A DNA stretch of 64,000 bases from an uncultured Flavobacteriales bacterium (lineage in GTDB: Bacteria > Bacteroidota > Bacteroidia > Flavobacteriales_D > Parvicellaceae), in the NCBI GenBank assembly GCA_943788755.1, contig CALSRM010000003.1, positions 496,001-560,000 on the forward strand. The letters run 5' to 3'. The translations under genes were made by a program, and so were the position numbers. Below, one piece after another: positions 1 through 64,000 of the stretch. The notes beneath the pieces are model-generated. The model saw nothing but the letters and a program-made list of their open reading frames with translations. It had not been told where the DNA came from and did no database searches. Position 1 is the first letter of the stretch. Every line of letters begins with the position of its first letter.

Positions 1-1
1 A

Positions 2-298
2 ATCGTTCCTGCAAAACAGGACGAAAAAACTAGCTCAGATGATTACATCTTTGAACCATCAAAAGAGGAAATTGTAAATAGTTTAATTCCAAATTCGCTA
101 AAAACCCAACTATATAAAGCAATGCTTGATTCATTTGCCTCTGAGCACGGAGCAAGAATGACCGCTATGCACAAGGCAACTGATAACGCAACTGATCTCA
201 AAAAAGAACTACAGTTGTTCTACAATAAAGCTAGGCAAACTGCTATAACCAATGAGATTTTAGAAATTGTTGGTGGAGCAGAGGCGCTAAACGATTAA
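2..298 (+). CDS. atpG: ATP synthase F1 gamma subunit, C-terminal part (5' truncated by window)
   Basis: This is the last 98 residues of the rotor-stalk gamma subunit of F1Fo ATP synthase. The reading frame is open from the window edge to TAA at 296-298. The C-terminal helix shows the family signature: a [10 protein letters not shown] stretch, then NAT(D)...YNKARQ and the terminal [15 protein letters not shown]. This helix inserts into the alpha3beta3 hexamer and turns within it. The start and N-terminal helix lie outside the window, probably preceded by atpA/atpH (inference from usual operon order). The gene ends 29 bp before the convergent CHU_C gene. Confidence 0.95.
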
Positions 299-327
299 TT
301 TATTTTTGTCTTCGGATATACATTCAC

Positions 328-1428
328 TTACCTACTTAGTGTAATTGGACCGGTATGCTCATAAACCTTTCCGTCAATTCCACGGGCGCTTATTAAGTAA
401 AAATATGTGCCTATGGGAATATTCTCTCCGAATTTATCCTTCCCGTCCCAGGAATTATCAATTGATTGGGATTCAAATATTACGTTGCCCGAACGATCAA
501 ACACTTTCATTTGGAACATTGCAAGGTTTTTCCCTTTAACCGTGCAGAAGTCGTTTATGCCGTCTCCGTTAGGTGTAAACACATTTGGCAAAACTGTAAT
601 AGCACTATTGGCCTCAACCTCTATAACGCGATAATCCGCTTTCTCCTCACCGTTTTCATCAGTTACAATCAATTCGATAGTATACGTGCCATATTTATCA
701 AATGTGTGTGAAGGACTTGCATCCTCACTAGATGTTCCGTCTCCAAAATTCCAAAGAACACTTCCACGTGTTGCCGAGTTCGAAAAATAAACGTCTAATG
801 GTGCATATCCACCCACAGGAGAAGCAATGATTGTTGCGATTAGTTCATCTTCTTGTGTTTGAACTATAATAATTTCCTTTTCCTCAATAACCTTGTTGTC
901 CACCTTAGGCCCTTGTGCTGTCTGTTGGTGTTTAATTCTACTTTTAGGTGTTAAAAAAGAGTTGATTATCGAGCTAGGAGCTGTAATAGAGCTTCTGGCC
1001 GTGCTTTTGACTGAGGGTGTAACTATAAATGTTTTCTTTTCTTCTTCTTTTACTGATGGATCATTAGAATCAATTGGTGAATTATTTAAAATATTGCTTA
1101 CCGCTAATTCATCGTCATTCGCCACTTGATGAATCATTTTATCCTCAGTTTCAATAAGGGGTGTAGGGTTGACTTTCGGCAATGGCTTTGACTCTTTAGC
1201 CACAGGGGACATTACTAAAACAGTGGCAATTGTACAAATCAAACCTGTGCTAATGGCAACACCTGTGGTAGAAAACAGCTTACTAATAAGCGACGTAGCG
1301 CCGCTTGATGGCGCCCCTGATGTTACAATAGAGCTAGAAATATTTGACCACATAGCATCATTAACTGGGGACTCAAAGCTCTCCAGCTTCGATTTAAATA
1401 GCTTTTCTATGTTATTTTCAAAACTCAT
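328..1428 (-). CDS. Membrane-anchored PKD-domain protein with gliding-motility-type (CHU_C) C-terminus; possible anti-sigma partner
   Basis: The 366-residue protein has about 50 N-terminal residues without a signal peptide (FKSKLESFE...W motif), one hydrophobic segment at about 50-73, and a low-complexity Ser/Thr/Pro/Lys linker to about 195. A PKD domain follows at about 200-275 (WNFGDGT, then FDKYGTYTIELIVTD). The C-terminal CHU_C/T9SS type B sorting-like domain covers about 280-366 (NVFTPNGDGIND, then SWDGKDKFGENIPIGTYFY). Its ATG overlaps the stop of the upstream ECF sigma gene by one base (TAATG), so the two are probably translationally coupled. This arrangement suggests that the short cytoplasmic N-terminus binds the sigma factor while the PKD/CHU_C part is extracytoplasmic; that role is inference. 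It could instead simply be a surface protein. Confidence 0.8.
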   Translation of the reverse strand: MSFENNIEKLFKSKLESFESPVNDAMWSNISSSIVTSGAPSSGATSLISKLFSTTGVAISTGLICTIATVLVMSPVAKESKPLPKVNPTPLIETEDKMIHQVANDDELAVSNILNNSPIDSNDPSVKEEEKKTFIVTPSVKSTARSSITAPSSIINSFLTPKSRIKHQQTAQGPKVDNKVIEEKEIIIVQTQEDELIATIIASPVGGYAPLDVYFSNSATRGSVLWNFGDGTSSEDASPSHTFDKYGTYTIELIVTDENGEEKADYRVIEVEANSAITVLPNVFTPNGDGINDFCTVKGKNLAMFQMKVFDRSGNVIFESQSIDNSWDGKDKFGENIPIGTYFYLISARGIDGKVYEHTGPITLSR

Positions 1429-1979
1429 TATTTCTCTAGTTCTGTTATTTTCTCACGCAACATTGCTTTTGCTCTTGAAAATTGGGACTTTGAAGTACTA
1501 ACTGTAACATTCATTTTTTTTGCTATTTCCTTATGTGAATAACCCTCAATCGCATATAAATTAAACACCGTTTTATAACCTAGTGGCAGTTCCTGTAGCA
1601 CCTTCAATAAGTCTTCTGCGACAAGAGTTTCAAAAATGAAATCATTAAACCCAAAAGCAAAGGCCACATCGTCAATTTGTCCCTGGTGTTTTAGCTTTTT
1701 ATTCTTGCGAATAGCATCTAAAGCTGTATTAACAAATATTCTCCGCACCCACCCTTCAAAAGAGCCCGCTCCTGAATACGCTCCCAATTTATCAAAGACC
1801 TTAACAAACCCATCTTGCAGCACGTCTTGTGCCTCTTCCATGTTCGCCATATATCGCAGACAAACACCCATCATCTTTGGACCAAGCTTATTATATAAGG
1901 TTCTTTGAGCTAGAGGATTGCTTTCTAAACATCCCTTAATCATTTGTTCCTCAGACATATTTCGCTTATCTAGTACCAT
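1428..1979 (-). CDS. ECF-family RNA polymerase sigma factor
   Basis: This 183-residue sigma-70 family protein has the compact ECF architecture. Region 2 lies at about 20-95 (GVCLRYMANMEEAQDVLQDGF, then SFEGWVRRIFVNTALDAIRK). Region 4 lies at about 120-180 (LQELPLGYKTVFNLYAIEGYSHKEIAKKM, with a helix-turn-helix). It would direct RNA polymerase to a specific regulon. It is the first gene of a two-gene minus-strand unit with the PKD/CHU_C protein, whose start overlaps its stop; ECF genes are usually paired with their anti-sigma factor in this way. The start at 1979 gives a normal length. Confidence 0.93.
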   Translation of the reverse strand: MVLDKRNMSEEQMIKGCLESNPLAQRTLYNKLGPKMMGVCLRYMANMEEAQDVLQDGFVKVFDKLGAYSGAGSFEGWVRRIFVNTALDAIRKNKKLKHQGQIDDVAFAFGFNDFIFETLVAEDLLKVLQELPLGYKTVFNLYAIEGYSHKEIAKKMNVTVSTSKSQFSRAKAMLREKITELEK

Positions 1980-2128
1980 AGACTTCTTTCTATAAAAAAA
2001 GGTTGCATTCTTTATTTTTTATAGTTATTCTTGCGTAAATATCCTTAATAAAGCTAAAAAAACCCAACGTTATGAGGTTTATATAATAATCCCTACTTTT
2101 AGCGTTTACTAAAACTAGGATAGTTATT

Positions 2129-3343
2129 ATGAATAAGCTTGGCGCCTTGTTTTTCTCTTTAATATTAGCGCTTTCTTGTTCTGAGGAAAAACAACAAAAA
2201 CACCTTGTGGCTCAGGGACAGTGGATTGGACAACTAGCTATTAAGAAAAATAAAAAAATTCCGTTTAATTTTGAGGTAGTCAAAGACTCGGTTTTCATTA
2301 TTAATTCCGAAGAAAGAATTGGGGCTAAAATAACTCAATATCAAGACTCTATACGCATTAAAATGCCTGTTTTTGATTCAGAATTTCGATTTGCAAAAAC
2401 AAAGACAGGATTAATTGGGTATTGGTACAATAACACTAAAATAAATTACAAGTTATTGTTTTCGGCTCGTTTAAATAAAGAGGGGGTGCAAAATAGGTTT
2501 AACATTTCTCACAACAACTATGGACAGTACGAAGGAGAGTGGAAAACAACGTTTAGTGAAGGAGGTGAAGATGAATATGCAGCTATTGCTATATTTAATC
2601 AAGAGAAGCAATATGTAGCAGGAACTTTTATAACTCAAACCGGAGATTATAGGTTTTTACAGGGAAATGTAAGTGGTGATTCTATTTTGTTGTCTTGTTT
2701 TGACGGATCACATGCATTTTTATTTGAAGGAGGGTTATTTGACGGCATTATAAATGGGAGGTTTTATTCTGGATCACACTGGAGTGAACCATGGGTTTCA
2801 TCTAAAAATGAATTGTTCACGCTAGCTAACCCTTATTCTTTAACGAATCAAGTGAGAGAAGAAAAGCTTGAGTTTACGTTTCCTAGTATTGATGGAAAAA
2901 ATGTTTCTTTCCCTAATAAGCGCTTCGATGACAAAGTTGTAATAATTCAAATATTAGGGTCGTGGTGTCCCAACTGCTTAGATGAAACAAGATTTTTTAC
3001 AGCTCTACACAAGAAGTATCAGGGCAAGGGTCTAGAAATAATAGGTCTTGCTTTTGAAGTGCCAGAAAAACTAAGTGATAAAATTGCAAGAATAAAAGAT
3101 CTAAAATCACACTTCCACTCTAAATATGAGTTTTTAATCGCAGGTGGCGCAAGTAAAAAAGAAGCACAAAAGGCATTGCCGATCCTGAGTGATGTCTCCT
3201 CATTTCCAACGGCAATATTTATTGATAAAAAAGGCATGATTAGAAAAATTCATACTGGTTTTTACGGCCCGGGTACTGGGATTTATTATGCTAAATATGT
3301 TTCTGATGTGACCGCATTAGTTGAAGGCTTGTTAGTTGAGTAG
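2129..3343 (+). CDS. TlpA-like thioredoxin-fold lipoprotein
   Basis: The 404-residue protein starts with a lipoprotein signal (lipobox LALSC, Cys about residue 17), so it should be membrane-anchored in the periplasm. Residues about 25-245 form a beta-rich N-terminal region with no family I can name. Residues about 250-404 form a TlpA/AhpC-type thioredoxin domain with the redox motif W-C-P-N-C (Cys280 and Cys283) and a FPTAIFIDKKG segment containing the cis-Pro region. It probably reduces disulfides of exported proteins; the substrate is unknown. It is divergent from the ECF sigma gene, with a TACTTTTA box at 2094-2101 as a weak -7 candidate. Confidence 0.85.
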   Translation: MNKLGALFFSLILALSCSEEKQQKHLVAQGQWIGQLAIKKNKKIPFNFEVVKDSVFIINSEERIGAKITQYQDSIRIKMPVFDSEFRFAKTKTGLIGYWYNNTKINYKLLFSARLNKEGVQNRFNISHNNYGQYEGEWKTTFSEGGEDEYAAIAIFNQEKQYVAGTFITQTGDYRFLQGNVSGDSILLSCFDGSHAFLFEGGLFDGIINGRFYSGSHWSEPWVSSKNELFTLANPYSLTNQVREEKLEFTFPSIDGKNVSFPNKRFDDKVVIIQILGSWCPNCLDETRFFTALHKKYQGKGLEIIGLAFEVPEKLSDKIARIKDLKSHFHSKYEFLIAGGASKKEAQKALPILSDVSSFPTAIFIDKKGMIRKIHTGFYGPGTGIYYAKYVSDVTALVEGLLVE

Positions 3344-3356
3344 TCCTCTGTTTTTG

Positions 3357-3364
3357 TATATTTG
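3357..3364 (+). promoter_or_regulatory. Bacteroidota -7 promoter box for the WYL regulator
   Basis: TATATTTG matches the TAnnTTTG consensus of the Bacteroidota housekeeping sigma factor. A TTG at 3336-3338 lies 18 nt upstream as the -33 element. The box is 17 nt ahead of the ATG at 3382. Confidence 0.5.
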
Positions 3365-3381
3365 GTTTTCAAATCAATTTT

Positions 3382-4392
3382 ATGCCCGTAATTAAAAACG
3401 CCTTAGCCCGCTATCGAGTAATCGACAGGAGTCTAAGAAACAAATACAACCCTTTCCCTTCAAAAGCAACTTTACGATCCGCTTGTGAAGAAGAGTTATT
3501 TGGAACAACTTTGGGGGTGAATATTTGTGATTCAACCATTGAGAAAGACTTGTTTGCTATGCGATTAGAGCATGATGCTCCAATTAAATACAATAAACAA
3601 GAAAGAGGTTATTACTACGAAGATAAGGAATATTCAATCGATGAAGTTCCTTTAACAGAAAAGGATATTAAAGCAATTAAACTTGCAACAAACCTCCTTT
3701 CTCAATTTAAAAACACTGAAATATTTAGTCAGTTCGAATTTGCTATAGATAAAATTATTGACCGGGTAAACATCTCTTCTAACGTTCAAGATACGGCCAT
3801 CGAAGAATACGTTCAGTTCGAAACTGTTGATCGAGTAGGAGGAAGTGAGTTTCTAGAGCCGCTTTTAACCGCAATTAAAAATAAGAATAAAGTTCAGTTT
3901 GAACACAAAGGGTTTTCAAGTGAAGTCGCCAAAACAAGGAGAATACACCCCTACCTATTAAAAGAATATAGAAACAGGTGGTATTTGGTAGGTAAAAGCG
4001 AGCTTAAAGATAAAGTGATCACCTTTGGCTTGGACAGGGTAAGCAAGCTCACCGTATTATCAGACACTTATAAAAAGAATCACTCTTTTAGCCCTGATAG
4101 GTTTTTTAAATACTCTATTGGAATTACCTCGGACGACGGAAGCCCCTCTAAAATAATTATCGAAGCGGAAGTGCTGCTGTCGAAATATCTACTTTCTCAA
4201 CCCTTGCATATCTCGCAAGAGTATTTAGGAGAAAAAAACAATGTGCACTTATTTTCATTTTTTCTTCTTCCTACATATGAATTAAAAATGCAACTTTTGG
4301 GTTTTGGCAAAGACATTAAGGTAATTGAGCCAAGAGAATTAAGGGATGAAATACGAGAGGTTGCAAAATCTGTTGTGGCCTTATATAAATAG
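3382..4392 (+). CDS. WYL-domain transcriptional regulator
   Basis: The 336-residue protein has an N-terminal DNA-binding winged-helix region (about 1-65, starting ARYRVIDRSLRNKYNPFPSK) of the kind found in WYL regulators. A linker (about 70-150) and a WYL domain follow (about 155-235, including HPYLLKEYRNRWYLVGKSE and FGLDRVSKL). The C-terminal WCX-like part covers about 245-335. WYL regulators bind DNA and often sense nucleic acids or nucleotides through the WYL domain; in many genomes they control DNA-damage or defence genes, but no defence genes are visible here. It has its own promoter box and is probably monocistronic. Confidence 0.9.
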   Translation: MPVIKNALARYRVIDRSLRNKYNPFPSKATLRSACEEELFGTTLGVNICDSTIEKDLFAMRLEHDAPIKYNKQERGYYYEDKEYSIDEVPLTEKDIKAIKLATNLLSQFKNTEIFSQFEFAIDKIIDRVNISSNVQDTAIEEYVQFETVDRVGGSEFLEPLLTAIKNKNKVQFEHKGFSSEVAKTRRIHPYLLKEYRNRWYLVGKSELKDKVITFGLDRVSKLTVLSDTYKKNHSFSPDRFFKYSIGITSDDGSPSKIIIEAEVLLSKYLLSQPLHISQEYLGEKNNVHLFSFFLLPTYELKMQLLGFGKDIKVIEPRELRDEIREVAKSVVALYK

Positions 4393-4411
4393 GTCAATTA
4401 ATAAATTCAAT

Positions 4412-4419
4412 TACTTTTG
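4412..4419 (+). promoter_or_regulatory. -7 promoter box for the YD-like secreted protein
   Basis: TACTTTTG is a full match to TAnnTTTG, 25 nt before the ATG at 4445. No clear -33 element was seen. Confidence 0.45.
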
Positions 4420-4444
4420 CTTTCTATAAAAACATTAACCACGC

Positions 4445-5338
4445 ATGATGAGACTTTTCTTTTTAACACTATTAGTTCCTGCTTACTTTTCGGCACAAAT
4501 GCTAGACAACAGGAATTGCGCGGTGTTTTCTGGAGAACCTTTTTTTTATCCCGAGTTTATCCGCAACAATAAAATAAAAAGCATAACAGGTTCGGTTTCC
4601 ACAAAAGCAGATTTACGGGTTATACAAAGCAAGGGGCTCATAACTAAGTTTTTTTTTGATGGTTCCGGTAATCTAATAAAACAATTCGATTCGTTTTATC
4701 GGGGAAAGAAAAAAGACAGTTCAATAATAACCTATCATTATGATGAGAAAAACAATATCACCACAAAAAGAATGAGTGATAGTTATGGTTTCTTTTCCTA
4801 TAACTACAGTTATAACCAGATTGGTGACGTGATGCGTAAAACATACTGCAGAGATGAAAACGCAACAAACAATAAAAACGATTTCAAGTTAAAGAAACAA
4901 TACACCATAGTAAACGAAACCTATTCTTATATAAGAAATGACTCGTCTAAACAGAAAAATGTGCACAACAACCACGGAGGGATTTATCAAAAAGAAAACT
5001 ACATCTATGATGAAAACAAGCTCTTGGTTAAGACGGAAAAAAAACTAATTGTAAATCATAAAAAAGGGCAAACCACCTACAAATACAATGACTTAATGAA
5101 GGTTTCTGAAATGACAATACAAAAAGATATGTCAAAAGACATCTATTCTAGGTTTATATATGAATATGACCAACTTGGGAACCTAGAAACAATTGACGAG
5201 TACAGAAACGAGGAGTTAAAAACACATAAAGAGGTAATTTATGATAAATCAACACTTTTAATGAAGGCTCTTCTTACTCAAAATGTTCCTTCAAACTTTA
5301 TTACAATAACAAAGTTTTCTTACGCGTTTTTTGATTAA
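4445..5338 (+). CDS. Secreted protein with RHS/YD-like beta repeats, function unknown
   Basis: This 297-residue protein starts with a signal peptide (about 1-18, ending YFSAQ). The rest is built of short Tyr-rich strands with a YD-repeat-like look: FDGSGNLIKQFDS, YHYDEKNNITTKR, YIYDENKLLVKTEK, YEYDQLGNLETIDEY. Such strands typically form an RHS-like beta shell or flat sheet. There is no T9SS sorting domain and no toxin domain. An alternative ATG lies one codon downstream (4448). It is likely exported to the periplasm or outer surface; the function is not recognised. Confidence 0.7.
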   Translation: MMRLFFLTLLVPAYFSAQMLDNRNCAVFSGEPFFYPEFIRNNKIKSITGSVSTKADLRVIQSKGLITKFFFDGSGNLIKQFDSFYRGKKKDSSIITYHYDEKNNITTKRMSDSYGFFSYNYSYNQIGDVMRKTYCRDENATNNKNDFKLKKQYTIVNETYSYIRNDSSKQKNVHNNHGGIYQKENYIYDENKLLVKTEKKLIVNHKKGQTTYKYNDLMKVSEMTIQKDMSKDIYSRFIYEYDQLGNLETIDEYRNEELKTHKEVIYDKSTLLMKALLTQNVPSNFITITKFSYAFFD

Positions 5339-5370
5339 AACGCTAAAAAAGAATGATTTTACGGCAAAAA

Positions 5371-5401
5371 CTTGCGAATTACGGAATTGTTTTTAATTTT
5401 G
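5371..5401 (+). promoter_or_regulatory. Promoter with -33 TTG and -7 TAATTTTG
   Basis: TTG at 5372-5374 is followed after 19 nt by TAATTTTG at 5394-5401, the best match in the window to the Bacteroidota TTTG-N19-21-TAnnTTTG promoter. It precedes the small lipoprotein at 5437 by 35 nt. Confidence 0.6.
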
Positions 5402-5436
5402 TTTATCAAGTATAAATCAAATTTAAAAAAATCAGT

Positions 5437-5586
5437 ATGAAAAAGTTTTTTATGTTATTAGCTGTTGCTGGATTCTTTTCTATGACAACAATTTCTTGTG
5501 GTGGTGCTGCTGCTGAAGGAGAAGCAACCGAAGAGGGTGGTGAAGGTGGAGAAGCTGAAGAAAGTCATGATGGTCATGGCCACTAG
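5437..5586 (+). CDS. Small Glu/Gly/His-rich lipoprotein (49 aa)
   Basis: A 49-residue ORF starts at ATG 5437 and stops with TAG at 5584-5586. It has a lipoprotein signal with lipobox TTISC (Cys21) followed by GGAAAEGEA, an acidic Glu/Gly stretch, and a His-rich end (SHDGHGH). It sits between a strong promoter match and a strong intrinsic terminator, so it is a self-contained, probably well-expressed gene. Such tiny acidic lipoproteins are common in Bacteroidota. The HxxHxH end could bind metal, but that is speculation. Confidence 0.75.
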   Translation: MKKFFMLLAVAGFFSMTTISCGGAAAEGEATEEGGEGGEAEESHDGHGH

Positions 5587-5610
5587 AACGCTCTTTACTT
5601 AAGACAATTG

Positions 5611-5645
5611 AAAGGCTTACACAAAATGTGTAGGCTTTTTTTTTG
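5611..5645 (+). terminator. Intrinsic terminator after the small lipoprotein
   Basis: The stem GGCTTACACA pairs with TGTGTAGGCT (one or two G-U pairs, loop AAA). It is extended by flanking A-T pairs and followed by a run of T. Confidence 0.8.
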
Positions 5646-5728
5646 CTTTTCTTTGCACTCAACAAAGGCTTTAGATTTACTCGTTCATAACGATAACATT
5701 TTTTTATTATAATAAGAGAGGATTGATT

Positions 5729-6703
5729 GTGTTTTTTAAAAATAATTGGATAATAATACTTTTTATTGGGTTAGCCTCAGGTTGTTCAAACGATGAAAAC
5801 AAGGTTAAGTCTATACCTGAAGTCAATCCAACTGCAATTGAACAAGTGCTTAAAGAAATAGAAGAGCTTCTGTTACATGTTAATAAGAGCCTCTTGGTAA
5901 TAGGTAGCACAGACATAGAGTCGTATGCTACTCCTCAAAGCTTAGAGTGTACTGCAAACACATGTCGAAGTGAGGTGACGCTTGGAAGTATTGTTCTTAA
6001 AAAGGTTTTTAAATATAATAGTGGGGTTATTAGCGCCGTCCACTACGACTTTTATTACGACTCATTAAGTCCGGACTTAGAAAAAGATACACAAACCGCC
6101 ATAAGCCTGGTTCACGCTAAGCTCGGAGACTATAATTCAACGTATAGTAGCAGTTCGATGAAAACGTATTCGTGGGCCAACGACAACAATATTATCGATT
6201 ATGAATTATTTGATAATGGGTTTACTTTTACAATTAGAAAAAATCAAATAGCCGAAAAAACAATAGAAGCTGGGCTTGTGGCGCCAAAACACATTGAATT
6301 AGCTCAAAAATTAATTCAATGTGTACATAGTGATTCTCTGAAATTAGGCCTCTCGGTAATGGCTGACATCCAAAACCTTTTTAGGGTTGGTTTTAAAAGT
6401 AAGCCTAACGTCCTTGCTTTTACTGAAACTTATAATGAAAATATATTGCTAAGTGGTTCGTTTTTGTTTGAACAAGAAAATTTATCTGGGGTTTACTTCG
6501 ATTATGTCTATTCTGATACAACATCGAATGAATTTTTAACTGACGTAAAAACCACAAAACTTATAATTAATAAGTTGTATGGGATGCCATCAGAAGTTGT
6601 CACCGTTTCTTTATCCACATCATATAGGTGGAACAACACGCTAATTGCACTAGAGGTGTATGGTGATGGTTTTTCGGTTTTTCTTGAAGAAAATGGTTTA
6701 TAA
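5729..6703 (+). CDS. Putative lipoprotein, function unknown
   Basis: The protein has about 324 residues and a lipoprotein signal (hydrophobic WIIILFIGLASGC, Cys about residue 19). The rest is a mixed alpha/beta sequence with two similar halves, each containing a YDFYYDS- or FDYVYSD-like segment followed by YSWAND- or YRWNNT-like segments, which suggests an internal duplication. No named domain was recognised. There is no ATG at the start. GTG at 5729 is 7 nt from an AGAGAGG ribosome-binding-like sequence, while TTG at 5723 is only 1 nt from it, so GTG is preferred. The 3' end overlaps the convergent idi gene by 6 bp. Confidence 0.6.
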   Translation: MFFKNNWIIILFIGLASGCSNDENKVKSIPEVNPTAIEQVLKEIEELLLHVNKSLLVIGSTDIESYATPQSLECTANTCRSEVTLGSIVLKKVFKYNSGVISAVHYDFYYDSLSPDLEKDTQTAISLVHAKLGDYNSTYSSSSMKTYSWANDNNIIDYELFDNGFTFTIRKNQIAEKTIEAGLVAPKHIELAQKLIQCVHSDSLKLGLSVMADIQNLFRVGFKSKPNVLAFTETYNENILLSGSFLFEQENLSGVYFDYVYSDTTSNEFLTDVKTTKLIINKLYGMPSEVVTVSLSTSYRWNNTLIALEVYGDGFSVFLEENGL

Positions 6704-7207
6704 AACCCTTTTAACCACTTCGTTAAGACATATTTTAAACCATTCAGTATATTTTTCTGGGAATTGCTTAACGTCATCTAAAACTTCTTGAACAGGCTTA
6801 AATATATAAGCACAAACTTCTTCGGTATTAAAGTTAATTTCTCCTTCATATTCGCCTATAAAAACATGATCCAGTTCATGTTCTGTTAGTCCTTTATCTA
6901 GTTCTTTTTTGTAAATAAAATCAAACTCTTTACTTATTTCACAGTCAAACCCCATTTCCTCCTGCAGCCTTCTGTGAGCGGCATCTATTGTTGTTTCGTT
7001 TTCTCTTGGGTGGCTACAACAAGTGTTCGTCCAGAGCCCTCCTGAATGATATTTTGAAAATGCGCGCTGCTGCAGCAACATCTTTCCGTTACTATTAAAA
7101 ATAAATACTGAAAACGCTCTATGCAAAACACCTTTCTCATGCGCTTCCATTTTTTCCATCGTTCCTAATGGAGTATCATTTTCATCTACTAATACAACTC
7201 TTTCCAT
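6698..7207 (-). CDS. idi: Isopentenyl-diphosphate delta-isomerase, type I
   Basis: The 169-residue Nudix-fold enzyme interconverts isopentenyl and dimethylallyl diphosphate, supplying prenyl precursors for quinones, carotenoids and lipid carriers. The type I signatures are present: HRAFSVFIF, LLQQRAFSKYHSGGLWTN, then the catalytic-Cys motif TCCSHPRENE and a Nudix-like RRLQEEMGF. An acidic EHELDHVFIGEYEGE stretch supplies the second catalytic Glu. It is the last gene of a three-gene minus-strand run, 2 bp after the M28 peptidase stop. Length is normal for the family. Confidence 0.95.
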   Translation of the reverse strand: MERVVLVDENDTPLGTMEKMEAHEKGVLHRAFSVFIFNSNGKMLLQQRAFSKYHSGGLWTNTCCSHPRENETTIDAAHRRLQEEMGFDCEISKEFDFIYKKELDKGLTEHELDHVFIGEYEGEINFNTEEVCAYIFKPVQEVLDDVKQFPEKYTEWFKICLNEVVKRVL

Positions 7208-7209
7208 TT

Positions 7210-8712
7210 TTATTTAATTCCGTTTATTCTTAATCGCTGATCTCTATTGGCGATTTCCCAGGCGGTATAAAAAACCATTCGCGTAGTTTTTTGAACCTTA
7301 TCAAAATTAATTTTATCCACATCATCTGTTGGCTTATGATAATCTTTGTGAACCCCGCTAAAATAAAAAATAACAGGTATTCCGTTTTTAGCAAAATTAT
7401 AATGATCGGATCGATAATAAAACTGGTTAGGATCCGATTGATCATTATACGTATAATCAAGTTCAAATTTTATATACCTTTCGTTTACCTTCTCATTAAT
7501 GAGGTGTAGGTCCATACTTATTCGGTCCGCCCCAATAATATAGATGTAATTGTCGTGTTCATGCTTATCATCTCTTCTACCTATCATGTCTATATTAAGA
7601 TTTACCACGGACTTTTCCAACGCATATACGGGATTTTCAGAATAATATTTAGACCCCCATAATCCTTTTTCCTCTCCTGATACCGTCATGAAAAGAATGC
7701 TTCGCCTAGGTCCGTTTCCATCGTTTTTTGCTTTTTGAAAAGCCTCAGCCAACTCAATAACAGCAACTGTTCCAGAACCATCATCATCTGCACCATTACA
7801 TACTTCTCCATTGTCATACCCCAAATGGTCATAATGCGCTGTAATAATAACAAGCTCCTCTTTAAGGTCGGTTCCCTCAATGTAACCGAGCACATTATCA
7901 GAGGTTAACTCCTCTTCAATATCAACTTTAACTGAAATTTTTGACTCATTTATTTTTAATAAAAAGGTTTTAGCGGTACTATCGGAAATATAAATATTTG
8001 GTATTAAGTCTGCTTTTCGTCTACCAGGGTTGTGCATTTGCATATTTGGGTTTTCCATAAAGCCCTGGATTCTTTCAGCCCCTTCCAAATAATTTTGCTT
8101 AATTGTAACAACCCCTATAGCCCCTTTACTTTCAGCTAACTCCACTTTCTTTCTCCAACTGCTCCAATCACTATGTTTTATCTTTGATTTTTCAGGTACC
8201 CCATCATTTATCACTACAATTTTTCCATTAGCATCTTTTCCTTTATAGTCAGAATAACCATCTTCCTCTATCCCGTGTCCAACATATACTAATTCAATGT
8301 TTTTATGTTCAACATCTTTAAGGTTTCCTATGTAATAGAAATCTTTAATAATATGCCATTTCTCTCTATTACATTCAATAAACACGTTGGAAGCGTTCTT
8401 TGCGTCCACGGTAAATGTTTGGAGAAAAGACCCGTTTTCTGCTCCAGGCGAAACGCCTATTTCTTTAAATCTTTCCAATATATATTTAGCGGCTTTTTTC
8501 TGTCCTGGACGAGCTGTTTCTCTCCCTTCGTATTCATCAGAAGCAAGTATGGAAAGGTCTTTGTTTAAATCCTTTTTTATAATCGAAGACGCGTATATAT
8601 CAGCAATACTATCTGTTAATACTTCTAGTTTTAAGTCGATTACCTTGCTGGTTCTTTTTGTTAATGTACAACTTATAAAAGCACACAACAATAAGATTAT
8701 CAAATATCTCAT
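7210..8712 (-). CDS. M28-family zinc metallopeptidase with PA domain, lipoprotein
   Basis: The 500-residue predicted lipoprotein (lipobox AFISC, Cys15) is an aminopeptidase-like M28 enzyme. A protease-associated (PA) domain is inserted at about 125-275. The catalytic zinc site is complete: AHYDHLG (His293, Asp295), GADDDGSG (bridging Asp), SGEEKG (general base Glu and Zn Glu), NIDMIGR (Asp) and SDHYNF (His). It should act in the periplasm or on the cell surface to trim peptides. It lies 1 bp after rpiB and 2 bp before idi, an operon by spacing only; the three functions are unrelated. Confidence 0.92.
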   Translation of the reverse strand: MRYLIILLLCAFISCTLTKRTSKVIDLKLEVLTDSIADIYASSIIKKDLNKDLSILASDEYEGRETARPGQKKAAKYILERFKEIGVSPGAENGSFLQTFTVDAKNASNVFIECNREKWHIIKDFYYIGNLKDVEHKNIELVYVGHGIEEDGYSDYKGKDANGKIVVINDGVPEKSKIKHSDWSSWRKKVELAESKGAIGVVTIKQNYLEGAERIQGFMENPNMQMHNPGRRKADLIPNIYISDSTAKTFLLKINESKISVKVDIEEELTSDNVLGYIEGTDLKEELVIITAHYDHLGYDNGEVCNGADDDGSGTVAVIELAEAFQKAKNDGNGPRRSILFMTVSGEEKGLWGSKYYSENPVYALEKSVVNLNIDMIGRRDDKHEHDNYIYIIGADRISMDLHLINEKVNERYIKFELDYTYNDQSDPNQFYYRSDHYNFAKNGIPVIFYFSGVHKDYHKPTDDVDKINFDKVQKTTRMVFYTAWEIANRDQRLRINGIK

Positions 8713-8713
8713 T

Positions 8714-9145
8714 TTATCTACAGGCTATTTTATCTACTCTTGTTTGGTGTCTCCCGCCTTCAAATTCCGTAGTGAAAAAAGCTTCTACTATTTTCAAAGC
8801 ACTTTCCTCACTAACAAAACGAGCAGGAATTGAAACAATGTTCGCATTGTTGTGCAACCTGCCAAGTTCGGCAATTTCTGCATTCCAACTTAAGGCAGCT
8901 CTAATACCAGAGTGTTTGTTTGCTGCCATACTTATTCCATTACCACTTCCACAAATTAATACACCATATTTATTTGTACCTTCTTCAATACTTTCACATA
9001 CTGGGTGCGCATAATCTGGATAGTCTATACTCTCTGTTGAATAACATCCAAAATCCTCTACTTTATTCCCTTTTTCCTTTAAAAAAGCTATTATTGCTTT
9101 TTTTAATTCGTAACCTGCATGATCAGCACCAATTGCTATATTCAT
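8714..9145 (-). CDS. rpiB: Ribose-5-phosphate isomerase B
   Basis: The 143-residue LacA/RpiB-family enzyme interconverts ribose-5-phosphate and ribulose-5-phosphate in the non-oxidative pentose phosphate pathway. Signatures are the N-terminal IGADHAGYELKK, DYPDYAHPV, the active-site Cys in LICGSGNGISMAANK, and GRLHNNANI with the proton-relay His. Length is typical. It is the first gene of the rpiB-M28-idi run, and its promoter must lie in the AT-rich spacer 9146-9494. Confidence 0.96.
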   Translation of the reverse strand: MNIAIGADHAGYELKKAIIAFLKEKGNKVEDFGCYSTESIDYPDYAHPVCESIEEGTNKYGVLICGSGNGISMAANKHSGIRAALSWNAEIAELGRLHNNANIVSIPARFVSEESALKIVEAFFTTEFEGGRHQTRVDKIACR

Positions 9146-9494
9146 AATACTATGTTTAGTTTATCTTTACCTTGGATTCAAACCGTTAATAACTTGTTAA
9201 TAACCTGTTAGTTACTATATATAAACTTTATTAGTATTAAAAAAATTAATTATTCATTGATATTAGTTTTATATAAACCTAATAAGTTAACATTAATTTT
9301 ATAGTTATTAATTAACAAGTTTTGCGCAGTTATCAATACAAAAATGGTATAAAAGTTTTAACTAATTACTTATATAATAACTATTTTTCATTTTGTTTAT
9401 AACATATTAATTACCTTTATAACAAAGATATTTATATAATAAACCGTGTTAATTAAGTGTTATTAACTATTGATAAAATATAAAACCTAATTTT
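9146..9494. other. AT-rich intergenic region with iteron-like 11-bp repeats
   Basis: This is 349 bp with no convincing ORF, between rpiB and the MORN gene, which are divergent. GTTAATAAC occurs at 9185-9193 and 9196-9204, with a variant GTTAGTTAC at 9207-9215, an exact 11-bp spacing. Several TTAATTAA and GTTATTAA inverted or variant copies follow up to 9470. Base composition is clearly more AT-rich than the rest of the window. It must hold the two divergent promoters; a protein-binding array is possible. Confidence 0.5.
9185..9215. repeat. Three tandem GTTAATAAC-type units at 11-bp spacing
   Basis: Two identical 9-mers and one with a changed centre follow each other with 2-bp spacers, so one face of the helix is repeated about every turn. 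Confidence 0.55.
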
Positions 9495-11087
9495 TTGAAT
9501 ACAAATTACACACAATATAAACAGTCTAATAATAATAGTAAAATATTTAAGTTTAAACTCTTTTATTTATTTATAATATATATTGTTCGTTTCTTTTTTT
9601 TTAGCGGCTCTATAATTCTTGCTCAAGAAACATATGTTGATCCAAACGGATATAACACTTTTTATTTTCAAAATGGAAATGTTAGCAGTGAAGGAATTTT
9701 AAAAGATGGAAAGCCTATAGGTTATTGGAAAACCTATTATGATAATGGGCAAATAAAATCTGAAGGTAATCGTAAGAATTTTTTATTAGATAGTATTTGG
9801 AAGTTTTATAGTAATAAAGGCGCTCTTTTGGATGAAATAAATTATAAGGAAAATAAAAAAGAAGGAGTGTCAAAATTATTTGATAAGTATGGATGTATAA
9901 AAAGTGCATCAAATTATAGTAAAAATGTAAAATCAGGGAAAGAAAATATTTTTTATTCTTCTGGAAGAATAAAAAATATTAATACTTATAACCAGGATAA
10001 AAAACATGGTTATTGTTATGAATTAGACAGTATAGGTAGAGTTATAACGATAAGTGAATATAACAGTGGGTTTTTAAGAAGTGAGGAACAAATAAATAGA
10101 TTTGATGAAGAAGAAAAAAAACAGGGTATATGGAAAGAATTTTATGAAAACGGAAAGGTAAAATGGGAAGGCGATTTTAAACATGGTGTATTAGATGGAA
10201 TAGTAAGAGAATATAATAAGAAAGGAGGCTTAAAAACAATGAATATGTTTGTTGATGGTGCATTAAATGAAGATGCTAAAGAAGTTGAATTTTTTGAATT
10301 AAGTAAGGAAATTAGACCAAACGGTTCTTACTTAATTGGAGGTTATGCCGATGAAATGAAGCAAGGTATATTTAGAGAATATGATTCTATAGATGTATTG
10401 ATTAATTCTTATCAATATAGGAATAATATTAAAATAGCTGAGGGTATACTGGATTCTACAGGTTTAGAGCATGGAGAATGGAAATATTTATATACCGACG
10501 GTTCGATTAAAGCAATTGGTAAATTTAATCATGGAAAACGAGAGGATTTATGGGTATATTATTTTAAAGGTGGAGAGATTGAGCAAAAAGGATTGTATAT
10601 TAATGGATTACCGCATGGAGAATGGAAATGGTGGTATACGAATAAACAATTACGTAGAAAGGAATTATTTCGACACGGAAAAGAGGATGGAGAATCTATT
10701 GAATACGACACTATTGGAAATTTAATAACAAAAGGAGAATTTATAGATGGTATTCGTGAAGGTGTTTGGTTTTACAATATTAATGATCACAAGGAAGAAG
10801 GAAATTTTAGAGATGGTTTAAAGCATGGAATTTGGATATATACCTATAATGATGGACAGATTAATTTTAAAGGAGAATATATTAATGGACTTCCAATAGA
10901 TAAACATAGATTCTATTATCCTAATGGTCAGTTAAAGTGGGAGGGTAAATATGATAATGGAGAAAAAGAAGGTGAATGGACAAAATTTAATAAAGAAGGA
11001 GTTATTATTCTTGCAATACACTATAAAAGGGGTATAGAATATAAAGTGGACGGCTACAAAATAAAACCAGCATTTGAAACTCAATAA
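9495..11087 (+). CDS. Secreted MORN-repeat (YwqK-like) protein
   Basis: The 530-residue protein has an unusually long basic N-terminus, then a hydrophobic signal segment (about 22-44, ending ILAQ). From about residue 50 to 510 it is a run of MORN-variant repeats of roughly 23 residues (GYWKTYYDNGQIKSEG, GEWKYLYTDGSIKAIG, GEWKWWYTNKQLRRKE, HRFYYPNGQLKWEG). This family is often annotated as YwqK antitoxin-like in Bacteroidota, but no toxin partner is visible. The only plausible start in frame is TTG at 9495, since no ATG precedes the signal segment. Codons are strongly A/T-biased, as in the following kinase genes. Confidence 0.8.
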   Translation: MNTNYTQYKQSNNNSKIFKFKLFYLFIIYIVRFFFFSGSIILAQETYVDPNGYNTFYFQNGNVSSEGILKDGKPIGYWKTYYDNGQIKSEGNRKNFLLDSIWKFYSNKGALLDEINYKENKKEGVSKLFDKYGCIKSASNYSKNVKSGKENIFYSSGRIKNINTYNQDKKHGYCYELDSIGRVITISEYNSGFLRSEEQINRFDEEEKKQGIWKEFYENGKVKWEGDFKHGVLDGIVREYNKKGGLKTMNMFVDGALNEDAKEVEFFELSKEIRPNGSYLIGGYADEMKQGIFREYDSIDVLINSYQYRNNIKIAEGILDSTGLEHGEWKYLYTDGSIKAIGKFNHGKREDLWVYYFKGGEIEQKGLYINGLPHGEWKWWYTNKQLRRKELFRHGKEDGESIEYDTIGNLITKGEFIDGIREGVWFYNINDHKEEGNFRDGLKHGIWIYTYNDGQINFKGEYINGLPIDKHRFYYPNGQLKWEGKYDNGEKEGEWTKFNKEGVIILAIHYKRGIEYKVDGYKIKPAFETQ

Positions 11088-11218
11088 TAAATGAATATTA
11101 GAAAATATTTTTTGGTTCGTATAGAGATTCGGCTGTATTATTAAAAAAGGATTATTTATTAATAGTAACAGAAAAGGATTCAGTAGATATAAGAGTAAAA
11201 CTAACTAAAAAGGCTATT

Positions 11219-12982
11219 ATGTTAATTGATAAAGAGTTTATAAACTGTATAATAAATAGTTCGTTAGATATTATTATAGCATCTGATATCAATAATAAAA
11301 TAACCCATGTAAGTCATTCAGCATCTTCTCAATTTGGATACTCAAAAGAAGAATTTAAACAAATCAGTCCGATAGATTTATTTAAGGATAAAACAGAATA
11401 CGAATATATAGAAAAGCATATAAAAGAAAAAGGATACTTTATTGGTAAAATCACAAATAAAAAGAAAAATGGTAAGTTATTTAACACCCACTTGTCTGCA
11501 TCTCCTATAACTGATAATAAAGGAAATTATATGGGATTAATGGGTGTTTCTAGGGATATTAAAGAAGTAAAAAAAATAGAATATGAAATAATTAATAGTG
11601 AAAAAAAATATAGAGAATTATTCGAAAACTTTTCGGATGCAGTAATAATTGTTGATGAAAATAATATAACGATTGATATTAATGAGGCGGGTAAAAATTT
11701 ATTTGAAGTGGAAGATAATGCAGCGTATAATTTTTATTCTTTTGTTTCAGATAAAGATAAAAGTATTGTTTCAGAGAAAGCCAAAGAACTCAGAAAAGAA
11801 GGAATGGTAAGAAACTTTGAAATTGAAATTATTGCGGCAAAAGGGACAAGAAAAAATATAGAAATATCCAGCAGTGCTTTTTATGAGGATGGTATATTTA
11901 AAGGATCTAGAGACGTAATTAGAGACATTTCGGAAAAGAAAAAAAGAGAAGCATTATTAATTAAGCAGTCGTCTACTATACAATCCATTTTTGAAAATAC
12001 GAGTAATGTTCTTATTTGGACATTAGACAGTAAATTTAATGTTTCATCCTTGAATAGCGAATTTAGTAGAATGTTTAAGGATAGAATAGGTGATTTAATA
12101 CAAGTTGGAGATAATTTTTTTAGTAAGATATCGAACAACCTAAAGCCTTATAAACCGCATTTAATAAACGAGATGGAAGTTTTATATACTAAGGCTCAAG
12201 CAGGAATTTCTCAAAATTTTGAATCTATTATTTATAGTTCAGAAGGTAAGCAAATGATTTATGCAACATTTCTTAGTCCGATTAAAATAAAAGGAAAAAA
12301 GAAATTTGACCTAGCTTGTTTGGCGGTGGATTTAACACATAAAAAAGAAACAGAACTAAAACTAAGAAAACTTTTAAACGAAAAAGAAGTTCTATTAAAA
12401 GAAGTACACCACCGTGTTAAAAACAATCTTCAGGTAATATCTAGCATTCTTAATCTTCAATCATCTTATGTTAAAGATCAAATGACATTAGATATATTAA
12501 GAGAAAGTCAAAACAGGATAAAAACTATGTCTTTTGTTCATGAAAGCTTATATAGATCGGATGATTTTTCTTATGTTAATTTTTCTAACTACATAAATAG
12601 TTTATCTTCAAACCTGGTTCAAACCTATATTATCAAACATGCTAATATTAATTTAGAATTAGACTTAGGAGATGTTAATCTAAGTTTAGACCAGGCAATT
12701 CCTTGTGGTTTAATAATTAACGAACTAGTATCTAATTCGATTAAGTACGCATTCCCTTTGAATAGAAAAGGAAAAATACGGATTGAACTAACAAAGAAAA
12801 TGAATAAAATGTATTTAAAGGTGGAGGATAATGGAATAGGATTACCGGATAATTTAGATGTAGAAAATACAGATACCTTAGGCCTTCAGTTAGTATATAT
12901 ACTTATTAGTCAGTTAGATGGAGATATTAAGGTGATTAACAAGAAAGGAACAAGATTTTTATTTAACTTTACAGTTCAATAA
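11219..12982 (+). CDS. PAS-domain sensor histidine kinase (HisKA_2 family)
   Basis: The 587-residue kinase has no membrane segment and is therefore cytoplasmic. It has three PAS modules (about 5-120, 128-240 and 250-375). HisKA_2 dimerisation/phosphotransfer follows at about 385-465 with EVHHRVKNNLQVISSILNLQ, the phospho-acceptor being most likely His398. The HATPase domain is at about 480-586 (N box INELVSNSIKYAF, G1 box VEDNGIGLP). It autophosphorylates and should pass the phosphate to the LytTR regulator 28 bp downstream. The frame is open back to 11102 without an ATG, and a T6 run at 11108-11113 separates it from an upstream ATG at 11091. Confidence 0.93.
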   Translation: MLIDKEFINCIINSSLDIIIASDINNKITHVSHSASSQFGYSKEEFKQISPIDLFKDKTEYEYIEKHIKEKGYFIGKITNKKKNGKLFNTHLSASPITDNKGNYMGLMGVSRDIKEVKKIEYEIINSEKKYRELFENFSDAVIIVDENNITIDINEAGKNLFEVEDNAAYNFYSFVSDKDKSIVSEKAKELRKEGMVRNFEIEIIAAKGTRKNIEISSSAFYEDGIFKGSRDVIRDISEKKKREALLIKQSSTIQSIFENTSNVLIWTLDSKFNVSSLNSEFSRMFKDRIGDLIQVGDNFFSKISNNLKPYKPHLINEMEVLYTKAQAGISQNFESIIYSSEGKQMIYATFLSPIKIKGKKKFDLACLAVDLTHKKETELKLRKLLNEKEVLLKEVHHRVKNNLQVISSILNLQSSYVKDQMTLDILRESQNRIKTMSFVHESLYRSDDFSYVNFSNYINSLSSNLVQTYIIKHANINLELDLGDVNLSLDQAIPCGLIINELVSNSIKYAFPLNRKGKIRIELTKKMNKMYLKVEDNGIGLPDNLDVENTDTLGLQLVYILISQLDGDIKVINKKGTRFLFNFTVQ

Positions 12983-13010
12983 TAATTTAATAGATATTCA
13001 AGATTCTTTT

Positions 13011-13763
13011 ATGGGTAAAATAAGTGTATTAGTCGTTGAAGATGAAAGTATAGTTTCAAAAGACATTCAGTACAGTTTAAAAAAACTAGGTTACAATGTT
13101 TTAGGTGTTGCATCTACCGGACAAAAAGCCATTGAACTTTGTAGTGAAAAACTACCAGACGTTATACTAATGGATATTATGCTCAAGGGAGATATAAATG
13201 GTATTGAAGCTTCTACTAGGATTAAAGAGGCTTATAATATTCCTGTTATCTTTTTAACAGCTTATGCAGATGAAAACACACTATCCAAAGCAAAAGTTAC
13301 TGAACCATATGCTTATATAATTAAACCATTTAAAGAAATTGACCTGCACACTTCTATTGAAATGGCTTTTTATAAACACAGTAAAGAATTAGAAGTACTT
13401 AAAGAGCGAGATATGCTCTATAATATTATAGAAAATAAAGAAAACAAAAAATTTATCTTTGTTAAGAGTAAATCTAGATTAATTAAACTTAACACCAATG
13501 ATATCTTTTTTATTGAAGCGCTTAAAGACTATGTAGTAATTAATACATTAAACAAAAGGTATACGGTTCATTCAACAATGAAAGATATTGAGCGTAAAAT
13601 GCCACAAGACTTCTTTTTAAGGGTGCATAGGTCTTATATTGTGAGGTTGGATAAAATAGCGCAAATAGAACAACCAAACATTATTTTAGAGGATAGCAAT
13701 AAAATTATTCCAATAGGAGGTTCTTATAAGGAAGAGCTGATAAAAAGAATTAATTTAATATAA
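13011..13763 (+). CDS. LytTR-type response regulator
   Basis: The 250-residue protein has a receiver domain (about 3-120) with the acidic pocket Glu10/Asp11, phospho-acceptor Asp55 in VILMDIMLKGD, Thr in FLTAYAD, and Lys in IIKPF. A LytTR DNA-binding domain is at about 150-248 (FIEALKDYVVINT, MPQDFFLRVHRSYIV, IPIGGSYKEEL). It is the cognate output of the PAS/HisKA_2 kinase 28 bp upstream, a very common Bacteroidota pairing. Target genes are not evident; the MORN and downstream secreted proteins are candidates by position only. Confidence 0.94.
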   Translation: MGKISVLVVEDESIVSKDIQYSLKKLGYNVLGVASTGQKAIELCSEKLPDVILMDIMLKGDINGIEASTRIKEAYNIPVIFLTAYADENTLSKAKVTEPYAYIIKPFKEIDLHTSIEMAFYKHSKELEVLKERDMLYNIIENKENKKFIFVKSKSRLIKLNTNDIFFIEALKDYVVINTLNKRYTVHSTMKDIERKMPQDFFLRVHRSYIVRLDKIAQIEQPNIILEDSNKIIPIGGSYKEELIKRINLI

Positions 13764-13777
13764 ACTTATACGGAAAA

Positions 13778-14713
13778 ATGTATAATTCTAAAAAACGACT
13801 AAAGGCTAAAAACGCTCTTTTAAAAAGTGTTTTTAGCCTTTTTTTGTTTCTCTATTGGGTATCTTCATATACCCAAACTTGGGAGTATACTATTTCTAAA
13901 GACTTTGAGTTCTCAATTCAAGACATGTGGGGAGAAAGTGGATTATATGAAGCTAAGTTTGTTATATCTAACCAAAAAACAGCCTTTGTTAAAACAATTG
14001 AGATAGATGATAACAATATTGGAAAGTTGGTTTTCCCAGATGAGTTTAGTCACACTAGAGGAAATTTTAATAAAGATACCATCACGCTGTTTAACTGGTA
14101 TATTGAAGTAAAAAATCAAAAAGTAGCTTCTGGAAAAGTAATTTACAATCCTAGTCCGAATGAACTACTTCAATTATTTAAATATGATTTTTTTGATTTT
14201 AAAAAGAAGGAAGTAGTTTGGGGAGATGTTATTGATGGTTTTCGATGGAGTGATAAAAAAGGAGATAACATACTTTTTAGGTCGGTTGTATGCGACATAA
14301 AAACGAATAGCAACCACTTATATATATACCATTTTTTAAAAGAGGATAAGGAGTTTAAACAAGTTAGAAAACTTACGGATTATGTGAAAAACTGTGATTT
14401 AGACATGTTTTCAAGTCATAATATAGAGTCTATAGAGCTTACAGACATTGACAAAGATACCATAGGGGAAGTATCTTTTAGTTACACCAATGATTGCAGT
14501 TGTTTGGAAGATAGTTTAGCAATATCGACCAAGCTGATGTTGATTACAAAAGGAGAAAAATATGCTATTAGAGGGATAATATATTCAAAAAAAAAGGATA
14601 CGTTTTCAGAGTATGAGTTAGGGGGAAACCTCAAAAAAAATGATTTGTACAGAAGGTTTTTAATTAAAAAATGGAAAAAACTAACAAGTGAAGAAGAAAA
14701 CAGATATAATTAA
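13778..14713 (+). CDS. Secreted protein of unknown function; start overlaps a terminator hairpin
   Basis: The 311-residue protein has a signal peptide (basic KKRLKAKNALLK, hydrophobic FSLFLFLYW, cleavage near SSYTQT). The mature part is beta-rich with no family I recognise; it includes a DLDMFSSHNIESIELTDIDKD segment reminiscent of proteins that compare a measured and a stored state. ATG 13778 is 14 bp after the response-regulator stop. The first 70 nt coding for the signal peptide form a complete intrinsic terminator, so the gene may be expressed only by read-through, or the true start may be elsewhere (a TTG lies within the hydrophobic part). Confidence 0.65.
   Translation: MYNSKKRLKAKNALLKSVFSLFLFLYWVSSYTQTWEYTISKDFEFSIQDMWGESGLYEAKFVISNQKTAFVKTIEIDDNNIGKLVFPDEFSHTRGNFNKDTITLFNWYIEVKNQKVASGKVIYNPSPNELLQLFKYDFFDFKKKEVVWGDVIDGFRWSDKKGDNILFRSVVCDIKTNSNHLYIYHFLKEDKEFKQVRKLTDYVKNCDLDMFSSHNIESIELTDIDKDTIGEVSFSYTNDCSCLEDSLAISTKLMLITKGEKYAIRGIIYSKKKDTFSEYELGGNLKKNDLYRRFLIKKWKKLTSEEENRYN
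13801..13847 (+). terminator. Intrinsic terminator hairpin inside a signal-peptide coding region
   Basis: A 15-bp stem (AAAGGCTAAAAACGC with GTGTTTTTAGCCTTT, one G-U pair) is followed by a T run. It lies 37 bp after the response-regulator stop, where a terminator of the two-component operon would be expected, but it overlaps the start of the next ORF. Confidence 0.75.
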
Positions 14714-14860
14714 AAAATAAGCTAACAGTTCCGTGAAAGAGAACAGACATTCTAGATGAAGAAATTATTAACTTGTTGTCAATAAAAAGTAATGCCGTAG
14801 AGGAAAAAAGGGGTAACAAAAACGACCAGCTCCTTCCCGAAAAAACCTCCTTTAAGAAAA

Positions 14861-16195
14861 TTAAAGCATTCCTCTTGATTTCAATTCTAGGTATTTGTTG
14901 ATTGTATCTACGGATAGATTTTCCGGTTTTGTTAACACGCTTTGTATCCCATATTTTCTAAGCTCAAAGGCTATTAACTCCTTTTCTAAAGCAAATTTAC
15001 CAGCCAAAGTTTTCACGTAAATATCCTTAACACGATTGCCTTCCATTTTTGACACCTTCTTTAACTCAGAATTTTCAAAAAACACAACCACTAATAAATG
15101 TTGTTGATTAATTCTTCTTAATAAAGGAAGGTTTCTTTTTAAAGCATACATGCTTTCAAAGTTGGTAAACAACAAGATCATGCTGCGTCCTTTAACGGTG
15201 TTTCTAAGCCCAAAATATAACCGCTCATAGTCTGACTCCATGAAGTATGTTTTTTGCTTATACAGAACATCTATTATTCTTCTTAGCTGCGTTGTGGTGT
15301 TTTCTGCAGGCAATCGAGAACCAAGCTTATCAGAAAAAGTTACCACACCCACCTTATCGTTTGTACGTAATATTATATTTGAAAGAGACAAGGCACAATT
15401 AATTGAGTGATCTAACAAGGTTAAATTATCAAATGGCATTCGCATTGACCGGCTTTTGTCAATTACACAATATACTTGCTGAGAGCGTTCGTCTTGATAT
15501 TGGTTTACCATTAATTCCCCCTTCCTGCTTGTAGCCTTCCAGTTAACTGCTCTAATATCATCACCTCGAACATACGTTTTTATTTGTTCAAATTCGTTGT
15601 TGTTTCCAATTCTTCTAATCTTTTTAATCCCTTGGAAAATTGCCGTTTTAGAAAACACTTGTAGCTCATATTTCTTCATTTGCAATATAGAAGGGTAAAC
15701 GGCAACCTCTTGTTTTGCTTTTATTGTAATTCTTCTTTCAACAACCCTCAAAATAGTGGATACATAGATGTTTATGTCCTGAAACAAATAAACACCCCTT
15801 TTATTGGGTCGAATTAAGTAAACAATCTCTTTGGATTCTCCGGGGCCTAAAAACAGCCATTCCTCAAAATCCCTAACTTGCAATTGGTAAGGCAACTCGT
15901 CTATTATCCTCAAACTAACAGGTATTTTATAAGTGCTACTTACTTTTATTCGAACAGTATTTTTATCCCCTAAAGAAAGCTGTTTGTTCACAACCCTGAT
16001 CGCCTTAACCCTTGACTTACTAAAAAATAGAATAAACAAATCTAGCATTGTAATAGCCATTAACACAATAAAAGCAACTTGTGCAATTGGATACATAAAA
16101 GGCACGCCAAAACCCACACAAAATAATAGAACCAAAACCACCCAATAAAGGAAGAAGCTGTTACGTAAATATAGCTGTTTAAAAAAAGTGGTCAT
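14861..16195 (-). CDS. DUF58-family protein of the MoxR cluster
   Basis: The 444-residue protein has two N-terminal membrane segments (about 14-60) and an extracytoplasmic or cytoplasmic beta domain at about 65-190. The DUF58 signature at about 195-235 includes RRIGNNNEFEQIKTYVRGD, then R(A)VNWKATSRKGELMVNQY. A vWA-like fold with a MIDAS-type D-x-S-x-S (Asp246, Ser248, Ser250) follows. DUF58 proteins are encoded next to MoxR AAA+ ATPases and are thought to be their vWA-like partners. It is the last gene of the five-gene minus-strand cluster, 7 bp after moxR. Confidence 0.9.
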   Translation of the reverse strand: MTTFFKQLYLRNSFFLYWVVLVLLFCVGFGVPFMYPIAQVAFIVLMAITMLDLFILFFSKSRVKAIRVVNKQLSLGDKNTVRIKVSSTYKIPVSLRIIDELPYQLQVRDFEEWLFLGPGESKEIVYLIRPNKRGVYLFQDINIYVSTILRVVERRITIKAKQEVAVYPSILQMKKYELQVFSKTAIFQGIKKIRRIGNNNEFEQIKTYVRGDDIRAVNWKATSRKGELMVNQYQDERSQQVYCVIDKSRSMRMPFDNLTLLDHSINCALSLSNIILRTNDKVGVVTFSDKLGSRLPAENTTTQLRRIIDVLYKQKTYFMESDYERLYFGLRNTVKGRSMILLFTNFESMYALKRNLPLLRRINQQHLLVVVFFENSELKKVSKMEGNRVKDIYVKTLAGKFALEKELIAFELRKYGIQSVLTKPENLSVDTINKYLELKSRGML

Positions 16196-16202
16196 GTTTG
16201 TG

Positions 16203-17285
16203 CTATCTAGGGACCTCTACCTTTTGAATTATTTCTTGAATAATTATTGAAGCGTCCATTCCCTCCATTTCAGCTTCAGGGGTTAAAATAATTCTATGGT
16301 TTAATACATGAAAAGCAACATACTGTACGTCATCTGGAATAACAAAGTCCCTTCCCCTCATAGCGGCTACAGCTTTTGAAGTTTTCATCATAGAGAGGGA
16401 GGCGCGCGGAGAACCACCTAAGTAGAGTTTACCATGATACCTTGTTTCATGGGTAATGTTTGCAATATATGTTACTATAGAGTCGTCCAATGTAACCTGC
16501 TCTATGGAGTTTTGTATCGCCTTCAGCTCGCTTTTTGAAAACAAGCTTTGAACGTTTTCTAAATCTATGTCGTGTTTGTTTCTGAATCGAATTAATATTT
16601 CTTTTTCCTCTTGAAGGGTTGGATAATGTAAGTTAACTTTAAAAATAAAACGATCTAACTGAGCCTCAGGAAGCCTGTACGTCCCTTCTTGTTCAATTGG
16701 GTTTTGTGTTGCGATTACTAAAAAGGGAAAATCAAGATCATATTGTACACCATCATAAGTAATTTGCCTTTCTTCCATTACCTCGAATAATGCTGCTTGA
16801 GTTTTTGCAGGAGCTCTATTAATTTCGTCTATAAGAACGATATTCGTAAAGACAGGCCCCTTTTTAAATATAAACTCACCGGACTTTAAATTGTATACCG
16901 ACGTTCCGATGATGTCAGAAGGCATTAAATCTGGAGTAAACTGGATTCTAGAAAACTCAACCGATAGTGTTTTAGACAATACCTTCGCGGTTAACGTTTT
17001 TGCAACACCAGGAACACCCTCTAGTAAGACATGTCCTCCGCAAAACAAGCCAATCAACAACAAATCAACCATCTCATGTTGCCCAATAAGATACTTTCCA
17101 ATTTCTATTCTAGCTGCTCCAACCTTGGAGTTTAATAAGGATAGATCTACTCTTGGTGCGCCAAACTTACTTGAACCAACAGGAGGACTAGAGCTTAAGG
17201 GAGCTTCAGACTCACTTAAAGCCTTTTTTATCGGATCTTCGAATGCGTTTTCGTCTTTTTCAGGTTTGTTATTATTATCTTCCAT
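16203..17285 (-). CDS. MoxR-family AAA+ ATPase
   Basis: The 360-residue cytoplasmic chaperone-like ATPase begins with a charged, low-complexity 45-residue N-terminus. The Walker A motif GVPGVAKT is at 90-97 and the Walker B LIDEIN has Asp153/Glu154. These are followed by sensor 1 IATQNP, the MoxR-specific GTYRLPEAQLDRFIFK segment with the Arg finger, and a C-terminal lid with GGSPRASLSMMKTSKA. MoxR ATPases work with vWA or DUF58 partners to remodel or activate protein complexes, often at the envelope. It lies between the DUF4350 gene (10 bp) and the DUF58 gene (7 bp). Confidence 0.95.
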   Translation of the reverse strand: MEDNNNKPEKDENAFEDPIKKALSESEAPLSSSPPVGSSKFGAPRVDLSLLNSKVGAARIEIGKYLIGQHEMVDLLLIGLFCGGHVLLEGVPGVAKTLTAKVLSKTLSVEFSRIQFTPDLMPSDIIGTSVYNLKSGEFIFKKGPVFTNIVLIDEINRAPAKTQAALFEVMEERQITYDGVQYDLDFPFLVIATQNPIEQEGTYRLPEAQLDRFIFKVNLHYPTLQEEKEILIRFRNKHDIDLENVQSLFSKSELKAIQNSIEQVTLDDSIVTYIANITHETRYHGKLYLGGSPRASLSMMKTSKAVAAMRGRDFVIPDDVQYVAFHVLNHRIILTPEAEMEGMDASIIIQEIIQKVEVPR

Positions 17286-17295
17286 AATTATTTAT

Positions 17296-18624
17296 TTAGT
17301 GGCAATTTTTATAAAAATATTCAAGTTTATTATATACGTTTATCAGTTCACTTTCCGAAACACTTCTGTTCTCTTTTCCTTTAACAAGAGCAGTGAAAAT
17401 ATCTTTTATATGTTTTTCCCCTACGCCAGATTTTTGAGCAACCTTAGTTATAAAATCAGGTGTAATTTTAGGAGAAGAAACATGGTAATGTTGTCGCAAA
17501 AAAGATAAGAAAATTAATTCCTTATGCTTAATTAATTTGTCGTGTCTTTTTTGCTGAAAGTATAAAGTGCTTACGGTTTGAATAAACTCTACGCTCGAGT
17601 TTTCATTAGATTCTATAACGGGGATGATTCGCTGTCTTCTTTTGCTTTGAAAGATCATATACAATAAAGCCCCAAGAATTAATAAGACCAGAGCGCCAAA
17701 CAAAGAGGGGACCTTCATTATATACTGCAAAGGGCTTGACTTCGGATAATTTACTTCCTTCGAACTACCTTGCTCAGAATATGTCGGCTGCGGAACTCCC
17801 CTATAAGGAGAATATTTTCCAAAGTCATGATGCCAATAGATGTTTCCTTTTGGTAAATGAGACAAAACTACTTCAGCATGGTATTTCCCTCCTTTGTTAA
17901 ACATATTGTAATTCGAAAAAGCAGCAGGCGTTGAGTGAATAATAAAAGACCCTTTGCCATATTGTAAACGTATGCATATTGGGTAATCCCTAGCCTTATT
18001 ATACGCTATTCGCACAAATCCACCTCCCAAATCAGCGTCTAGAAAATACCTCCAGTTTTTATACCTTGGGTAGCGATGACTATTTAATTCCGCATTTTTA
18101 ATTTCAATGGGGTTTTCTTGTAAGAGTTTGGGGTGGTAAAAATTTAATACAAAAGAAGTGTCATAATAGGAGTTAAACCTAAAATAGGAGTTATCCGAAA
18201 CAGCTGTTCTTATCTTGTTTGATAAGTTTTCACACGCTATAAACGCATAATTTCCTGCCTCAACAAACTCCAACAACCAATCACCATCCTCATCGTTTAG
18301 GTTCGCGTCAGCTGCAATAATAAAGTATATATTTTTATAGTCATTTTTTTGTTCTTTTGGCAGCAACTCCGAAAGAGTCAGGTCTTGAGACGTTTGTATT
18401 TTTTGAAGAGAAGAAGTGTTTTTGTAGTTTTTTAAAAGTTGATACAGTAAAAAAGTTCCCGTTGGATTTATAGGTTTTTTTATTATCAAGCTATCATTTC
18501 GAGAAGCTTCAGAATTATTTTTTTTACCTGAGTTCGATTGACGCCCCCCCCCAAAGAAATAAACCAACACTAGAGCCATTATTAACGCACCTCCTAAAAT
18601 CAAATATTTTTTAGACAGAGCCAT
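17296..18624 (-). CDS. DUF4350-type membrane protein of the MoxR cluster
   Basis: The 442-residue protein has an N-terminal membrane anchor (about 7-25) and a GATase/ABC-auxiliary-like soluble domain (about 50-290) containing LIIKKPINPTGTFLLYQLLKN, IIAADANLNDEDGDWLLEFVEAGNYAFI and GKGSFIIHSTPAAFSNY. A second membrane segment (about 312-332) leads to a C-terminal cytoplasmic helical domain. The order membrane-DUF4350-membrane and the position just before moxR match the conserved cluster of Bacteroidota and Actinobacteria. Its biochemical role is not established. It ends 10 bp before moxR and starts 2 bp after the DUF4129 stop. Confidence 0.82.
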   Translation of the reverse strand: MALSKKYLILGGALIMALVLVYFFGGGRQSNSGKKNNSEASRNDSLIIKKPINPTGTFLLYQLLKNYKNTSSLQKIQTSQDLTLSELLPKEQKNDYKNIYFIIAADANLNDEDGDWLLEFVEAGNYAFIACENLSNKIRTAVSDNSYFRFNSYYDTSFVLNFYHPKLLQENPIEIKNAELNSHRYPRYKNWRYFLDADLGGGFVRIAYNKARDYPICIRLQYGKGSFIIHSTPAAFSNYNMFNKGGKYHAEVVLSHLPKGNIYWHHDFGKYSPYRGVPQPTYSEQGSSKEVNYPKSSPLQYIMKVPSLFGALVLLILGALLYMIFQSKRRQRIIPVIESNENSSVEFIQTVSTLYFQQKRHDKLIKHKELIFLSFLRQHYHVSSPKITPDFITKVAQKSGVGEKHIKDIFTALVKGKENRSVSESELINVYNKLEYFYKNCH

Positions 18625-18626
18625 AA

Positions 18627-19547
18627 TTACTTCCCTTCAGAATTTAAACTGTTTAACAAACGTTTAAACGTCGGCTCTAAATAACTAAAGTCCTCTTTTT
18701 TCACATTGTAATTTCCATACCACACCAATTCATAAATTGAGACAGCATCATTAAATGAGTCGTATTGAGGCTTTTCTCTCATTTCGATTAAGTATGAAAA
18801 GTTGGTTTTTTTCTTTTCCCAACTTATCCATTTTTTCTCGCACAAATCTTTAATAATAAAAATAAAATAGAGCCTAATGGCCCCTCTAAAATCATCTTTA
18901 GCTAATGCTTTTTCTAACAGAAGCTCCAATTCCGATTTTGGTATTTGAGTTGGAGCCAGTTCTTCAAAATCAACAACAATTTTTGCCCCCTTTTCATTAA
19001 AAGAGGTTTTAACGAACAGCTGATAAATTAAGAAAGCAAGTAAGACAGTTAATAGCCCAAATAAGACGTATTGAAGAAATCCCATATCGCTTCTTTGAGA
19101 ATCACTATTATTGTTTCGGCTGGTCTGTTGAGGCTGTTTTTCTTTAGGATGGTAATCCTGTTGCCCTTGTTCCGTGTTGTTTTCATTCGGATGGTAACCT
19201 ACCCCCCCAGCATTTTCACCTTCAGGTCCACCTCCCTCCGAATAAGCTTGACCCCCCTCATAAAGGTATTGGTCATCGTCATTTTTGTATTCACTATACT
19301 TGCCATCGTAGCCTTCGTTGTCGTAGTTATAATAACTACCCTCAACACCTCCATTTTCCGAGCTATAAGATCCTCCAGACTCTTTAATTACACGGTCTTT
19401 TAGGCTGCCCCACGTCTTTTTATTAAAGCTATATTTTTCTTGTGCAGAATGTACATAATCGTCTTGTGCAGAAGGTTCTTGTGCAGATATTTGCGCAAGA
19501 CAACCCAATACCGAAAGGAGAATGATATGTGTAATCAACTGCTTCAT
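18627..19547 (-). CDS. DUF4129-domain membrane protein of the MoxR cluster
   Basis: The 306-residue protein has a signal peptide (about 1-22) and a short conserved segment EKYSFNKKTWGSLKDRVIKE. A long Gly/Tyr/Asn/Glu-rich low-complexity stretch covers about 55-150, and one membrane helix about 157-177. The C-terminal DUF4129-like cytoplasmic domain (about 200-300) contains LAKDDFRGAIRLYFIFIIKD and ELVWYGNY. Transglutaminase-like enzymes carry this C-terminal domain in other phyla; here it stands alone. The disordered region is expected to be periplasmic. Start and stop are within 4 bp of its neighbours, so the operon is tight. Confidence 0.82.
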   Translation of the reverse strand: MKQLITHIILLSVLGCLAQISAQEPSAQDDYVHSAQEKYSFNKKTWGSLKDRVIKESGGSYSSENGGVEGSYYNYDNEGYDGKYSEYKNDDDQYLYEGGQAYSEGGGPEGENAGGVGYHPNENNTEQGQQDYHPKEKQPQQTSRNNNSDSQRSDMGFLQYVLFGLLTVLLAFLIYQLFVKTSFNEKGAKIVVDFEELAPTQIPKSELELLLEKALAKDDFRGAIRLYFIFIIKDLCEKKWISWEKKKTNFSYLIEMREKPQYDSFNDAVSIYELVWYGNYNVKKEDFSYLEPTFKRLLNSLNSEGK

Positions 19548-19550
19548 CGT

Positions 19551-21416
19551 TTATAAAGCTTCTTCATCTTCGTAAATTTTACTTGCCTTGCCAAACTTTT
19601 TTAATTTTTCAAACAATCCATACGCCTCTTCTTTCTCAACCGTGCTTAAGTATAGAACATTAAATGCAATAAAAAAGACAGGGACTAGGAAATGTGCTAT
19701 CACCATATAAAGGCAAGCTTCTACAATATTTATGATGAGAAAGTAGTCATCTGTTGTTGAAATTAAGAACCAGTCCAAAACCATTTTTATTAAGTCCTGA
19801 ACAGGTCCAATGGCAAAAAAGAAAATTAATCCAAGAATAAAAAGAAAGATAAAAAAGACACCAATTCCTGAAGCCCATCCTCTTTTTCCAATTGACAAAC
19901 CACGTCTAATTCCCGTAAATAGTTTTCTGTTTTCAAAAGCCCCGGGAAAACTTAACGACAGCACTAAAGGCATTAGAAAACCAGTCAAAATAACTAACCA
20001 AATATTGCCCCGTACCAACAATAGCAGTCCGCCAATTATTGGCATAACCCTCCAAATATTTTTCAATGTATATGTAAAAAAGGCTTTTGTAAATTTTTTT
20101 GGTTTTTCCTGCTTCTTTGCTAATGTAAAAGCAAAAAAGGTACTTGTGACATTTAAAGAAAAAAGAAAAGTAAGCACGCTAAAAATCTCCCAACGAAAAG
20201 AACCATTACCTATACCAAAAGCGATAGACATGTTTTCATACCAGTCATTAATTGTGCCGCCATAAGGATGCGTATAAAAAAACCAAGCGACACATGTTGT
20301 AGTTGTAGGAAAAACAAACCAATAAATTTTGGAAAAATAGTGAAAGAACTTGCGATAAAAAACAAACGTATCTGTAAAAACCCCCCCTACATCACGGACC
20401 TTATATAGATCAAAAGTTTTCTTTTCAACGAAAGTTGGTTTTTCAACGACTTTCCCGTCGAAATTATATTTGTTGGCTACAACACGAGGGTATACAACAA
20501 AGTAGAAAACCATAATTGCAAAACTCAAAAAGATGATACCACCCTTTATGAGGTGTGGCCATTCAGTATGACGAGAAGCGAACCCCTCAATAAAAGCAGC
20601 AAAAAGAATAACAGGGAATAACCCAATAATCACTTTCGCCCCTCTTTTTGCAGCAATCGATAAAGACTGCATTCGGGTTAATGTTCCTGGAAACATAAAA
20701 CCATTTCCAAGTGTAATACCAGCAGCACCAGCAATTATTATCCCGGATATTTCGAAAGCGCCATGAATCCAAATCGTTAAAAAAGAAGCCAACAAAAGAC
20801 CCCTTACTTTAAAAAACCATTGAAAGGCCCCCACCATTATTCCGTTGAAAAACATATATACGGCAGAGCCTACAGAGAAAAAGATTCCCAAAACAAAAGC
20901 CATCAGCGCGACCCTTAAATTGTTTTGGGCAATAGAAACAAAAGAATATATCTCCCCTCCGTTGTTGCCGTATACGCTCATTGGCTCTCCATTAGCAATG
21001 TTTTGCTCTGTCATATGAACATATTCGTAACCAATTACCGCTCCTAAGAAATCGGGATCATCCATTGTAGAAACCACACCTATCAGCATTCCAACAACAA
21101 ATACGGTAAATGACGCAAGCAATGCTTTCCGGATTCTATACATTTCTAGCGGAAGGCTGGTCGTCCAAAACTGAAAAAACACACTAAAAGGCGTGCGTTT
21201 TTTTTTATAAATACCGTGAAATGATTTTTGCGCCAGCGAGTTTAAATAAACCTTTACCGATCTTTTGGAATAATGAGTTCTAGCATAAGCTAAATCATCT
21301 GTTATTTCAATAAACAAGTCACTCAGCTCATCAGGGTCGCTCTGATTTTGGTTGGACATTCGTTCGAATTTCGCCCACTTTTTTTTATTCTGATTAATAA
21401 AAGCCGTTTCCTTCAT
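19551..21416 (-). CDS. SpoIIM (DUF95)-family membrane protein with a large C-terminal membrane extension
   Basis: The 621-residue polytopic protein starts with a cytoplasmic segment (KETAFINQNKKKWAKFE, typical of Bacteroidota SpoIIM homologues). The SpoIIM-like half (about 80-315) has about five helices and the conserved NNLRVALMAFVLGIF and IWIHGAFEISGIIIAGAAG segments. The second half (about 340-600) has six or more helices separated by a short soluble linker. SpoIIM proteins are usually about 320 residues, so this looks like a fusion with a second membrane protein that elsewhere may be a separate gene of the cluster (inference). It is the first gene of the operon and divergent from the RDD gene. 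Confidence 0.85.
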   Translation of the reverse strand: MKETAFINQNKKKWAKFERMSNQNQSDPDELSDLFIEITDDLAYARTHYSKRSVKVYLNSLAQKSFHGIYKKKRTPFSVFFQFWTTSLPLEMYRIRKALLASFTVFVVGMLIGVVSTMDDPDFLGAVIGYEYVHMTEQNIANGEPMSVYGNNGGEIYSFVSIAQNNLRVALMAFVLGIFFSVGSAVYMFFNGIMVGAFQWFFKVRGLLLASFLTIWIHGAFEISGIIIAGAAGITLGNGFMFPGTLTRMQSLSIAAKRGAKVIIGLFPVILFAAFIEGFASRHTEWPHLIKGGIIFLSFAIMVFYFVVYPRVVANKYNFDGKVVEKPTFVEKKTFDLYKVRDVGGVFTDTFVFYRKFFHYFSKIYWFVFPTTTTCVAWFFYTHPYGGTINDWYENMSIAFGIGNGSFRWEIFSVLTFLFSLNVTSTFFAFTLAKKQEKPKKFTKAFFTYTLKNIWRVMPIIGGLLLLVRGNIWLVILTGFLMPLVLSLSFPGAFENRKLFTGIRRGLSIGKRGWASGIGVFFIFLFILGLIFFFAIGPVQDLIKMVLDWFLISTTDDYFLIINIVEACLYMVIAHFLVPVFFIAFNVLYLSTVEKEEAYGLFEKLKKFGKASKIYEDEEAL

Positions 21417-21547
21417 GGAGCTTTACTCACGTGTTTAGGGTTAAATAACTCTTAAATGTAAGGGTTAAAACTGACTTCTCAAACTGAGAAATGAAGAGTT
21501 AAATAAAATAGATAAACCCCACTTTTTTTATTTGAAGTATTCCTTCC

Positions 21548-21555
21548 TATATTTA
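21548..21555 (+). promoter_or_regulatory. -7 promoter box for the RDD gene
   Basis: TATATTTA is a one-mismatch match to TAnnTTTG, 9 nt before ATG 21565. It supports 21565 rather than the upstream TTG at 21532 as the start and implies a very short leader. Confidence 0.4.
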
Positions 21556-21564
21556 GCTTCAGAA

Positions 21565-22323
21565 ATGAAAACCACAGAGATAGTAACTGCGCATAACGTT
21601 ATCATTCAGTATGAGCTAGCATCCATATTGGGCAGAGCCTTGGCTTTACTATTGGACATAGTAATACTGTTTTTTTACATAACAGTATGTACAATTCTGT
21701 TCACCACACTGTCTTCTGGTTTTGCCGCTAGCGAAATGTTTGATTCAAGGGAGGTGGTTTACACCATCTTTACCTTATTTACACTTCCTGTCTTTTTTTA
21801 TTCTTTTATTATGGAGGCTTTTTTTGGAGGGCAGTCTATCGGGAAAATGGCGCTTGGAATTAGGGTGGTAAAAGTTTCAGGCGGCAACCCCTCAATGGGA
21901 GAGTTGTTTTTAAGGTGGTCTTTTAGGTTAATAGACATTTTATTTTCTGTTGGATCAATTGCGGCTTTATCTGCTTCCTCATCAGACAAAATGCAACGGC
22001 TTGGAGATGTTATTGCAAATACATGTGTCATAAAACTAAAGTCCTCGAAACAATACAGTATAAAAGATATTTTAACAATAAAGAGTAAAGAGAATTATGA
22101 ACCAAAATATCCACAAGTAGTTCAGTTGTCGGATGACGACATGTTGTTAGTTAAAAACTCAATAGAGAGGATCAGAAGCTACCCAAATAAACAACACAGC
22201 GAGTTGGTTACAGAACTAACTAATTTGGTTAGTGAAAGGCTTAATATTACGCCTATTCCAAAAAACAATGTCACATTTTTAAAAACTGTATTACAGGATT
22301 ATATTGTGCTAACGAGATCTTAA
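21565..22323 (+). CDS. RDD-family membrane protein
   Basis: About 252 residues from ATG 21565; a TTG at 21532 in the same frame would add 11 residues but overlaps the promoter box. The RDD domain (about 15-145) has three membrane helices and the family residues: ASILGRALALLLDIVI (Arg and Asp), FFGGQSIGKMALGIRVV, and FLRWSFRLIDILFSVG (Arg, Asp). A 90-residue cytoplasmic tail follows. RDD proteins are a standing member of the MoxR/DUF58/SpoIIM neighbourhood; their function is unknown, though ion exchange has been proposed for some. It is divergent from spoIIM and one base before rsmI, so it is probably cotranscribed with that unrelated gene. Confidence 0.88.
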   Translation: MKTTEIVTAHNVIIQYELASILGRALALLLDIVILFFYITVCTILFTTLSSGFAASEMFDSREVVYTIFTLFTLPVFFYSFIMEAFFGGQSIGKMALGIRVVKVSGGNPSMGELFLRWSFRLIDILFSVGSIAALSASSSDKMQRLGDVIANTCVIKLKSSKQYSIKDILTIKSKENYEPKYPQVVQLSDDDMLLVKNSIERIRSYPNKQHSELVTELTNLVSERLNITPIPKNNVTFLKTVLQDYIVLTRS

Positions 22324-22324
22324 A

Positions 22325-23002
22325 ATGGGAAAACTAATTGTTGTGCCAACCCCTATTGGGAATTTAGAAGATATAACGCTTCGGGCTATTCGCGTATTAA
22401 AAGAAGCTAATTTAATATTAGCAGAAGACACCAGAACAAGCGGAAAGCTACTTAAACACCTTGAGATTGGGACGCCTCAGCGCTCCTTTCATTTGCATAA
22501 CGAGCATAAAATTGTGGAGCAATTAGTGGATGAGCTTTCTTCTACAGAAAATGTTTTTGCATTGGTAAGCGATGCCGGAACTCCTGCAATTTCAGACCCA
22601 GGGTTCTTATTGGTAAGAGCCTGCATTGAAAAAGGGGTTGAGGTAGAAACCTTACCTGGCGCAACGGCGTTTGTTCCTGCTTTAGTTAATTCAGGACTTC
22701 CATGTGACCGGTTTTTATTCGAAGGATTTTTGCCCCATAAAAAAGGAAGAAAAAAACGACTAGAGGCATTGAAAGAAGAGTCGCGGACTATAATTTTTTA
22801 TGAATCTCCCTACAGAGTTGTTAAAGCCCTTGAACAATTTATTGATGTTTTTGGAGCAGATCGAAAATGTTCAGCAACAAGAGAGTTGACGAAAATCTAT
22901 GAGGAAATTGTTAGAGGAACGCTTTCTGAAGTTTTACTTCATTTTCAAGAAAAGGCACCGAAAGGAGAGTTTGTGCTTGTGGTGGAGGGTATAAAATCAT
23001 AA
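22325..23002 (+). CDS. rsmI: 16S rRNA (cytidine-1402-2'-O)-methyltransferase
   Basis: This 225-residue tetrapyrrole-methylase-fold enzyme methylates the ribose of C1402 in the decoding centre of 16S rRNA with SAM. Signatures are LIVVPTPIGNLEDITLRA, ILAEDTRTSGKLL, HLHNEH, ALVSDAGTPAISDPG, LPGATAFVPALVNSGLP, FEGFLPHKKGRK and ESPYRV. Its length agrees with the short Bacteroidota version without the C-terminal extension found in E. coli. It begins one base after the RDD stop. Confidence 0.96.
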   Translation: MGKLIVVPTPIGNLEDITLRAIRVLKEANLILAEDTRTSGKLLKHLEIGTPQRSFHLHNEHKIVEQLVDELSSTENVFALVSDAGTPAISDPGFLLVRACIEKGVEVETLPGATAFVPALVNSGLPCDRFLFEGFLPHKKGRKKRLEALKEESRTIIFYESPYRVVKALEQFIDVFGADRKCSATRELTKIYEEIVRGTLSEVLLHFQEKAPKGEFVLVVEGIKS

Positions 23003-23084
23003 AACAACTAAAACCGCTTATTAGCACTTAGTTAGGAATTCAAACTTTTAAGATAATCAACTATTTTTTTAGGATAGTTACCGC

Positions 23085-23092
23085 TACATTCG
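23085..23092 (+). promoter_or_regulatory. -7 promoter box for the PNGase F-like gene
   Basis: TACATTCG matches TAnnTTTG with one change, 25 nt ahead of ATG 23118. Confidence 0.4.
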
Positions 23093-23117
23093 TAGAAATA
23101 AACCGAATTAAGCAGAT

Positions 23118-26100
23118 ATGAAAAAGACAGTTTTAATTACCCTACTTTTAATAGTTGTCGGATTTCCTTCGATTAAAGCGCAAAACATTGGAGACACGAC
23201 GGTTGTGCAAACCCTTGAATTTTCTGACATTACTAAAAGAAGAGGATGGTACGTTTTTCCGAGCGATACAAACACCTATTCTAAAATATTAATGTATTAC
23301 ACACTTAAATGTGACGCTGCAACTACTCAAGATGGATATGCTTGTGGAGAATGGGATTATACAACCTATACGAATTTATACCAGCACGAAAATGTTGGAT
23401 CATCCTATTATTATTTAGGTAGCACAAACCCCGATACAATCTTTTATGTTATCAATCCAATTTATGACTACAATCATTCGTATCAGTACTTTCCTGTATA
23501 TGATGCAACAACATCTGAAACAAGCGGAACGGTTGGAGTAGGGGCAACACCTTTAACAGAGGTGTTTAATACTTCCAGCAGAACAGGTAAAGCGCAATAT
23601 ATATTTACCGCTAGCGAACTAACTACCGCAGGAGTTGTTGCGGGCTCAGTTGATAAGCTTGCGCTTGAAGTAACGGACTTAGGGCCAGAGATTAATAACC
23701 TAAAGATTAGCGTAAAACACACTACATTAAACGAGCTAACGCCAGCATCTTACGAAACAGGCTTACAAGAAGTGTATAATATTAATACAAATATCGCTTT
23801 AGTTGGAACTGTGAATTTTAACTTTCACACTCCGTTTACATGGGACGGGACCTCCAATTTAGTTGTAGAGCTTTGTTTTGACAACACATCAACAGGAAGT
23901 GACTTTTCAATTTTAGGAGACGCGGCTGGTTTTAACGCAGGAATAACAGGCTCCGATAATGGTTATTTAGATTTTGGAAGTGGAGACTATGTTGAGGTTC
24001 CTTCGGCGGCTTTTTCAAATATTTCTGATCAAATTACGGTTTCATTTTGGTGTTATGGTGACCCAAATGTAATGCCGATGAACTCGTATATTTTTGAGGG
24101 AAGAGACGCTAATGGATATCGAGTTGTTAATTCCCATCTTCCTTGGAGCAACAGCAGGGTTTATTGGGATGCAGGAAACAGCTCAGCTAATTCATATGAT
24201 AGAATTGATGAAGCGGCAAACGCAATAGATTTTGCTGGTCAATGGAACCACTGGGCATTTACAAAGAACGCAACAACAGGAGATATGGTTGCTTACTTAA
24301 ATGGTGCTGTTTTTATGTCTGGAACAGGAAAAACGAAAACAATGGCGGGAATAGAAACGTTTAAAATCGGCGGGCCGGGACAAAATGACTACTCAGGAAG
24401 ATACGATGGTTATATCGATGAATTTAGGGTTTGGAATGCTGCTCTAGATCAAACAACTATTCAAAACTGGATGGATAAATCGGTTGACGGAACACACCCC
24501 AATATATCAAGCCTTCAAGCAGCTTATAATTTCAATGATTTGACCGGAATGGCAGCGATAGATTATAGTGCTAACGAACATAACGCTCAATTAATGGGAC
24601 TTCCTATCTGGAATATGGAAAGCTCCTGCGACGTAAATTCAAATATTTTCCAATCTACAAACCGCCCAAACATGACTTTTATACAAGGAAACTACACGTC
24701 CCATCTTGATTCGGCTTTGGTTATTGATTCTGTAGAACATCACCAAGTTTCTATTGTCGAAACTACGACTTCAGTTGATATGAATGTTACTGGAATTTCA
24801 TCTTCTGCAGTTGATACAACTTATGGATGGCTTCCGGGCTATTCTTATACGTATGACGCTAACGAAGTAGTAATTGACTCTACTTATATAACGCATGATG
24901 GCCTGTTTGCAAACACATACAATCAAACAACACATCAAATTCAAAATTATGTTACTCCTTACGGGATAGGATTAAACCTAGGAGTAAATGGATTCAGGTG
25001 GGTTTATGACGTAACAGACTATAAGCCTTTGTTTCACGATACGGTTGAGTTTTCTGCAGGAAACCAACAAGAACTAATTGATGTAAAATTCATTATGATA
25101 CACGGAACACCACCAAGAGATGTTGTCGATTTTGAAACAATTTGGCTAGGCGATTATCAGCATTCAAATATTGCAAACGATATTTCTATGCCGGCTGTTG
25201 ATGTTGACCTAAATCCAAATGCCACACAGTACTCTGTTAAGACTAGGACTACTGGCCACTGGTTTGGAGGGTTTGAAAATTGTGCTGAATTTTGCCCAAA
25301 ATTACATGATTTAAGCATCAACGGAGCGCAGCAGTTTCAATGGTTAAACTGGAAAACATGTGCAGATAACCCGGTTATATCGCAAGGAGGAACATGGATT
25401 TATGACCGAGCAGGATGGTGCCCAGGCACATTTGGAGACACCTACAACCATGATATTACCCCATATGTTACGCCTGGAGCAACCGCCTCGATTAATTACG
25501 GAATGGAATACGACGCTGGAGGCATGGAAGGAAATTATCGAACGACTGTTCAGTTGGTTTCTTATGGAGACCATAATTTTCTAAATAACGCAGCCATTGA
25601 AGATGTATTAGCTCCCAATAGCTGGGAATTCCATAATAGATATAACCCAATTTGTGACAACCCAAAGATTAAAATTAAGAACAATGGTAGTGCGAATTTG
25701 ACAAGCGCAGAAATTCATTACTGGGTGTGTGGTGGAGATCATGAGGTATATAACTGGACAGGAAACTTGGTTTTTGGAGAGGAGGAAGAAGTTGAACTCC
25801 CAATATCGAGTCAATCTTTTTGGGACCATGCAACATTCTGTCAATTGTTTAGTGCGTCAATCGAACTTGTTAATGGAACAATAGATGATTATATTTATGA
25901 CAATGGATACCGAGTAGAGTTTGAAGCTCCAAAAACATATCCATCGGATTTTTACATATGGACAATTACTAATAATGCAGCAAGTGAAAACGAGCTTTAC
26001 GTCTATGATGAAAACGGGAACGTGGTTTTTTCAAGGACTAATTTTGCTAATTCCACGCAATATAAGGATACTTTAAGCCTATCTCCCGGGTGTTATAAAA

Positions 26101-26531
26101 TGGAGCTTTTAGATTCCGATGGCGATGGATTAGGCTTTTTTGCAAATAGTGATGGTAATGGATCGATAAAAACTAAAATGCTTGGAGGCCCCCTTTTAGA
26201 CCAATTTGATTCAGACTTCGGAACGCACATTACGCATTACTTTACGGTTGGATATACTTTAAGTGATGAAGAGATAGAGCAATATGTTTCGGTTGAAATT
26301 TTCCCGAACCCTAGTGATAATATTTTTAATATAGAAATTGAAGGCTTTGGTAAAAAGGTGAATATTGTTGTTTTAGATGCAACTGGGCGACAAATTTCTA
26401 ATGAATTACATACAAGTAATGATTATTTAGTAAAAACCCAAATTGATTTAAGCGCAATGGAAAGAGGAATATATTTCGTAAAAATTAGCAATGGAGAAAA
26501 GCAAGAAATTAAAAGATTGATGAAAAACTAA
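23118..26531 (+). CDS. Secreted peptide-N-glycosidase F-like protein with LamG insertion and T9SS sorting domain
   Basis: The 1137-residue protein has a signal peptide (about 1-21). Its N-terminal segment resembles PNGase F: ILMYYTLKCD, then CGEWDYTTYTNLYQ, at about 50-115. A LamG/concanavalin-like domain is inserted at about 280-455 (YLDFGSGDYVEVP, WNHWAFTKN, YDGYIDEFRVWNAAL). The C-terminal PNGase F-like part (about 640-880) includes WLGDYQHSN, WIYDRAGWCPGTFGDTYNHD and MEYDAGGMEGNYRTTVQLVSYG. A T9SS type A sorting domain ends the protein (about 1060-1137: IFPNPSDNIFNIE, GIYFVKISNGEKQEIKRLMK). PNGase F cleaves N-glycans from glycoproteins; activity here is inferred from motifs only. It probably acts on the cell surface or in the medium. 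Confidence 0.8.
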   Translation: MKKTVLITLLLIVVGFPSIKAQNIGDTTVVQTLEFSDITKRRGWYVFPSDTNTYSKILMYYTLKCDAATTQDGYACGEWDYTTYTNLYQHENVGSSYYYLGSTNPDTIFYVINPIYDYNHSYQYFPVYDATTSETSGTVGVGATPLTEVFNTSSRTGKAQYIFTASELTTAGVVAGSVDKLALEVTDLGPEINNLKISVKHTTLNELTPASYETGLQEVYNINTNIALVGTVNFNFHTPFTWDGTSNLVVELCFDNTSTGSDFSILGDAAGFNAGITGSDNGYLDFGSGDYVEVPSAAFSNISDQITVSFWCYGDPNVMPMNSYIFEGRDANGYRVVNSHLPWSNSRVYWDAGNSSANSYDRIDEAANAIDFAGQWNHWAFTKNATTGDMVAYLNGAVFMSGTGKTKTMAGIETFKIGGPGQNDYSGRYDGYIDEFRVWNAALDQTTIQNWMDKSVDGTHPNISSLQAAYNFNDLTGMAAIDYSANEHNAQLMGLPIWNMESSCDVNSNIFQSTNRPNMTFIQGNYTSHLDSALVIDSVEHHQVSIVETTTSVDMNVTGISSSAVDTTYGWLPGYSYTYDANEVVIDSTYITHDGLFANTYNQTTHQIQNYVTPYGIGLNLGVNGFRWVYDVTDYKPLFHDTVEFSAGNQQELIDVKFIMIHGTPPRDVVDFETIWLGDYQHSNIANDISMPAVDVDLNPNATQYSVKTRTTGHWFGGFENCAEFCPKLHDLSINGAQQFQWLNWKTCADNPVISQGGTWIYDRAGWCPGTFGDTYNHDITPYVTPGATASINYGMEYDAGGMEGNYRTTVQLVSYGDHNFLNNAAIEDVLAPNSWEFHNRYNPICDNPKIKIKNNGSANLTSAEIHYWVCGGDHEVYNWTGNLVFGEEEEVELPISSQSFWDHATFCQLFSASIELVNGTIDDYIYDNGYRVEFEAPKTYPSDFYIWTITNNAASENELYVYDENGNVVFSRTNFANSTQYKDTLSLSPGCYKMELLDSDGDGLGFFANSDGNGSIKTKMLGGPLLDQFDSDFGTHITHYFTVGYTLSDEEIEQYVSVEIFPNPSDNIFNIEIEGFGKKVNIVVLDATGRQISNELHTSNDYLVKTQIDLSAMERGIYFVKISNGEKQEIKRLMKN

Positions 26532-26604
26532 TTGCCTATCGACCGTACAATAATTAAAAAAGACCTTCGTTAATTTAAGCTGAACACACAAAGTAGTTTT
26601 CCAT

Positions 26605-27669
26605 ATGAAAAAAGTATTAACCCTAGTAATTTGCGCTTTATTAGCCGTAACAACCAATGCTCAAAACAATGTTTGTTTCACGGTTGAAGATAACCCCAAT
26701 TCGTCTAATCTAGCCCTAAGTTCGTTTACCAAATATGTAGACGTATTTGGTTGTTCTATTTATGCAGAAAGCACGGTTCTTGACGAAAAAGTATTACACG
26801 CAGCAGCAATATGGGCAGAGCTAATTGACAATGATGAAGACGGGGTTGTTGATGACCCTGCTTTACTTGCGGAGCTTATTGCAAATGATGCTATGATGCC
26901 TGTGTTTGCTGCCGATGGTAATGCTGCAATGACAACTTTTGAAAACAATTATAATGGTAATGGAGTTGCTGCTGTACTTTGGCAAACAGAAATGAACCCA
27001 GCAGTCGCTGGATACTGGGGTTCAGACGCTACGGTAGAAGAAATAATGCACACCATTAATGCAGTAGGTCACGTAAACATATATCCATCTGCATTTGCTT
27101 TTGCGCCTAATTCATCCCTGTTATCCGTCGCAATGGATTCTGCACGAGGAGGTCAGTACCTGAGCATTCCAAATCCTTATCCAAGTTCTGCCTGGTATCA
27201 CTATGACGACGCAACATGCGACTATGGGTGTATGGCAATTGAATACTTATATTGGATGATAGTCACAAATATGGGCATATTAAACGATACGCCTACCTGT
27301 AACGGAATTGCTAACGAGTGGGAGCCATGCTCGCCTGCATTACTGCAATCCATGGATGTTTTAGGTTATGCTTTGATTACCAACCCTGCATATAAATTGC
27401 CTCAAAATGCTCCAGATGGTAATTATTGCCCCCCAAGTTTAAGTATAGAGAAGAGAGCTATTAATAAGGTTAAATTTTATCCGAACCCTTCAAATGAAAT
27501 ACTATTTATTGATGGTAAAGGATTGATTACAATTAAGGATTCTGTTGGAAAGCAAATTTTGTCAAAACAGATAAACACTGACTCCAACTCAATTGACGTG
27601 TCTAATTTCGCAAAAGGAACCTACATTATTTCCCTCAATGCAAACAGCGGTGTTTTTATTAAAGACTAA
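26605..27669 (+). CDS. Secreted protein of unknown function with HxxxxxxH motif and T9SS-like C-terminus
   Basis: The 354-residue protein has a signal peptide (about 1-20, ending TNAQ) and a well-conserved-looking globular domain (about 25-275). An acidic DNDEDGVVDDPALL loop looks calcium-binding. The motif EEIMHTINAVGH (His149, His156) is followed by tightly spaced Tyr, Trp and Cys residues (YHYDDATCDYGCMAIEYLYW). A short T9SS-type C-terminus follows (VKFYPNPSNEILFI, KGTYIISLNANSG). The His pair and acidic residues could form a metal site, but it does not match the standard HExxH metalloprotease motif. No promoter of its own is evident; it lies 73 bp after the PNGase F-like gene and may be cotranscribed. 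Confidence 0.68.
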   Translation: MKKVLTLVICALLAVTTNAQNNVCFTVEDNPNSSNLALSSFTKYVDVFGCSIYAESTVLDEKVLHAAAIWAELIDNDEDGVVDDPALLAELIANDAMMPVFAADGNAAMTTFENNYNGNGVAAVLWQTEMNPAVAGYWGSDATVEEIMHTINAVGHVNIYPSAFAFAPNSSLLSVAMDSARGGQYLSIPNPYPSSAWYHYDDATCDYGCMAIEYLYWMIVTNMGILNDTPTCNGIANEWEPCSPALLQSMDVLGYALITNPAYKLPQNAPDGNYCPPSLSIEKRAINKVKFYPNPSNEILFIDGKGLITIKDSVGKQILSKQINTDSNSIDVSNFAKGTYIISLNANSGVFIKD

Positions 27670-27821
27670 AAACGAAGCTAATTTCGGAAATATTGTCAGT
27701 AACCGAAAGTCTAAAAGGACTAAAAACAGACAAAAAGACAGTTTTTTTAAGGAAAAATGCAACGGCATATAGTTTGAACTAGTGATTTCGAAATTTAATT
27801 AGAAATCAAAAACAAAAAATT

Positions 27822-28244
27822 ATGTCAATAGTAAAATTTAACCATAGACCAAGTATCAATTCGTTATTCGATGATTTTTTCACCAATACAGATAAGCTGG
27901 ATACAAATTATAATAAGCACACTATACCTGACGTAAATGTCAAAGAACATGAAACAGGCTTTGTTATTGAACTGGCTGTTCCTGGAATGAAAAAGGAGGA
28001 TTTAAATATAGAATTGGAAAACAATAAGCTATCTATTTCTAACGAAAAAGAACTAGTGGAAAACGAAGATGCAGGTAAATATGTAAGAAGAGAATTTATT
28101 TACGGTAAATTCCAGAGAACATTTAACCTACCAAAAAACGTGGAAGAGAAAAAAATAGTAGGTGATTATAAAGATGGTATACTTTCCATTTCAATTCCAA
28201 TAAATAAGGAGAGCAAGATTGCTAAAAAAATTGCTATCAAATAA
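27822..28244 (+). CDS. Small heat-shock protein (Hsp20/alpha-crystallin)
   Basis: The 140-residue cytoplasmic ATP-independent holdase binds unfolding proteins. The alpha-crystallin domain covers about 35-130 (VPGMKKEDLNIELENNKLSIS, RREFIYGKFQRTFNLP, GDYKDGILSISIP). A short C-terminal tail ends KIAKKIAIK, where the I-x-I-like anchor would be. Length is typical of Bacteroidota Hsp20. It is monocistronic, followed directly by a strong bidirectional terminator. Confidence 0.95.
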   Translation: MSIVKFNHRPSINSLFDDFFTNTDKLDTNYNKHTIPDVNVKEHETGFVIELAVPGMKKEDLNIELENNKLSISNEKELVENEDAGKYVRREFIYGKFQRTFNLPKNVEEKKIVGDYKDGILSISIPINKESKIAKKIAIK

Positions 28245-28264
28245 TTTATATCTTATGTTGAGCA

Positions 28265-28301
28265 AAAAAGCCCGATTTACACAATGCAAATCGGGCTTTT
28301 T
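28265..28301. terminator. Bidirectional intrinsic terminator between hsp20 and the Fn3/CUB gene
   Basis: AAAAAGCCCGATTT pairs perfectly with AAATCGGGCTTTTT around a 9-nt loop. An A run upstream and a T run downstream let it serve both convergent genes. Confidence 0.88.
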
Positions 28302-28320
28302 GATTTTAAGTTATTAGTTT

Positions 28321-31300
28321 TTACTCAATAACAATGGATTGAGTATACCTTCCTTTGTCTGAAGAAACAGATATGAGGTAAACACCTCTCTCCACGTTGT
28401 CAAGAGAAATGACGTTCTCTTTTCCAGCTTTAAGCCCTTCAATTTTAGAATAAATTAATCTTCCTTGCATATCAACAACTTGCACAGAAATCTGTTCGCT
28501 AATATTGCTTAAAGAGACAATAAAGTTCCCGTTGCTAGGATTCGGGTAAACACTAACATTAGATCCAGTCAGCTCAGAAATAGAAGAACAGTCATCGAAT
28601 GTAACATTAACCGTATCTATTGCTTGACACATTGAAACCGTATCAGTGATAAGAACACTGTACTCCACAGTATCAAACGTTGAACTGCTAACCACAATTG
28701 TTTGCGTTGTCTCCAAGGTAGACCATTCGTAAGTGTATGGTCCAGCACCAGCATCCAGCATTACTGAATCTTGACCTGAACACAATGTAACGTCTGCGCC
28801 TAAATCCAAGGTAAGCCCCGAGCAAGGGGGCGCACAAGACAAGTCGTACTCAAAAGTCACACCTACAACACTACCATCTGAAACTACATAGAACGAGATC
28901 TCTCCAGTCGTTGATTCGTAACTTCCAAGAATACTTCCAGCACCAGTTGCAATTATATTGCCAGTTCCGTCCGCAGCATCCATAATAAACCAGTCATCAC
29001 AGCAGGCTTCAGTTGATCCGGCAGAAAATGTCAATGTAATGTAATCTCCAGGGGTATTGGCAACAAAACCAATTGCATTAGTAGAATCTTCGTTACTACT
29101 ATAATCATAGGCCCCACTAGATGCACAATCACCATAAGTACTGAAACTATAAGGTCCAGCCCATGCACTTGTGTCACCTACTCCACAAATTGCTCTTACG
29201 TAAAAATCGTAAGAAGAATTAGCAGTTAACCCAGTTAAAGCATGCGGATTGGTTCCGGTAACAACGGTAGTTCCTGTCCCTTGCACAAAACCAGTTGAAT
29301 CATATTCTACTTCCCAAGAAGTTGCCGTTCCATTTTCTGTCCAATCCAAATCAGCAGACGTAGTAGTAATATTAGACACTGTTAGAGTAGTTGGAGATGG
29401 ACAAGTAGGAATTGCCTCAACATTTACATCATCAATATAAAGTCTCCAACCATCTAAACCTCCAGCAGGTATGTGAAATGCAATATATACATTACCTGTA
29501 TAAGCACTTAAATCAATAATTCTTTCTACGTAGGTTATATTAGAAGAAGTATCAACTAATAAAACATTAGTAAAACTAGCCGGTGAATTTGTGGTAGTAG
29601 ATAGTAATATTTCAAAGTCATTTGGCTCACTCGCACTTTGAACACGGTAAGAATAACGTAATCTTTCATTACCGGTTAAATTAATTTGTGGTGTTATCAT
29701 GTAGTCATCATTAGCTCCGGCATTAAAGTCCGTATACATCACTGCGGCTTCATCTCCTTCAAAAGGATTAGTAGTATAGTCTAGGTTCCATGTGTTAACA
29801 TCCCCGTCATTATCAAGCACAGTCCAACAAGACTGGGTAGTTGAAGCTGAGTTGAACCCTTCAACGAAAGGAACAGAAAAAGTATTACAAGGAGTATTAA
29901 AGCTGTAAGGTCCAGCCCATGCACTAGAATCACCTACACCACAAATAGCTCTTACGTAAAAGTCATACGAATAATTAGCTGTTAACCCAGTTAAAGCATG
30001 TGGATTGGTTCCGGTAACAACGGTACTTCCAGTTCCTTGCACAAAACCAGTTGAGTCATATTCTACTTCCCAAGAAATTGCCGTACCGTTTTCTGTCCAA
30101 GCCAAATCAGCAGACGTAGTAGTAATATTCGTTGCATTTAATGCAGAGGATGCTGGGCAAGAAGGTGGTGGACTGCAAGACAAGTCGTACTCAAAAGTCA
30201 CACCTACAACACTACCATCTGAAACTACATAGAATGAGATCTCTCCAGTCGTTGATTCGTAACTTCCAAAAATACTTCCAGCACCAGTTGCAATTATATT
30301 GCCAGTTCCGTCCGCAGCATCCATAATAAACCAGACATCACAGCAGGCTTCAGTTGATCCGGCAGAAAATGTCAATGTAATATAATCCCCTGGAGTATTC
30401 GCAATAAAGCTTTGCAAGCTAGATGCCATTGTACTATTGTCAAGGTAGTCATATGATCCACTGGAAGCACAGTCACCATAAGTTGTGAAGCTGTAAGGAC
30501 CAGCCCATGCACTTGTTCCGTTAGTTCCACCACAATCAGCTCTCACGTAAAACTCGTAAGTAGTGTTTGCAGCTAAGCCTGAATAATTATATGGATTAGT
30601 TACACCAGATACTGTTGGTGTTCCTGTAGGCGTAAAAGGAGCAGCTCCGTACTCTAAGTCCCACATTGTTTCTGTTCCGCCAGCTGTCCAATCTAAATCA
30701 GCAGAAGAGCTAGTAATATTAGATACAGTTAATGCAGAGGGTTCGGCACATAAAGGAGGTGTTCTAATTTCGAAACTTCCAATGTGAAAATCAAAATCTT
30801 CAGCATCGTCAACTGTTCCTTCCGATGCCCAAATGCCAAACAAATTAGTCGTACTAGTGTAGGCGGACAAATCGATTACATATGGAGACCCTCCGTTACT
30901 CGGAGAATTATTGACGTCCCAAGTATAAATAGCACCCCAAGTTAAGCCGCCATCAGTAGAAATTACTACCTGAACGCTGTCATCAGACCCCATTGCAATA
31001 GACCCCGTTCCATTATAAGTAGTAACACCTGCATTGATAACCAATTCCCAAGGCCCGCCAGCCGACATATCAAAGTTAGGGCTCAATAACCAATCGCTCG
31101 TGCCTGTATTCCATAAGTTAATTTTAGCAGCATCATTTGCTCCACCATTGTTTAAATAATCACTATGGTTCCACTCTCCAGCACCAGCACCTGTGGGTCC
31201 AGTTGAAGGCGCTCCGTTGTCTGCTTCATCCCAACAACCAGGAATCCATGTGGTAAAATCTTCTAAGTATCCTGGGGTAAAGGAGGAGGGGCATAAAGTT

Positions 31301-31977
31301 GTAAAGCTGTAAGGCCCAACCCAGTTACTTTGGTCACCACCACAATCAGCTCTTACATAAAACTCGTAAGCAGTGTTGGCGGTTAAGCCTGAATAATTAA
31401 ATGGATTAGTTACGCCGGTCATTGTTGGTGTTCCTGTAGGCGTAAAAGGAGCAGCTCCGTACTCTAAGTCCCACATTGTTTCCGCTCCACCAGCTGTCCA
31501 AACTAAATCAGCAGATGTAGTAGTAATATTAGATGCTGTTCCTGCAGAAGGATCAGGACAAGAAGGTGGTGGGCTACAAGATAAACTATAAACAAAAGTA
31601 TCCCAAGTTGAACCTGCAGTTCCGCCACCACTAACTGGAGACCAAGACCCATCAGAATCAACGAAAAAAGAAATTTCTCCCGTAGTTGATTCGTAAGCAC
31701 CGGTAATTGCACCATCTCCTGATGCAATTGTTGTTCCTGAACCATCCGCGGCATCGTTAATGAACCAATAGTCATATCCAGCTTCAGTTATTCCACCAGT
31801 AAACGTTAAAGTGATGTAATCTCCAGGCGTATTAGCAATAAAGCCAACGGCATTAGTAAAATCCTCATTATCATTATAATCATAAGTTCCGCTTGAAAAG
31901 CAATCTCCTTGCGCATTCGCCTGCCAGCCAAACGCAGTTAGTAGTAAGGCAGAAAATAAAAGTATAATTTTTTTCAT
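28321..31977 (-). CDS. Large T9SS-secreted multidomain adhesin-like protein (CUB-like, Fn3, MAM-like modules)
   Basis: The 1218-residue protein has a signal peptide (about 1-23). The modules alternate: CUB-like domains starting with a Cys-x-Ser-x-x-x-Tyr-Asp-Tyr motif (three copies: about 24-135, about 500-605 and about 975-1070), Fn3 domains with SADLxWT and YxFYVRAxCG (four copies), and two jelly-roll/MAM-like domains (CWDEADNGAPS and CWTVLDNDGDVNTWN). A T9SS type A sorting domain ends it (VSVYPNPSNGNFIVSL, RGVYLISVSSDKGRYTQSIVIE). It should be exported to the cell surface as an adhesin or matrix protein. Modules are near-identical at DNA level to each other and to the neighbouring gene. 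Confidence 0.85.
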   Translation of the reverse strand: MKKIILLFSALLLTAFGWQANAQGDCFSSGTYDYNDNEDFTNAVGFIANTPGDYITLTFTGGITEAGYDYWFINDAADGSGTTIASGDGAITGAYESTTGEISFFVDSDGSWSPVSGGGTAGSTWDTFVYSLSCSPPPSCPDPSAGTASNITTTSADLVWTAGGAETMWDLEYGAAPFTPTGTPTMTGVTNPFNYSGLTANTAYEFYVRADCGGDQSNWVGPYSFTTLCPSSFTPGYLEDFTTWIPGCWDEADNGAPSTGPTGAGAGEWNHSDYLNNGGANDAAKINLWNTGTSDWLLSPNFDMSAGGPWELVINAGVTTYNGTGSIAMGSDDSVQVVISTDGGLTWGAIYTWDVNNSPSNGGSPYVIDLSAYTSTTNLFGIWASEGTVDDAEDFDFHIGSFEIRTPPLCAEPSALTVSNITSSSADLDWTAGGTETMWDLEYGAAPFTPTGTPTVSGVTNPYNYSGLAANTTYEFYVRADCGGTNGTSAWAGPYSFTTYGDCASSGSYDYLDNSTMASSLQSFIANTPGDYITLTFSAGSTEACCDVWFIMDAADGTGNIIATGAGSIFGSYESTTGEISFYVVSDGSVVGVTFEYDLSCSPPPSCPASSALNATNITTTSADLAWTENGTAISWEVEYDSTGFVQGTGSTVVTGTNPHALTGLTANYSYDFYVRAICGVGDSSAWAGPYSFNTPCNTFSVPFVEGFNSASTTQSCWTVLDNDGDVNTWNLDYTTNPFEGDEAAVMYTDFNAGANDDYMITPQINLTGNERLRYSYRVQSASEPNDFEILLSTTTNSPASFTNVLLVDTSSNITYVERIIDLSAYTGNVYIAFHIPAGGLDGWRLYIDDVNVEAIPTCPSPTTLTVSNITTTSADLDWTENGTATSWEVEYDSTGFVQGTGTTVVTGTNPHALTGLTANSSYDFYVRAICGVGDTSAWAGPYSFSTYGDCASSGAYDYSSNEDSTNAIGFVANTPGDYITLTFSAGSTEACCDDWFIMDAADGTGNIIATGAGSILGSYESTTGEISFYVVSDGSVVGVTFEYDLSCAPPCSGLTLDLGADVTLCSGQDSVMLDAGAGPYTYEWSTLETTQTIVVSSSTFDTVEYSVLITDTVSMCQAIDTVNVTFDDCSSISELTGSNVSVYPNPSNGNFIVSLSNISEQISVQVVDMQGRLIYSKIEGLKAGKENVISLDNVERGVYLISVSSDKGRYTQSIVIE
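28843..30440 (-). repeat. Near-identical duplicated CUB-Fn3 segments inside the adhesin gene
   Basis: The stretch about 28843-29110 is almost identical to about 30175-30440, and about 29140-29360 to about 29900-30120, differing at few positions by eye. This indicates recent duplication or gene conversion. Confidence 0.7.
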
Positions 31978-32175
31978 GTATCTAAGGTATTAAATTTCTA
32001 TTGTATTTTTGTGAAGTTAGAAAATATTAATTCTTTTTCTTAGGAAAATGACAATAACTTAACGAAGCTATCTATAAAAAGACGCATTCATCTAAAAAAA
32101 ATCAACGACACATGCTTTGGCTTTTTGATTTTGAAATTATATAGAAATAGTTTTTTCAGGACAAGACATGAGCAT

Positions 32176-32207
32176 AAAAAAGCCCCGATGTTTTCATCGA
32201 GGCTTTT
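32176..32207 (-). terminator. Intrinsic terminator for the SprB-repeat gene
   Basis: On the minus strand AAAAGCCTCGATG pairs with CATCGGGGCTTTT, with a TTTT-type loop complement and a terminal T run. It lies about 20 bp after the stop at 32226. Confidence 0.82.
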
Positions 32208-32225
32208 AAACTTATCTAAAGTTAA

Positions 32226-35162
32226 TTATTGAACGATAAACCTTTTTGTAACATTTCCAGAAGTGATAAAATATACACCACTATTAACATCATTTAATTG
32301 TATTGTTTCAATTGTTGAATTGACAGTTTTTGAAAATACAACTTGACCAATTACATTTCTTATAACGATTCTTGAATTATCATTCCGTAATTTAACGCTG
32401 AAAGTACCTGAATTTGGATTCGGGTAAATTTCAAATGCACTGTTGTCTGCATTATCAACAATAGAATTAGGAGCAGCATTAACAGTAGCAGTTGCATTAG
32501 CAACACATCCATTTGCATCTGTTACAGTAGCAGTATACGTTCCTGGTTCTAAACCAGTAGCAGTAGCAGTTGTTTGTGTCAATGCATCATCCCAAAGATA
32601 TGTATAAGGAGCTGTTCCTAAGTCAGCAGCAACAGTAGCAGTACCATCATTTGCACCAGTAGTCGTTTCATCAGTTGCAACGGCAGTTGCTGTTAAATCA
32701 CAAGCAGTAGCAGCATTAACAGTAGCAGTTGCATTAGCAACACATCCATTTGCATCTGTTACAGTAGCAGTATACGTTCCTGGTTCTAAACCAGTAGCAG
32801 TAGCAGTTGTTTGTGTCAATGCATCATCCCAAAGATATGTATAAGGAGCTGTTCCTAAGTCAGCAGCAACAGTAGCAGTACCATCATTTGCACCAGTAGT
32901 CGTTTCATCAGTTGCAACGGCAGTTGCTGTTAAATCACAAGCAGTAGCAGCATTAACAGTAGCAGTTGCATTAGCAACACATCCATTTGCATCTGTTACA
33001 GTAGCAGTATACGTTCCTGGTTCTAAACCAGTAGCAGTAGCAGTTGTTTGTGTCAATGCATCATCCCAAAGATATGTATAAGGAGCTGTTCCTAAGTCAG
33101 CAGCAACAGTAGCAGTACCATCATTTGCACCAGCAGTCGTTTCATCAGTTGCAACGGCAGTTGCTGTTAAATCACAAGCAGTAGCAGCATTAACAGTAGC
33201 AGTTGCATTAGCAACACATCCATTTGCATCTGTTACAGTAGCAGTATACGTTCCTGGTTCTAAACCAGTAGCAGTAGCAGTTGTTTGTGTCAATGCATCA
33301 TCCCAAAGATATGTATAAGGAGCTGTTCCTAAGTCAGCAGCAACAGTAGCAGTACCATCATTTGCACCAGTAGTCGTTTCATCAGTTGCAACGGCAGTTG
33401 CTGTTAAATCACAAGCAGTAGCAGCATTAACAGTAGCAGTTGCATTAGCAACACATCCATTTGCATCTGTTACAGTAGCAGTATACGTTCCTGGTTCTAA
33501 ACCAGTAGCAGTAGCAGTTGTTTGTGTCAATGCATCATCCCAAAGATATGTATAAGGAGCTGTTCCTAAGTCAGCAGCAACAGTAGCAGTACCATCATTT
33601 GCACCAGCAGTCGTTTCATCAGTTGCAACGGCAGTTGCTGTTAAATCACAAGCAGTAGCAGCATTAACAGTAGCAGTTGCATTAGCAACACATCCATTTG
33701 CATCTGTTACAGTAGCAGTATACGTTCCTGGTTCTAAACCAGTAGCAGTAGCAGTTGTTTGTGTCAATGCATCATCCCAAAGATATGTATAAGGAGCTGT
33801 TCCTAAGTCAGCAGCAACAGTAGCAGTACCATCATTTGCACCAGTAGTCGTTTCATCAGTTGCAACGGCAGTTGCTGTTAAATCACAAGCAGTAGCAGCA
33901 TTAACGGTAGCAGTTGCATTAGCAACACATCCATTTGCATCTGTTACAGTAGCAGTATACGTTCCTGGTTCTAAACCAGTAGCAGTAGCAGTTGTTTGTG
34001 TCAATGCATCATCCCAAAGATATGTATAAGGAGCTGTTCCTAAGTCAGCAGCAACAGTAGCAGTACCATCATTTGCACCAGTAGTCGTTTCATCAGTTGC
34101 AACGGCAGTTGCTGTTAAATCACAAGCAGTAGCAGCATTAACGGTAGCAGTTGCATTAGCAACACATCCATTTGCATCTGTTACAGTAGCAGTATACGTT
34201 CCTGGTTCTAAACCAGTAGCAGTAGCAGTTGTTTGTGTCAATGCATCATCCCAAAGATATGTATAAGGAGCTGTTCCTAAGTCAGCAGCAACAGTAGCAG
34301 TACCATCATTTGCACCAGTAGTCGTTTCATCAGTTGCAACGGCAGTTGCTGTTAAATCACACGGAGGAAGAGCTTCAATTATTAGGTTATCAACAAATAA
34401 ATCCGGACCATATCCTGAAGTTGCGACAAATCTAACTTGAACATCTTGTCCTGTATAGAGTCCAGCATCGAGTAGAATCGTTTCAGTAACCATAGAACCA
34501 GGCGTCGTGTTACCTGCTCCGTCATTTGATTCTAAGTCTGAACCACCTTTCCCCCAGATACTAGTCCAAGTACCACCGGGTAAAACCTTCACATCAACAC
34601 TTAATGAGTCCAAAGGATATGTTGCACTGTAAAGGTGAGACCAATCAAAACGCACACGTGCATCAACACTAATGTTAATTGGCTCTGTAGACATAATAGC
34701 ATCAGTCGGGTTTGGCCAGTACCAGAAGTTTGCCAAGGCAATTCCCGAACCATTATCACTCCATGATTGACTACCACCAGTTAGATCCCAACACTGCATA
34801 GGCCAAGTAGTGAAGTCTTGCGTGTAAGTAATTGCCGCAGTATTACAAGTAGTGTTAAAGCTGTAAGGACCCACCCATGCACTTTGGCTTCCACCACAAT
34901 CAGCTCTTACATAAAACTCGTAAGCAGTGTTGGCGGTTAAGCCTGAATAATTAAATGGATTAGTTACGCCGGTCATTGTTGGTGTTCCTGTAGGCGTAAA
35001 AGGAGCAGCTCCGTACTCTAAGTCCCACATTGTTTCTGTTCCACCAGCAGTCCAACCTAAATCAGCAGAAGTAGCAGTGATGTTAGTTGCTGCTCCTGCT
35101 GTAGGGGGATAACATGTTGGAGCTAAACTGTGGTATACAACAATAGTCCATCGTTCCAGCAT
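32226..35162 (-). CDS. C-terminal major part of a frameshifted SprB/Fn3 T9SS protein
   Basis: This open part of 978 residues has no own signal peptide; its Met at 35162 is internal to a conserved domain, so it is the continuation of the gene starting at 36689. In order it has the tail of a duplicated domain, an Fn3 domain (about 20-105), a MAM/jelly-roll-like domain (about 110-265), and eight 79-residue SprB repeats (about 268-898). A T9SS type A sorting domain ends it (FEIYPNPNSGTFSVKL, SGVYFITSGNVTKRFIVQ). SprB repeats occur in large mobile gliding adhesins of Bacteroidota. The product is probably a surface adhesin if the upstream frameshifts are sequencing errors. Confidence 0.78.
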   Translation of the reverse strand: MLERWTIVVYHSLAPTCYPPTAGAATNITATSADLGWTAGGTETMWDLEYGAAPFTPTGTPTMTGVTNPFNYSGLTANTAYEFYVRADCGGSQSAWVGPYSFNTTCNTAAITYTQDFTTWPMQCWDLTGGSQSWSDNGSGIALANFWYWPNPTDAIMSTEPINISVDARVRFDWSHLYSATYPLDSLSVDVKVLPGGTWTSIWGKGGSDLESNDGAGNTTPGSMVTETILLDAGLYTGQDVQVRFVATSGYGPDLFVDNLIIEALPPCDLTATAVATDETTTGANDGTATVAADLGTAPYTYLWDDALTQTTATATGLEPGTYTATVTDANGCVANATATVNAATACDLTATAVATDETTTGANDGTATVAADLGTAPYTYLWDDALTQTTATATGLEPGTYTATVTDANGCVANATATVNAATACDLTATAVATDETTTGANDGTATVAADLGTAPYTYLWDDALTQTTATATGLEPGTYTATVTDANGCVANATATVNAATACDLTATAVATDETTAGANDGTATVAADLGTAPYTYLWDDALTQTTATATGLEPGTYTATVTDANGCVANATATVNAATACDLTATAVATDETTTGANDGTATVAADLGTAPYTYLWDDALTQTTATATGLEPGTYTATVTDANGCVANATATVNAATACDLTATAVATDETTAGANDGTATVAADLGTAPYTYLWDDALTQTTATATGLEPGTYTATVTDANGCVANATATVNAATACDLTATAVATDETTTGANDGTATVAADLGTAPYTYLWDDALTQTTATATGLEPGTYTATVTDANGCVANATATVNAATACDLTATAVATDETTTGANDGTATVAADLGTAPYTYLWDDALTQTTATATGLEPGTYTATVTDANGCVANATATVNAAPNSIVDNADNSAFEIYPNPNSGTFSVKLRNDNSRIVIRNVIGQVVFSKTVNSTIETIQLNDVNSGVYFITSGNVTKRFIVQ
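32466..34361 (-). repeat. Eight tandem 237-bp repeats encoding SprB-type modules
   Basis: The period is exactly 237 bp (79 codons) and there are eight copies. They are almost identical: the differences seen are a T/C at the base behind the Thr/Ala variation (copies near 33132 and 33606) and an A/G near 33905 and 34142. Each unit has APYTYLWDDALTQTT and GLEPGTYTATVTDANGC. Confidence 0.92.
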
Positions 35163-35722
35163 CTACTTTGTTATAAGTATTGTCACAACCTGCGCCACCA
35201 TAAGTTCTTCCAGCATGTAATTCAAAATCTACAGTTCCTGTAGCTGTATTAGCAAACGAAATACCCGTTCTATTATAAGATATAGTACCACCATACCAGC
35301 ACCTGGAGATAAAGCCGCTTCTCCAGCTCCTACTGATGGAGAATATAGCCAAGAACGTTGTTCAGACATCCATGCACCTCCGCCAGCAGTCATGTCGTAA
35401 AAGGTTGTAACACTATCTACTATATCTCCCTGCAGGAATAGTAACGGATAAACGTCCCTGGACATGTAGATGCTCCTGGTAAAGCTGTAAAGTCAAAATC
35501 AGTAGATATTTCTGTACCCAATGTTGCACATTGTGCACCAGCAGGACAAACAAAAGGAGTAGTAAAGCTAGATGGTCCAGCATAAGCACTCGAGTCAGCT
35601 CCGCAATCTGCTTGTATCCAGAAATCGTAAGAAGTATTAGATGTTAAACCTGTTAATGTGTAAGGATTAGTTCCTACAGCTACTATTGTTCCTGTTCCCG
35701 CGCATAAAGCCTGCTGGACCAT
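35083..35722 (-). pseudogene. Frameshift-ridden middle part of the SprB/Fn3 gene
   Basis: Comparison with the intact first copy of the same domain (encoded about 35820-36250) shows that this stretch codes for the same Fn3 and CPAGAxC...YDMTAGGGA...HAGRTxGGAGCDN domain, but in pieces. Apparent single-base changes are: +1 near 35700, +1 near 35455, +1 near 35432, a net -1 near 35293 and +1 near 35152. The rest of the gene is intact. This is either real decay of the second copy or a patch of poor consensus sequence. Confidence 0.75.
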
Positions 35723-36689
35723 ATTGTATGTTCCACGCGGTTTCTGTTCCGGTAGCAGTCCAGCCTAAGTCTACTGAAGTTCCAGTAACGTTAGTTCCAG
35801 TTAACGATGCAGGTTGGGAGCATGTTGGAGCTAAGCTGTGATATACAACAATAGTCCATGTACCAGCATCTACTTTGTTGTAGATATTGTCACAACCTGC
35901 GCCACCCCAAGTTCTTCCAGCGTGTAATTCAAAATCTACGGTTCCTGTAGCTGTATTCGCAAAGGAAATACCTGTTCTATTATAGGACATAGTACCAGCA
36001 CTGAAACCAACTCCTTCAGATAAAGCGGCTTCTCCAGCACCAACTGTCGGAGAATATAGCCAAGAAGTTTGTTCAGACATATATGCGCCTCCGCCAGCAG
36101 TCATATCGTAAAAGGTTGTAACACTATCTACTATATTCCCTGCAGGAATAGTAACAGAGAGCGTTCCAGGACAGGTAGATGCTCCGGGTAAAGCTGTAAA
36201 GTCAAAATCAGTAGAGACTTCACCGGCTAAAGAAGCACATTCTGCTCCAGCAGGACAAACGAATGGTGGTGGCGGTGCCGTGAATGTAAAATTCCAGTCA
36301 AAGCCCGCTGTGGTCCACCTATCATCAAATTCGAAATAGTAAGTTGTTCCACCTACAACCGGAATTCCTATAATTTCAGAACCCAAACCACAAGCATCGT
36401 CACTTGTTGCAATTTGAACTAAAGCAGCACAAGTACCATCATAAACGTATAACCTGGTATCAGGTCCACCACAAGCTGAAATGTCAATTGTCCCGGTAGC
36501 TACAGGGGCATAAGCGTACCAATCAGCGTTAGTTGAGTTTACAGAGCCTGCACCAGTTGCAGGTCCGTCAGCTGTATATGCTCCGGGAGTAACAGCAAGA
36601 GCCGCTAGGCAGTTGTCACCTTGCGCATTTGCCTGCCAGCTAAAAGCGGTTAGTAGTAAAGCAGAAAATAAAAGTGTAAAATTTTTCAT
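35667..36689 (-). CDS. N-terminal part of the frameshifted SprB/Fn3 T9SS protein
   Basis: The 340 residues start with a signal peptide (about 1-23, ending WQANAQ, nearly identical to that of the neighbouring adhesin). A PPC-like domain follows at about 25-140 (SACGGPDTRLYVYDGTC, YYFEFDDRW). A Cys-containing beta domain is at about 145-300 (TSWLYSPTVGAGEAAL, HAGRTWGGAGCDN, WTIVVYHSLAPTC), and then the first half of an Fn3 domain. The frame is lost after GPAGF; the downstream protein continues in other frames to 32226. With the indels corrected the whole protein would be about 1480 residues. Confidence 0.75.
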   Translation of the reverse strand: MKNFTLLFSALLLTAFSWQANAQGDNCLAALAVTPGAYTADGPATGAGSVNSTNADWYAYAPVATGTIDISACGGPDTRLYVYDGTCAALVQIATSDDACGLGSEIIGIPVVGGTTYYFEFDDRWTTAGFDWNFTFTAPPPPFVCPAGAECASLAGEVSTDFDFTALPGASTCPGTLSVTIPAGNIVDSVTTFYDMTAGGGAYMSEQTSWLYSPTVGAGEAALSEGVGFSAGTMSYNRTGISFANTATGTVDFELHAGRTWGGAGCDNIYNKVDAGTWTIVVYHSLAPTCSQPASLTGTNVTGTSVDLGWTATGTETAWNIQYGPAGFMRGNRNNSSCRN

Positions 36690-36990
36690 ATATATAAATA
36701 TTTAGATATCCAATGTAATTCGGAAAGTTACGCAATAAAATTTATTTTCAAAGGGAATAGTTGCGATTATCGACTAAGGTCTCAAATCGGCCGACCAAGC
36801 AGCGCCTTTTTCTTTGAGTATGAAATAACGATTTTGGGGCAAAGAGACCCTAAATTAACGATGATTGCAACCAAAATAGCAGCAAAACAAGCGTTAAGTC
36901 GGATCAGAAAAAATACACCAAACCGTTGTGGTAGCTAAGACCGGCGAGATAAATATTTAATCGCTATATTCGCACAATTAAGAACCTAAA
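36690..36990. other. Intergenic region between divergent surface-protein genes
   Basis: There are 301 bp without an ORF of note. Apart from a -7 promoter box for the plus-strand gene (36965-36972), I see no repeat, hairpin or RNA gene. Confidence 0.5.
36965..36972 (+). promoter_or_regulatory. -7 promoter box for the GEVED/Fn3 gene
   Basis: TATATTCG is one mismatch from TAnnTTTG, 18 nt before ATG 36991. Confidence 0.4.
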
Positions 36991-38955
36991 ATGTTTTATA
37001 TGCAAAGGAATTACTTATTACCATTATTATTAATTGCAACAAGCCCATTGGTAGGGATCTCACAATACTGCACTTCGGCAGGACCTTCCTCTACAGCTGA
37101 TTCAAACATTGGCTCCGTTTCATTGATAGGGGAAACAACCAGTATATCTTACACGGGCTGTCCAGGAGTGATTGGTGTAGAGGATCAAACCACACAAGTA
37201 GCAGATGTAATAGGAGGAAGCACCTATTCTGTTGATTTGGTTTACGGAACTTGTGGCGGCCCCTATGGAAACGCGGCTGAAGTTTGGATTGATTTTAATG
37301 GAAATCAAAATTTTGATGCAAACGAGTCTATTGGAACATGGTCTGGAACACCCGTCTCTCCTGCAGTAGCCTATAGCTTTACTGTTCCAGCGAATGCATT
37401 AAATGGAACACACAGAATAAGGGTAATGCAGCAAGAAGGTGGAGCAATACCGCTAGACCCGTGTGGAACATTTACTTGGGGTTCAGTGACAGACTTTTCA
37501 ATCACAGTTTCTGGTGGATCTTCATGCATTCCAATTACTGGCTTAACTACTGATAGTTTTTCTGCAGATTCTGTATTCTTTTCTTGGGCCGCAGGAGGAA
37601 CTGAAGTGGAGTGGTTTGTTGAATGGGGCGCACAAGGATTTACTCCTGGAACGGGAACCTCTTTTGCAACTACAGGCCTAAATGATACAATAACAGGAAC
37701 AACATCAGGAACGTTTTACGAAATTTATGTTCAGTCAATATGTGGTGTTGGTGATACAAGCGGAGCGAGTGTTATTTCCTTTAATACATCAATTTCTAAC
37801 GACGATGCTTGCAACGCAATTATGGTGCCTGTTGACGGCTCAGTTAATATGTTTACTAGCGTTGGAGCAACGGTTCAACCAGGTGAACCCGGTCTTTCGC
37901 CATATAAAACAGTTTGGTTTAGTTTTATTGCTCCTGCTTCTGGAAATGTAGCTATTTCTACTTGTGATATAGCCTTTGATAATGAGCTTGAAGTTTTTAA
38001 AACGAATGATTGCTCGGATTTTGGAACGTATACTTCATTAGGCTACGCTGATTATAATCCATGGGGTTGTTCAGGCTCGCATCCAGCAGGAATTGAGCTA
38101 TGTAGTTTAACTCCTGGAGACACTATAATCTTTTGGGTTGGCCCTTATTCTTCAAGTAATGCTGGAGGAGTGATCCCATTACAAGTTTATGAATTATCAT
38201 TAAACGCTGGTTCAGATAGTTCGGCGAGTGCTTGTGCTGGAGACACTTTAAACCTTTGGGACAACCTGTCAAACAATGGTAACCAATTTGGAACATGGAG
38301 TTATCCTTCAAACCCTGGAGTTGTTTTTAATGACAGCTTCGCAAACACCGGTGACATGACGTTTACTTCAAACGATTTTTACTACATCGTGTCAAACGCT
38401 TGTGGCGCTGATACTGCTTCAATCGAAGTAAGCACCTTCCAACCAGCCAATACTGGAACTCCAGTCACTCCTTTTGAAGTCTGTAATTGGGGAAATATTT
38501 ACTTGTATGACGGATTATCGGGAACAATTGATTTTGGCGGTAACTGGAACGATGACACAGGAACAGGGGTGTTAACAGGGGCGAGCCTTCAAGTAAGTGC
38601 TTTAAACGCCGGATCGTATCAATTTACTTATACAGCTTCAAATGGTGTTTGTGCTGATGCAACAACAACAATTACCGTTGACCTAAATGACTGCACAGGA
38701 ATCGATGAACCTGCTGCGAGCAATTTCTCTGTTTATCCAAATCCTTCAACTGGATTATTTACAATTGAGTTTGAAGGAGTTGTTTCAAATGTTAAATTAT
38801 CTATTCTTGATTTAAATGGAAGAATTGTTTATTCTCAAACTCTCGTTAAGAATAAAACAAATGTTGATTTGAATACAATTGCAAATGGTGTATATACGGT
38901 TGTTCTTATTTCAGATGATACTGTTTCTTCCACTAAAATGATTGTAGCTAAATAG
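36991..38955 (+). CDS. Secreted GEVED/Fn3 protein with T9SS sorting domain
   Basis: The 654-residue protein has a signal peptide (about 1-26). Its GEVED-like domain (about 30-175) has YCTSAGPSS, AEVWIDFNGNQNFDANE, and HRIRVMQQEGG. An Fn3 domain is at about 180-265 (SADSVFFSWAAGGTEVEW) and a PPC-like beta domain at about 270-405. Two Ig-like repeats with ACAGDTLNLWDNLS and EVCNWGNIYLYDGLS follow (about 410-570). A T9SS type A sorting domain ends it (FSVYPNPSTGLFTIEF, ANGVYTVVLISDD). It is likely surface-exposed or released; the function is unknown. A second in-frame ATG lies at 37000. Confidence 0.85.
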   Translation: MFYMQRNYLLPLLLIATSPLVGISQYCTSAGPSSTADSNIGSVSLIGETTSISYTGCPGVIGVEDQTTQVADVIGGSTYSVDLVYGTCGGPYGNAAEVWIDFNGNQNFDANESIGTWSGTPVSPAVAYSFTVPANALNGTHRIRVMQQEGGAIPLDPCGTFTWGSVTDFSITVSGGSSCIPITGLTTDSFSADSVFFSWAAGGTEVEWFVEWGAQGFTPGTGTSFATTGLNDTITGTTSGTFYEIYVQSICGVGDTSGASVISFNTSISNDDACNAIMVPVDGSVNMFTSVGATVQPGEPGLSPYKTVWFSFIAPASGNVAISTCDIAFDNELEVFKTNDCSDFGTYTSLGYADYNPWGCSGSHPAGIELCSLTPGDTIIFWVGPYSSSNAGGVIPLQVYELSLNAGSDSSASACAGDTLNLWDNLSNNGNQFGTWSYPSNPGVVFNDSFANTGDMTFTSNDFYYIVSNACGADTASIEVSTFQPANTGTPVTPFEVCNWGNIYLYDGLSGTIDFGGNWNDDTGTGVLTGASLQVSALNAGSYQFTYTASNGVCADATTTITVDLNDCTGIDEPAASNFSVYPNPSTGLFTIEFEGVVSNVKLSILDLNGRIVYSQTLVKNKTNVDLNTIANGVYTVVLISDDTVSSTKMIVAK

Positions 38956-38977
38956 TAAAATTTGCATATTATTACAT

Positions 38978-39008
38978 AGTGAGTTCAAAGCGAGCTCACT
39001 TTTTTTTA
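38978..39008 (+). terminator. Intrinsic terminator after the GEVED/Fn3 gene
   Basis: AGTGAGTTC pairs with GAGCTCACT (one G-U pair) around a 5-nt loop, followed by eight T. Confidence 0.82.
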
Positions 39009-39054
39009 CTTTTTAAATAATTATATCGTTACATTGCAGGCAAATTATAACAAT

Positions 39055-39300
39055 ATGAGCCTTAAATCAAATCAACTAGACGCACTTTTAGAAAAAGCAA
39101 AAGGACTCTTAGGCAGCACACTGGTAATTCGTAATAAGGCGTTTAAGTTTAAAAGCATCGGAGTTGTAGATCAAATAAATTCAAAAGGAGGTCCTGAACG
39201 ATTTTCGGTAAACGGAAATTTAGTTTCAGAAGACGGCGATATGCTCCAAAAACCGTTGACAAAGATTGTTGAACAGTTGGAAAAGAACGCTGCTAAATAA
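39055..39300 (+). CDS. Small conserved-looking cytoplasmic protein (81 aa), function unknown
   Basis: The protein is MSLKSNQLDALLEKAKG... without a signal peptide or membrane segment. It has an amphipathic N-terminal helix and a short beta-rich middle (VIRNKAFKFKSIGVV, ERFSVNGNLVSEDGD). It could start at TTG 39034, but a TACATTGC -7-like box at 39030-39037 overlaps that codon, so ATG 39055 is preferred. No family was recognised. It lies 67 bp before leuS, which has its own promoter box. Confidence 0.65.
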   Translation: MSLKSNQLDALLEKAKGLLGSTLVIRNKAFKFKSIGVVDQINSKGGPERFSVNGNLVSEDGDMLQKPLTKIVEQLEKNAAK

Positions 39301-39339
39301 AGCGGATCTTTAAAATTTTCTCCTTACAACCAAACTGCG

Positions 39340-39347
39340 TACTTTCG
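39340..39347 (+). promoter_or_regulatory. -7 promoter box for leuS
   Basis: TACTTTCG is one mismatch from TAnnTTTG, 20 nt before ATG 39368. Confidence 0.4.
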
Positions 39348-39367
39348 CTACTTCAAACAAATCATGC

Positions 39368-40375
39368 ATGAGCGAGTACAACCACATAGCTATTGAAGAT
39401 AAATGGCAAAAAGATTGGAGAAAAAACAAAACCTATAAAGCAACAGAAAACTCTTCAAAAGAGAAGTTCTATGTTTTGGACATGTTTCCCTATCCCTCTG
39501 GAGCAGGCCTTCACGTTGGACACCCTTTAGGTTATATCGCTTCAGACATATGTGCTCGTTATAAAAGGAGCGAAGGCTTTAATGTTTTGCATCCAATGGG
39601 ATATGATTCCTTTGGGCTGCCTGCAGAACAATATGCCATTCAAACAGGTCAGCACCCAGCTGTTACAACTAAAGTAAATATTGACGGCGGAGTTGACAAG
39701 CAAGGAAATGTAATTGACGGTTATAGAAAGCAACTTGATATAATGGGGTTTGCTTTCGATTGGGACAGAGAAGTTCGTACTTCAAGTCCAGAATATTACA
39801 AGTGGACACAGTGGATTTTTAAGCAAATCTTTAACTCTTGGTACAACAAAAACACAGACAAAGCTGAAAATATTACAACGCTTACTGCTGTTTTTGAAAA
39901 AGAAGGAAATGCAAACGTAAATGCTGTTTGTGATGAGGCAGCTACTTTTTCTGCCGAAGACTGGAATGCATGGAGTGAAGCAGTTCAGCGTAAGATTTTG
40001 ATGAACTATCGGCTAGCCTTTTTAGCAGACTCTTGGGTAAACTGGTGTCCTGTATTAGGAACAGTATTAGCAAATGATGAAATTAAAGACGGCGTTTCTG
40101 AACGTGGCGGACATCCGGTTGAGCAAAAATTAATGCGCCAATGGAGCATGCGAATTTCTGCCTATGCCGAAAGATTATTGAAGGGGTTGAATGAAGTAGA
40201 CTTTTCCGACTCGTTAAAAGAACAACAGCGTAATTGGATTGGAAAATCTCAAGGGGCTTCTGTTCGGTTTACTTTAGAAGGACGAGACGATAAAATAGAG
40301 GTATTTACAACCCGACCTGATACAATATTTCGGTGTTACATTTATGGTTTTAGCACCAGAACACGAGTTGGTTGA
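39368..40375 (+). CDS. leuS: Leucyl-tRNA synthetase, N-terminal part (frame broken at about 40331)
   Basis: Class I aminoacyl-tRNA synthetase that charges tRNA-Leu. This part carries the start of the Rossmann catalytic domain with the HIGH-type motif in [17 protein letters not shown] (HVGH). It also carries [20 protein letters not shown] and the beginning of the editing (CP1) domain with [10 protein letters not shown]. At 40331 one extra C shifts the frame; removing it gives the expected continuation [17 protein letters not shown] in the next ORF. Corrected, the whole enzyme spans 39368-42168 and has about 933 residues, a normal Bacteroidota length. Confidence 0.93.
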
Positions 40376-41720
40376 TCAAATTACTACAGAGGATAATAAA
40401 GCGGCAATAGCTGAATACAAAACCAAAGCTGCAGCCAAAACAGAAAGAGATAGGCAAGCAAACGTAAAAGACATAACAGGTCAGTTTACTGGAGCGTATG
40501 CTTTGCATCCTTTTACGGGAGAAAAAGTGCAAATTTGGATTGGAGAGTATGTATTGGCCTCTTATGGAACAGGAGCGGTTATGGCCGTGCCTGCAGGAGA
40601 TCAACGCGATTACGATTTTGCAAAGCACTTTGGAATAGACATACCAAATATATTTGAAGGGAAAGATATTTCGGAAGAAGCTTATACCGATAAAGACGCT
40701 GTACTAGCAAACTCTGACTTTTTAAACAACTTACCCGTCAAACAAAGTATTGTAAAAGCTATTGAGGCTATCGAATCAAAAGGCTTTGGAAAAGGCAAAA
40801 CGCTTTATAGATTGAGAGACGCTATTTTCTCTCGTCAACGTTATTGGGGAGAGCCATTTCCGGTTTATTACAAAGGAGATACGCCGTACCTTATTGAAGA
40901 CGAAAAACTACCCGTTACCTTGCCAGAAGTAGATAAATATTTACCTACGGAAGAAGGTGAGCCACCATTGGCTAGAGCAGAAAAAGTCGCTTGGGATGTT
41001 TTTGAAGGAGACAGAATGGAGTACAATACCATGCCAGGGTGGGCGGGTTCTTCATGGTACTTTTTGCGCTACATGGATCCGAACAATTTAGAGGAGTTTG
41101 TAAGCAAAGAAAAAGCGGAATACTGGAATCAAGTTGATTTATATATAGGCGGAGCGGAACATGCAACCGGACACCTATTGTATTCTCGTTTTTGGACAAA
41201 GTTTTTATGCGACATGGGGTATATTTCTTTTGACGAACCTTTCAAAAAGTTGATTAATCAAGGAATGATTTTGGGTAGGTCAAGTTTTGTATATAAAGTG
41301 AAAGATGAAAATAAATTTGTTTCCTTTGGTTTAAGGAAAGAATATAAAACCCAACGACTACATGCAGACATTTCAAATGTGGTAAATGATGAATTAAATG
41401 TTGAGGGGTTTAAAAAAGGGCGCTCTGAATTTGCTGATGCGGAATTTATATTAGAAGGCGGAAAGTACATTTGTGGATCGGAAATAGAAAAAATGTCCAA
41501 GTCTAAATACAATGTGCAAACCCCAGATGAATTGGTTGAAAAATATGGAGCAGACACGCTTCGCTGTTATGAAATGTTTTTAGGCCCTCTGGAGCAGGCA
41601 AAACCATGGGATGTACAAGGAATTAGCGGAGTAAACAACTTTCTAAAAAAACTATGGCGCCTTTTCCATCAAGGAGAGAGCTTTTCTATTTCGGAGCAGA
41701 GCCAACAAAAGAGAACTTAA
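40344..41720 (+). CDS. leuS: Leucyl-tRNA synthetase, middle part (editing and catalytic domains)
   Basis: This frame continues leuS after the +1 shift at 40331. It has the editing domain ([42 protein letters not shown], with the conserved Asp that excludes leucine). The second half of the catalytic domain follows ([30 protein letters not shown]) with the KMSKS loop ([11 protein letters not shown]). The frame is lost again at about 41695, where one base seems missing in the Asp/Glu codon before GCA GAG CCA. The Met used here is internal and is not a real start. Confidence 0.92.
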
Positions 41721-42168
41721 AATCATTACATCAAGCAATCAAAAAAGTTACCGAAGACATAACGCGTTATTCTTTTAATACGGTGGTCAGCACCCTGATG
41801 ATTGCGGTTAACGAATTGGGTTCTCAAAAATGCAACAACAAAGCAATTCTTTCAGACTTGGTAGTGTTGGTTTCGCCATTTGCACCGCACATTGCAGAAG
41901 AGTTATGGGGTTTATTAGGAAACACCTCTAGCGTAACCGTTGCGTCTTGGCCAAAATTTGAAGCAGTTCACTTAGTAGAAAGCGATTTCGAATACCCCGT
42001 TTCTTTTAACGGTAAAATGCGTTTCAAAATATCATTACCCGTAACAATGGGAAATAGAAGAGTTGAAAAAGCATGTTTGAACATGAAAAAACAGCACATT
42101 ATTTAGATGGTAAAGACCCTAAAAAAGTGATAGTAGTTCCGAAGCGGATTATTAATGTGGTGGTTTAA
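41654..42168 (+). CDS. leuS: Leucyl-tRNA synthetase, C-terminal part
   Basis: This is the anticodon-binding helical domain and C-terminal domain of LeuS. The true sequence begins at about 41696 ([21 protein letters not shown]) and includes FNTVVSTLMIAVNEL and LVSPFAPHIAEELW. The frame stops early at 42106 because one base appears missing near 42073. In the corrected frame the end reads EHEKTAHYLDGKD, then KKVIVVPKRIINVVV with TAA at 42166-42168, the canonical LeuS terminus. Three indels in one essential housekeeping gene point to sequence error rather than inactivation. Confidence 0.9.
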
Positions 42169-42216
42169 ATTTAACAAAAATTTAATTCTTAAAATATAGA
42201 TTATCAAGAAGTTGAC

Positions 42217-43569
42217 ATGAAAAAAGTAATGGCATTTTGTGGTGTTTTAGTTTTTAGCGCAACGGGTTTTTCTCAAACTATAGTTGACATAACCATTAAA
42301 GGTATTAAAAACGATTCGATATCTTTAGGGTATTATTATGGCAATAACCAATATGAAACCGGAAAATGCTTTCTTGATTCAAAGGGACATGGTACTTTTA
42401 TAAGTAAAGAAACATTGGAGATAGGACTATACCTTTTAGTGACCCCAAAAAACAACGGTTACTTGGAGTTTATAATTGATCAGCCTAAAATAACTTTATC
42501 AAGTAATATTAAAAATTTAAATAGGTATGCAACATCAATTGATAGCAAGGCTAATCAGTTGTTTTTTGAATATATGAATTATCTCTCTGAGGTTCAAGAA
42601 AATATAAAGGGTGTTAATGAAGTTTTGGAAGATGACCCAGAAAATGAAAAAGCGAATCAACGAAAAGCTGAAATTGCAAATGGAGCTAATAAATACCTTC
42701 AAAACATATTAAGTAAACACCCTGAAGACATATTTTCTCAAATGCTGATAGCACAGCAAGAAGTTTCTATTCCAAATGAAGTAACAAACCAAAGTGAACA
42801 GCTCTATTATTATAAAAAGCATTTTTTTGACAATATTGATTTTACCAAAAATTGGTTGATACGAACCAACATCATCCCCCAAAAAATCAGTTTATACTTA
42901 GGTCAGTTGACACACCCAACAATTGACTCTTTAACGGCTTCGATTGACTACATACTAGACCAAGCAAAAGTTAATGAAGAGGTGTATAAATTTATATTAG
43001 TCAATTTTTTAAACAAATATGCAACCAGCAACATAATGATTGCAAACAATTTGTATGCTCACCTTTTAGAACGTTACTACTTTACTGGCAAAGCAGCTTG
43101 GATGGAAGCTGAACTACTTAATAAAATGAAGGCAAGATACGACGTAATCAAGCCGTCGCTTATAGGAGCATACGCAAGGGACTTTAAAGTTAAAAGAACT
43201 AATAATAAAGTTTATTCGGCACTCAATTATAGCAAAGACTATTTGATCTTAATTTTTAGCAATATAGAACGGTTAAATAGCAATGAATTTTCTGAAGGTT
43301 CTACAAAATTGTTGCAAGCACTTCCTGAAAATGTTGCAATACTAACCGTTGCAATAGGTGTTGACGATAAATCCATCCATAAGCTGTTAAACACCCTTCC
43401 CTACAATTCTAATTTATGTACTCTAGAAGGAAACATGGAGGAGGTAATCAGGAACTATTCTTTGGTAAATAATCTTTCTATGAAGACATATGTAATTGAT
43501 AAATCAGGAAAAATAGTAGCCAAAGGCCTGTCTTTAAGAGCTCTTGAAACATTTATTAACAAAAAGTAA
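42217..43569 (+). CDS. Secreted DUF4369/DUF5106-like protein with thioredoxin fold lacking the CxxC
   Basis: The 450-residue protein has a signal peptide (about 1-20, ending GFSQ). The DUF4369-like N-terminal beta domain (about 22-110) has IKGIKNDSISLGYYYGN. A helical DUF5106-like segment is at about 120-320, and the C-terminal thioredoxin-like domain at about 335-450. Where TlpA-like proteins have W-C-x-x-C, this one reads LILIFSNIERLNSNEF, with no cysteine, so it cannot act as a disulfide oxidoreductase. The cis-Pro strand is partly kept (KTYVIDKSGKIVAKG). It may be a binding or structural paralogue. Starts 48 bp after the corrected leuS stop. Confidence 0.72.
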   Translation: MKKVMAFCGVLVFSATGFSQTIVDITIKGIKNDSISLGYYYGNNQYETGKCFLDSKGHGTFISKETLEIGLYLLVTPKNNGYLEFIIDQPKITLSSNIKNLNRYATSIDSKANQLFFEYMNYLSEVQENIKGVNEVLEDDPENEKANQRKAEIANGANKYLQNILSKHPEDIFSQMLIAQQEVSIPNEVTNQSEQLYYYKKHFFDNIDFTKNWLIRTNIIPQKISLYLGQLTHPTIDSLTASIDYILDQAKVNEEVYKFILVNFLNKYATSNIMIANNLYAHLLERYYFTGKAAWMEAELLNKMKARYDVIKPSLIGAYARDFKVKRTNNKVYSALNYSKDYLILIFSNIERLNSNEFSEGSTKLLQALPENVAILTVAIGVDDKSIHKLLNTLPYNSNLCTLEGNMEEVIRNYSLVNNLSMKTYVIDKSGKIVAKGLSLRALETFINKK

Positions 43570-43665
43570 TCTTTGTTGAAATTAATATAACGGTTGAGTT
43601 CTGGATCAAGTTTTTCAGTAATTTAAGAATGAAATCATGTCAAGCCTCTATTTATCATAAAATAG

Positions 43666-43673
43666 TACATTTG
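43666..43673 (+). promoter_or_regulatory. -7 promoter box for the MopE-like gene
   Basis: TACATTTG is a full match to TAnnTTTG, 29 nt before ATG 43703. Confidence 0.5.
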
Positions 43674-43702
43674 TCCGAAATTATTATTATCAATAACTTC
43701 TT

Positions 43703-46700
43703 ATGAAAAATACCTTCGTCCTGTTATTGCTGTTATTCATTTCTTCATTTTCTAATTCGAGTCTAGCACAATGTACTAACCCTACGGTTCCAACGGTATC
43801 TGCAAGTTCGTCCGCGGTTTGTCAAGGTAGCTCTGTAACTTTAACAATTACTGGCACATTGAATGATGCAACAAATTGGCATGTTTACAGTGGATCATGT
43901 GGAGGTACTGCAGAAAGCACAACAAGTACGGGTTCTATTATTGTTACTCCATTAGGGTCTAGCACTACCTATTTCGTTAGAGGAGAAGATGGCGCAGGTT
44001 GCGTAGATGAGTCTACAGGCACATGTGGACAAGTTATTGTGACTGTGATTAATGATCCTACCTTACCAACTTTAACATATAGTCCAGCCAGTGTTTGTGA
44101 TGGTGATCCTGTTACGTTAACGATAACTGGAACTTTAAATGGAGCAACTGCCTGGCAAGTGTATTCAGATTCCTGTGGAAGTCCTACTGTAGCAAATGAA
44201 AATTTTATAGGCCAAACCACTTCCTCGACATATGTAATACCGAGTGTAAGTAGTCCGGGAAATGCTTTTTACGTTCGTGGTGAGGATGGAGCTGGATGCA
44301 TTAACGAATCTGTATTAGTGTGTGGTAGTGTTTCTATAGAGATTGATGAAATTGACGCAGATGGAGACGGTTATTCAGCAACAGGCGCTTGTTCGAATGG
44401 AACATTTGGCACAGGTGACTGTAATGATTTAGACCCTAACATTTATCCAGGTGTACCTGAGGCTTGTGATGGGCTTGATAATGATTGTAATGGCGATATT
44501 GATGATGGCCTTCCAGGAACTTTATATTACCCAGATACTGATGGAGATGGTTATGGTGATGATGCTTCAACTGGTGTTCCAGCGTGCAGTGGAGCACCCT
44601 TAAATCATGTTACCAACAATACTGATTGTGATGATACAAACGAAAATGTTTACCTAGGCGCTCCAGAATTATGTGATGGACTTGATAATGATTGTGATGG
44701 TGATATCGATAACGGATGGACTATTTTAAGTTATTATCCAGATGTTGATGGAGATGGTTATGGTGATGCAACAGCTACAGCTGTTGATAGTTGCTCTGCA
44801 CCAACAAACCACGTTTCTAATAACATGGATTGCGACGATAATGAACCAGCCTCTTTTCCAGGAAACCTTGAAATATGTGATGGTATTGATAATGACTGTA
44901 ATGGTCAAATAGATGATAATGTTGATGTTGATGGCGATGGCTTTTTAGCCTTTTGCAGTGGTGGTTTGGATTGTGATGACAGCAACCCTGATAAATTCCC
45001 TGGAAATCCTGAAGTATGTGATGGAGATGATAATGATTGTAATGGTCAAATAGATGATGGCTTAACATTTGATATTGATGGAGATGGAGCTACTTCTATA
45101 GGGTCTTGTTCGGGTACAGCAAATGATTGCGATGATAATGAACCAGCCTCTTTTCCAGGAAACCCTGAAATATGTGATGGAATAGATAATGATTGTAATG
45201 GTCAGATAGATGATGGCTTAACATTTGTGAATTATTACCCTGACTTAGATAATGATACATATGGTGATGCGTTTGCTGTTGCTGTAAATTCTTGTGTGGC
45301 ACCAGCAAATCATGTTACTAATAATTCAGACTGTGATGATGATAATATTAATATTAATCCAGGAGAAACGGAAATATGTGATGGAATAGACAACGATTGT
45401 AACGGTCAAATAGATGATGGACTAACATTTGTGAATTATTACCCCGATGCAGATAACGACACCTACGGGGATGCAAATGTTCTGCCTCTTTCAATTTGCG
45501 GCGTAGCTCCTTTAGGGTATGTTTTAGACAACTCTGATTGTGATGATGGGGAACCAACGGTATTCCCAGGGGCTTTGGAAATATGTGATGGATTAGATAA
45601 TGATTGCAATACTATTATCGATGATAACATTGTATACATTACTTATTACGTTGACAATGATGGAGATGGGTTTGGAGACCCAAATAATGTAAGCGTGAGC
45701 ACTTGTACAGGCCAACCGACCGGCTATGTTTTGGATAACACTGATTGTGATGATAGTTATGAAGACGTATATCCTGGGGCACCAGAGCTTTGTGACGGGT
45801 TAGTCAATGATTGTAATGGCTCGATAGTAGATGAGGGGTTGACATTTATAACTTATTATGCAGATGTTGATGGTGATGGCTATGGCGATCCTGCAAGTAT
45901 AACTATTTCAACTTGTGATGGCCCGCCTATAGGTTATTCCTCAAATAATACGGATTGCGACGATAATGAAGTTGCTTCGTACCCGGGAAATGTGGAACTA
46001 TGTGACGGAATAGATAATGACTGCGATGGAACAGTTGATAACGATGTGCAATTTACTTATTGGTATCCTGATGGCGATGGCGATGGCTATGGAGATTACA
46101 CAGGAACCCCTCTTATAAGGTGCGATGTAGATTCTATTACGGGTATTGTAGGCTATGTTGCAGATAACACAGATTGTAATGACGGAGATTACACAATTAA
46201 TATTTTAGCAATTGAGGTTTGTGATGGGATCGATAATAATTGCAATGGACAAGTTGACGAAGGATTGATTACAGACAATGATAACGATGGGTATAGTGCA
46301 ATAAGTTCATGTACCGGCTCTCAAGATGACTGTGATGATAACAATGCAAATATATATCCTGGGGCACCAGAGCTTTGTGATGGAATAGATAATAATTGTG
46401 ACGGGCAAATTGATGAAGGGCTTGTTTTTGTAGATTACTACCAAGATATTGATGCAGATGGGTTTGGCGATGCAACGTCAATAGCTGTGCCGGCTTGTGA
46501 TGGTTCCCCTGCAAATCACGTAGCAAATAATTCAGATTGCGATGATGGAGACCCAATGATAAACCCTAACACTAATGAAATTTGTGATGGAATAGACAAT
46601 GATTGTAATGGTTTAGTTGACGATGGGCTAGGCCTTATAGAGTATTATGAGGATATTGATGGTGATGGTTTTGGTTTTGGAGCTCCTGTATCTACTTGTG

Positions 46701-47992
46701 GCATGGCACCTCCGGGCTATGTTCTGGATAACACTGATTGTAACGAAAACAACCCTGATGTTTATCCAGGAGCACCAGAGCTTTGCGACAATATTGACAA
46801 TGATTGTGATGGCCTTATTGATAATAACGTAGTATTTACCGACTATTATTTGGACAACGATAATGATGGTTTCGGAGAAATTGGTGGGACAATTGTATCA
46901 ACCTGTAATGGAGTACCTACAGGATATAGTTTAGATAACACCGACTGTAACGATAACCTTGCTTCAGTTTACCCAGGAGCTCCTGAAATTATGTGTAATG
47001 GGATTGACGAGAACTGTAATGGACCGGCAGATGATATAGATACTATGCCACCAACGTTAATTGCCCCAAGTAATGTATCTGCCACGGTCAACGGTGTAAG
47101 TTGTTCAGCAAGTGGAGTGAGTTTGGGAACAGAAACAGCACTTGACAACTGCGGAATACCCTCTGTATCCAATGATGCTCCTGTCATTTTTCCATTTGGT
47201 GAAACAACGGTAACATGGACAGCAACTGATGGAGAAGGCAATTTCACAACGGCAACACAATTGGTAACCGTAACTACTACATTAAACATTCAAGTCGATA
47301 GCGTGCGTCATGAATCGTGCCCAGGATTTGAAGATGGTAAGATCTTTATAAAAGTTACAGGGGGTATTGCTGAATATTCGTTTGATTGGGATTACGACGG
47401 GGTTGGTGATAATGATGACATGGAAGATTTAGCAGGAGTTGGAGCTGCGGAACATGCTTTAATTGTGGAAGATTTTTATGGTTGTACGCTAATTGACACC
47501 ATTGTTGTATCCGCTCCACCAGGTATCATTCTTTCTGCATTAGTAACCGATGAGATGCAAGGTGGTGATGGAACTATAAACCTTTCTGCTACAGGAGGGA
47601 CCCCGCCATTAGAGTTTTTATGGGATAATAATGAAACAACAGAAGATGTGTTAGGATTATATGCCGGAAGTTATGAAGTGATAATAACCGATGATATCGG
47701 ATGTTCCGACTCACTAACTGCTATAGTCGAATCTCAAGTGTCGCTTATTGAAGCCGAGATGTTCTCGATGCAGGTTTATCCCAATCCAACAAGTGGCGTA
47801 ATTTATATAGAATTCTCACAAACAATCGAAGGGAGCATTACAGTTTTGGATGCTGTCGGTAGAGTTTTGAATTCAGAAAAAATCACTAATAAAAAACAAC
47901 CCATTACTCTCGCAAAAAACGAAAAAGGAATTTACTTGTTGCATGTTTCCCACGGAGAGTCTATTACAATTGTTAAAGTTGTTTTACAATAA
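43703..47992 (+). CDS. MopE-like T9SS-secreted protein with 14 putative metal-binding repeats
   Basis: The 1429-residue protein has a signal peptide (about 1-22) and two Ig-like domains (about 25-215). Then 14 repeats of the putative metal-binding motif C-D-G-x-D-N-D-C-N/D-G-x-x-D-D/E-G follow (about 215-1110), alternating with YYPDxDGDGYGD-type acidic, calcium-binding-like loops and NNxDCDD loops. A HYR-like domain (about 1115-1195) has [14 protein letters not shown] and [15 protein letters not shown]. Two SprB-type modules (about 1200-1345) and a T9SS sorting domain ([27 protein letters not shown]) complete it. It may bind calcium or copper at the surface, as MopE does in methanotrophs (analogy only). 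One repeat has VNDCNG with an altered spacing (SIVDEG). Confidence 0.85.
44440..47030 (+). repeat. Fourteen imperfect CDGxDNDCNG repeats
   Basis: Units of about 45-70 residues share the Cys-rich acidic core. Several are close copies at DNA level (for example ATATGTGATGG-ATAGA-AATGATTGTAATGG-type cores near 44870, 45170 and 45375), but spacing is irregular. Confidence 0.8.
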
Positions 47993-48184
47993 TGAAAATA
48001 ATATCCTTCTTAAGGAATGGAATCTCTTATGGCTCAGTATATAGTTTCGTATAAGCAGATAGGATGATGTATATTCAAGTTGTTTTTAGTTTGTTCTAGG
48101 GTTTAAAACGAAGTGAGCTCCAATACTATTTCTATAGAAGTAGGATTTTCTATGATTTGCAACATATTAAAATATGATATTGGT

Positions 48185-48192
48185 TATATTTG
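48185..48192 (+). promoter_or_regulatory. -7 promoter box for the giant surface-fibre operon
   Basis: TATATTTG is a full match to TAnnTTTG, 30 nt before ATG 48223. A TTG at 48157-48159 is 25 nt upstream, longer than the usual 19-21. It is the only promoter-like site seen for the genes up to the window end. Confidence 0.5.
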
Positions 48193-48222
48193 TAAACTTT
48201 CGAAGAGAAAATTCCCAATAAA

Positions 48223-49920
48223 ATGAAATTTTTTTCAACATTCTTTTTCTTTCTAGTTGTTTTAAATTCGATGCTTTCGCAAACGAAGGATACAGTTGGT
48301 GTATTGGATAAAGCTAAAGAACATGTTAAAATTTCTGGAGGCATTGGGGCATTAGGGACTTTCTATCAATCTACTACTATGGATTCGACAAGAAATCCTA
48401 TTTTCTATCAGCTAAATGCTAATCTAAATATTAAAGTTGGAAGTGTTTCAATTCCTTTTTCTGCTGTTCTAAACCAACAAGAGAGCAAGGTTTCACAACC
48501 ATTTAATCAATATGGCCTAAGCCCAAGGTATAAGGGGATTACCGCTCACTTAGGATATCGGACACTTAAATTTTCCGATTATTCCCTAAGTGGCAACCAA
48601 TTTCTTGGAGTAGGAGCTGATATTAACCCTAAAAACAGTATGGTTAGGGGTAAAGCTTTGTATGGAAGGTTTGCTAAAGAAATTGTACCAACGATTAACC
48701 CAATGGGAGATATTATTGGGGTCCCTAATTTGTCTAGGTTTGGTTATGGAGCAATGATAGAAGTTGGTAAGAGAAGTAATGCAATTGGCGTTCTAGTTTT
48801 TAAGGCTAGAGACAATCTTTCTTCAGACAGCCTGCTGAACCAAGATGCAACTTTAAAGCCAGGTGAAAACTTGATATTTGGTGTGACCACAAAACAAAAA
48901 ATTTCAAAAAAATTATCTTTGAAAGGTGAAATAGACTGGAGTGCATATACAAAGGACTTGAGAAATGAAGAAACTGTTATGGAGGGCTTTTCTTATTTAA
49001 ATAATATCTCGCCGTTATTTCATGCTAACTCCTCGAGTACTCTCACTAAAGCAATAAAAGCTGATTTAGATTACAGCTTAAGAAAGGTAAAATTAGGATT
49101 AGCTTATCGTAGAATTGACCCTGGTTATAGAACAATGGGCTCTGTCTATTTAAATAATGACTTTGAAGATATACAGGCCAAATCGACTTTTCGATTGTTC
49201 AAGAATAAATTAACATTAGGGGGAAGTTTTGGGATTCAACGAAATAACTTAGACGATTCAAAGTACACTGAAATGTTAAGGGTAATCTCCTCCCTTAACG
49301 CAAACTATACGATTAATGAACACTGGGTTGTCAACGGGATGTATTCAAACTTTAATTCATCAAGTCATAGTGTTTTAACCAAAGACATTGATACTGATTC
49401 TTTGCGATATATTCAAGTTACTAGGAATTCGGCATTACAGATAATGTATGCTAAAGCAAATAAGGTTCGAAGAATTGCTGTTTCTTTAAGAGGAAATTAC
49501 CAGGCAGCACAAACAGAAAACATTGACGCAACTTCAATAAATTATGTATACAATTCCGCTTTAGGTGTCCAATACGGGTTTATCAAAACGGGGCTAAATA
49601 TTAACCTAAGTTTAAATGGCGCAAAAAACATCAATGCTACTAGTGAAATTACAACAATAGGCCCTTCCCTTGCACTTTCAAAGAGGTTTTTGTCTGGAAA
49701 ACTAAACACTTCTCTGGGGTTCTCTGTTCTTAAGACAATTTATGATATGTCAAGCGGTGCTATCATAAGCACTAAGATATTAGGAACGTACAAAGTAAAT
49801 CGACATCATAACTTTAATTTAAGTTTGTCTGACTTAGACAAGACCACAATCATTTCTACAACTGATAAAACACATGCAAATGAACTCGTTATCTCGCTCG
49901 GTTATAACTATTCTTTTTAG
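48223..49920 (+). CDS. Predicted outer-membrane beta-barrel protein, first gene of the giant operon
   Basis: The 565-residue protein has a signal peptide (about 1-19, ending SMLSQ). The remainder is made of alternating amphipathic strands with aromatic residues at ends (FYQLNANLNIKVGSVSIPFSAVL, LGLAYRRIDPGY, LNTSLGFSVL, HNFNLSLSDL). The C-terminus ELVISLGYNYSF ends in Phe, as in outer-membrane barrels. No TonB box or plug domain is evident. It begins a series of same-strand genes separated by 4-13 bp; a role as the membrane anchor or exporter of the giant protein is inferred from position. Confidence 0.75.
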   Translation: MKFFSTFFFFLVVLNSMLSQTKDTVGVLDKAKEHVKISGGIGALGTFYQSTTMDSTRNPIFYQLNANLNIKVGSVSIPFSAVLNQQESKVSQPFNQYGLSPRYKGITAHLGYRTLKFSDYSLSGNQFLGVGADINPKNSMVRGKALYGRFAKEIVPTINPMGDIIGVPNLSRFGYGAMIEVGKRSNAIGVLVFKARDNLSSDSLLNQDATLKPGENLIFGVTTKQKISKKLSLKGEIDWSAYTKDLRNEETVMEGFSYLNNISPLFHANSSSTLTKAIKADLDYSLRKVKLGLAYRRIDPGYRTMGSVYLNNDFEDIQAKSTFRLFKNKLTLGGSFGIQRNNLDDSKYTEMLRVISSLNANYTINEHWVVNGMYSNFNSSSHSVLTKDIDTDSLRYIQVTRNSALQIMYAKANKVRRIAVSLRGNYQAAQTENIDATSINYVYNSALGVQYGFIKTGLNINLSLNGAKNINATSEITTIGPSLALSKRFLSGKLNTSLGFSVLKTIYDMSSGAIISTKILGTYKVNRHHNFNLSLSDLDKTTIISTTDKTHANELVISLGYNYSF

Positions 49921-49929
49921 TCACAATAC

Positions 49930-52900
49930 ATGAAAAGCTTTTTAAAAATATTCACTTTTATATTACTTTTACCCACTGCTGGTTTGGGGCAAATGCCAAC
50001 AAGTGTAATTGTTAATTTAAATCCCCCTTCCCCATTATATATTGGTGAATATTACTCTTTTGGCTCTCAAGCTTTAACGGCTCAATTAACATTAAATGAC
50101 CTTCAACAAGACTCTTGGGATGTACGTTTAAAAGTTACGATTGAAGGAGAAGGAATAAAGATTTCTACCAAACAAAACTTTAGGCCCCTTAATAGAATAA
50201 CACTATTTAAAGGGTTAACTCAAATTATAGAAGGTGATGGGTTTGCAGAATACCTAAATGTAAATAATGTTGACCTGGAAGGAATTACTGCTGCTTCATT
50301 AAATCAAAGCGGAAAACTGCCAGAAGGTCATTACGTTTTTTCAGTAGAAATACTGGATTATAATACAGGTATTCCGTTGTCTTTTCCTGATTTTAAGAGT
50401 GCTTTTATTTTTTTCGAGCCTCCTCCAGTTACACTTCAGCCCGCTTGCGAGTCAGTTATCACACCTACCGACCCTGTTAATCTTTATTTTACATGGCAAA
50501 TTGCTGGAGGGTCTGATCCTTCCATTGCTATGTCAAGTAAATATCAATTGTCTCTTTATGAAATTACAGAAGATAGTCAAGACCCTTACTTTGCAGTTGA
50601 AAATAATCATGCTTTGTTAATTTATCAATCTGACTTTATTAATCAAACCTCATTGTCAATTGATCAAACTTCAATGGCTGTTAGCCTCGGAACTAGCTCA
50701 ATCACCTCTTTTACCCCAGGAAAAAAATACATTTATCGAGTTCAAGCAAAGGATGAAGATGAAGGAGGAATTTATCGAAATGAAGGGTTTAGCGAATGGT
50801 GTTGGTTTTTCTATGGTTACCCACATGATGGAAATCTCGCAATAACAACCCCAGCTGATGAATATATTTTTGGAAAATATGATAATAAAGTATTTGGGTG
50901 GGAAGCTAGTGACCTAGGAACTCCGGGACAAGAATATGATTATACGGTAGTAGTTAAGGTTTTAAACGAAGGACAGGAAAAAGAACGTGCAATGGATGAA
51001 AACCCAGATTGGTATGTTAAAAATATCCCTACTACATCTTCTTTAAATGGGTATGGTTTTACACTTGACCAAGATACTGAACCAGGCACAACTTATATAT
51101 GGCAGGTTATTGCACATACGGGGGTCCAGGAAGTGGCAAAAAGTGAAATTTACACATTTTATTCTGCTCCTTTAGTGGATGAATTTTATGTAGGAGGAAA
51201 TTTAGTAAAAGTGGTTTCACTCACTAATACTGATCTTTCCAATCTTTCAGGAGTTGGAAGAATTCAAATTTCCAATGACGAAACAGATGTGTTTCAGTTC
51301 GATTTTAAAGACTTAACGATTGAAGAAGTAGGGGTTAAAATGGTGCTTACGGCAGGTGAAGAAATTTTTGAAATTCCTGATAGAGAACCAATGGTTTTGG
51401 AACCCTCAGATATTCAGAATGAAAATGCAAACTTTAACATAACCCAAGGAAAAATAACTACAGAAGGAATTCAATTGATGGGATATTTAAGCACTGTTTT
51501 TCCATTAGCTACTAGTAATGGAGAGTTATCTTATATAAAATCTGAACAAAAGTGGTTTCGATTAAATCCAACCTATCAAATGCTAGGTGAAGCGACACTG
51601 AGCGAAACGGTGGAATATGAGTTATTGGAGCCGTATGAATTTATCGTATCCCTAAGTAATAAAACAAAGTTTGTCATAGACAACGAAAAATACTCTTTGT
51701 ACTATTCAGGTAGTATAGGGTGTAACAACCTAACAACAACAAACGATGGCTTGCCATACACTATACCTTTTAACAATCAAGCTTCTATATATTATTTAGA
51801 AGCTAGCGGCTTGTCAATAAGTGTGGCTAATTATATTACTCCTCTTTCTGCTATGAACATTGCTTTTGTTCCGAAAAGTGTAATTGTTGATTTGTCAGAG
51901 AACCAGTCACCTGATAAACTTTCGGGTCAACCACAATGGAAAGGCTTTTATTTTCCGGAGTATTCAGCAAGGTTTTATTCCAATAATATTGATGCGTCAA
52001 ATCAGCTCGCACTTCCTTCGAATTTAGACAAAAATGAAACACTTGACAATACAGATTTCTGGATAAGCACAGCAGGACTTCATTTAGACTATCCTTTCAC
52101 ACTTGAATCAGAAGGAACTACCTTTAACCAGTTTGCAACAATTGTTTCAGGAAACTTAACGATTGAAGACAATCAGGTAACCAATAGTAAGTTAGAGGGA
52201 GAAATTAAGATTCCAGTTATTGACAAAATAGATGGGTTTGAATTTGAAATACCAATTACTAATGATGGATTAGCACAAGGGTATTTAAGGGAAGACTTAA
52301 CCCAACGAGAGATGGTGTTTAACCCATATGGAGGTGAAAACAAAGTTGATATTTCTATTAATAGAGCTGTTTTTGCTGACAATGAAAGAATTGATTTAGA
52401 GATTGATGCAGAGTTAGTGGGGATTAGTGCTTTAGCAACAGGAATTTCTGATTTTAGAATTTATGGAGACAACTCTATTGGTTTTGGAAGGAAAGGGGGT
52501 TCTAAAGCATTAGACACACAAGTAGAGGGGGAATACAAAGGTTTCGCCGCTTATGTTCAAGAAGTAGGAGCTGCTTTATACAATGGAAACTATGCGTTTT
52601 CTTATGTTGCAGCTATGGATATGGGAGACGATGTAGTGGGAGAAGGTGGCCCTCCATTACTTCCTATTACTAGCATAGAACCTGTTGGAGATGATGTTGT
52701 TGTTCCTACTTATGGGCCAAGCACACCTCAACCAGAACCTTCCATTGCTGTTCCCGCAGACATTGATCCAAGCTCTTCTACTTTAACGAGTAACGAAATG
52801 TATGTTGGAATTGACAACGCTTTGGTTAATTTGGAAGGGTACCTAAAACTAACAAACAACGACCCTAACTGGGGCACTTCTTTTCGAGGAGGGATCACCG

Positions 52901-55900
52901 GGAGTATTAAGATTCCAACCACTATCGAGGTAGGGGCCAATATGATATTTGGAAACAGAGAAGGTCTTAAGTTTTGGTATTTTGACGCATACTTCAATGA
53001 CCGTGAAGGATTAGGAATTCCTGTTGCTCCATTTTTTAATATTGTGGCTATGGAAGGAAAAGTGTTCCATCATATGTCTAAATCAGAAGGGGAGTACATA
53101 GTAGATCCAGAATTAGCATTTGGAGCTGGCCTTTATATGCAAATTATTGATAATCCTACAAGCGGTGCATTATTTGCCATCGATGCAGGAATGGAAATTA
53201 AAATACAAGAGTCTGGCGACTTTACCTTTTCAATGAATGGAGATGGTTCTTTCTTGAATACGAATAGACGATCTGCTGCCTCAGGAGGAGTAGCATCTGC
53301 AGTTGGAGATGCTGTTATTGAAGAAGCCCTTGAAGCGATTGGTCCTATTAGTCTTTCTTTTGATGTTGCCGGCGGTGAGCTTTCTGTAACTGCAGAAGGC
53401 ACAACCAAAGGAAGGTTGGACTATATAAAAGGAGACCTTGAACTTGGCTTTGGTGCGGATTTAGGCGCTATTCCTGGAGTTGATTTTAACTTTAAGAAAG
53501 GAGGAGGAAACATTGACTTTAATGCTAATGCAAGTGGAGAATTCGGAATTGGATTAGGTTTGGATGGGAACCTATTGAGTTTAGGAATTGAAGGTTCTAA
53601 TTCAGCATATCTAGATTTTGCATATGATAATGTTTCTTTTTCAACAGATGTTAACAGAGCAAATAAGACAGGATCTCTTGCTTTTTCTTATGACGACTTA
53701 TCCATTGATTTTGGAAAGGAAACAGATGGAGGGTATTTGAATTTTGCTTTGTCTGATGACTTGAAATTTAATACTGGATTCAATACAGCGGGTTCGGCTT
53801 ACCTTGGATTAACTGCAGGTATTAATGTATTTAATATTGCAGGAGACAAAGCAGCAGGAACTGGAATGTTTAGTCTTGATATCGATGGGTTAGAGATGAG
53901 TACCTCTGTGAACACACAAGAGAAAAGCGCATCTTTCGGATTGAATACCTCTGGCGTAGTATTAAATGTTGATGGAGCTTATGGAAAAGGAGGGTCTTTC
54001 TTATTGGATGCTGGTGGAGCAAAGTTTGATATCGGAGCGAATTTAGAGAACAAAACTGGTCACATTGACTTTACTTTAGATGATAATAGATTATTTGCTG
54101 AATTAACGGAAGATAATCAAGGATCGTTATTATTTAAAACTGGGCCTACGGAGTTTGGTATTTCAGGTAATACGGCTGGTACTGCAGGAAAAGTTTTTTA
54201 TAAAGATAATTCAGCATCATTTAGTATTGCTGCGGATAGAGACAATAAAACGGGTGGTGTAGACTTAACTTATGGTAGCAATACCTTATCATCTGGATTA
54301 TCTCCTGACTCCTCTTACATAAATCTTGGATTTTCAGGAATGGCTTTAAACCTTTTTTCGGACAATAAAAATGCTGGCATGATCGAATTGATTAATGGTT
54401 CTGATCAAATTAAAGTAGAGGCAGATTTAGAGGCAAAGTCAGGATCTATCTTATTAACTGATGGATCGAACAGCATATTTGCAAAGGGTGCTGCAAATGC
54501 TACTGGAGAGATTAAATTAAATTTAGATAATAACAAGATAGAAGCTGTAAAAGGACTATCAGAGTCTTCATTGTTTGTTGGTTCTGGACAATATGAGTTT
54601 AGTCTTGAAGGTGCTAATGATGGAAGCAGCGGATTAATAGGAATGAAAGTCGGTAGTCTTGAAACAAGGCTAGGAATTGACATTGCGCAGTCTGCTGGAG
54701 AAATCTTTGTTGGGGATGGGGCTGACTTTATTCTTTTAAAAGGAAATAAAACAGAAAATACTGGAATGATTGATCTTAAAAAATCGATTGTAGAGTTTAC
54801 CGCTATTTACGATGATTCTTTGCATATGTATTCAGGTCCTTTGTCTTTAACAAAATTCTCGAATGGAACTGGGAATATGAAATATTTCAAAGATGGTAAT
54901 GAGATAGCATTGTATAAGAAATCGGATGAATTAGGTATTGGAATGAGTTACTCAGGTAATGACTTATACTTAGCTCATGGAACAACAAAAGATTTGGACT
55001 CTGTTTATTATCGCGGAAATGGGCAAACTGTTACAGCAAGTTTGGTTGGTAATACAGGAAGAGTAGGTGTACTTAATTCCTTAGGTTATTTTGGTTTGGT
55101 TGCAAGTAATGATGGTACAGGAGCGTTAAGCTTTAATAGAGGAGATTGGGGAGCAGTAATTTCAGCTAACGTGAACGACAATACAGGTCATTTGGAATTA
55201 ACGAAAGGTGATATGATGTTAGATGGTAATGCTAATATCAGTACTAAAGCATATGATGTTGGATTTGAAAAAGGAAGTATTCTTACAAGGTTGTATTATG
55301 AGCCTGGTAAAAAGACAATCAATTTTGGTGTATTAAACAACTTTGATATCACGGCAATTAAAGAAGGTGAAAATTACACAACTGAGTTTGTTAAAGGAGA
55401 ACATCATTTAAAAGGAAAAGTAGAAGGTACTTTAAAAGAGATTGAATACAATGGAATGGGGGCTAAGGTAATACTTGGTAATCAAAAAGAGTATGTTAGT
55501 TATGGCGGCCACAGTGTATTGATAGAAAATGAAAAAGTATTTGTAGATGAAGAAGAAGTATACGACTACTCTAGCGTTTCTATGACAGATGTGTTGGACC
55601 TTAGAAAAGTTAACTGGAAAGAGGTTAACCTTAAAGGAATGGATTTTAGCGGTATTGATCTTAAAGGAATGGATCTGTCAGGTATCGATTTTTCAAAACT
55701 TGATTTACCAAATGTAAACTTGAAAGACATCAATTTTACAGGTATTGATTTTATGGATGTGGATTTATCTGCATTAGACTTTACAGGTATAGACCTTTCT
55801 GGTTTAGACCTTTCGGGATTGAACTTTACCGGGTTTGATTTGTCAATGTTGGATGTTTCAATGATTGATTTTACAGGAATAGACCTATCTGGATTTACAT

Positions 55901-58900
55901 TACCAAACATTGATCTTTCTAGACTGAATCTCTCTGGAATAGATTTTTCTGGATTTAGTTTTGAAGGAATCGATATTTCAATGATCGATTTATCTGGTGT
56001 TGATTTTGGAAGTTTAGATTTATCGGGAATTGACCTTTCATCTCTTGGCGATTTTGACATGATAGATTTACCTACCTTGGATTTATCAGGAATCGACTTT
56101 ACAGGATTGGATTTATCTAGTTTAGACTTATCTATGATCGATTTTACTGGAATTGATCTAACGGGTATTAGTTTGCCAAATATTGATTGGCCAAGCATTA
56201 ATTTATCAGGAATCGACTTTAGTGGATTTGGTTTTCCAGATATTAATTTAGCCTTTATTGATTTTTCTGGAATTGACTTTTCTGGGATTAGTTTAGCTGG
56301 TTTAAACTTTACTGGATTTGATTTTGGCAACATCAATCTGTCGTTTATGGATTTTAGCGGATTTGGTTTTCCTGGTCTAGATCTTTCTTTCATTGACTTT
56401 AGTGGATTAGATTGGCCAAACATTGATTTATCAATGATTGATTTTAGTGGATTTGATTTTCCAAATATTGATTTATCTATGTTCGATTTTTCAGGAATCA
56501 ATTTTCCATCAATGCCTGATTTAAACTGGACAATGCCAGCTTTGTCTTTCGATGATGTTGAGATAATTCCATACTTGAACGGAAAAAACAGTGCAATAAC
56601 CTTTATTAAAGGTGCCGATTCTGTTCATGTAAGATCTGTTGAATTGAAAGACGGAGCAATCACGGCTTATATTTCAGGAAAGAATATTGAAGTAAAGAAA
56701 GAAGGAGCAGAGTATGCTTTAAGATATGAGGATTATACAGCTGAATTAAAAGGCAAAGACTTAGTTGTTAAACAAGGCGAGACGAACCAATTACACATTA
56801 CTCCAGAAGCAGGTTCTTTGGTTTACGATAATTACGAAGTATCGTTATCAAAAGAAGATGGCTTTAGCTACTCTGATGGTTATAATAAAGCAACAGTAAC
56901 AAATGAAGGAATAGCTGCCTCTTCTGGTGAGAAGGAGTTGAGTTTTAATAAGCAAAAACAATTATTTATTCAATATGAGCAGGGGAAAAACTTTAAAATA
57001 GATCCAGCAGTTGGATTAGAAGTAAACTACGATGGAAGTGCCTTAACAGTAACAGAAGAGCTATTATCTTATTCAGATTCTGATAGAGAGTACAAGGTTT
57101 CTCCGGAAGAACTTTCTATCACAGAGGGAGACAAGAAGTTAATCGTAAATGAAAATAGAGGTTATCTAGAATATGATTCTAAGAACTCTTTGGAATTAAC
57201 TGGAGGGGTTTTAACTGCTATACATGATGATAAGACATTTACTATATCGGATCAAAAAGAAATTACCTATAACGATCCTAACAGGGAATTAGCAATATCT
57301 CCTGATGCTATGTATTTGGAGCAAGATGGCAAATCAGTTAGTCTTTCGGCAGAGGAAATGCAAATAATTTTGGCAGAAGATCAAAAGCTTAAGTTAACAG
57401 AGAGCTTACTTGATTTAAAATACAATGAAAATGAATTGAAGTTAGGTTCTTCTGCATTATACTTTACGGATGGTAGCCAAACATTTGATTTATCGAAAGA
57501 TGAACTTGCCATAAGTAAAAATGATAATAGTATTTTTCTAAGTAAAACAGGTTTTGGATTGAATTACGGTTCAAACCACATTAATATTGATAAGCAAGAT
57601 CAAAAAGTTGACTTTAAATATGGAAATGTTGAAGCAGCATTTAGTAATGGTGAGTCATTGAGCTTTACAGATGGAACAAGATCGTTTGAATTGGCATCCA
57701 CAGGCCTGTCAATGCAAGATGGTGATAATACACTTGCAGTTGTTGATGATAATGGAAAACAAGCATTGGAATTAACAAGTGGCGACGATCGATTCTTTGT
57801 AAATAATTCAGGGTTTGCGATTGACTACTCGGGTAAACATTTTGCAATCAATGATGAGGAGTATTTACACGTAGATATCGATGCTAACCGTTATATTGAA
57901 GTAATGAATAATGGTGCAAAATATAGTGACAACGGAACGGAGTTAATTATTGGAGGAGATGAAAACTTTTTGGAAGTAAAAGATGGCACGAAAAGTATTG
58001 CCCTTACTCAGGATGAAAAATTAACCTTGAAGGATGGCAAATATTCGGCATGGTTAAGCAAAGACCTTGAAATTGAAATGACTGACGGAATAAGAACTAT
58101 TGGATTATTTTCAGAGTCACACTATGTTACTTACCAACAAGGAGAATATGAATTTGGAATTAGAGGAGGAAGTGGAGGCAATAAGCCAGGTCTTGATGTA
58201 ACAGCATATGGAAACACAATTATAGTTGAGGGAGAGAGAAATAAAGATGTAACTGTCGGTGTTTCATCTCCTGATTATGGGGAAGTGTCCTTTACTATTA
58301 ATTCTGAAAAAGATATAGAAGCAAGGTTCGTAAATGGAAGCTCTGTTTATGGGTTTATAAAAGACGAAGCTGGCATCACTCCAATCACGGGGTCGGAGCC
58401 TGCTCCACCAGAACCAGAGAACCTAGAGGGATCAGGAAGTGTTGTAGCCATGGATGGGCCATCTCACTTGACGAACAGCATTGCTGATGAAGGAGGAGGA
58501 AGTATAAGAGGAACAGCAGAACTTTCTTTTGATAGTAGAACCAGTCATTTTGTGGCTAATGCTGCTGTTGCTGGTAACGCACCTATTTGTATTGAAGGCG
58601 CGATGGCTTTGGAAGTTTCACCAGAAAAGTTTAAATTGAACATTGGTACTGAGGCTCAAAAAATTGAGGTATATCCTACATGTTCTGGCTTTGGAGGTGG
58701 AGGTTGGTTAGGCATCGAGTCTACTTCAGCCACAACATCAATCGATTTAGGTGTATTTGTGGGTTGGAAAGCGGGTGCTTCCGTTGAAATAGGGAGTGAT
58801 GCCATAGGAGCTGGTTTATCTGTAGAAGCGGCTGCGGAACTTGGAGTTAAAGCAAAAGCTGAGCTATTACCAGACTTTAAATTATTAGAAGCAGGTATAT

Positions 58901-59109
58901 GGTTGGACCTATATGTTGCTATAAAAGCAAAATATTGGGCACTTGGAGTAAGTGGTTCTTGCACGCTTGCAGAAGCTGGGCTTCATGGAGAACTATTGGC
59001 AAAATTCCTTGAGACTGAAACTCAAGTGTCCGGAAAATTGAGTGGATATATTACTGTATTGGATATAATAAGCGCAAGTTTTGATATGTCGTTTAATACT
59101 AGTTTTTAG
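49930..59109 (+). CDS. Giant (3059-aa) secreted beta-repeat protein with pentapeptide-type array
   Basis: It has a signal peptide (about 1-21). The N-terminal part (about 22-185) resembles the TANFOR-type start of large Bacteroidota surface proteins (NLNPPSPLYIGEY, GKLPEGHYVFSVEILDYNTG). Two Fn3-like modules follow (about 170-430). Long beta-rich regions continue to about 1160, then an array of short amphipathic strands (about 1165-1885: FSYDDLSIDFGKE, TAGSAYLGLTAG, NKTGHIDFTLDDN). A pentapeptide-type array spans about 1891-2197 (IDFSG, IDLSG, LNFTG units). A second strand-repeat array covers about 2200-2810 (SYSDSDREYKVSPEELSI-like, about 20-residue period). The C-terminal beta domain (about 2830-3059) ends in Phe. 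No T9SS sorting domain was found. It is 9 bp after the barrel gene and 4 bp before the Fn3 gene. It probably forms a long surface fibre; the function is unknown. Confidence 0.8.
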   Translation: MKSFLKIFTFILLLPTAGLGQMPTSVIVNLNPPSPLYIGEYYSFGSQALTAQLTLNDLQQDSWDVRLKVTIEGEGIKISTKQNFRPLNRITLFKGLTQIIEGDGFAEYLNVNNVDLEGITAASLNQSGKLPEGHYVFSVEILDYNTGIPLSFPDFKSAFIFFEPPPVTLQPACESVITPTDPVNLYFTWQIAGGSDPSIAMSSKYQLSLYEITEDSQDPYFAVENNHALLIYQSDFINQTSLSIDQTSMAVSLGTSSITSFTPGKKYIYRVQAKDEDEGGIYRNEGFSEWCWFFYGYPHDGNLAITTPADEYIFGKYDNKVFGWEASDLGTPGQEYDYTVVVKVLNEGQEKERAMDENPDWYVKNIPTTSSLNGYGFTLDQDTEPGTTYIWQVIAHTGVQEVAKSEIYTFYSAPLVDEFYVGGNLVKVVSLTNTDLSNLSGVGRIQISNDETDVFQFDFKDLTIEEVGVKMVLTAGEEIFEIPDREPMVLEPSDIQNENANFNITQGKITTEGIQLMGYLSTVFPLATSNGELSYIKSEQKWFRLNPTYQMLGEATLSETVEYELLEPYEFIVSLSNKTKFVIDNEKYSLYYSGSIGCNNLTTTNDGLPYTIPFNNQASIYYLEASGLSISVANYITPLSAMNIAFVPKSVIVDLSENQSPDKLSGQPQWKGFYFPEYSARFYSNNIDASNQLALPSNLDKNETLDNTDFWISTAGLHLDYPFTLESEGTTFNQFATIVSGNLTIEDNQVTNSKLEGEIKIPVIDKIDGFEFEIPITNDGLAQGYLREDLTQREMVFNPYGGENKVDISINRAVFADNERIDLEIDAELVGISALATGISDFRIYGDNSIGFGRKGGSKALDTQVEGEYKGFAAYVQEVGAALYNGNYAFSYVAAMDMGDDVVGEGGPPLLPITSIEPVGDDVVVPTYGPSTPQPEPSIAVPADIDPSSSTLTSNEMYVGIDNALVNLEGYLKLTNNDPNWGTSFRGGITGSIKIPTTIEVGANMIFGNREGLKFWYFDAYFNDREGLGIPVAPFFNIVAMEGKVFHHMSKSEGEYIVDPELAFGAGLYMQIIDNPTSGALFAIDAGMEIKIQESGDFTFSMNGDGSFLNTNRRSAASGGVASAVGDAVIEEALEAIGPISLSFDVAGGELSVTAEGTTKGRLDYIKGDLELGFGADLGAIPGVDFNFKKGGGNIDFNANASGEFGIGLGLDGNLLSLGIEGSNSAYLDFAYDNVSFSTDVNRANKTGSLAFSYDDLSIDFGKETDGGYLNFALSDDLKFNTGFNTAGSAYLGLTAGINVFNIAGDKAAGTGMFSLDIDGLEMSTSVNTQEKSASFGLNTSGVVLNVDGAYGKGGSFLLDAGGAKFDIGANLENKTGHIDFTLDDNRLFAELTEDNQGSLLFKTGPTEFGISGNTAGTAGKVFYKDNSASFSIAADRDNKTGGVDLTYGSNTLSSGLSPDSSYINLGFSGMALNLFSDNKNAGMIELINGSDQIKVEADLEAKSGSILLTDGSNSIFAKGAANATGEIKLNLDNNKIEAVKGLSESSLFVGSGQYEFSLEGANDGSSGLIGMKVGSLETRLGIDIAQSAGEIFVGDGADFILLKGNKTENTGMIDLKKSIVEFTAIYDDSLHMYSGPLSLTKFSNGTGNMKYFKDGNEIALYKKSDELGIGMSYSGNDLYLAHGTTKDLDSVYYRGNGQTVTASLVGNTGRVGVLNSLGYFGLVASNDGTGALSFNRGDWGAVISANVNDNTGHLELTKGDMMLDGNANISTKAYDVGFEKGSILTRLYYEPGKKTINFGVLNNFDITAIKEGENYTTEFVKGEHHLKGKVEGTLKEIEYNGMGAKVILGNQKEYVSYGGHSVLIENEKVFVDEEEVYDYSSVSMTDVLDLRKVNWKEVNLKGMDFSGIDLKGMDLSGIDFSKLDLPNVNLKDINFTGIDFMDVDLSALDFTGIDLSGLDLSGLNFTGFDLSMLDVSMIDFTGIDLSGFTLPNIDLSRLNLSGIDFSGFSFEGIDISMIDLSGVDFGSLDLSGIDLSSLGDFDMIDLPTLDLSGIDFTGLDLSSLDLSMIDFTGIDLTGISLPNIDWPSINLSGIDFSGFGFPDINLAFIDFSGIDFSGISLAGLNFTGFDFGNINLSFMDFSGFGFPGLDLSFIDFSGLDWPNIDLSMIDFSGFDFPNIDLSMFDFSGINFPSMPDLNWTMPALSFDDVEIIPYLNGKNSAITFIKGADSVHVRSVELKDGAITAYISGKNIEVKKEGAEYALRYEDYTAELKGKDLVVKQGETNQLHITPEAGSLVYDNYEVSLSKEDGFSYSDGYNKATVTNEGIAASSGEKELSFNKQKQLFIQYEQGKNFKIDPAVGLEVNYDGSALTVTEELLSYSDSDREYKVSPEELSITEGDKKLIVNENRGYLEYDSKNSLELTGGVLTAIHDDKTFTISDQKEITYNDPNRELAISPDAMYLEQDGKSVSLSAEEMQIILAEDQKLKLTESLLDLKYNENELKLGSSALYFTDGSQTFDLSKDELAISKNDNSIFLSKTGFGLNYGSNHINIDKQDQKVDFKYGNVEAAFSNGESLSFTDGTRSFELASTGLSMQDGDNTLAVVDDNGKQALELTSGDDRFFVNNSGFAIDYSGKHFAINDEEYLHVDIDANRYIEVMNNGAKYSDNGTELIIGGDENFLEVKDGTKSIALTQDEKLTLKDGKYSAWLSKDLEIEMTDGIRTIGLFSESHYVTYQQGEYEFGIRGGSGGNKPGLDVTAYGNTIIVEGERNKDVTVGVSSPDYGEVSFTINSEKDIEARFVNGSSVYGFIKDEAGITPITGSEPAPPEPENLEGSGSVVAMDGPSHLTNSIADEGGGSIRGTAELSFDSRTSHFVANAAVAGNAPICIEGAMALEVSPEKFKLNIGTEAQKIEVYPTCSGFGGGGWLGIESTSATTSIDLGVFVGWKAGASVEIGSDAIGAGLSVEAAAELGVKAKAELLPDFKLLEAGIWLDLYVAIKAKYWALGVSGSCTLAEAGLHGELLAKFLETETQVSGKLSGYITVLDIISASFDMSFNTSF
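55600..56520 (+). repeat. Pentapeptide-type coding array (about 61 units of 15 bp)
   Basis: A strict five-residue period of the form [I/L/F][D/N][F/L][S/T][G/x] runs through residues about 1891-2197 of the giant protein. It is interrupted by a few irregular units (for example around LGDFDM and by units with LPN or WPN). Confidence 0.88.
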
Positions 59110-59113
59110 ATAA

Positions 59114-61099
59114 ATGAAAAAGATACTATATATACTTTTACTAATAAGTCAACTATGCAGTGCTCAGGGTGAAGCTGAGCTTTTTGTGAGTAATGACTAT
59201 GAAAGTGGACAAGGGGTTCGATTAAAATGGGTTTTTGAATACCTCTATCACCCAGAGGGGTTCAATATTCACAGAAGCTCTGATGGGTCTAATTGGGATA
59301 AGATGAACCAAAAGCCAATACAATTGGCAAAGAACCTTCCAGAAGGACATTCACTTGCTAAAGAAGAACATGACCTGTATAAAGCTGTGGTTGCTACCCC
59401 GTACCCGGATATGAGGAAAAACATAATACGTGCGTTTGTATTAATAAAATCTATTTACGATAATAATTTGGCCGAATATGTTGGGATAGCACATCATGAT
59501 AAAACAGCTTTACAAGGCACTAAGTATACTTATAAGTTGTCCCTTGTTACTCAGGAGGGGGACATTGAGTTAACAAAGTCCAAAGAGATTTTATGCAGCA
59601 CTTTCAGTAAACCTCTTCCCCCAGAAGATATTCAACTGAATAGAAAAAAGAAATTTATTACTTTTAATTGGAAACCAGATCTATACAGATACTATGGAGT
59701 TGATATTTATAAAAAAGCAATGGGTGAAGCAGAATTTGAAAAAATTACTACCACTGGTCCGAGGGCGATACAGCCAAAAAGTGCAAAAAATTATTCTGAA
59801 GCTTCTATCTTTTTTGTGGATACGAATATCGTATATGAAACGGGATATTTATACAAATTTGTTGCAGTGGATTACTTTAATCAAAGGTCAGAAATGTCTA
59901 AGGAAATAGCTGCGCCAATAAAAGACTTTATACCCCCGCAAATGCCGCATAGCTTAAAATTAAGACCTAGTGCTTTAACCAGTAAAGTGTCTGTTGAATG
60001 GAATGCTATTGATGAAGCTGATCTAGCTGGGTATTATATTTACAGAGGCTACCATCCCGATAGCTCATTTGTGCGTATTACTGAAGAGATCCTTCCAAAA
60101 ACGATAAAAAATTACACGGATGAAAATGTAACTGTTGGAGGTTATTATTACTCCGTTTCTTCGGCAGATTTGGCAGGAAATGAAACCTCTTCGGGGTTGA
60201 TGTTTTGTGAAATGCGTGATGTTGAGCCACCTGCAGCTCCTCAAAACATGGTAGCAAAATCTGAATCAGGAAAAATAACATTATCATGGTCTGCGAATAC
60301 TGAAAGTGATTTGAAAGGTTACTTCGTCCAAAAATCGTTGAATGATAAAGACAATAGTGATAACCACTACATTAATGTCAATCACACGCCTTTGATTGAA
60401 ACAGAATATGTGGAAAAGTTGGCTATCAACATTAAAAATAAGTTTGTCTATCGGGTAGTTGCAGTTGACACTAATTTTAATCGAAGTAAACCATCTGTCA
60501 ATTCATTAGCTCAAATGCCAGATGTTGTTGCGCCAAAGGCGCCTGTTATTAAAAATGTAGCGCTAGAAAGTGCTAATGCTAGGGTGGAGTGGTTAAAAAA
60601 TGTAGATACAGATTTAGGTGGTTATAATCTGTTTCGCTCCTTAGTTAAGGATAGTTTATTTTACGAATTAGTAAATGTATCGCCTATCAAGCCGGAGTCG
60701 GAATCCTATTTGGACAGAAGAACAGAAAAAGGAAATTCCTATGTATATGTGCTTGAAGCTTTTGATCAAACAGGAAATAAATCAAAATATTCAAACAGTT
60801 TTAAAATTAAGGTACCCAAAGACAAGTTAAAGGACTCTATTGTCATCACAAAGTCGGTTTACAACAGTAAAAAGAAACAAGTTGTTATTCAATGGAACAG
60901 TCCAAAATACATTAAAATGAAGGGTTATGTTGTCTATGGTAATGATAGTGGTACTTTAAAACCATTAACAGGACTTTCAGAATACACGGAAATGAAACTC
61001 AAAAAAGAATTAACCCTACCTTTAGAAATTGAAATTAGAGGATATACAGAAACAGGCGATATCATTAAGTCAGAAACAATTTTAATAAATAACGAATAA
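59114..61099 (+). CDS. Multi-Fn3 secreted protein of the giant operon
   Basis: The 661-residue protein has a signal peptide (about 1-18, ending CSAQ). It is composed almost wholly of fibronectin type III modules, at least five, with recurring WxxxxExDLxGYYIYR, SYLDRRTEKGNSYVYVLEAFDQTGNKS and YRVVAVDTNFNRS motifs. The modules are separated by PPxxP(Q)-type linkers (VEPPAAPQNMVAKSES, VVAPKAPVIKN). There is no catalytic domain, sorting domain or membrane segment after the signal. Spacing of 4 bp from the giant gene and 7 bp to the next suggests cotranslation and a structural role, such as a sheath or linker (inference). Confidence 0.82.
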   Translation: MKKILYILLLISQLCSAQGEAELFVSNDYESGQGVRLKWVFEYLYHPEGFNIHRSSDGSNWDKMNQKPIQLAKNLPEGHSLAKEEHDLYKAVVATPYPDMRKNIIRAFVLIKSIYDNNLAEYVGIAHHDKTALQGTKYTYKLSLVTQEGDIELTKSKEILCSTFSKPLPPEDIQLNRKKKFITFNWKPDLYRYYGVDIYKKAMGEAEFEKITTTGPRAIQPKSAKNYSEASIFFVDTNIVYETGYLYKFVAVDYFNQRSEMSKEIAAPIKDFIPPQMPHSLKLRPSALTSKVSVEWNAIDEADLAGYYIYRGYHPDSSFVRITEEILPKTIKNYTDENVTVGGYYYSVSSADLAGNETSSGLMFCEMRDVEPPAAPQNMVAKSESGKITLSWSANTESDLKGYFVQKSLNDKDNSDNHYINVNHTPLIETEYVEKLAINIKNKFVYRVVAVDTNFNRSKPSVNSLAQMPDVVAPKAPVIKNVALESANARVEWLKNVDTDLGGYNLFRSLVKDSLFYELVNVSPIKPESESYLDRRTEKGNSYVYVLEAFDQTGNKSKYSNSFKIKVPKDKLKDSIVITKSVYNSKKKQVVIQWNSPKYIKMKGYVVYGNDSGTLKPLTGLSEYTEMKLKKELTLPLEIEIRGYTETGDIIKSETILINNE

Positions 61100-61106
61100 G
61101 TTAATT

Positions 61107-62297
61107 ATGGTCTATATAAGAAATATTTTAATCATCTTTATCATGTTCTTTGTTGGAGTATATCATTCCATTGGACAGGTCCGAATTGGGGATAGTACCA
61201 ATCCGAATACAGAAGCAATTTTGGATTTAACAAATAGTGAAAACTTGGGATTAGCACTTCATATACAACAAAGTGATCCGATAAATAACCCTAAGCCAAT
61301 AGGAATGTTGTACTATTACAATGACTACCTGTACATTTCTCAAGATAGCGTTGTAGCATCTTGGAATGTTTTATCACCTTGGGTTTACAAAGGAAAACAG
61401 CATCTAAACAAAGGAGTTTCATATCCATATACACCGGGCCTAGCAATAGGTGTAGAGTTCGGTTTATCTCAAAATAATTCGTTGCACATTGCAAATCGTC
61501 CAATTTCTCGAAATTCTATTAGTAAAACATCCTCATTATTAATAGGGGATGCTAAAGACTCAACTACTAATCTTAATTATCATTATTTAATGATGGATAG
61601 TGATGATATCCTTGTTCGAAAAAACTCCGGTGAAGCGGGAATATTAAAACTACAAGAAATGGTAAATTCAAATGTTCAGGTTGGTTCTCCTATCGATTCA
61701 TCAGGTAATGTCAATGTTTTTGGGAAAGTACAAGAAAACGGTGGTGATATTATGCCTGCTGGTACAGTCATCATGTACTACGATAACCTAGCTTCTTTTA
61801 CAAATGGTTTAGGAACAGGAGAAATGACAGGTTGGGGGCTTTGTGATGGGAGCTCTTATACTTTTAATGGCACCACAATAACATCTCCCGATCTTCGGGG
61901 TCGATTTATTGTTGGAGCAGGTACACCCATTGCAGGGAATACCACATATTATAAAGATAGCATAGGAGGATATGATCAGGTAATACAGCGAAAAGAAGAA
62001 GTTTTTGCTCACAACCATGCTCCAGGTATGACACTTATAACAAATACTAAAGGAGAACATTACCACAAGCATCCCTATACTAATGACACAGGTGCAAACG
62101 TTGGAGATATAGGTTCAGTTGGTTGTTGTGGTTGTGAAGGGATTGGCCCCGAAGGAAGTTTTAATAGAACATCTACAAATGATGGTGAACATGGCCATAG
62201 TGTTTATGGTAGTACATCAAACGTCAATTCTGGATCACAAACGGCTATGGACAAAATTCCTCCATATTTCGTAGTGTATTATTTAGTAAAATTATAA
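61107..62297 (+). CDS. Phage tail-collar/tip-like secreted protein, copy 1
   Basis: The 396-residue protein has a signal peptide (about 1-24). A conserved N-terminal segment (about 25-95) has VRIGDSTNP, AILDLTNSENLGLAL, PIGMLYYYNDYLYISQDS and SWNVLSPW; it resembles the tail-fibre-like heads of many Bacteroidota secreted proteins. The C-terminal collar-like domain (about 210-396) starts GGDIMPAGTVIMYYDN, has GWGLCDGSSY and SPDLRGRFIVGAG, and ends PPYFVVYYLVKL. HxH motifs are at 302/304, 318/320 and 362/364, like the iron-binding HxH sites of phage T4 fibre tip gp37 (analogy). It is 7 bp after the Fn3 gene. Confidence 0.82.
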   Translation: MVYIRNILIIFIMFFVGVYHSIGQVRIGDSTNPNTEAILDLTNSENLGLALHIQQSDPINNPKPIGMLYYYNDYLYISQDSVVASWNVLSPWVYKGKQHLNKGVSYPYTPGLAIGVEFGLSQNNSLHIANRPISRNSISKTSSLLIGDAKDSTTNLNYHYLMMDSDDILVRKNSGEAGILKLQEMVNSNVQVGSPIDSSGNVNVFGKVQENGGDIMPAGTVIMYYDNLASFTNGLGTGEMTGWGLCDGSSYTFNGTTITSPDLRGRFIVGAGTPIAGNTTYYKDSIGGYDQVIQRKEEVFAHNHAPGMTLITNTKGEHYHKHPYTNDTGANVGDIGSVGCCGCEGIGPEGSFNRTSTNDGEHGHSVYGSTSNVNSGSQTAMDKIPPYFVVYYLVKL

Positions 62298-62310
62298 AAG
62301 CAATATTTAT

Positions 62311-63585
62311 ATGCAATTGAAGATAATCAAAATCATAGCAATCGTTTTCTTGATAATCATTGGACCCTCCGTTGTTTCTCAAGTTAAAATTGGTGATCCG
62401 AATAGTCCAGATGCAAATTCTATATTGGACCTTACCAATAGCAGTAATCTGGGGTTATTATTAAATAACAGGCTCACTTCAGTGGACACCAGTGATATTC
62501 AACCTGTGGGAACGCTACAGTTTTATGATGGAGAACTGTATCTTTCTCAAAGCAGTAGTATTGCAAAGTGGAACGTACTTTCTCCATGGCGTTTTAATGG
62601 TAGCTATGATTATGGAGTTTGTATTCCTTCTCTTGGAACTTATGGAGTAGGAATTGGAGTCAACACACATGCTGCTAGCTATCAAGACTCTACTTATTTG
62701 CATTTGGCACAACCAAATACAAGCAAAAACATTATTGATGCACCTCTATTAATTGGACCTGAAATTGGAACACAAACACCACCACCAACCGATAAATATA
62801 TGCTAGTCAATAACAAAGGAATTTTATGTTATGACACTGACATTAGTAATGTTGATACATTGTTTCTGCAACAAATTGAATATGGAAAAGTACAAGTAGG
62901 AGAATCATCCTCAAATAATACGGATTTAAATGTATACGGGAAAGTTACTGAAGGAGGAGGAAATATACAACCTAAAAACGCTATTATAATGTGGAATGGA
63001 AACATCACGGGTTCCAATTTTAATAGCGGACTTGGAATAAATGAAATGACAGGTTGGGCTATATGTGATGGTAATAATGGTACACCGGATTTAACGGGTA
63101 GATTTATTGTAGGTTCAGGAGAACGGAATAAATACATTAGAACAGCTTCAGGCTCAATAGATTCATTAAGCGCTAATGAGACTTTTCCGGTACCCGCTCA
63201 AACCAGCATTGGAGGGCAAGATGATTTTTTACAAACGGCATCACAAGTTGGGATTCATTTACATACAAAAGGAACCTTATCAGCTATCAGTCGTGGTGCA
63301 CATGAACATGGAAGCAAAGCATCTAGTGTTTATGGAGGCGGCAGTATTGGAGCCTGTTGGCCAGAGGATGATGGTGTAAACCTCGGACCTCGAGATGTGA
63401 CCACATCAACGCCATACCTTCAAAATGTAGTGGCAAACCTTCTTGATGACACCAACACACCTAATCATTCTCATGATATTACAGGAACCACACTAGCCAA
63501 TGCATCGAGCACTCCAACTGCTCCTCAAGAGGTCATTGTGAATCATCCTTATTATTACGTAGTCATTTATTTAATGAAACTTTGA
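62311..63585 (+). CDS. Phage tail-collar/tip-like secreted protein, copy 2
   Basis: This 424-residue paralogue of the preceding protein has a signal peptide (about 1-24) and the same N-terminal segment (VKIGDPNSPDANSILDLTN, LYLSQSSSIAKWNVLSPW). The C-terminal collar domain has NIQPKNAIIMWNG, GWAICDGNNGTPDLTGRFIVGSG, and the end YYYVVIYLMKL. HxH motifs are His316/318, 331/333 and 386/388. The central region differs from copy 1, as expected for diversified receptor-binding tips. It starts 13 bp after copy 1. Confidence 0.82.
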   Translation: MQLKIIKIIAIVFLIIIGPSVVSQVKIGDPNSPDANSILDLTNSSNLGLLLNNRLTSVDTSDIQPVGTLQFYDGELYLSQSSSIAKWNVLSPWRFNGSYDYGVCIPSLGTYGVGIGVNTHAASYQDSTYLHLAQPNTSKNIIDAPLLIGPEIGTQTPPPTDKYMLVNNKGILCYDTDISNVDTLFLQQIEYGKVQVGESSSNNTDLNVYGKVTEGGGNIQPKNAIIMWNGNITGSNFNSGLGINEMTGWAICDGNNGTPDLTGRFIVGSGERNKYIRTASGSIDSLSANETFPVPAQTSIGGQDDFLQTASQVGIHLHTKGTLSAISRGAHEHGSKASSVYGGGSIGACWPEDDGVNLGPRDVTTSTPYLQNVVANLLDDTNTPNHSHDITGTTLANASSTPTAPQEVIVNHPYYYVVIYLMKL

Positions 63586-63596
63586 TACTTGAAATT

Positions 63597-64000
63597 ATGA
63601 ATAAAGTTTTAATCATCATCCTTTTTCAATTTTTCCTGCTTGGATCACCCTTTGCACAAGTTAGTATTGGAAAATCAACCATCACAAATGATAGTTCAGT
63701 ATTGGACCTCTCCAATTTTTTTAACAAAGGTCTTTTACTCAATAATTATGCAGGTGTTTTAGACACAACAATTGCTAAGCCCATAGGAATGCTATATTTT
63801 GACAGCCTTTATTTGTTCATTTCTCAAGACAGCCTTGTGGCAAGATGGAATGCACTTTCCCCATGGATTTTTGATGGAGATACAGATAATGGAATTGAAT
63901 ATGGATCAGTTGGGCGGCTAGGAATAGGAATAGGAATTAATGTCCACGATCCATCCTATGACCCAACACCAGCATCGAGGTATTATTATCCAACTAACTT
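63597..64000 (+). CDS. Phage tail-collar/tip-like secreted protein, copy 3 (3' truncated by window)
   Basis: ATG at 63597 opens a frame that runs off the window (about 134 residues). It has a signal peptide (LIIILFQFFLLGSPFAQ) and the shared N-terminal segment: VSIGKSTITNDSSVLDLSN, GLLLNN, KPIGMLYFDSLYLFISQDS, RWNALSPWIFDG. The collar domain would lie outside the window. It starts 11 bp after copy 2, so the operon continues. Confidence 0.82.
   Translation, partial: MNKVLIIILFQFFLLGSPFAQVSIGKSTITNDSSVLDLSNFFNKGLLLNNYAGVLDTTIAKPIGMLYFDSLYLFISQDSLVARWNALSPWIFDGDTDNGIEYGSVGRLGIGIGINVHDPSYDPTPASRYYYPTN

Follow-up and report, generated by a model that had tools for sequence, protein, structure and literature searches.

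The locus

The window, by which we mean the whole 64,000-nucleotide stretch analyzed, holds a giant gene (49930..59109, plus strand) whose 3059-aa product, a putative envelope protein, contains a pentapeptide array in its interior. The N terminus of this protein resembles a signal peptide by eye, and Pfam and NCBIfam searches returned no T9SS sorting domain; together with the neighboring genes, that N terminus suggests a location at the surface or in the envelope. All of the neighbors lie on the plus strand. Directly upstream is the gene for a 565-aa protein (48223..49920) that looks by eye like an outer membrane beta-barrel and has no family match above cutoff, and directly downstream is the gene for a 661-aa protein with a match to a fibronectin type III domain (59114..61099). 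Homologues of both hold these same positions beside the giant gene in relatives. Related genes likewise come next in the relatives for a 396-aa protein with a weak tail-collar match (61107..62297; E = 0.023, under the Pfam cutoff), and this protein and the 424-aa protein that follows it (62311..63585; no Pfam match) match the same genes of relatives.

Beta-rich sequence flanks the array on both sides. The upstream flank (residues ~1301 to 1885; 53830..55584, plus strand) is built of repeats of ~20 to 22 residues that can be seen by eye and by autocorrelation, with 22 and 20 as the best combined lags. The downstream flank (residues ~2206 to 2740; 56545..58149, plus strand) consists of segments that resemble each other, with best lags of 16 and 9 and no single clear period.

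A pentapeptide array with a bulky i-2 position

An earlier note on this DNA described about 61 five-residue units. The array is real, and our parse resolves it into 59 five-residue units and one six-residue unit (55609 to 56511; residues 1894 to 2194), preceded by a lead-in, LDLRK (55594..55608; residues 1889 to 1893), that is an imperfect 61st unit. Block a comprises 29 five-residue units (55609..56043; residues 1894 to 2038) and block b comprises 30 (56062..56511; residues 2045 to 2194), all on the plus strand, as are the lead-in and the features that follow. Between the blocks lies the six-residue unit LGDFDM (56044..56061; residues 2039 to 2044), which reads LGSFEM in the related locus L027 and LGNFNM in L028 (the G038 record). 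An exit segment, MPDLNW (56512..56529), marks the point at which relatives without the array resume (PDVNW).

Across the 60 parsed units, position i-2 is I in 30, L in 13, F in 8, V in 5, M in 3, and G in 1 (the six-residue unit); position i-1 is D in 43, N in 11, S in 3, G in 2, and T in 1; and position i is L in 29, F in 26, W in 3, and V and I in 1 each. The commonest residues are S (31), P (10), and T (8) at i+1 and G (31), M (7), and N (6) at i+2, alongside others. The net charge is -44 over 305 residues, among which there is no Cys.

Controls came from 39 loci, 9 of which gave no array that passed the filter; the 30 arrays kept contain 998 units, single nonfitting units having been tolerated within runs. 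The claim that i-2 is bulky nearly throughout is borne out: it is I, L, F, M, or V in 59 of 60 units and never A, against 70% A, 8% V, and 6% I, L, F, or M in the controls. The array was also said to be unusually long. Its length is ordinary, for the long control runs comprise 57, 58, 58, 60, 62, and 66 units, and we dropped the reading of exceptional length.

In the profile comparison proposed in the earlier note, known families recognize the array, both PF00805 (E = 1.9e-22; 78.9 bits against a gathering threshold of 20.2) and Pentapeptide_4 (E = 1.3e-18, above its gathering score), yet position i-2 departs from the small residue of A(D/N)LXX. These E values place the regularity of the array far beyond chance, the solved structures that it matches best by sequence are pentapeptide proteins, and the run of 59 five-residue units and one six-residue unit contains the at least 8 contiguous pentapeptides by which the PF00805 superfamily is recognized; judged by its sequence, the array is still a pentapeptide array. 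It shares with PF00805 proteins the tandem fives, D or N at i-1, L or F at i, S or T at i+1, and G at i+2, and it differs from them in having I, L, F, or M at i-2 in 54 of 60 units and a core period of three units, not four. The revised PRP consensus from solved structures given in PMC7337050 includes L and I at i-2 and not F or M. The latter two account for 11 of the 60 units, and that amended consensus would cover the 48 units with I, L, or V.

The array is cleanly absent from the same gene in two genomes of the same genus (G001 and G003), where 5 nt stand in place of 941 nt in L027 between flanks that are 90 to 93% identical in DNA. Such clean presence or absence points to an optional module, and in combination with the position of the array it suggests a spacer role; this optional acidic module is most likely a rigid spacer. 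A search of 399 genomes of the order (E <= 1e-10) found matches in 12. Among these, a bulky i-2 occurs in the window genome, G289, G038, and G029, the G029 array having mostly V, I, or A there.

A three-unit period

We tested the distribution of Phe or Trp versus Leu at position i by unit number modulo k, with 20,000 shuffles and hence a p floor of 5e-5. The whole window array reached this floor at k = 3 (p = 5e-5) and gave p = 0.98 at k = 4. The three phases at position i are Leu, mixed, and Phe/Trp; Pro or Thr at i+1 comes mostly after the Phe/Trp unit, and position i+1 is itself periodic over the whole array at k = 3 (p = 0.001) and not at k = 4 (p = 0.85). The best seven of the 44 lags tried on the window array were 3, 18, 9, 6, 27, 15, and 24. 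Within the window, the 15-residue period is clearest in block b (k = 3 p = 0.004 at i+1 and 0.034 at i+2), while in block a k = 3 is not significant at i+1 (p = 0.08) or at i+2 (p = 0.89).

The same period recurs in relatives. Of nine related array segments, drawn from four genomes, eight gave p < 0.02 at k = 3 and none gave p < 0.05 at k = 4, in tests that are not independent because the nine segments share kinship. The period is clearest in the third block of G029; segment G029b has no period (p = 0.39), and block a of L027 is weak in the lag test. At position i, k = 4 gave p values of 0.30 to 0.97 over ten arrays and segments, and scattered four-unit signals appeared at i+1 in L027 block a (p = 0.034) and at i-1 in G038 block a (p = 0.023). 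The controls behave otherwise: among the 13 testable arrays, k = 4 gave p < 0.05 in 5 and k = 3 in none, and over all 30 the summed z at position i was +8.5 at lag 4 and +2.3 at lag 3. Applied to any single array, the lag ruler is weak: lag 4 exceeds lag 3 in only 40 of 73 arrays with few bulky i-2 residues. We also sought a 30-residue signal beyond the 15-residue one, and it was absent (z of -1.4 to +1.6).

Structure prediction and geometry

AlphaFold2 gave a pLDDT of 33.9 and no solenoid for residues 1761 to 2337 as a single sequence, and 34.8 and again no solenoid for an alignment of 6 rows made of block b and five array segments; as runs without a canonical control, both say little. Structure prediction, which the earlier note had proposed as a check, yielded neither a repetitive fold nor a confident nonrepetitive one. 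A volume estimate, admittedly crude, used general values for residue volumes and a rise of 4.8 Å. Its five-residue sides were calibrated on published PRP dimensions, with a face distance of 15.1 Å taken from Table 5 of PMC7337050. By this estimate the inward side chains would fill 1.43 of the volume of a three-sided prism, 0.82 of a four-sided one (0.55 for a canonical core), and 0.48 of a six-sided one. A plain three-sided prism is disfavored, since its volume would be overfilled.

Interpretation

The three-unit pattern is kept by selection, as the silent sites discussed below indicate, and it sets the segments apart from the controls, so that the coil repeat is probably 15 or 30 residues rather than 20. 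We propose, with a probability of about 0.5, that the array folds as a parallel beta-solenoid derived from pentapeptides, with three of them (15 residues) to the structural repeat where the known right-handed quadrilateral helix has four (20 residues), and that it acts as an optional rigid acidic spacer within the giant protein. On each face, I-D-[LF] would form a short strand whose side chains at i-2 and i point into the core, S-G, S-M, or P-N would make the corners, like residues would stack on successive layers, and Asp or Asn at i-1 would point outward as acidic ladders. The coil would close every 15 residues, as a three-sided form, or every 30, as six units in two equal halves; closure at 30 would suit the bulky core better, and the six-sided form lacks direct support because no added 30-residue signal was found. 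The resulting rod would join the two beta-rich repeat regions. Of the earlier suggestion that the solenoid is either wider than the quadrilateral helix or of a different fold, the period at i and i+1 favors a coil of other than 20 residues, which may be a wider solenoid or a different fold.

Against this proposal stands an ordinary quadrilateral helix of 20 residues per coil that tolerates a bulky i-2, its three-unit pattern serving to rotate Phe across the faces and spare an overfull core Phe-on-Phe contacts. The profile and solved-structure matches accord with such a helix, as does the presence of L and I in the consensus of PMC7337050; the core would just fit into a four-sided prism, and the G029 array provides a link to canonical arrays. 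We nevertheless consider it less likely. The four-unit signal at position i that 5 of 13 testable canonical arrays display is absent here, avoidance of Phe-on-Phe contacts requires only a low match at lag 4 and not an exact period of three over 60 units, and the period extends to i+1.

The period could instead be the mere relic of a 15-residue (45-nt) unit duplicated long ago, uninformative about the coil. Within the main family of DNA self-matches, 4 of 12 spacings are 45 nt and one is 90 nt, and in G038 the codon identities at lags 3 and 6 (0.52 and 0.50) are higher than at all but one of the six lags that are not multiples of 3 (0.38 to 0.43; the exception is lag 1 with 0.54), which makes a trace of duplication possible there. 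In the window array, however, lag 3 brings a rise in amino acid identity (0.467, versus 0.33 to 0.37 at lags that are not multiples of 3) but none in the identity of codons for the same residue (0.496, versus 0.41 to 0.58), and in L027 same-residue codons are no more alike at lag 3 than at other lags. Set against L027, the window array has a saturated identity of 0.27 at 45 four-fold sites, and its residues at position i remain 0.78 identical. A pattern that has outlived its silent sites, in codons that carry no period, is kept by selection at the protein level, and for both of these arrays we reject the idea that a recent DNA duplication produced the period. An old duplication maintained by selection would still demand a structural reason for that selection, and the relic explanation is quite improbable. 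That the segment is unfolded or a phase-separating low-complexity sequence, as the two pLDDT values of ~34 and the strong acidity might suggest, is very improbable given a strict five-residue register across 59 units, hydrophobic residues nearly throughout at i-2 and i, a six-residue unit shared in position with two relatives, and relatives with a periodic core.

Relation to known solenoids

Left-handed beta-helices include the hexapeptide transferases and the spruce budworm antifreeze protein, the latter with 15 residues per turn in a triangular coil, and their coils have a small interior. The array would point two bulky residues per five inward, and it departs from the six-residue units of the hexapeptide helices in keeping a register of five in all but one unit. 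Bateman et al. predicted a three-sided pentapeptide helix in 1998, a model that, as PMC8145042 relates, was wrong for the solved proteins; the period of the array may fit that model, and a plain triangle seems too small for its core. The Knotted Solenoid of Brevundimonas and others, as PMC13123833 describes it, is nearest to pentapeptide repeat proteins, has three parallel beta-sheets per coil with inward Phe, typically spans 100 to 160 residues, and is marked by a conserved Phe at the start of its coils, with a Cys three positions on, and by a skip-and-backtrack knot. Measured against that description, the 15-residue period is compatible with three strands per coil, and the array has neither the Phe/Cys signature, lacking Cys in 305 residues, nor long inserts.

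Among open-license papers we found none that describes a 15-residue period in a pentapeptide array or a changed number of pentapeptides per coil within PF00805. We suggest tentatively, at somewhat short of even odds, that a Flavobacteriales lineage turned the pentapeptide solenoid from a four-unit to a three-unit repeat, with an enlarged i-2 filling the changed core; the coil would then measure 15 residues, or 30 in two equal halves, or consist of two intertwined chains. The pentapeptide helix is the textbook case of a repeat that fixes one coil geometry. If our suggestion is true, enlarging i-2 lets the same five-residue unit close with another number per coil. Simple substitutions could then test how repeat sequence relates to coil number, and protein design would have a rod, wider or narrower, built from the same unit. 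The lag test, which relies on like residues recurring once per coil, offers a cheap ruler applicable to all pentapeptide arrays.

Arrays in other genomes, phages, and plasmids

Searches of the class (395 genomes, E <= 1e-14) and of the phylum (395 genomes, E <= 1e-10) each matched two other genomes, and the runs printed for them were canonical. In viral contigs, a protein-based scan found no arrays of this kind; DNA patterns picked out 69 and 73 stretches, which under a filter of at least 7 units came down to 7-unit runs in three small contigs (L104, L108, and L117) and canonical runs in L169 and L219. Matches were also obtained to 130 phage records and 60 plasmid records, all at <60% identity, and nine of these were parsed as controls.

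Sequence Family and Composition of the Array

The giant protein (3059 aa; read as an ORF at 49930-59109, plus strand) belongs to contig C3, one of the five that make up a 3.17-Mb genome. Its N-terminus resembles a signal peptide by eye, and Pfam and NCBIfam searches found no T9SS sorting domain in it. Residues 1894-2194 form the array, in which the six-residue unit LGDFDM separates 29 five-residue units (block a) from 30 more (block b). The earlier note had proposed a five-residue pattern with a large residue at position i-2, and this is borne out: the counts there are I30, L13, F8, V5, M3, and G1, whereas 998 units from 30 control arrays (pentapeptide arrays from other loci) carry Ala at 70%, Val at 8%, and I/L/F/M at 6%. 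The corresponding counts are D43 and N11 at i-1; L29, F26, and W3 at i; S31, P10, and T8 at i+1; and G31 at i+2. The same note took the array to be exceptionally long, which it is not, since runs in the controls extend to 66 units.

Matches of the array to PF00805 and Pentapeptide_4 both exceed gathering scores. Block b alone, at 50.8 bits, passes PF00805 and falls slightly under the Pentapeptide_4 cut-off, and the best matches in a PDB sequence search were solved pentapeptide proteins. By sequence the array is thus a member of the known pentapeptide family, with unusual residues at i-2. A 311-aa open frame antisense to the array (55566-56501, minus strand) is most likely a by-product of the array's regular codons.

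A 15-Residue Period

In the canonical pentapeptide helix four units make one coil, according to PMC8145042, so like residues are expected every four units. Summed over the 30 controls, z for identity at i was +8.5 at a lag of four units and +2.3 at lag 3; it was also high at lags 1 (+6.1) and 2 (+7.2), so neighbouring units are alike too. Thirteen controls were testable (at least 25 units, Phe/Trp/Tyr fraction 0.08-0.92), and p<0.05 was reached modulo 4 in five of them, modulo 3 in none, modulo 2 and modulo 6 in two each, and modulo 8 in one; because 18 of the 30 come from one bacterial family (f27), the controls are not independent. A wider scan covered 96 distinct arrays, of which 73 had defined scores and bulky i-2 residues in <30% of units. 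The mean z of these 73 rose from 0.38 at lag 3 to 1.28 at lag 4, and lag 4 exceeded lag 3 in only 40, so that the lag ruler is weak for any single array. A 59-unit run at locus L230 (genome G668), mostly A-N-L-E-G with a few variants, is an extreme case of a canonical array and gives a signal at lag 3 as well as at lag 4.

Phe/Trp at i in the window array follows unit number modulo 3 at p=5e-5, the lowest value that 20,000 shuffles can give, and modulo 4 gives p=0.98. Leu occupies i in 17 of 20 units of phase 0, Phe/Trp in 18 of 20 units of phase 2, and phase 1 is mixed; the phase is continuous across blocks a and b, and the best lags are 3, 18, 9, 6, 27, 15, and 24 units. Position i+1 also has period 3 (p=0.001; not significant in block a alone, p=0.08), with Pro and Thr concentrated in the Phe/Trp phase.

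Three relatives carry the array (locus L027 and genomes G038 and G029), and modulo 3 recurs at i in both L027 blocks (block a at p=0.012 only), both G038 blocks, and two of three G029 blocks, with one G029 block lacking the signal (p=0.39). The last G029 block repeats Leu-Phe-Phe at i, accompanied at i+1 by S, T/S, and G, nearly without exception. The top four lags in L027 are 6, 33, 3, and 9, followed by 44. Each G038 block is in phase and the whole-array pattern is blurred, which indicates a phase shift between blocks. Over nine array segments, which are mutually related and hence not nine independent results, modulo 3 gave p<0.02 in eight and modulo 4 gave p<0.05 in none. A 4-unit signal turned up at two other, scattered places, namely at i+1 in L027 block a (p=0.034) and at i-1 in G038 block a (p=0.023), roughly as many as the number of tests would yield.

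Selection and Duplication

In the window array and L027 the period is not the scar of a duplication. Residue identity in the window array reaches 0.467 at lag 3, vs 0.33-0.37 at lags that are not multiples of 3, but codon identity given the same residue is no higher (0.496 vs 0.41-0.58), nor is it in L027 (0.450 vs 0.45-0.54). The window array and L027 align without gaps, and their 45 four-fold sites agree in 0.27, the chance level, whereas residue agreement at i is 0.78. Protein-level selection has thus kept the three-unit pattern since silent sites were randomised. In G038, codon identity at lags 3 and 6 (0.52 and 0.50) exceeds that at five of six lags not divisible by 3, and there a trace of duplication behind the period is possible.

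Geometry of the Coil

When like residues recur every 15 positions in a solenoid, the simplest reading is a 15-residue coil, or a 30-residue coil of two equal halves; no 30-residue signal was seen beyond the 15-residue one. PMC7337050 places opposite faces of type II pentapeptide proteins 15.1 Å apart, and from this distance, with prisms of five-residue sides, we made a rough volume estimate. Inward side chains come to approximately 225 Å^3 per unit vs 150 in controls, which would fill 1.43 of the volume of a three-sided prism. The filled fraction falls to 0.82 with four sides (0.55 for canonical arrays), 0.60 with five, and 0.48 with six. By this crude measure the core looks too bulky for a plain triangle and a tight fit for a square, whereas a flattened coil of six units would hold it with ease. 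Two AlphaFold2 jobs on the array returned pLDDT of 33.9 and 34.8, values that demonstrate no geometry. PMC13123833 describes three-sided "Knotted Solenoids" as nearest to pentapeptide proteins; these carry Cys, unlike the window array. The unusual coil that the earlier note suspected gains support from the 15-residue period, a feature it had not seen, and the array, judged on its sequence, is a well-supported anomaly and not a proven new fold.

Occurrence and Probable Role

A family search with the array and its flanks (E<=0.001) matched 15 of 39 genomes, several through flank repeats alone or distant arrays. Besides the window, L027 (which is also where the G289 match lies), G038, and G029 have the array. 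G001 and G003, both of the window's genus, lack it, and a third member of the genus, G002, matches neither array nor flanks. L027 and G003 share 93% DNA identity across the 1970 nt preceding the array and 90% across the 598 nt following it, and where L027 has 941 nt, G001 and G003 each have 5 nt, in frame. The flanks almost adjoin in G026 (residues 1317 and 1323), and no run of at least six units occurs in the loci of G001, G003, G020, G021, or G026. In the G029 array i-2 is mostly V, I, or A, and linkers rich in Ser/Asn separate the blocks. By composition it thus lies between canonical and window arrays, yet two of its three blocks already show the 15-residue period.

The 3507-base L027 contig is the match in G289, a genome that the search places in a family other than the window's, yet its DNA upstream of the array is ~93% identical to G001 and G003; either the gene was transferred or the contig was binned wrongly. 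In G003 the giant gene (L018) is split into two overlapping ORFs (1429 and 1354 aa), by an assembly frame change or a real break. Two viral contigs of ~4-5 kb (L104, L117) carry four I-D-F-S-G units and one I-D-W-S-S after Y-N-F-A-N-G-G-L-P-N, too few for comparison with the window array.

The array is flanked by long, beta-rich, self-similar stretches upstream (53830-55584; repeat of ~20-22 residues) and downstream (56545-58149), neither with a Pfam family above cut-off. Its position between them, its net charge of -44, and its optional presence suggest that it is most likely a stiff acidic spacer, which at a 4.8 Å rise would span ~9.6 nm as a 15-residue coil or ~4.8 nm as a 30-residue coil. 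Among ten loci, two of which lack the giant and some of which are truncated where their contigs end, homologues of a 565-aa barrel-like protein precede the giant (five loci), and those of a fibronectin type III protein come after it (seven loci), followed by collar-like proteins.

Other Features of the Window

A leucyl-tRNA synthetase match at 39368-42130 is interrupted by stops and frame changes and spread over three ORFs that overlap. It is the only strong match in the genome, and nothing in the whole genome passes the family cut-off; a broken copy of this essential gene points to errors in the sequencing or assembly of the genome. At 43703-47992, a 1429-aa T9SS-type protein matches the MopE putative metal-binding motif in 14 stretches and also has Ig_7, SprB, and HYR domains.
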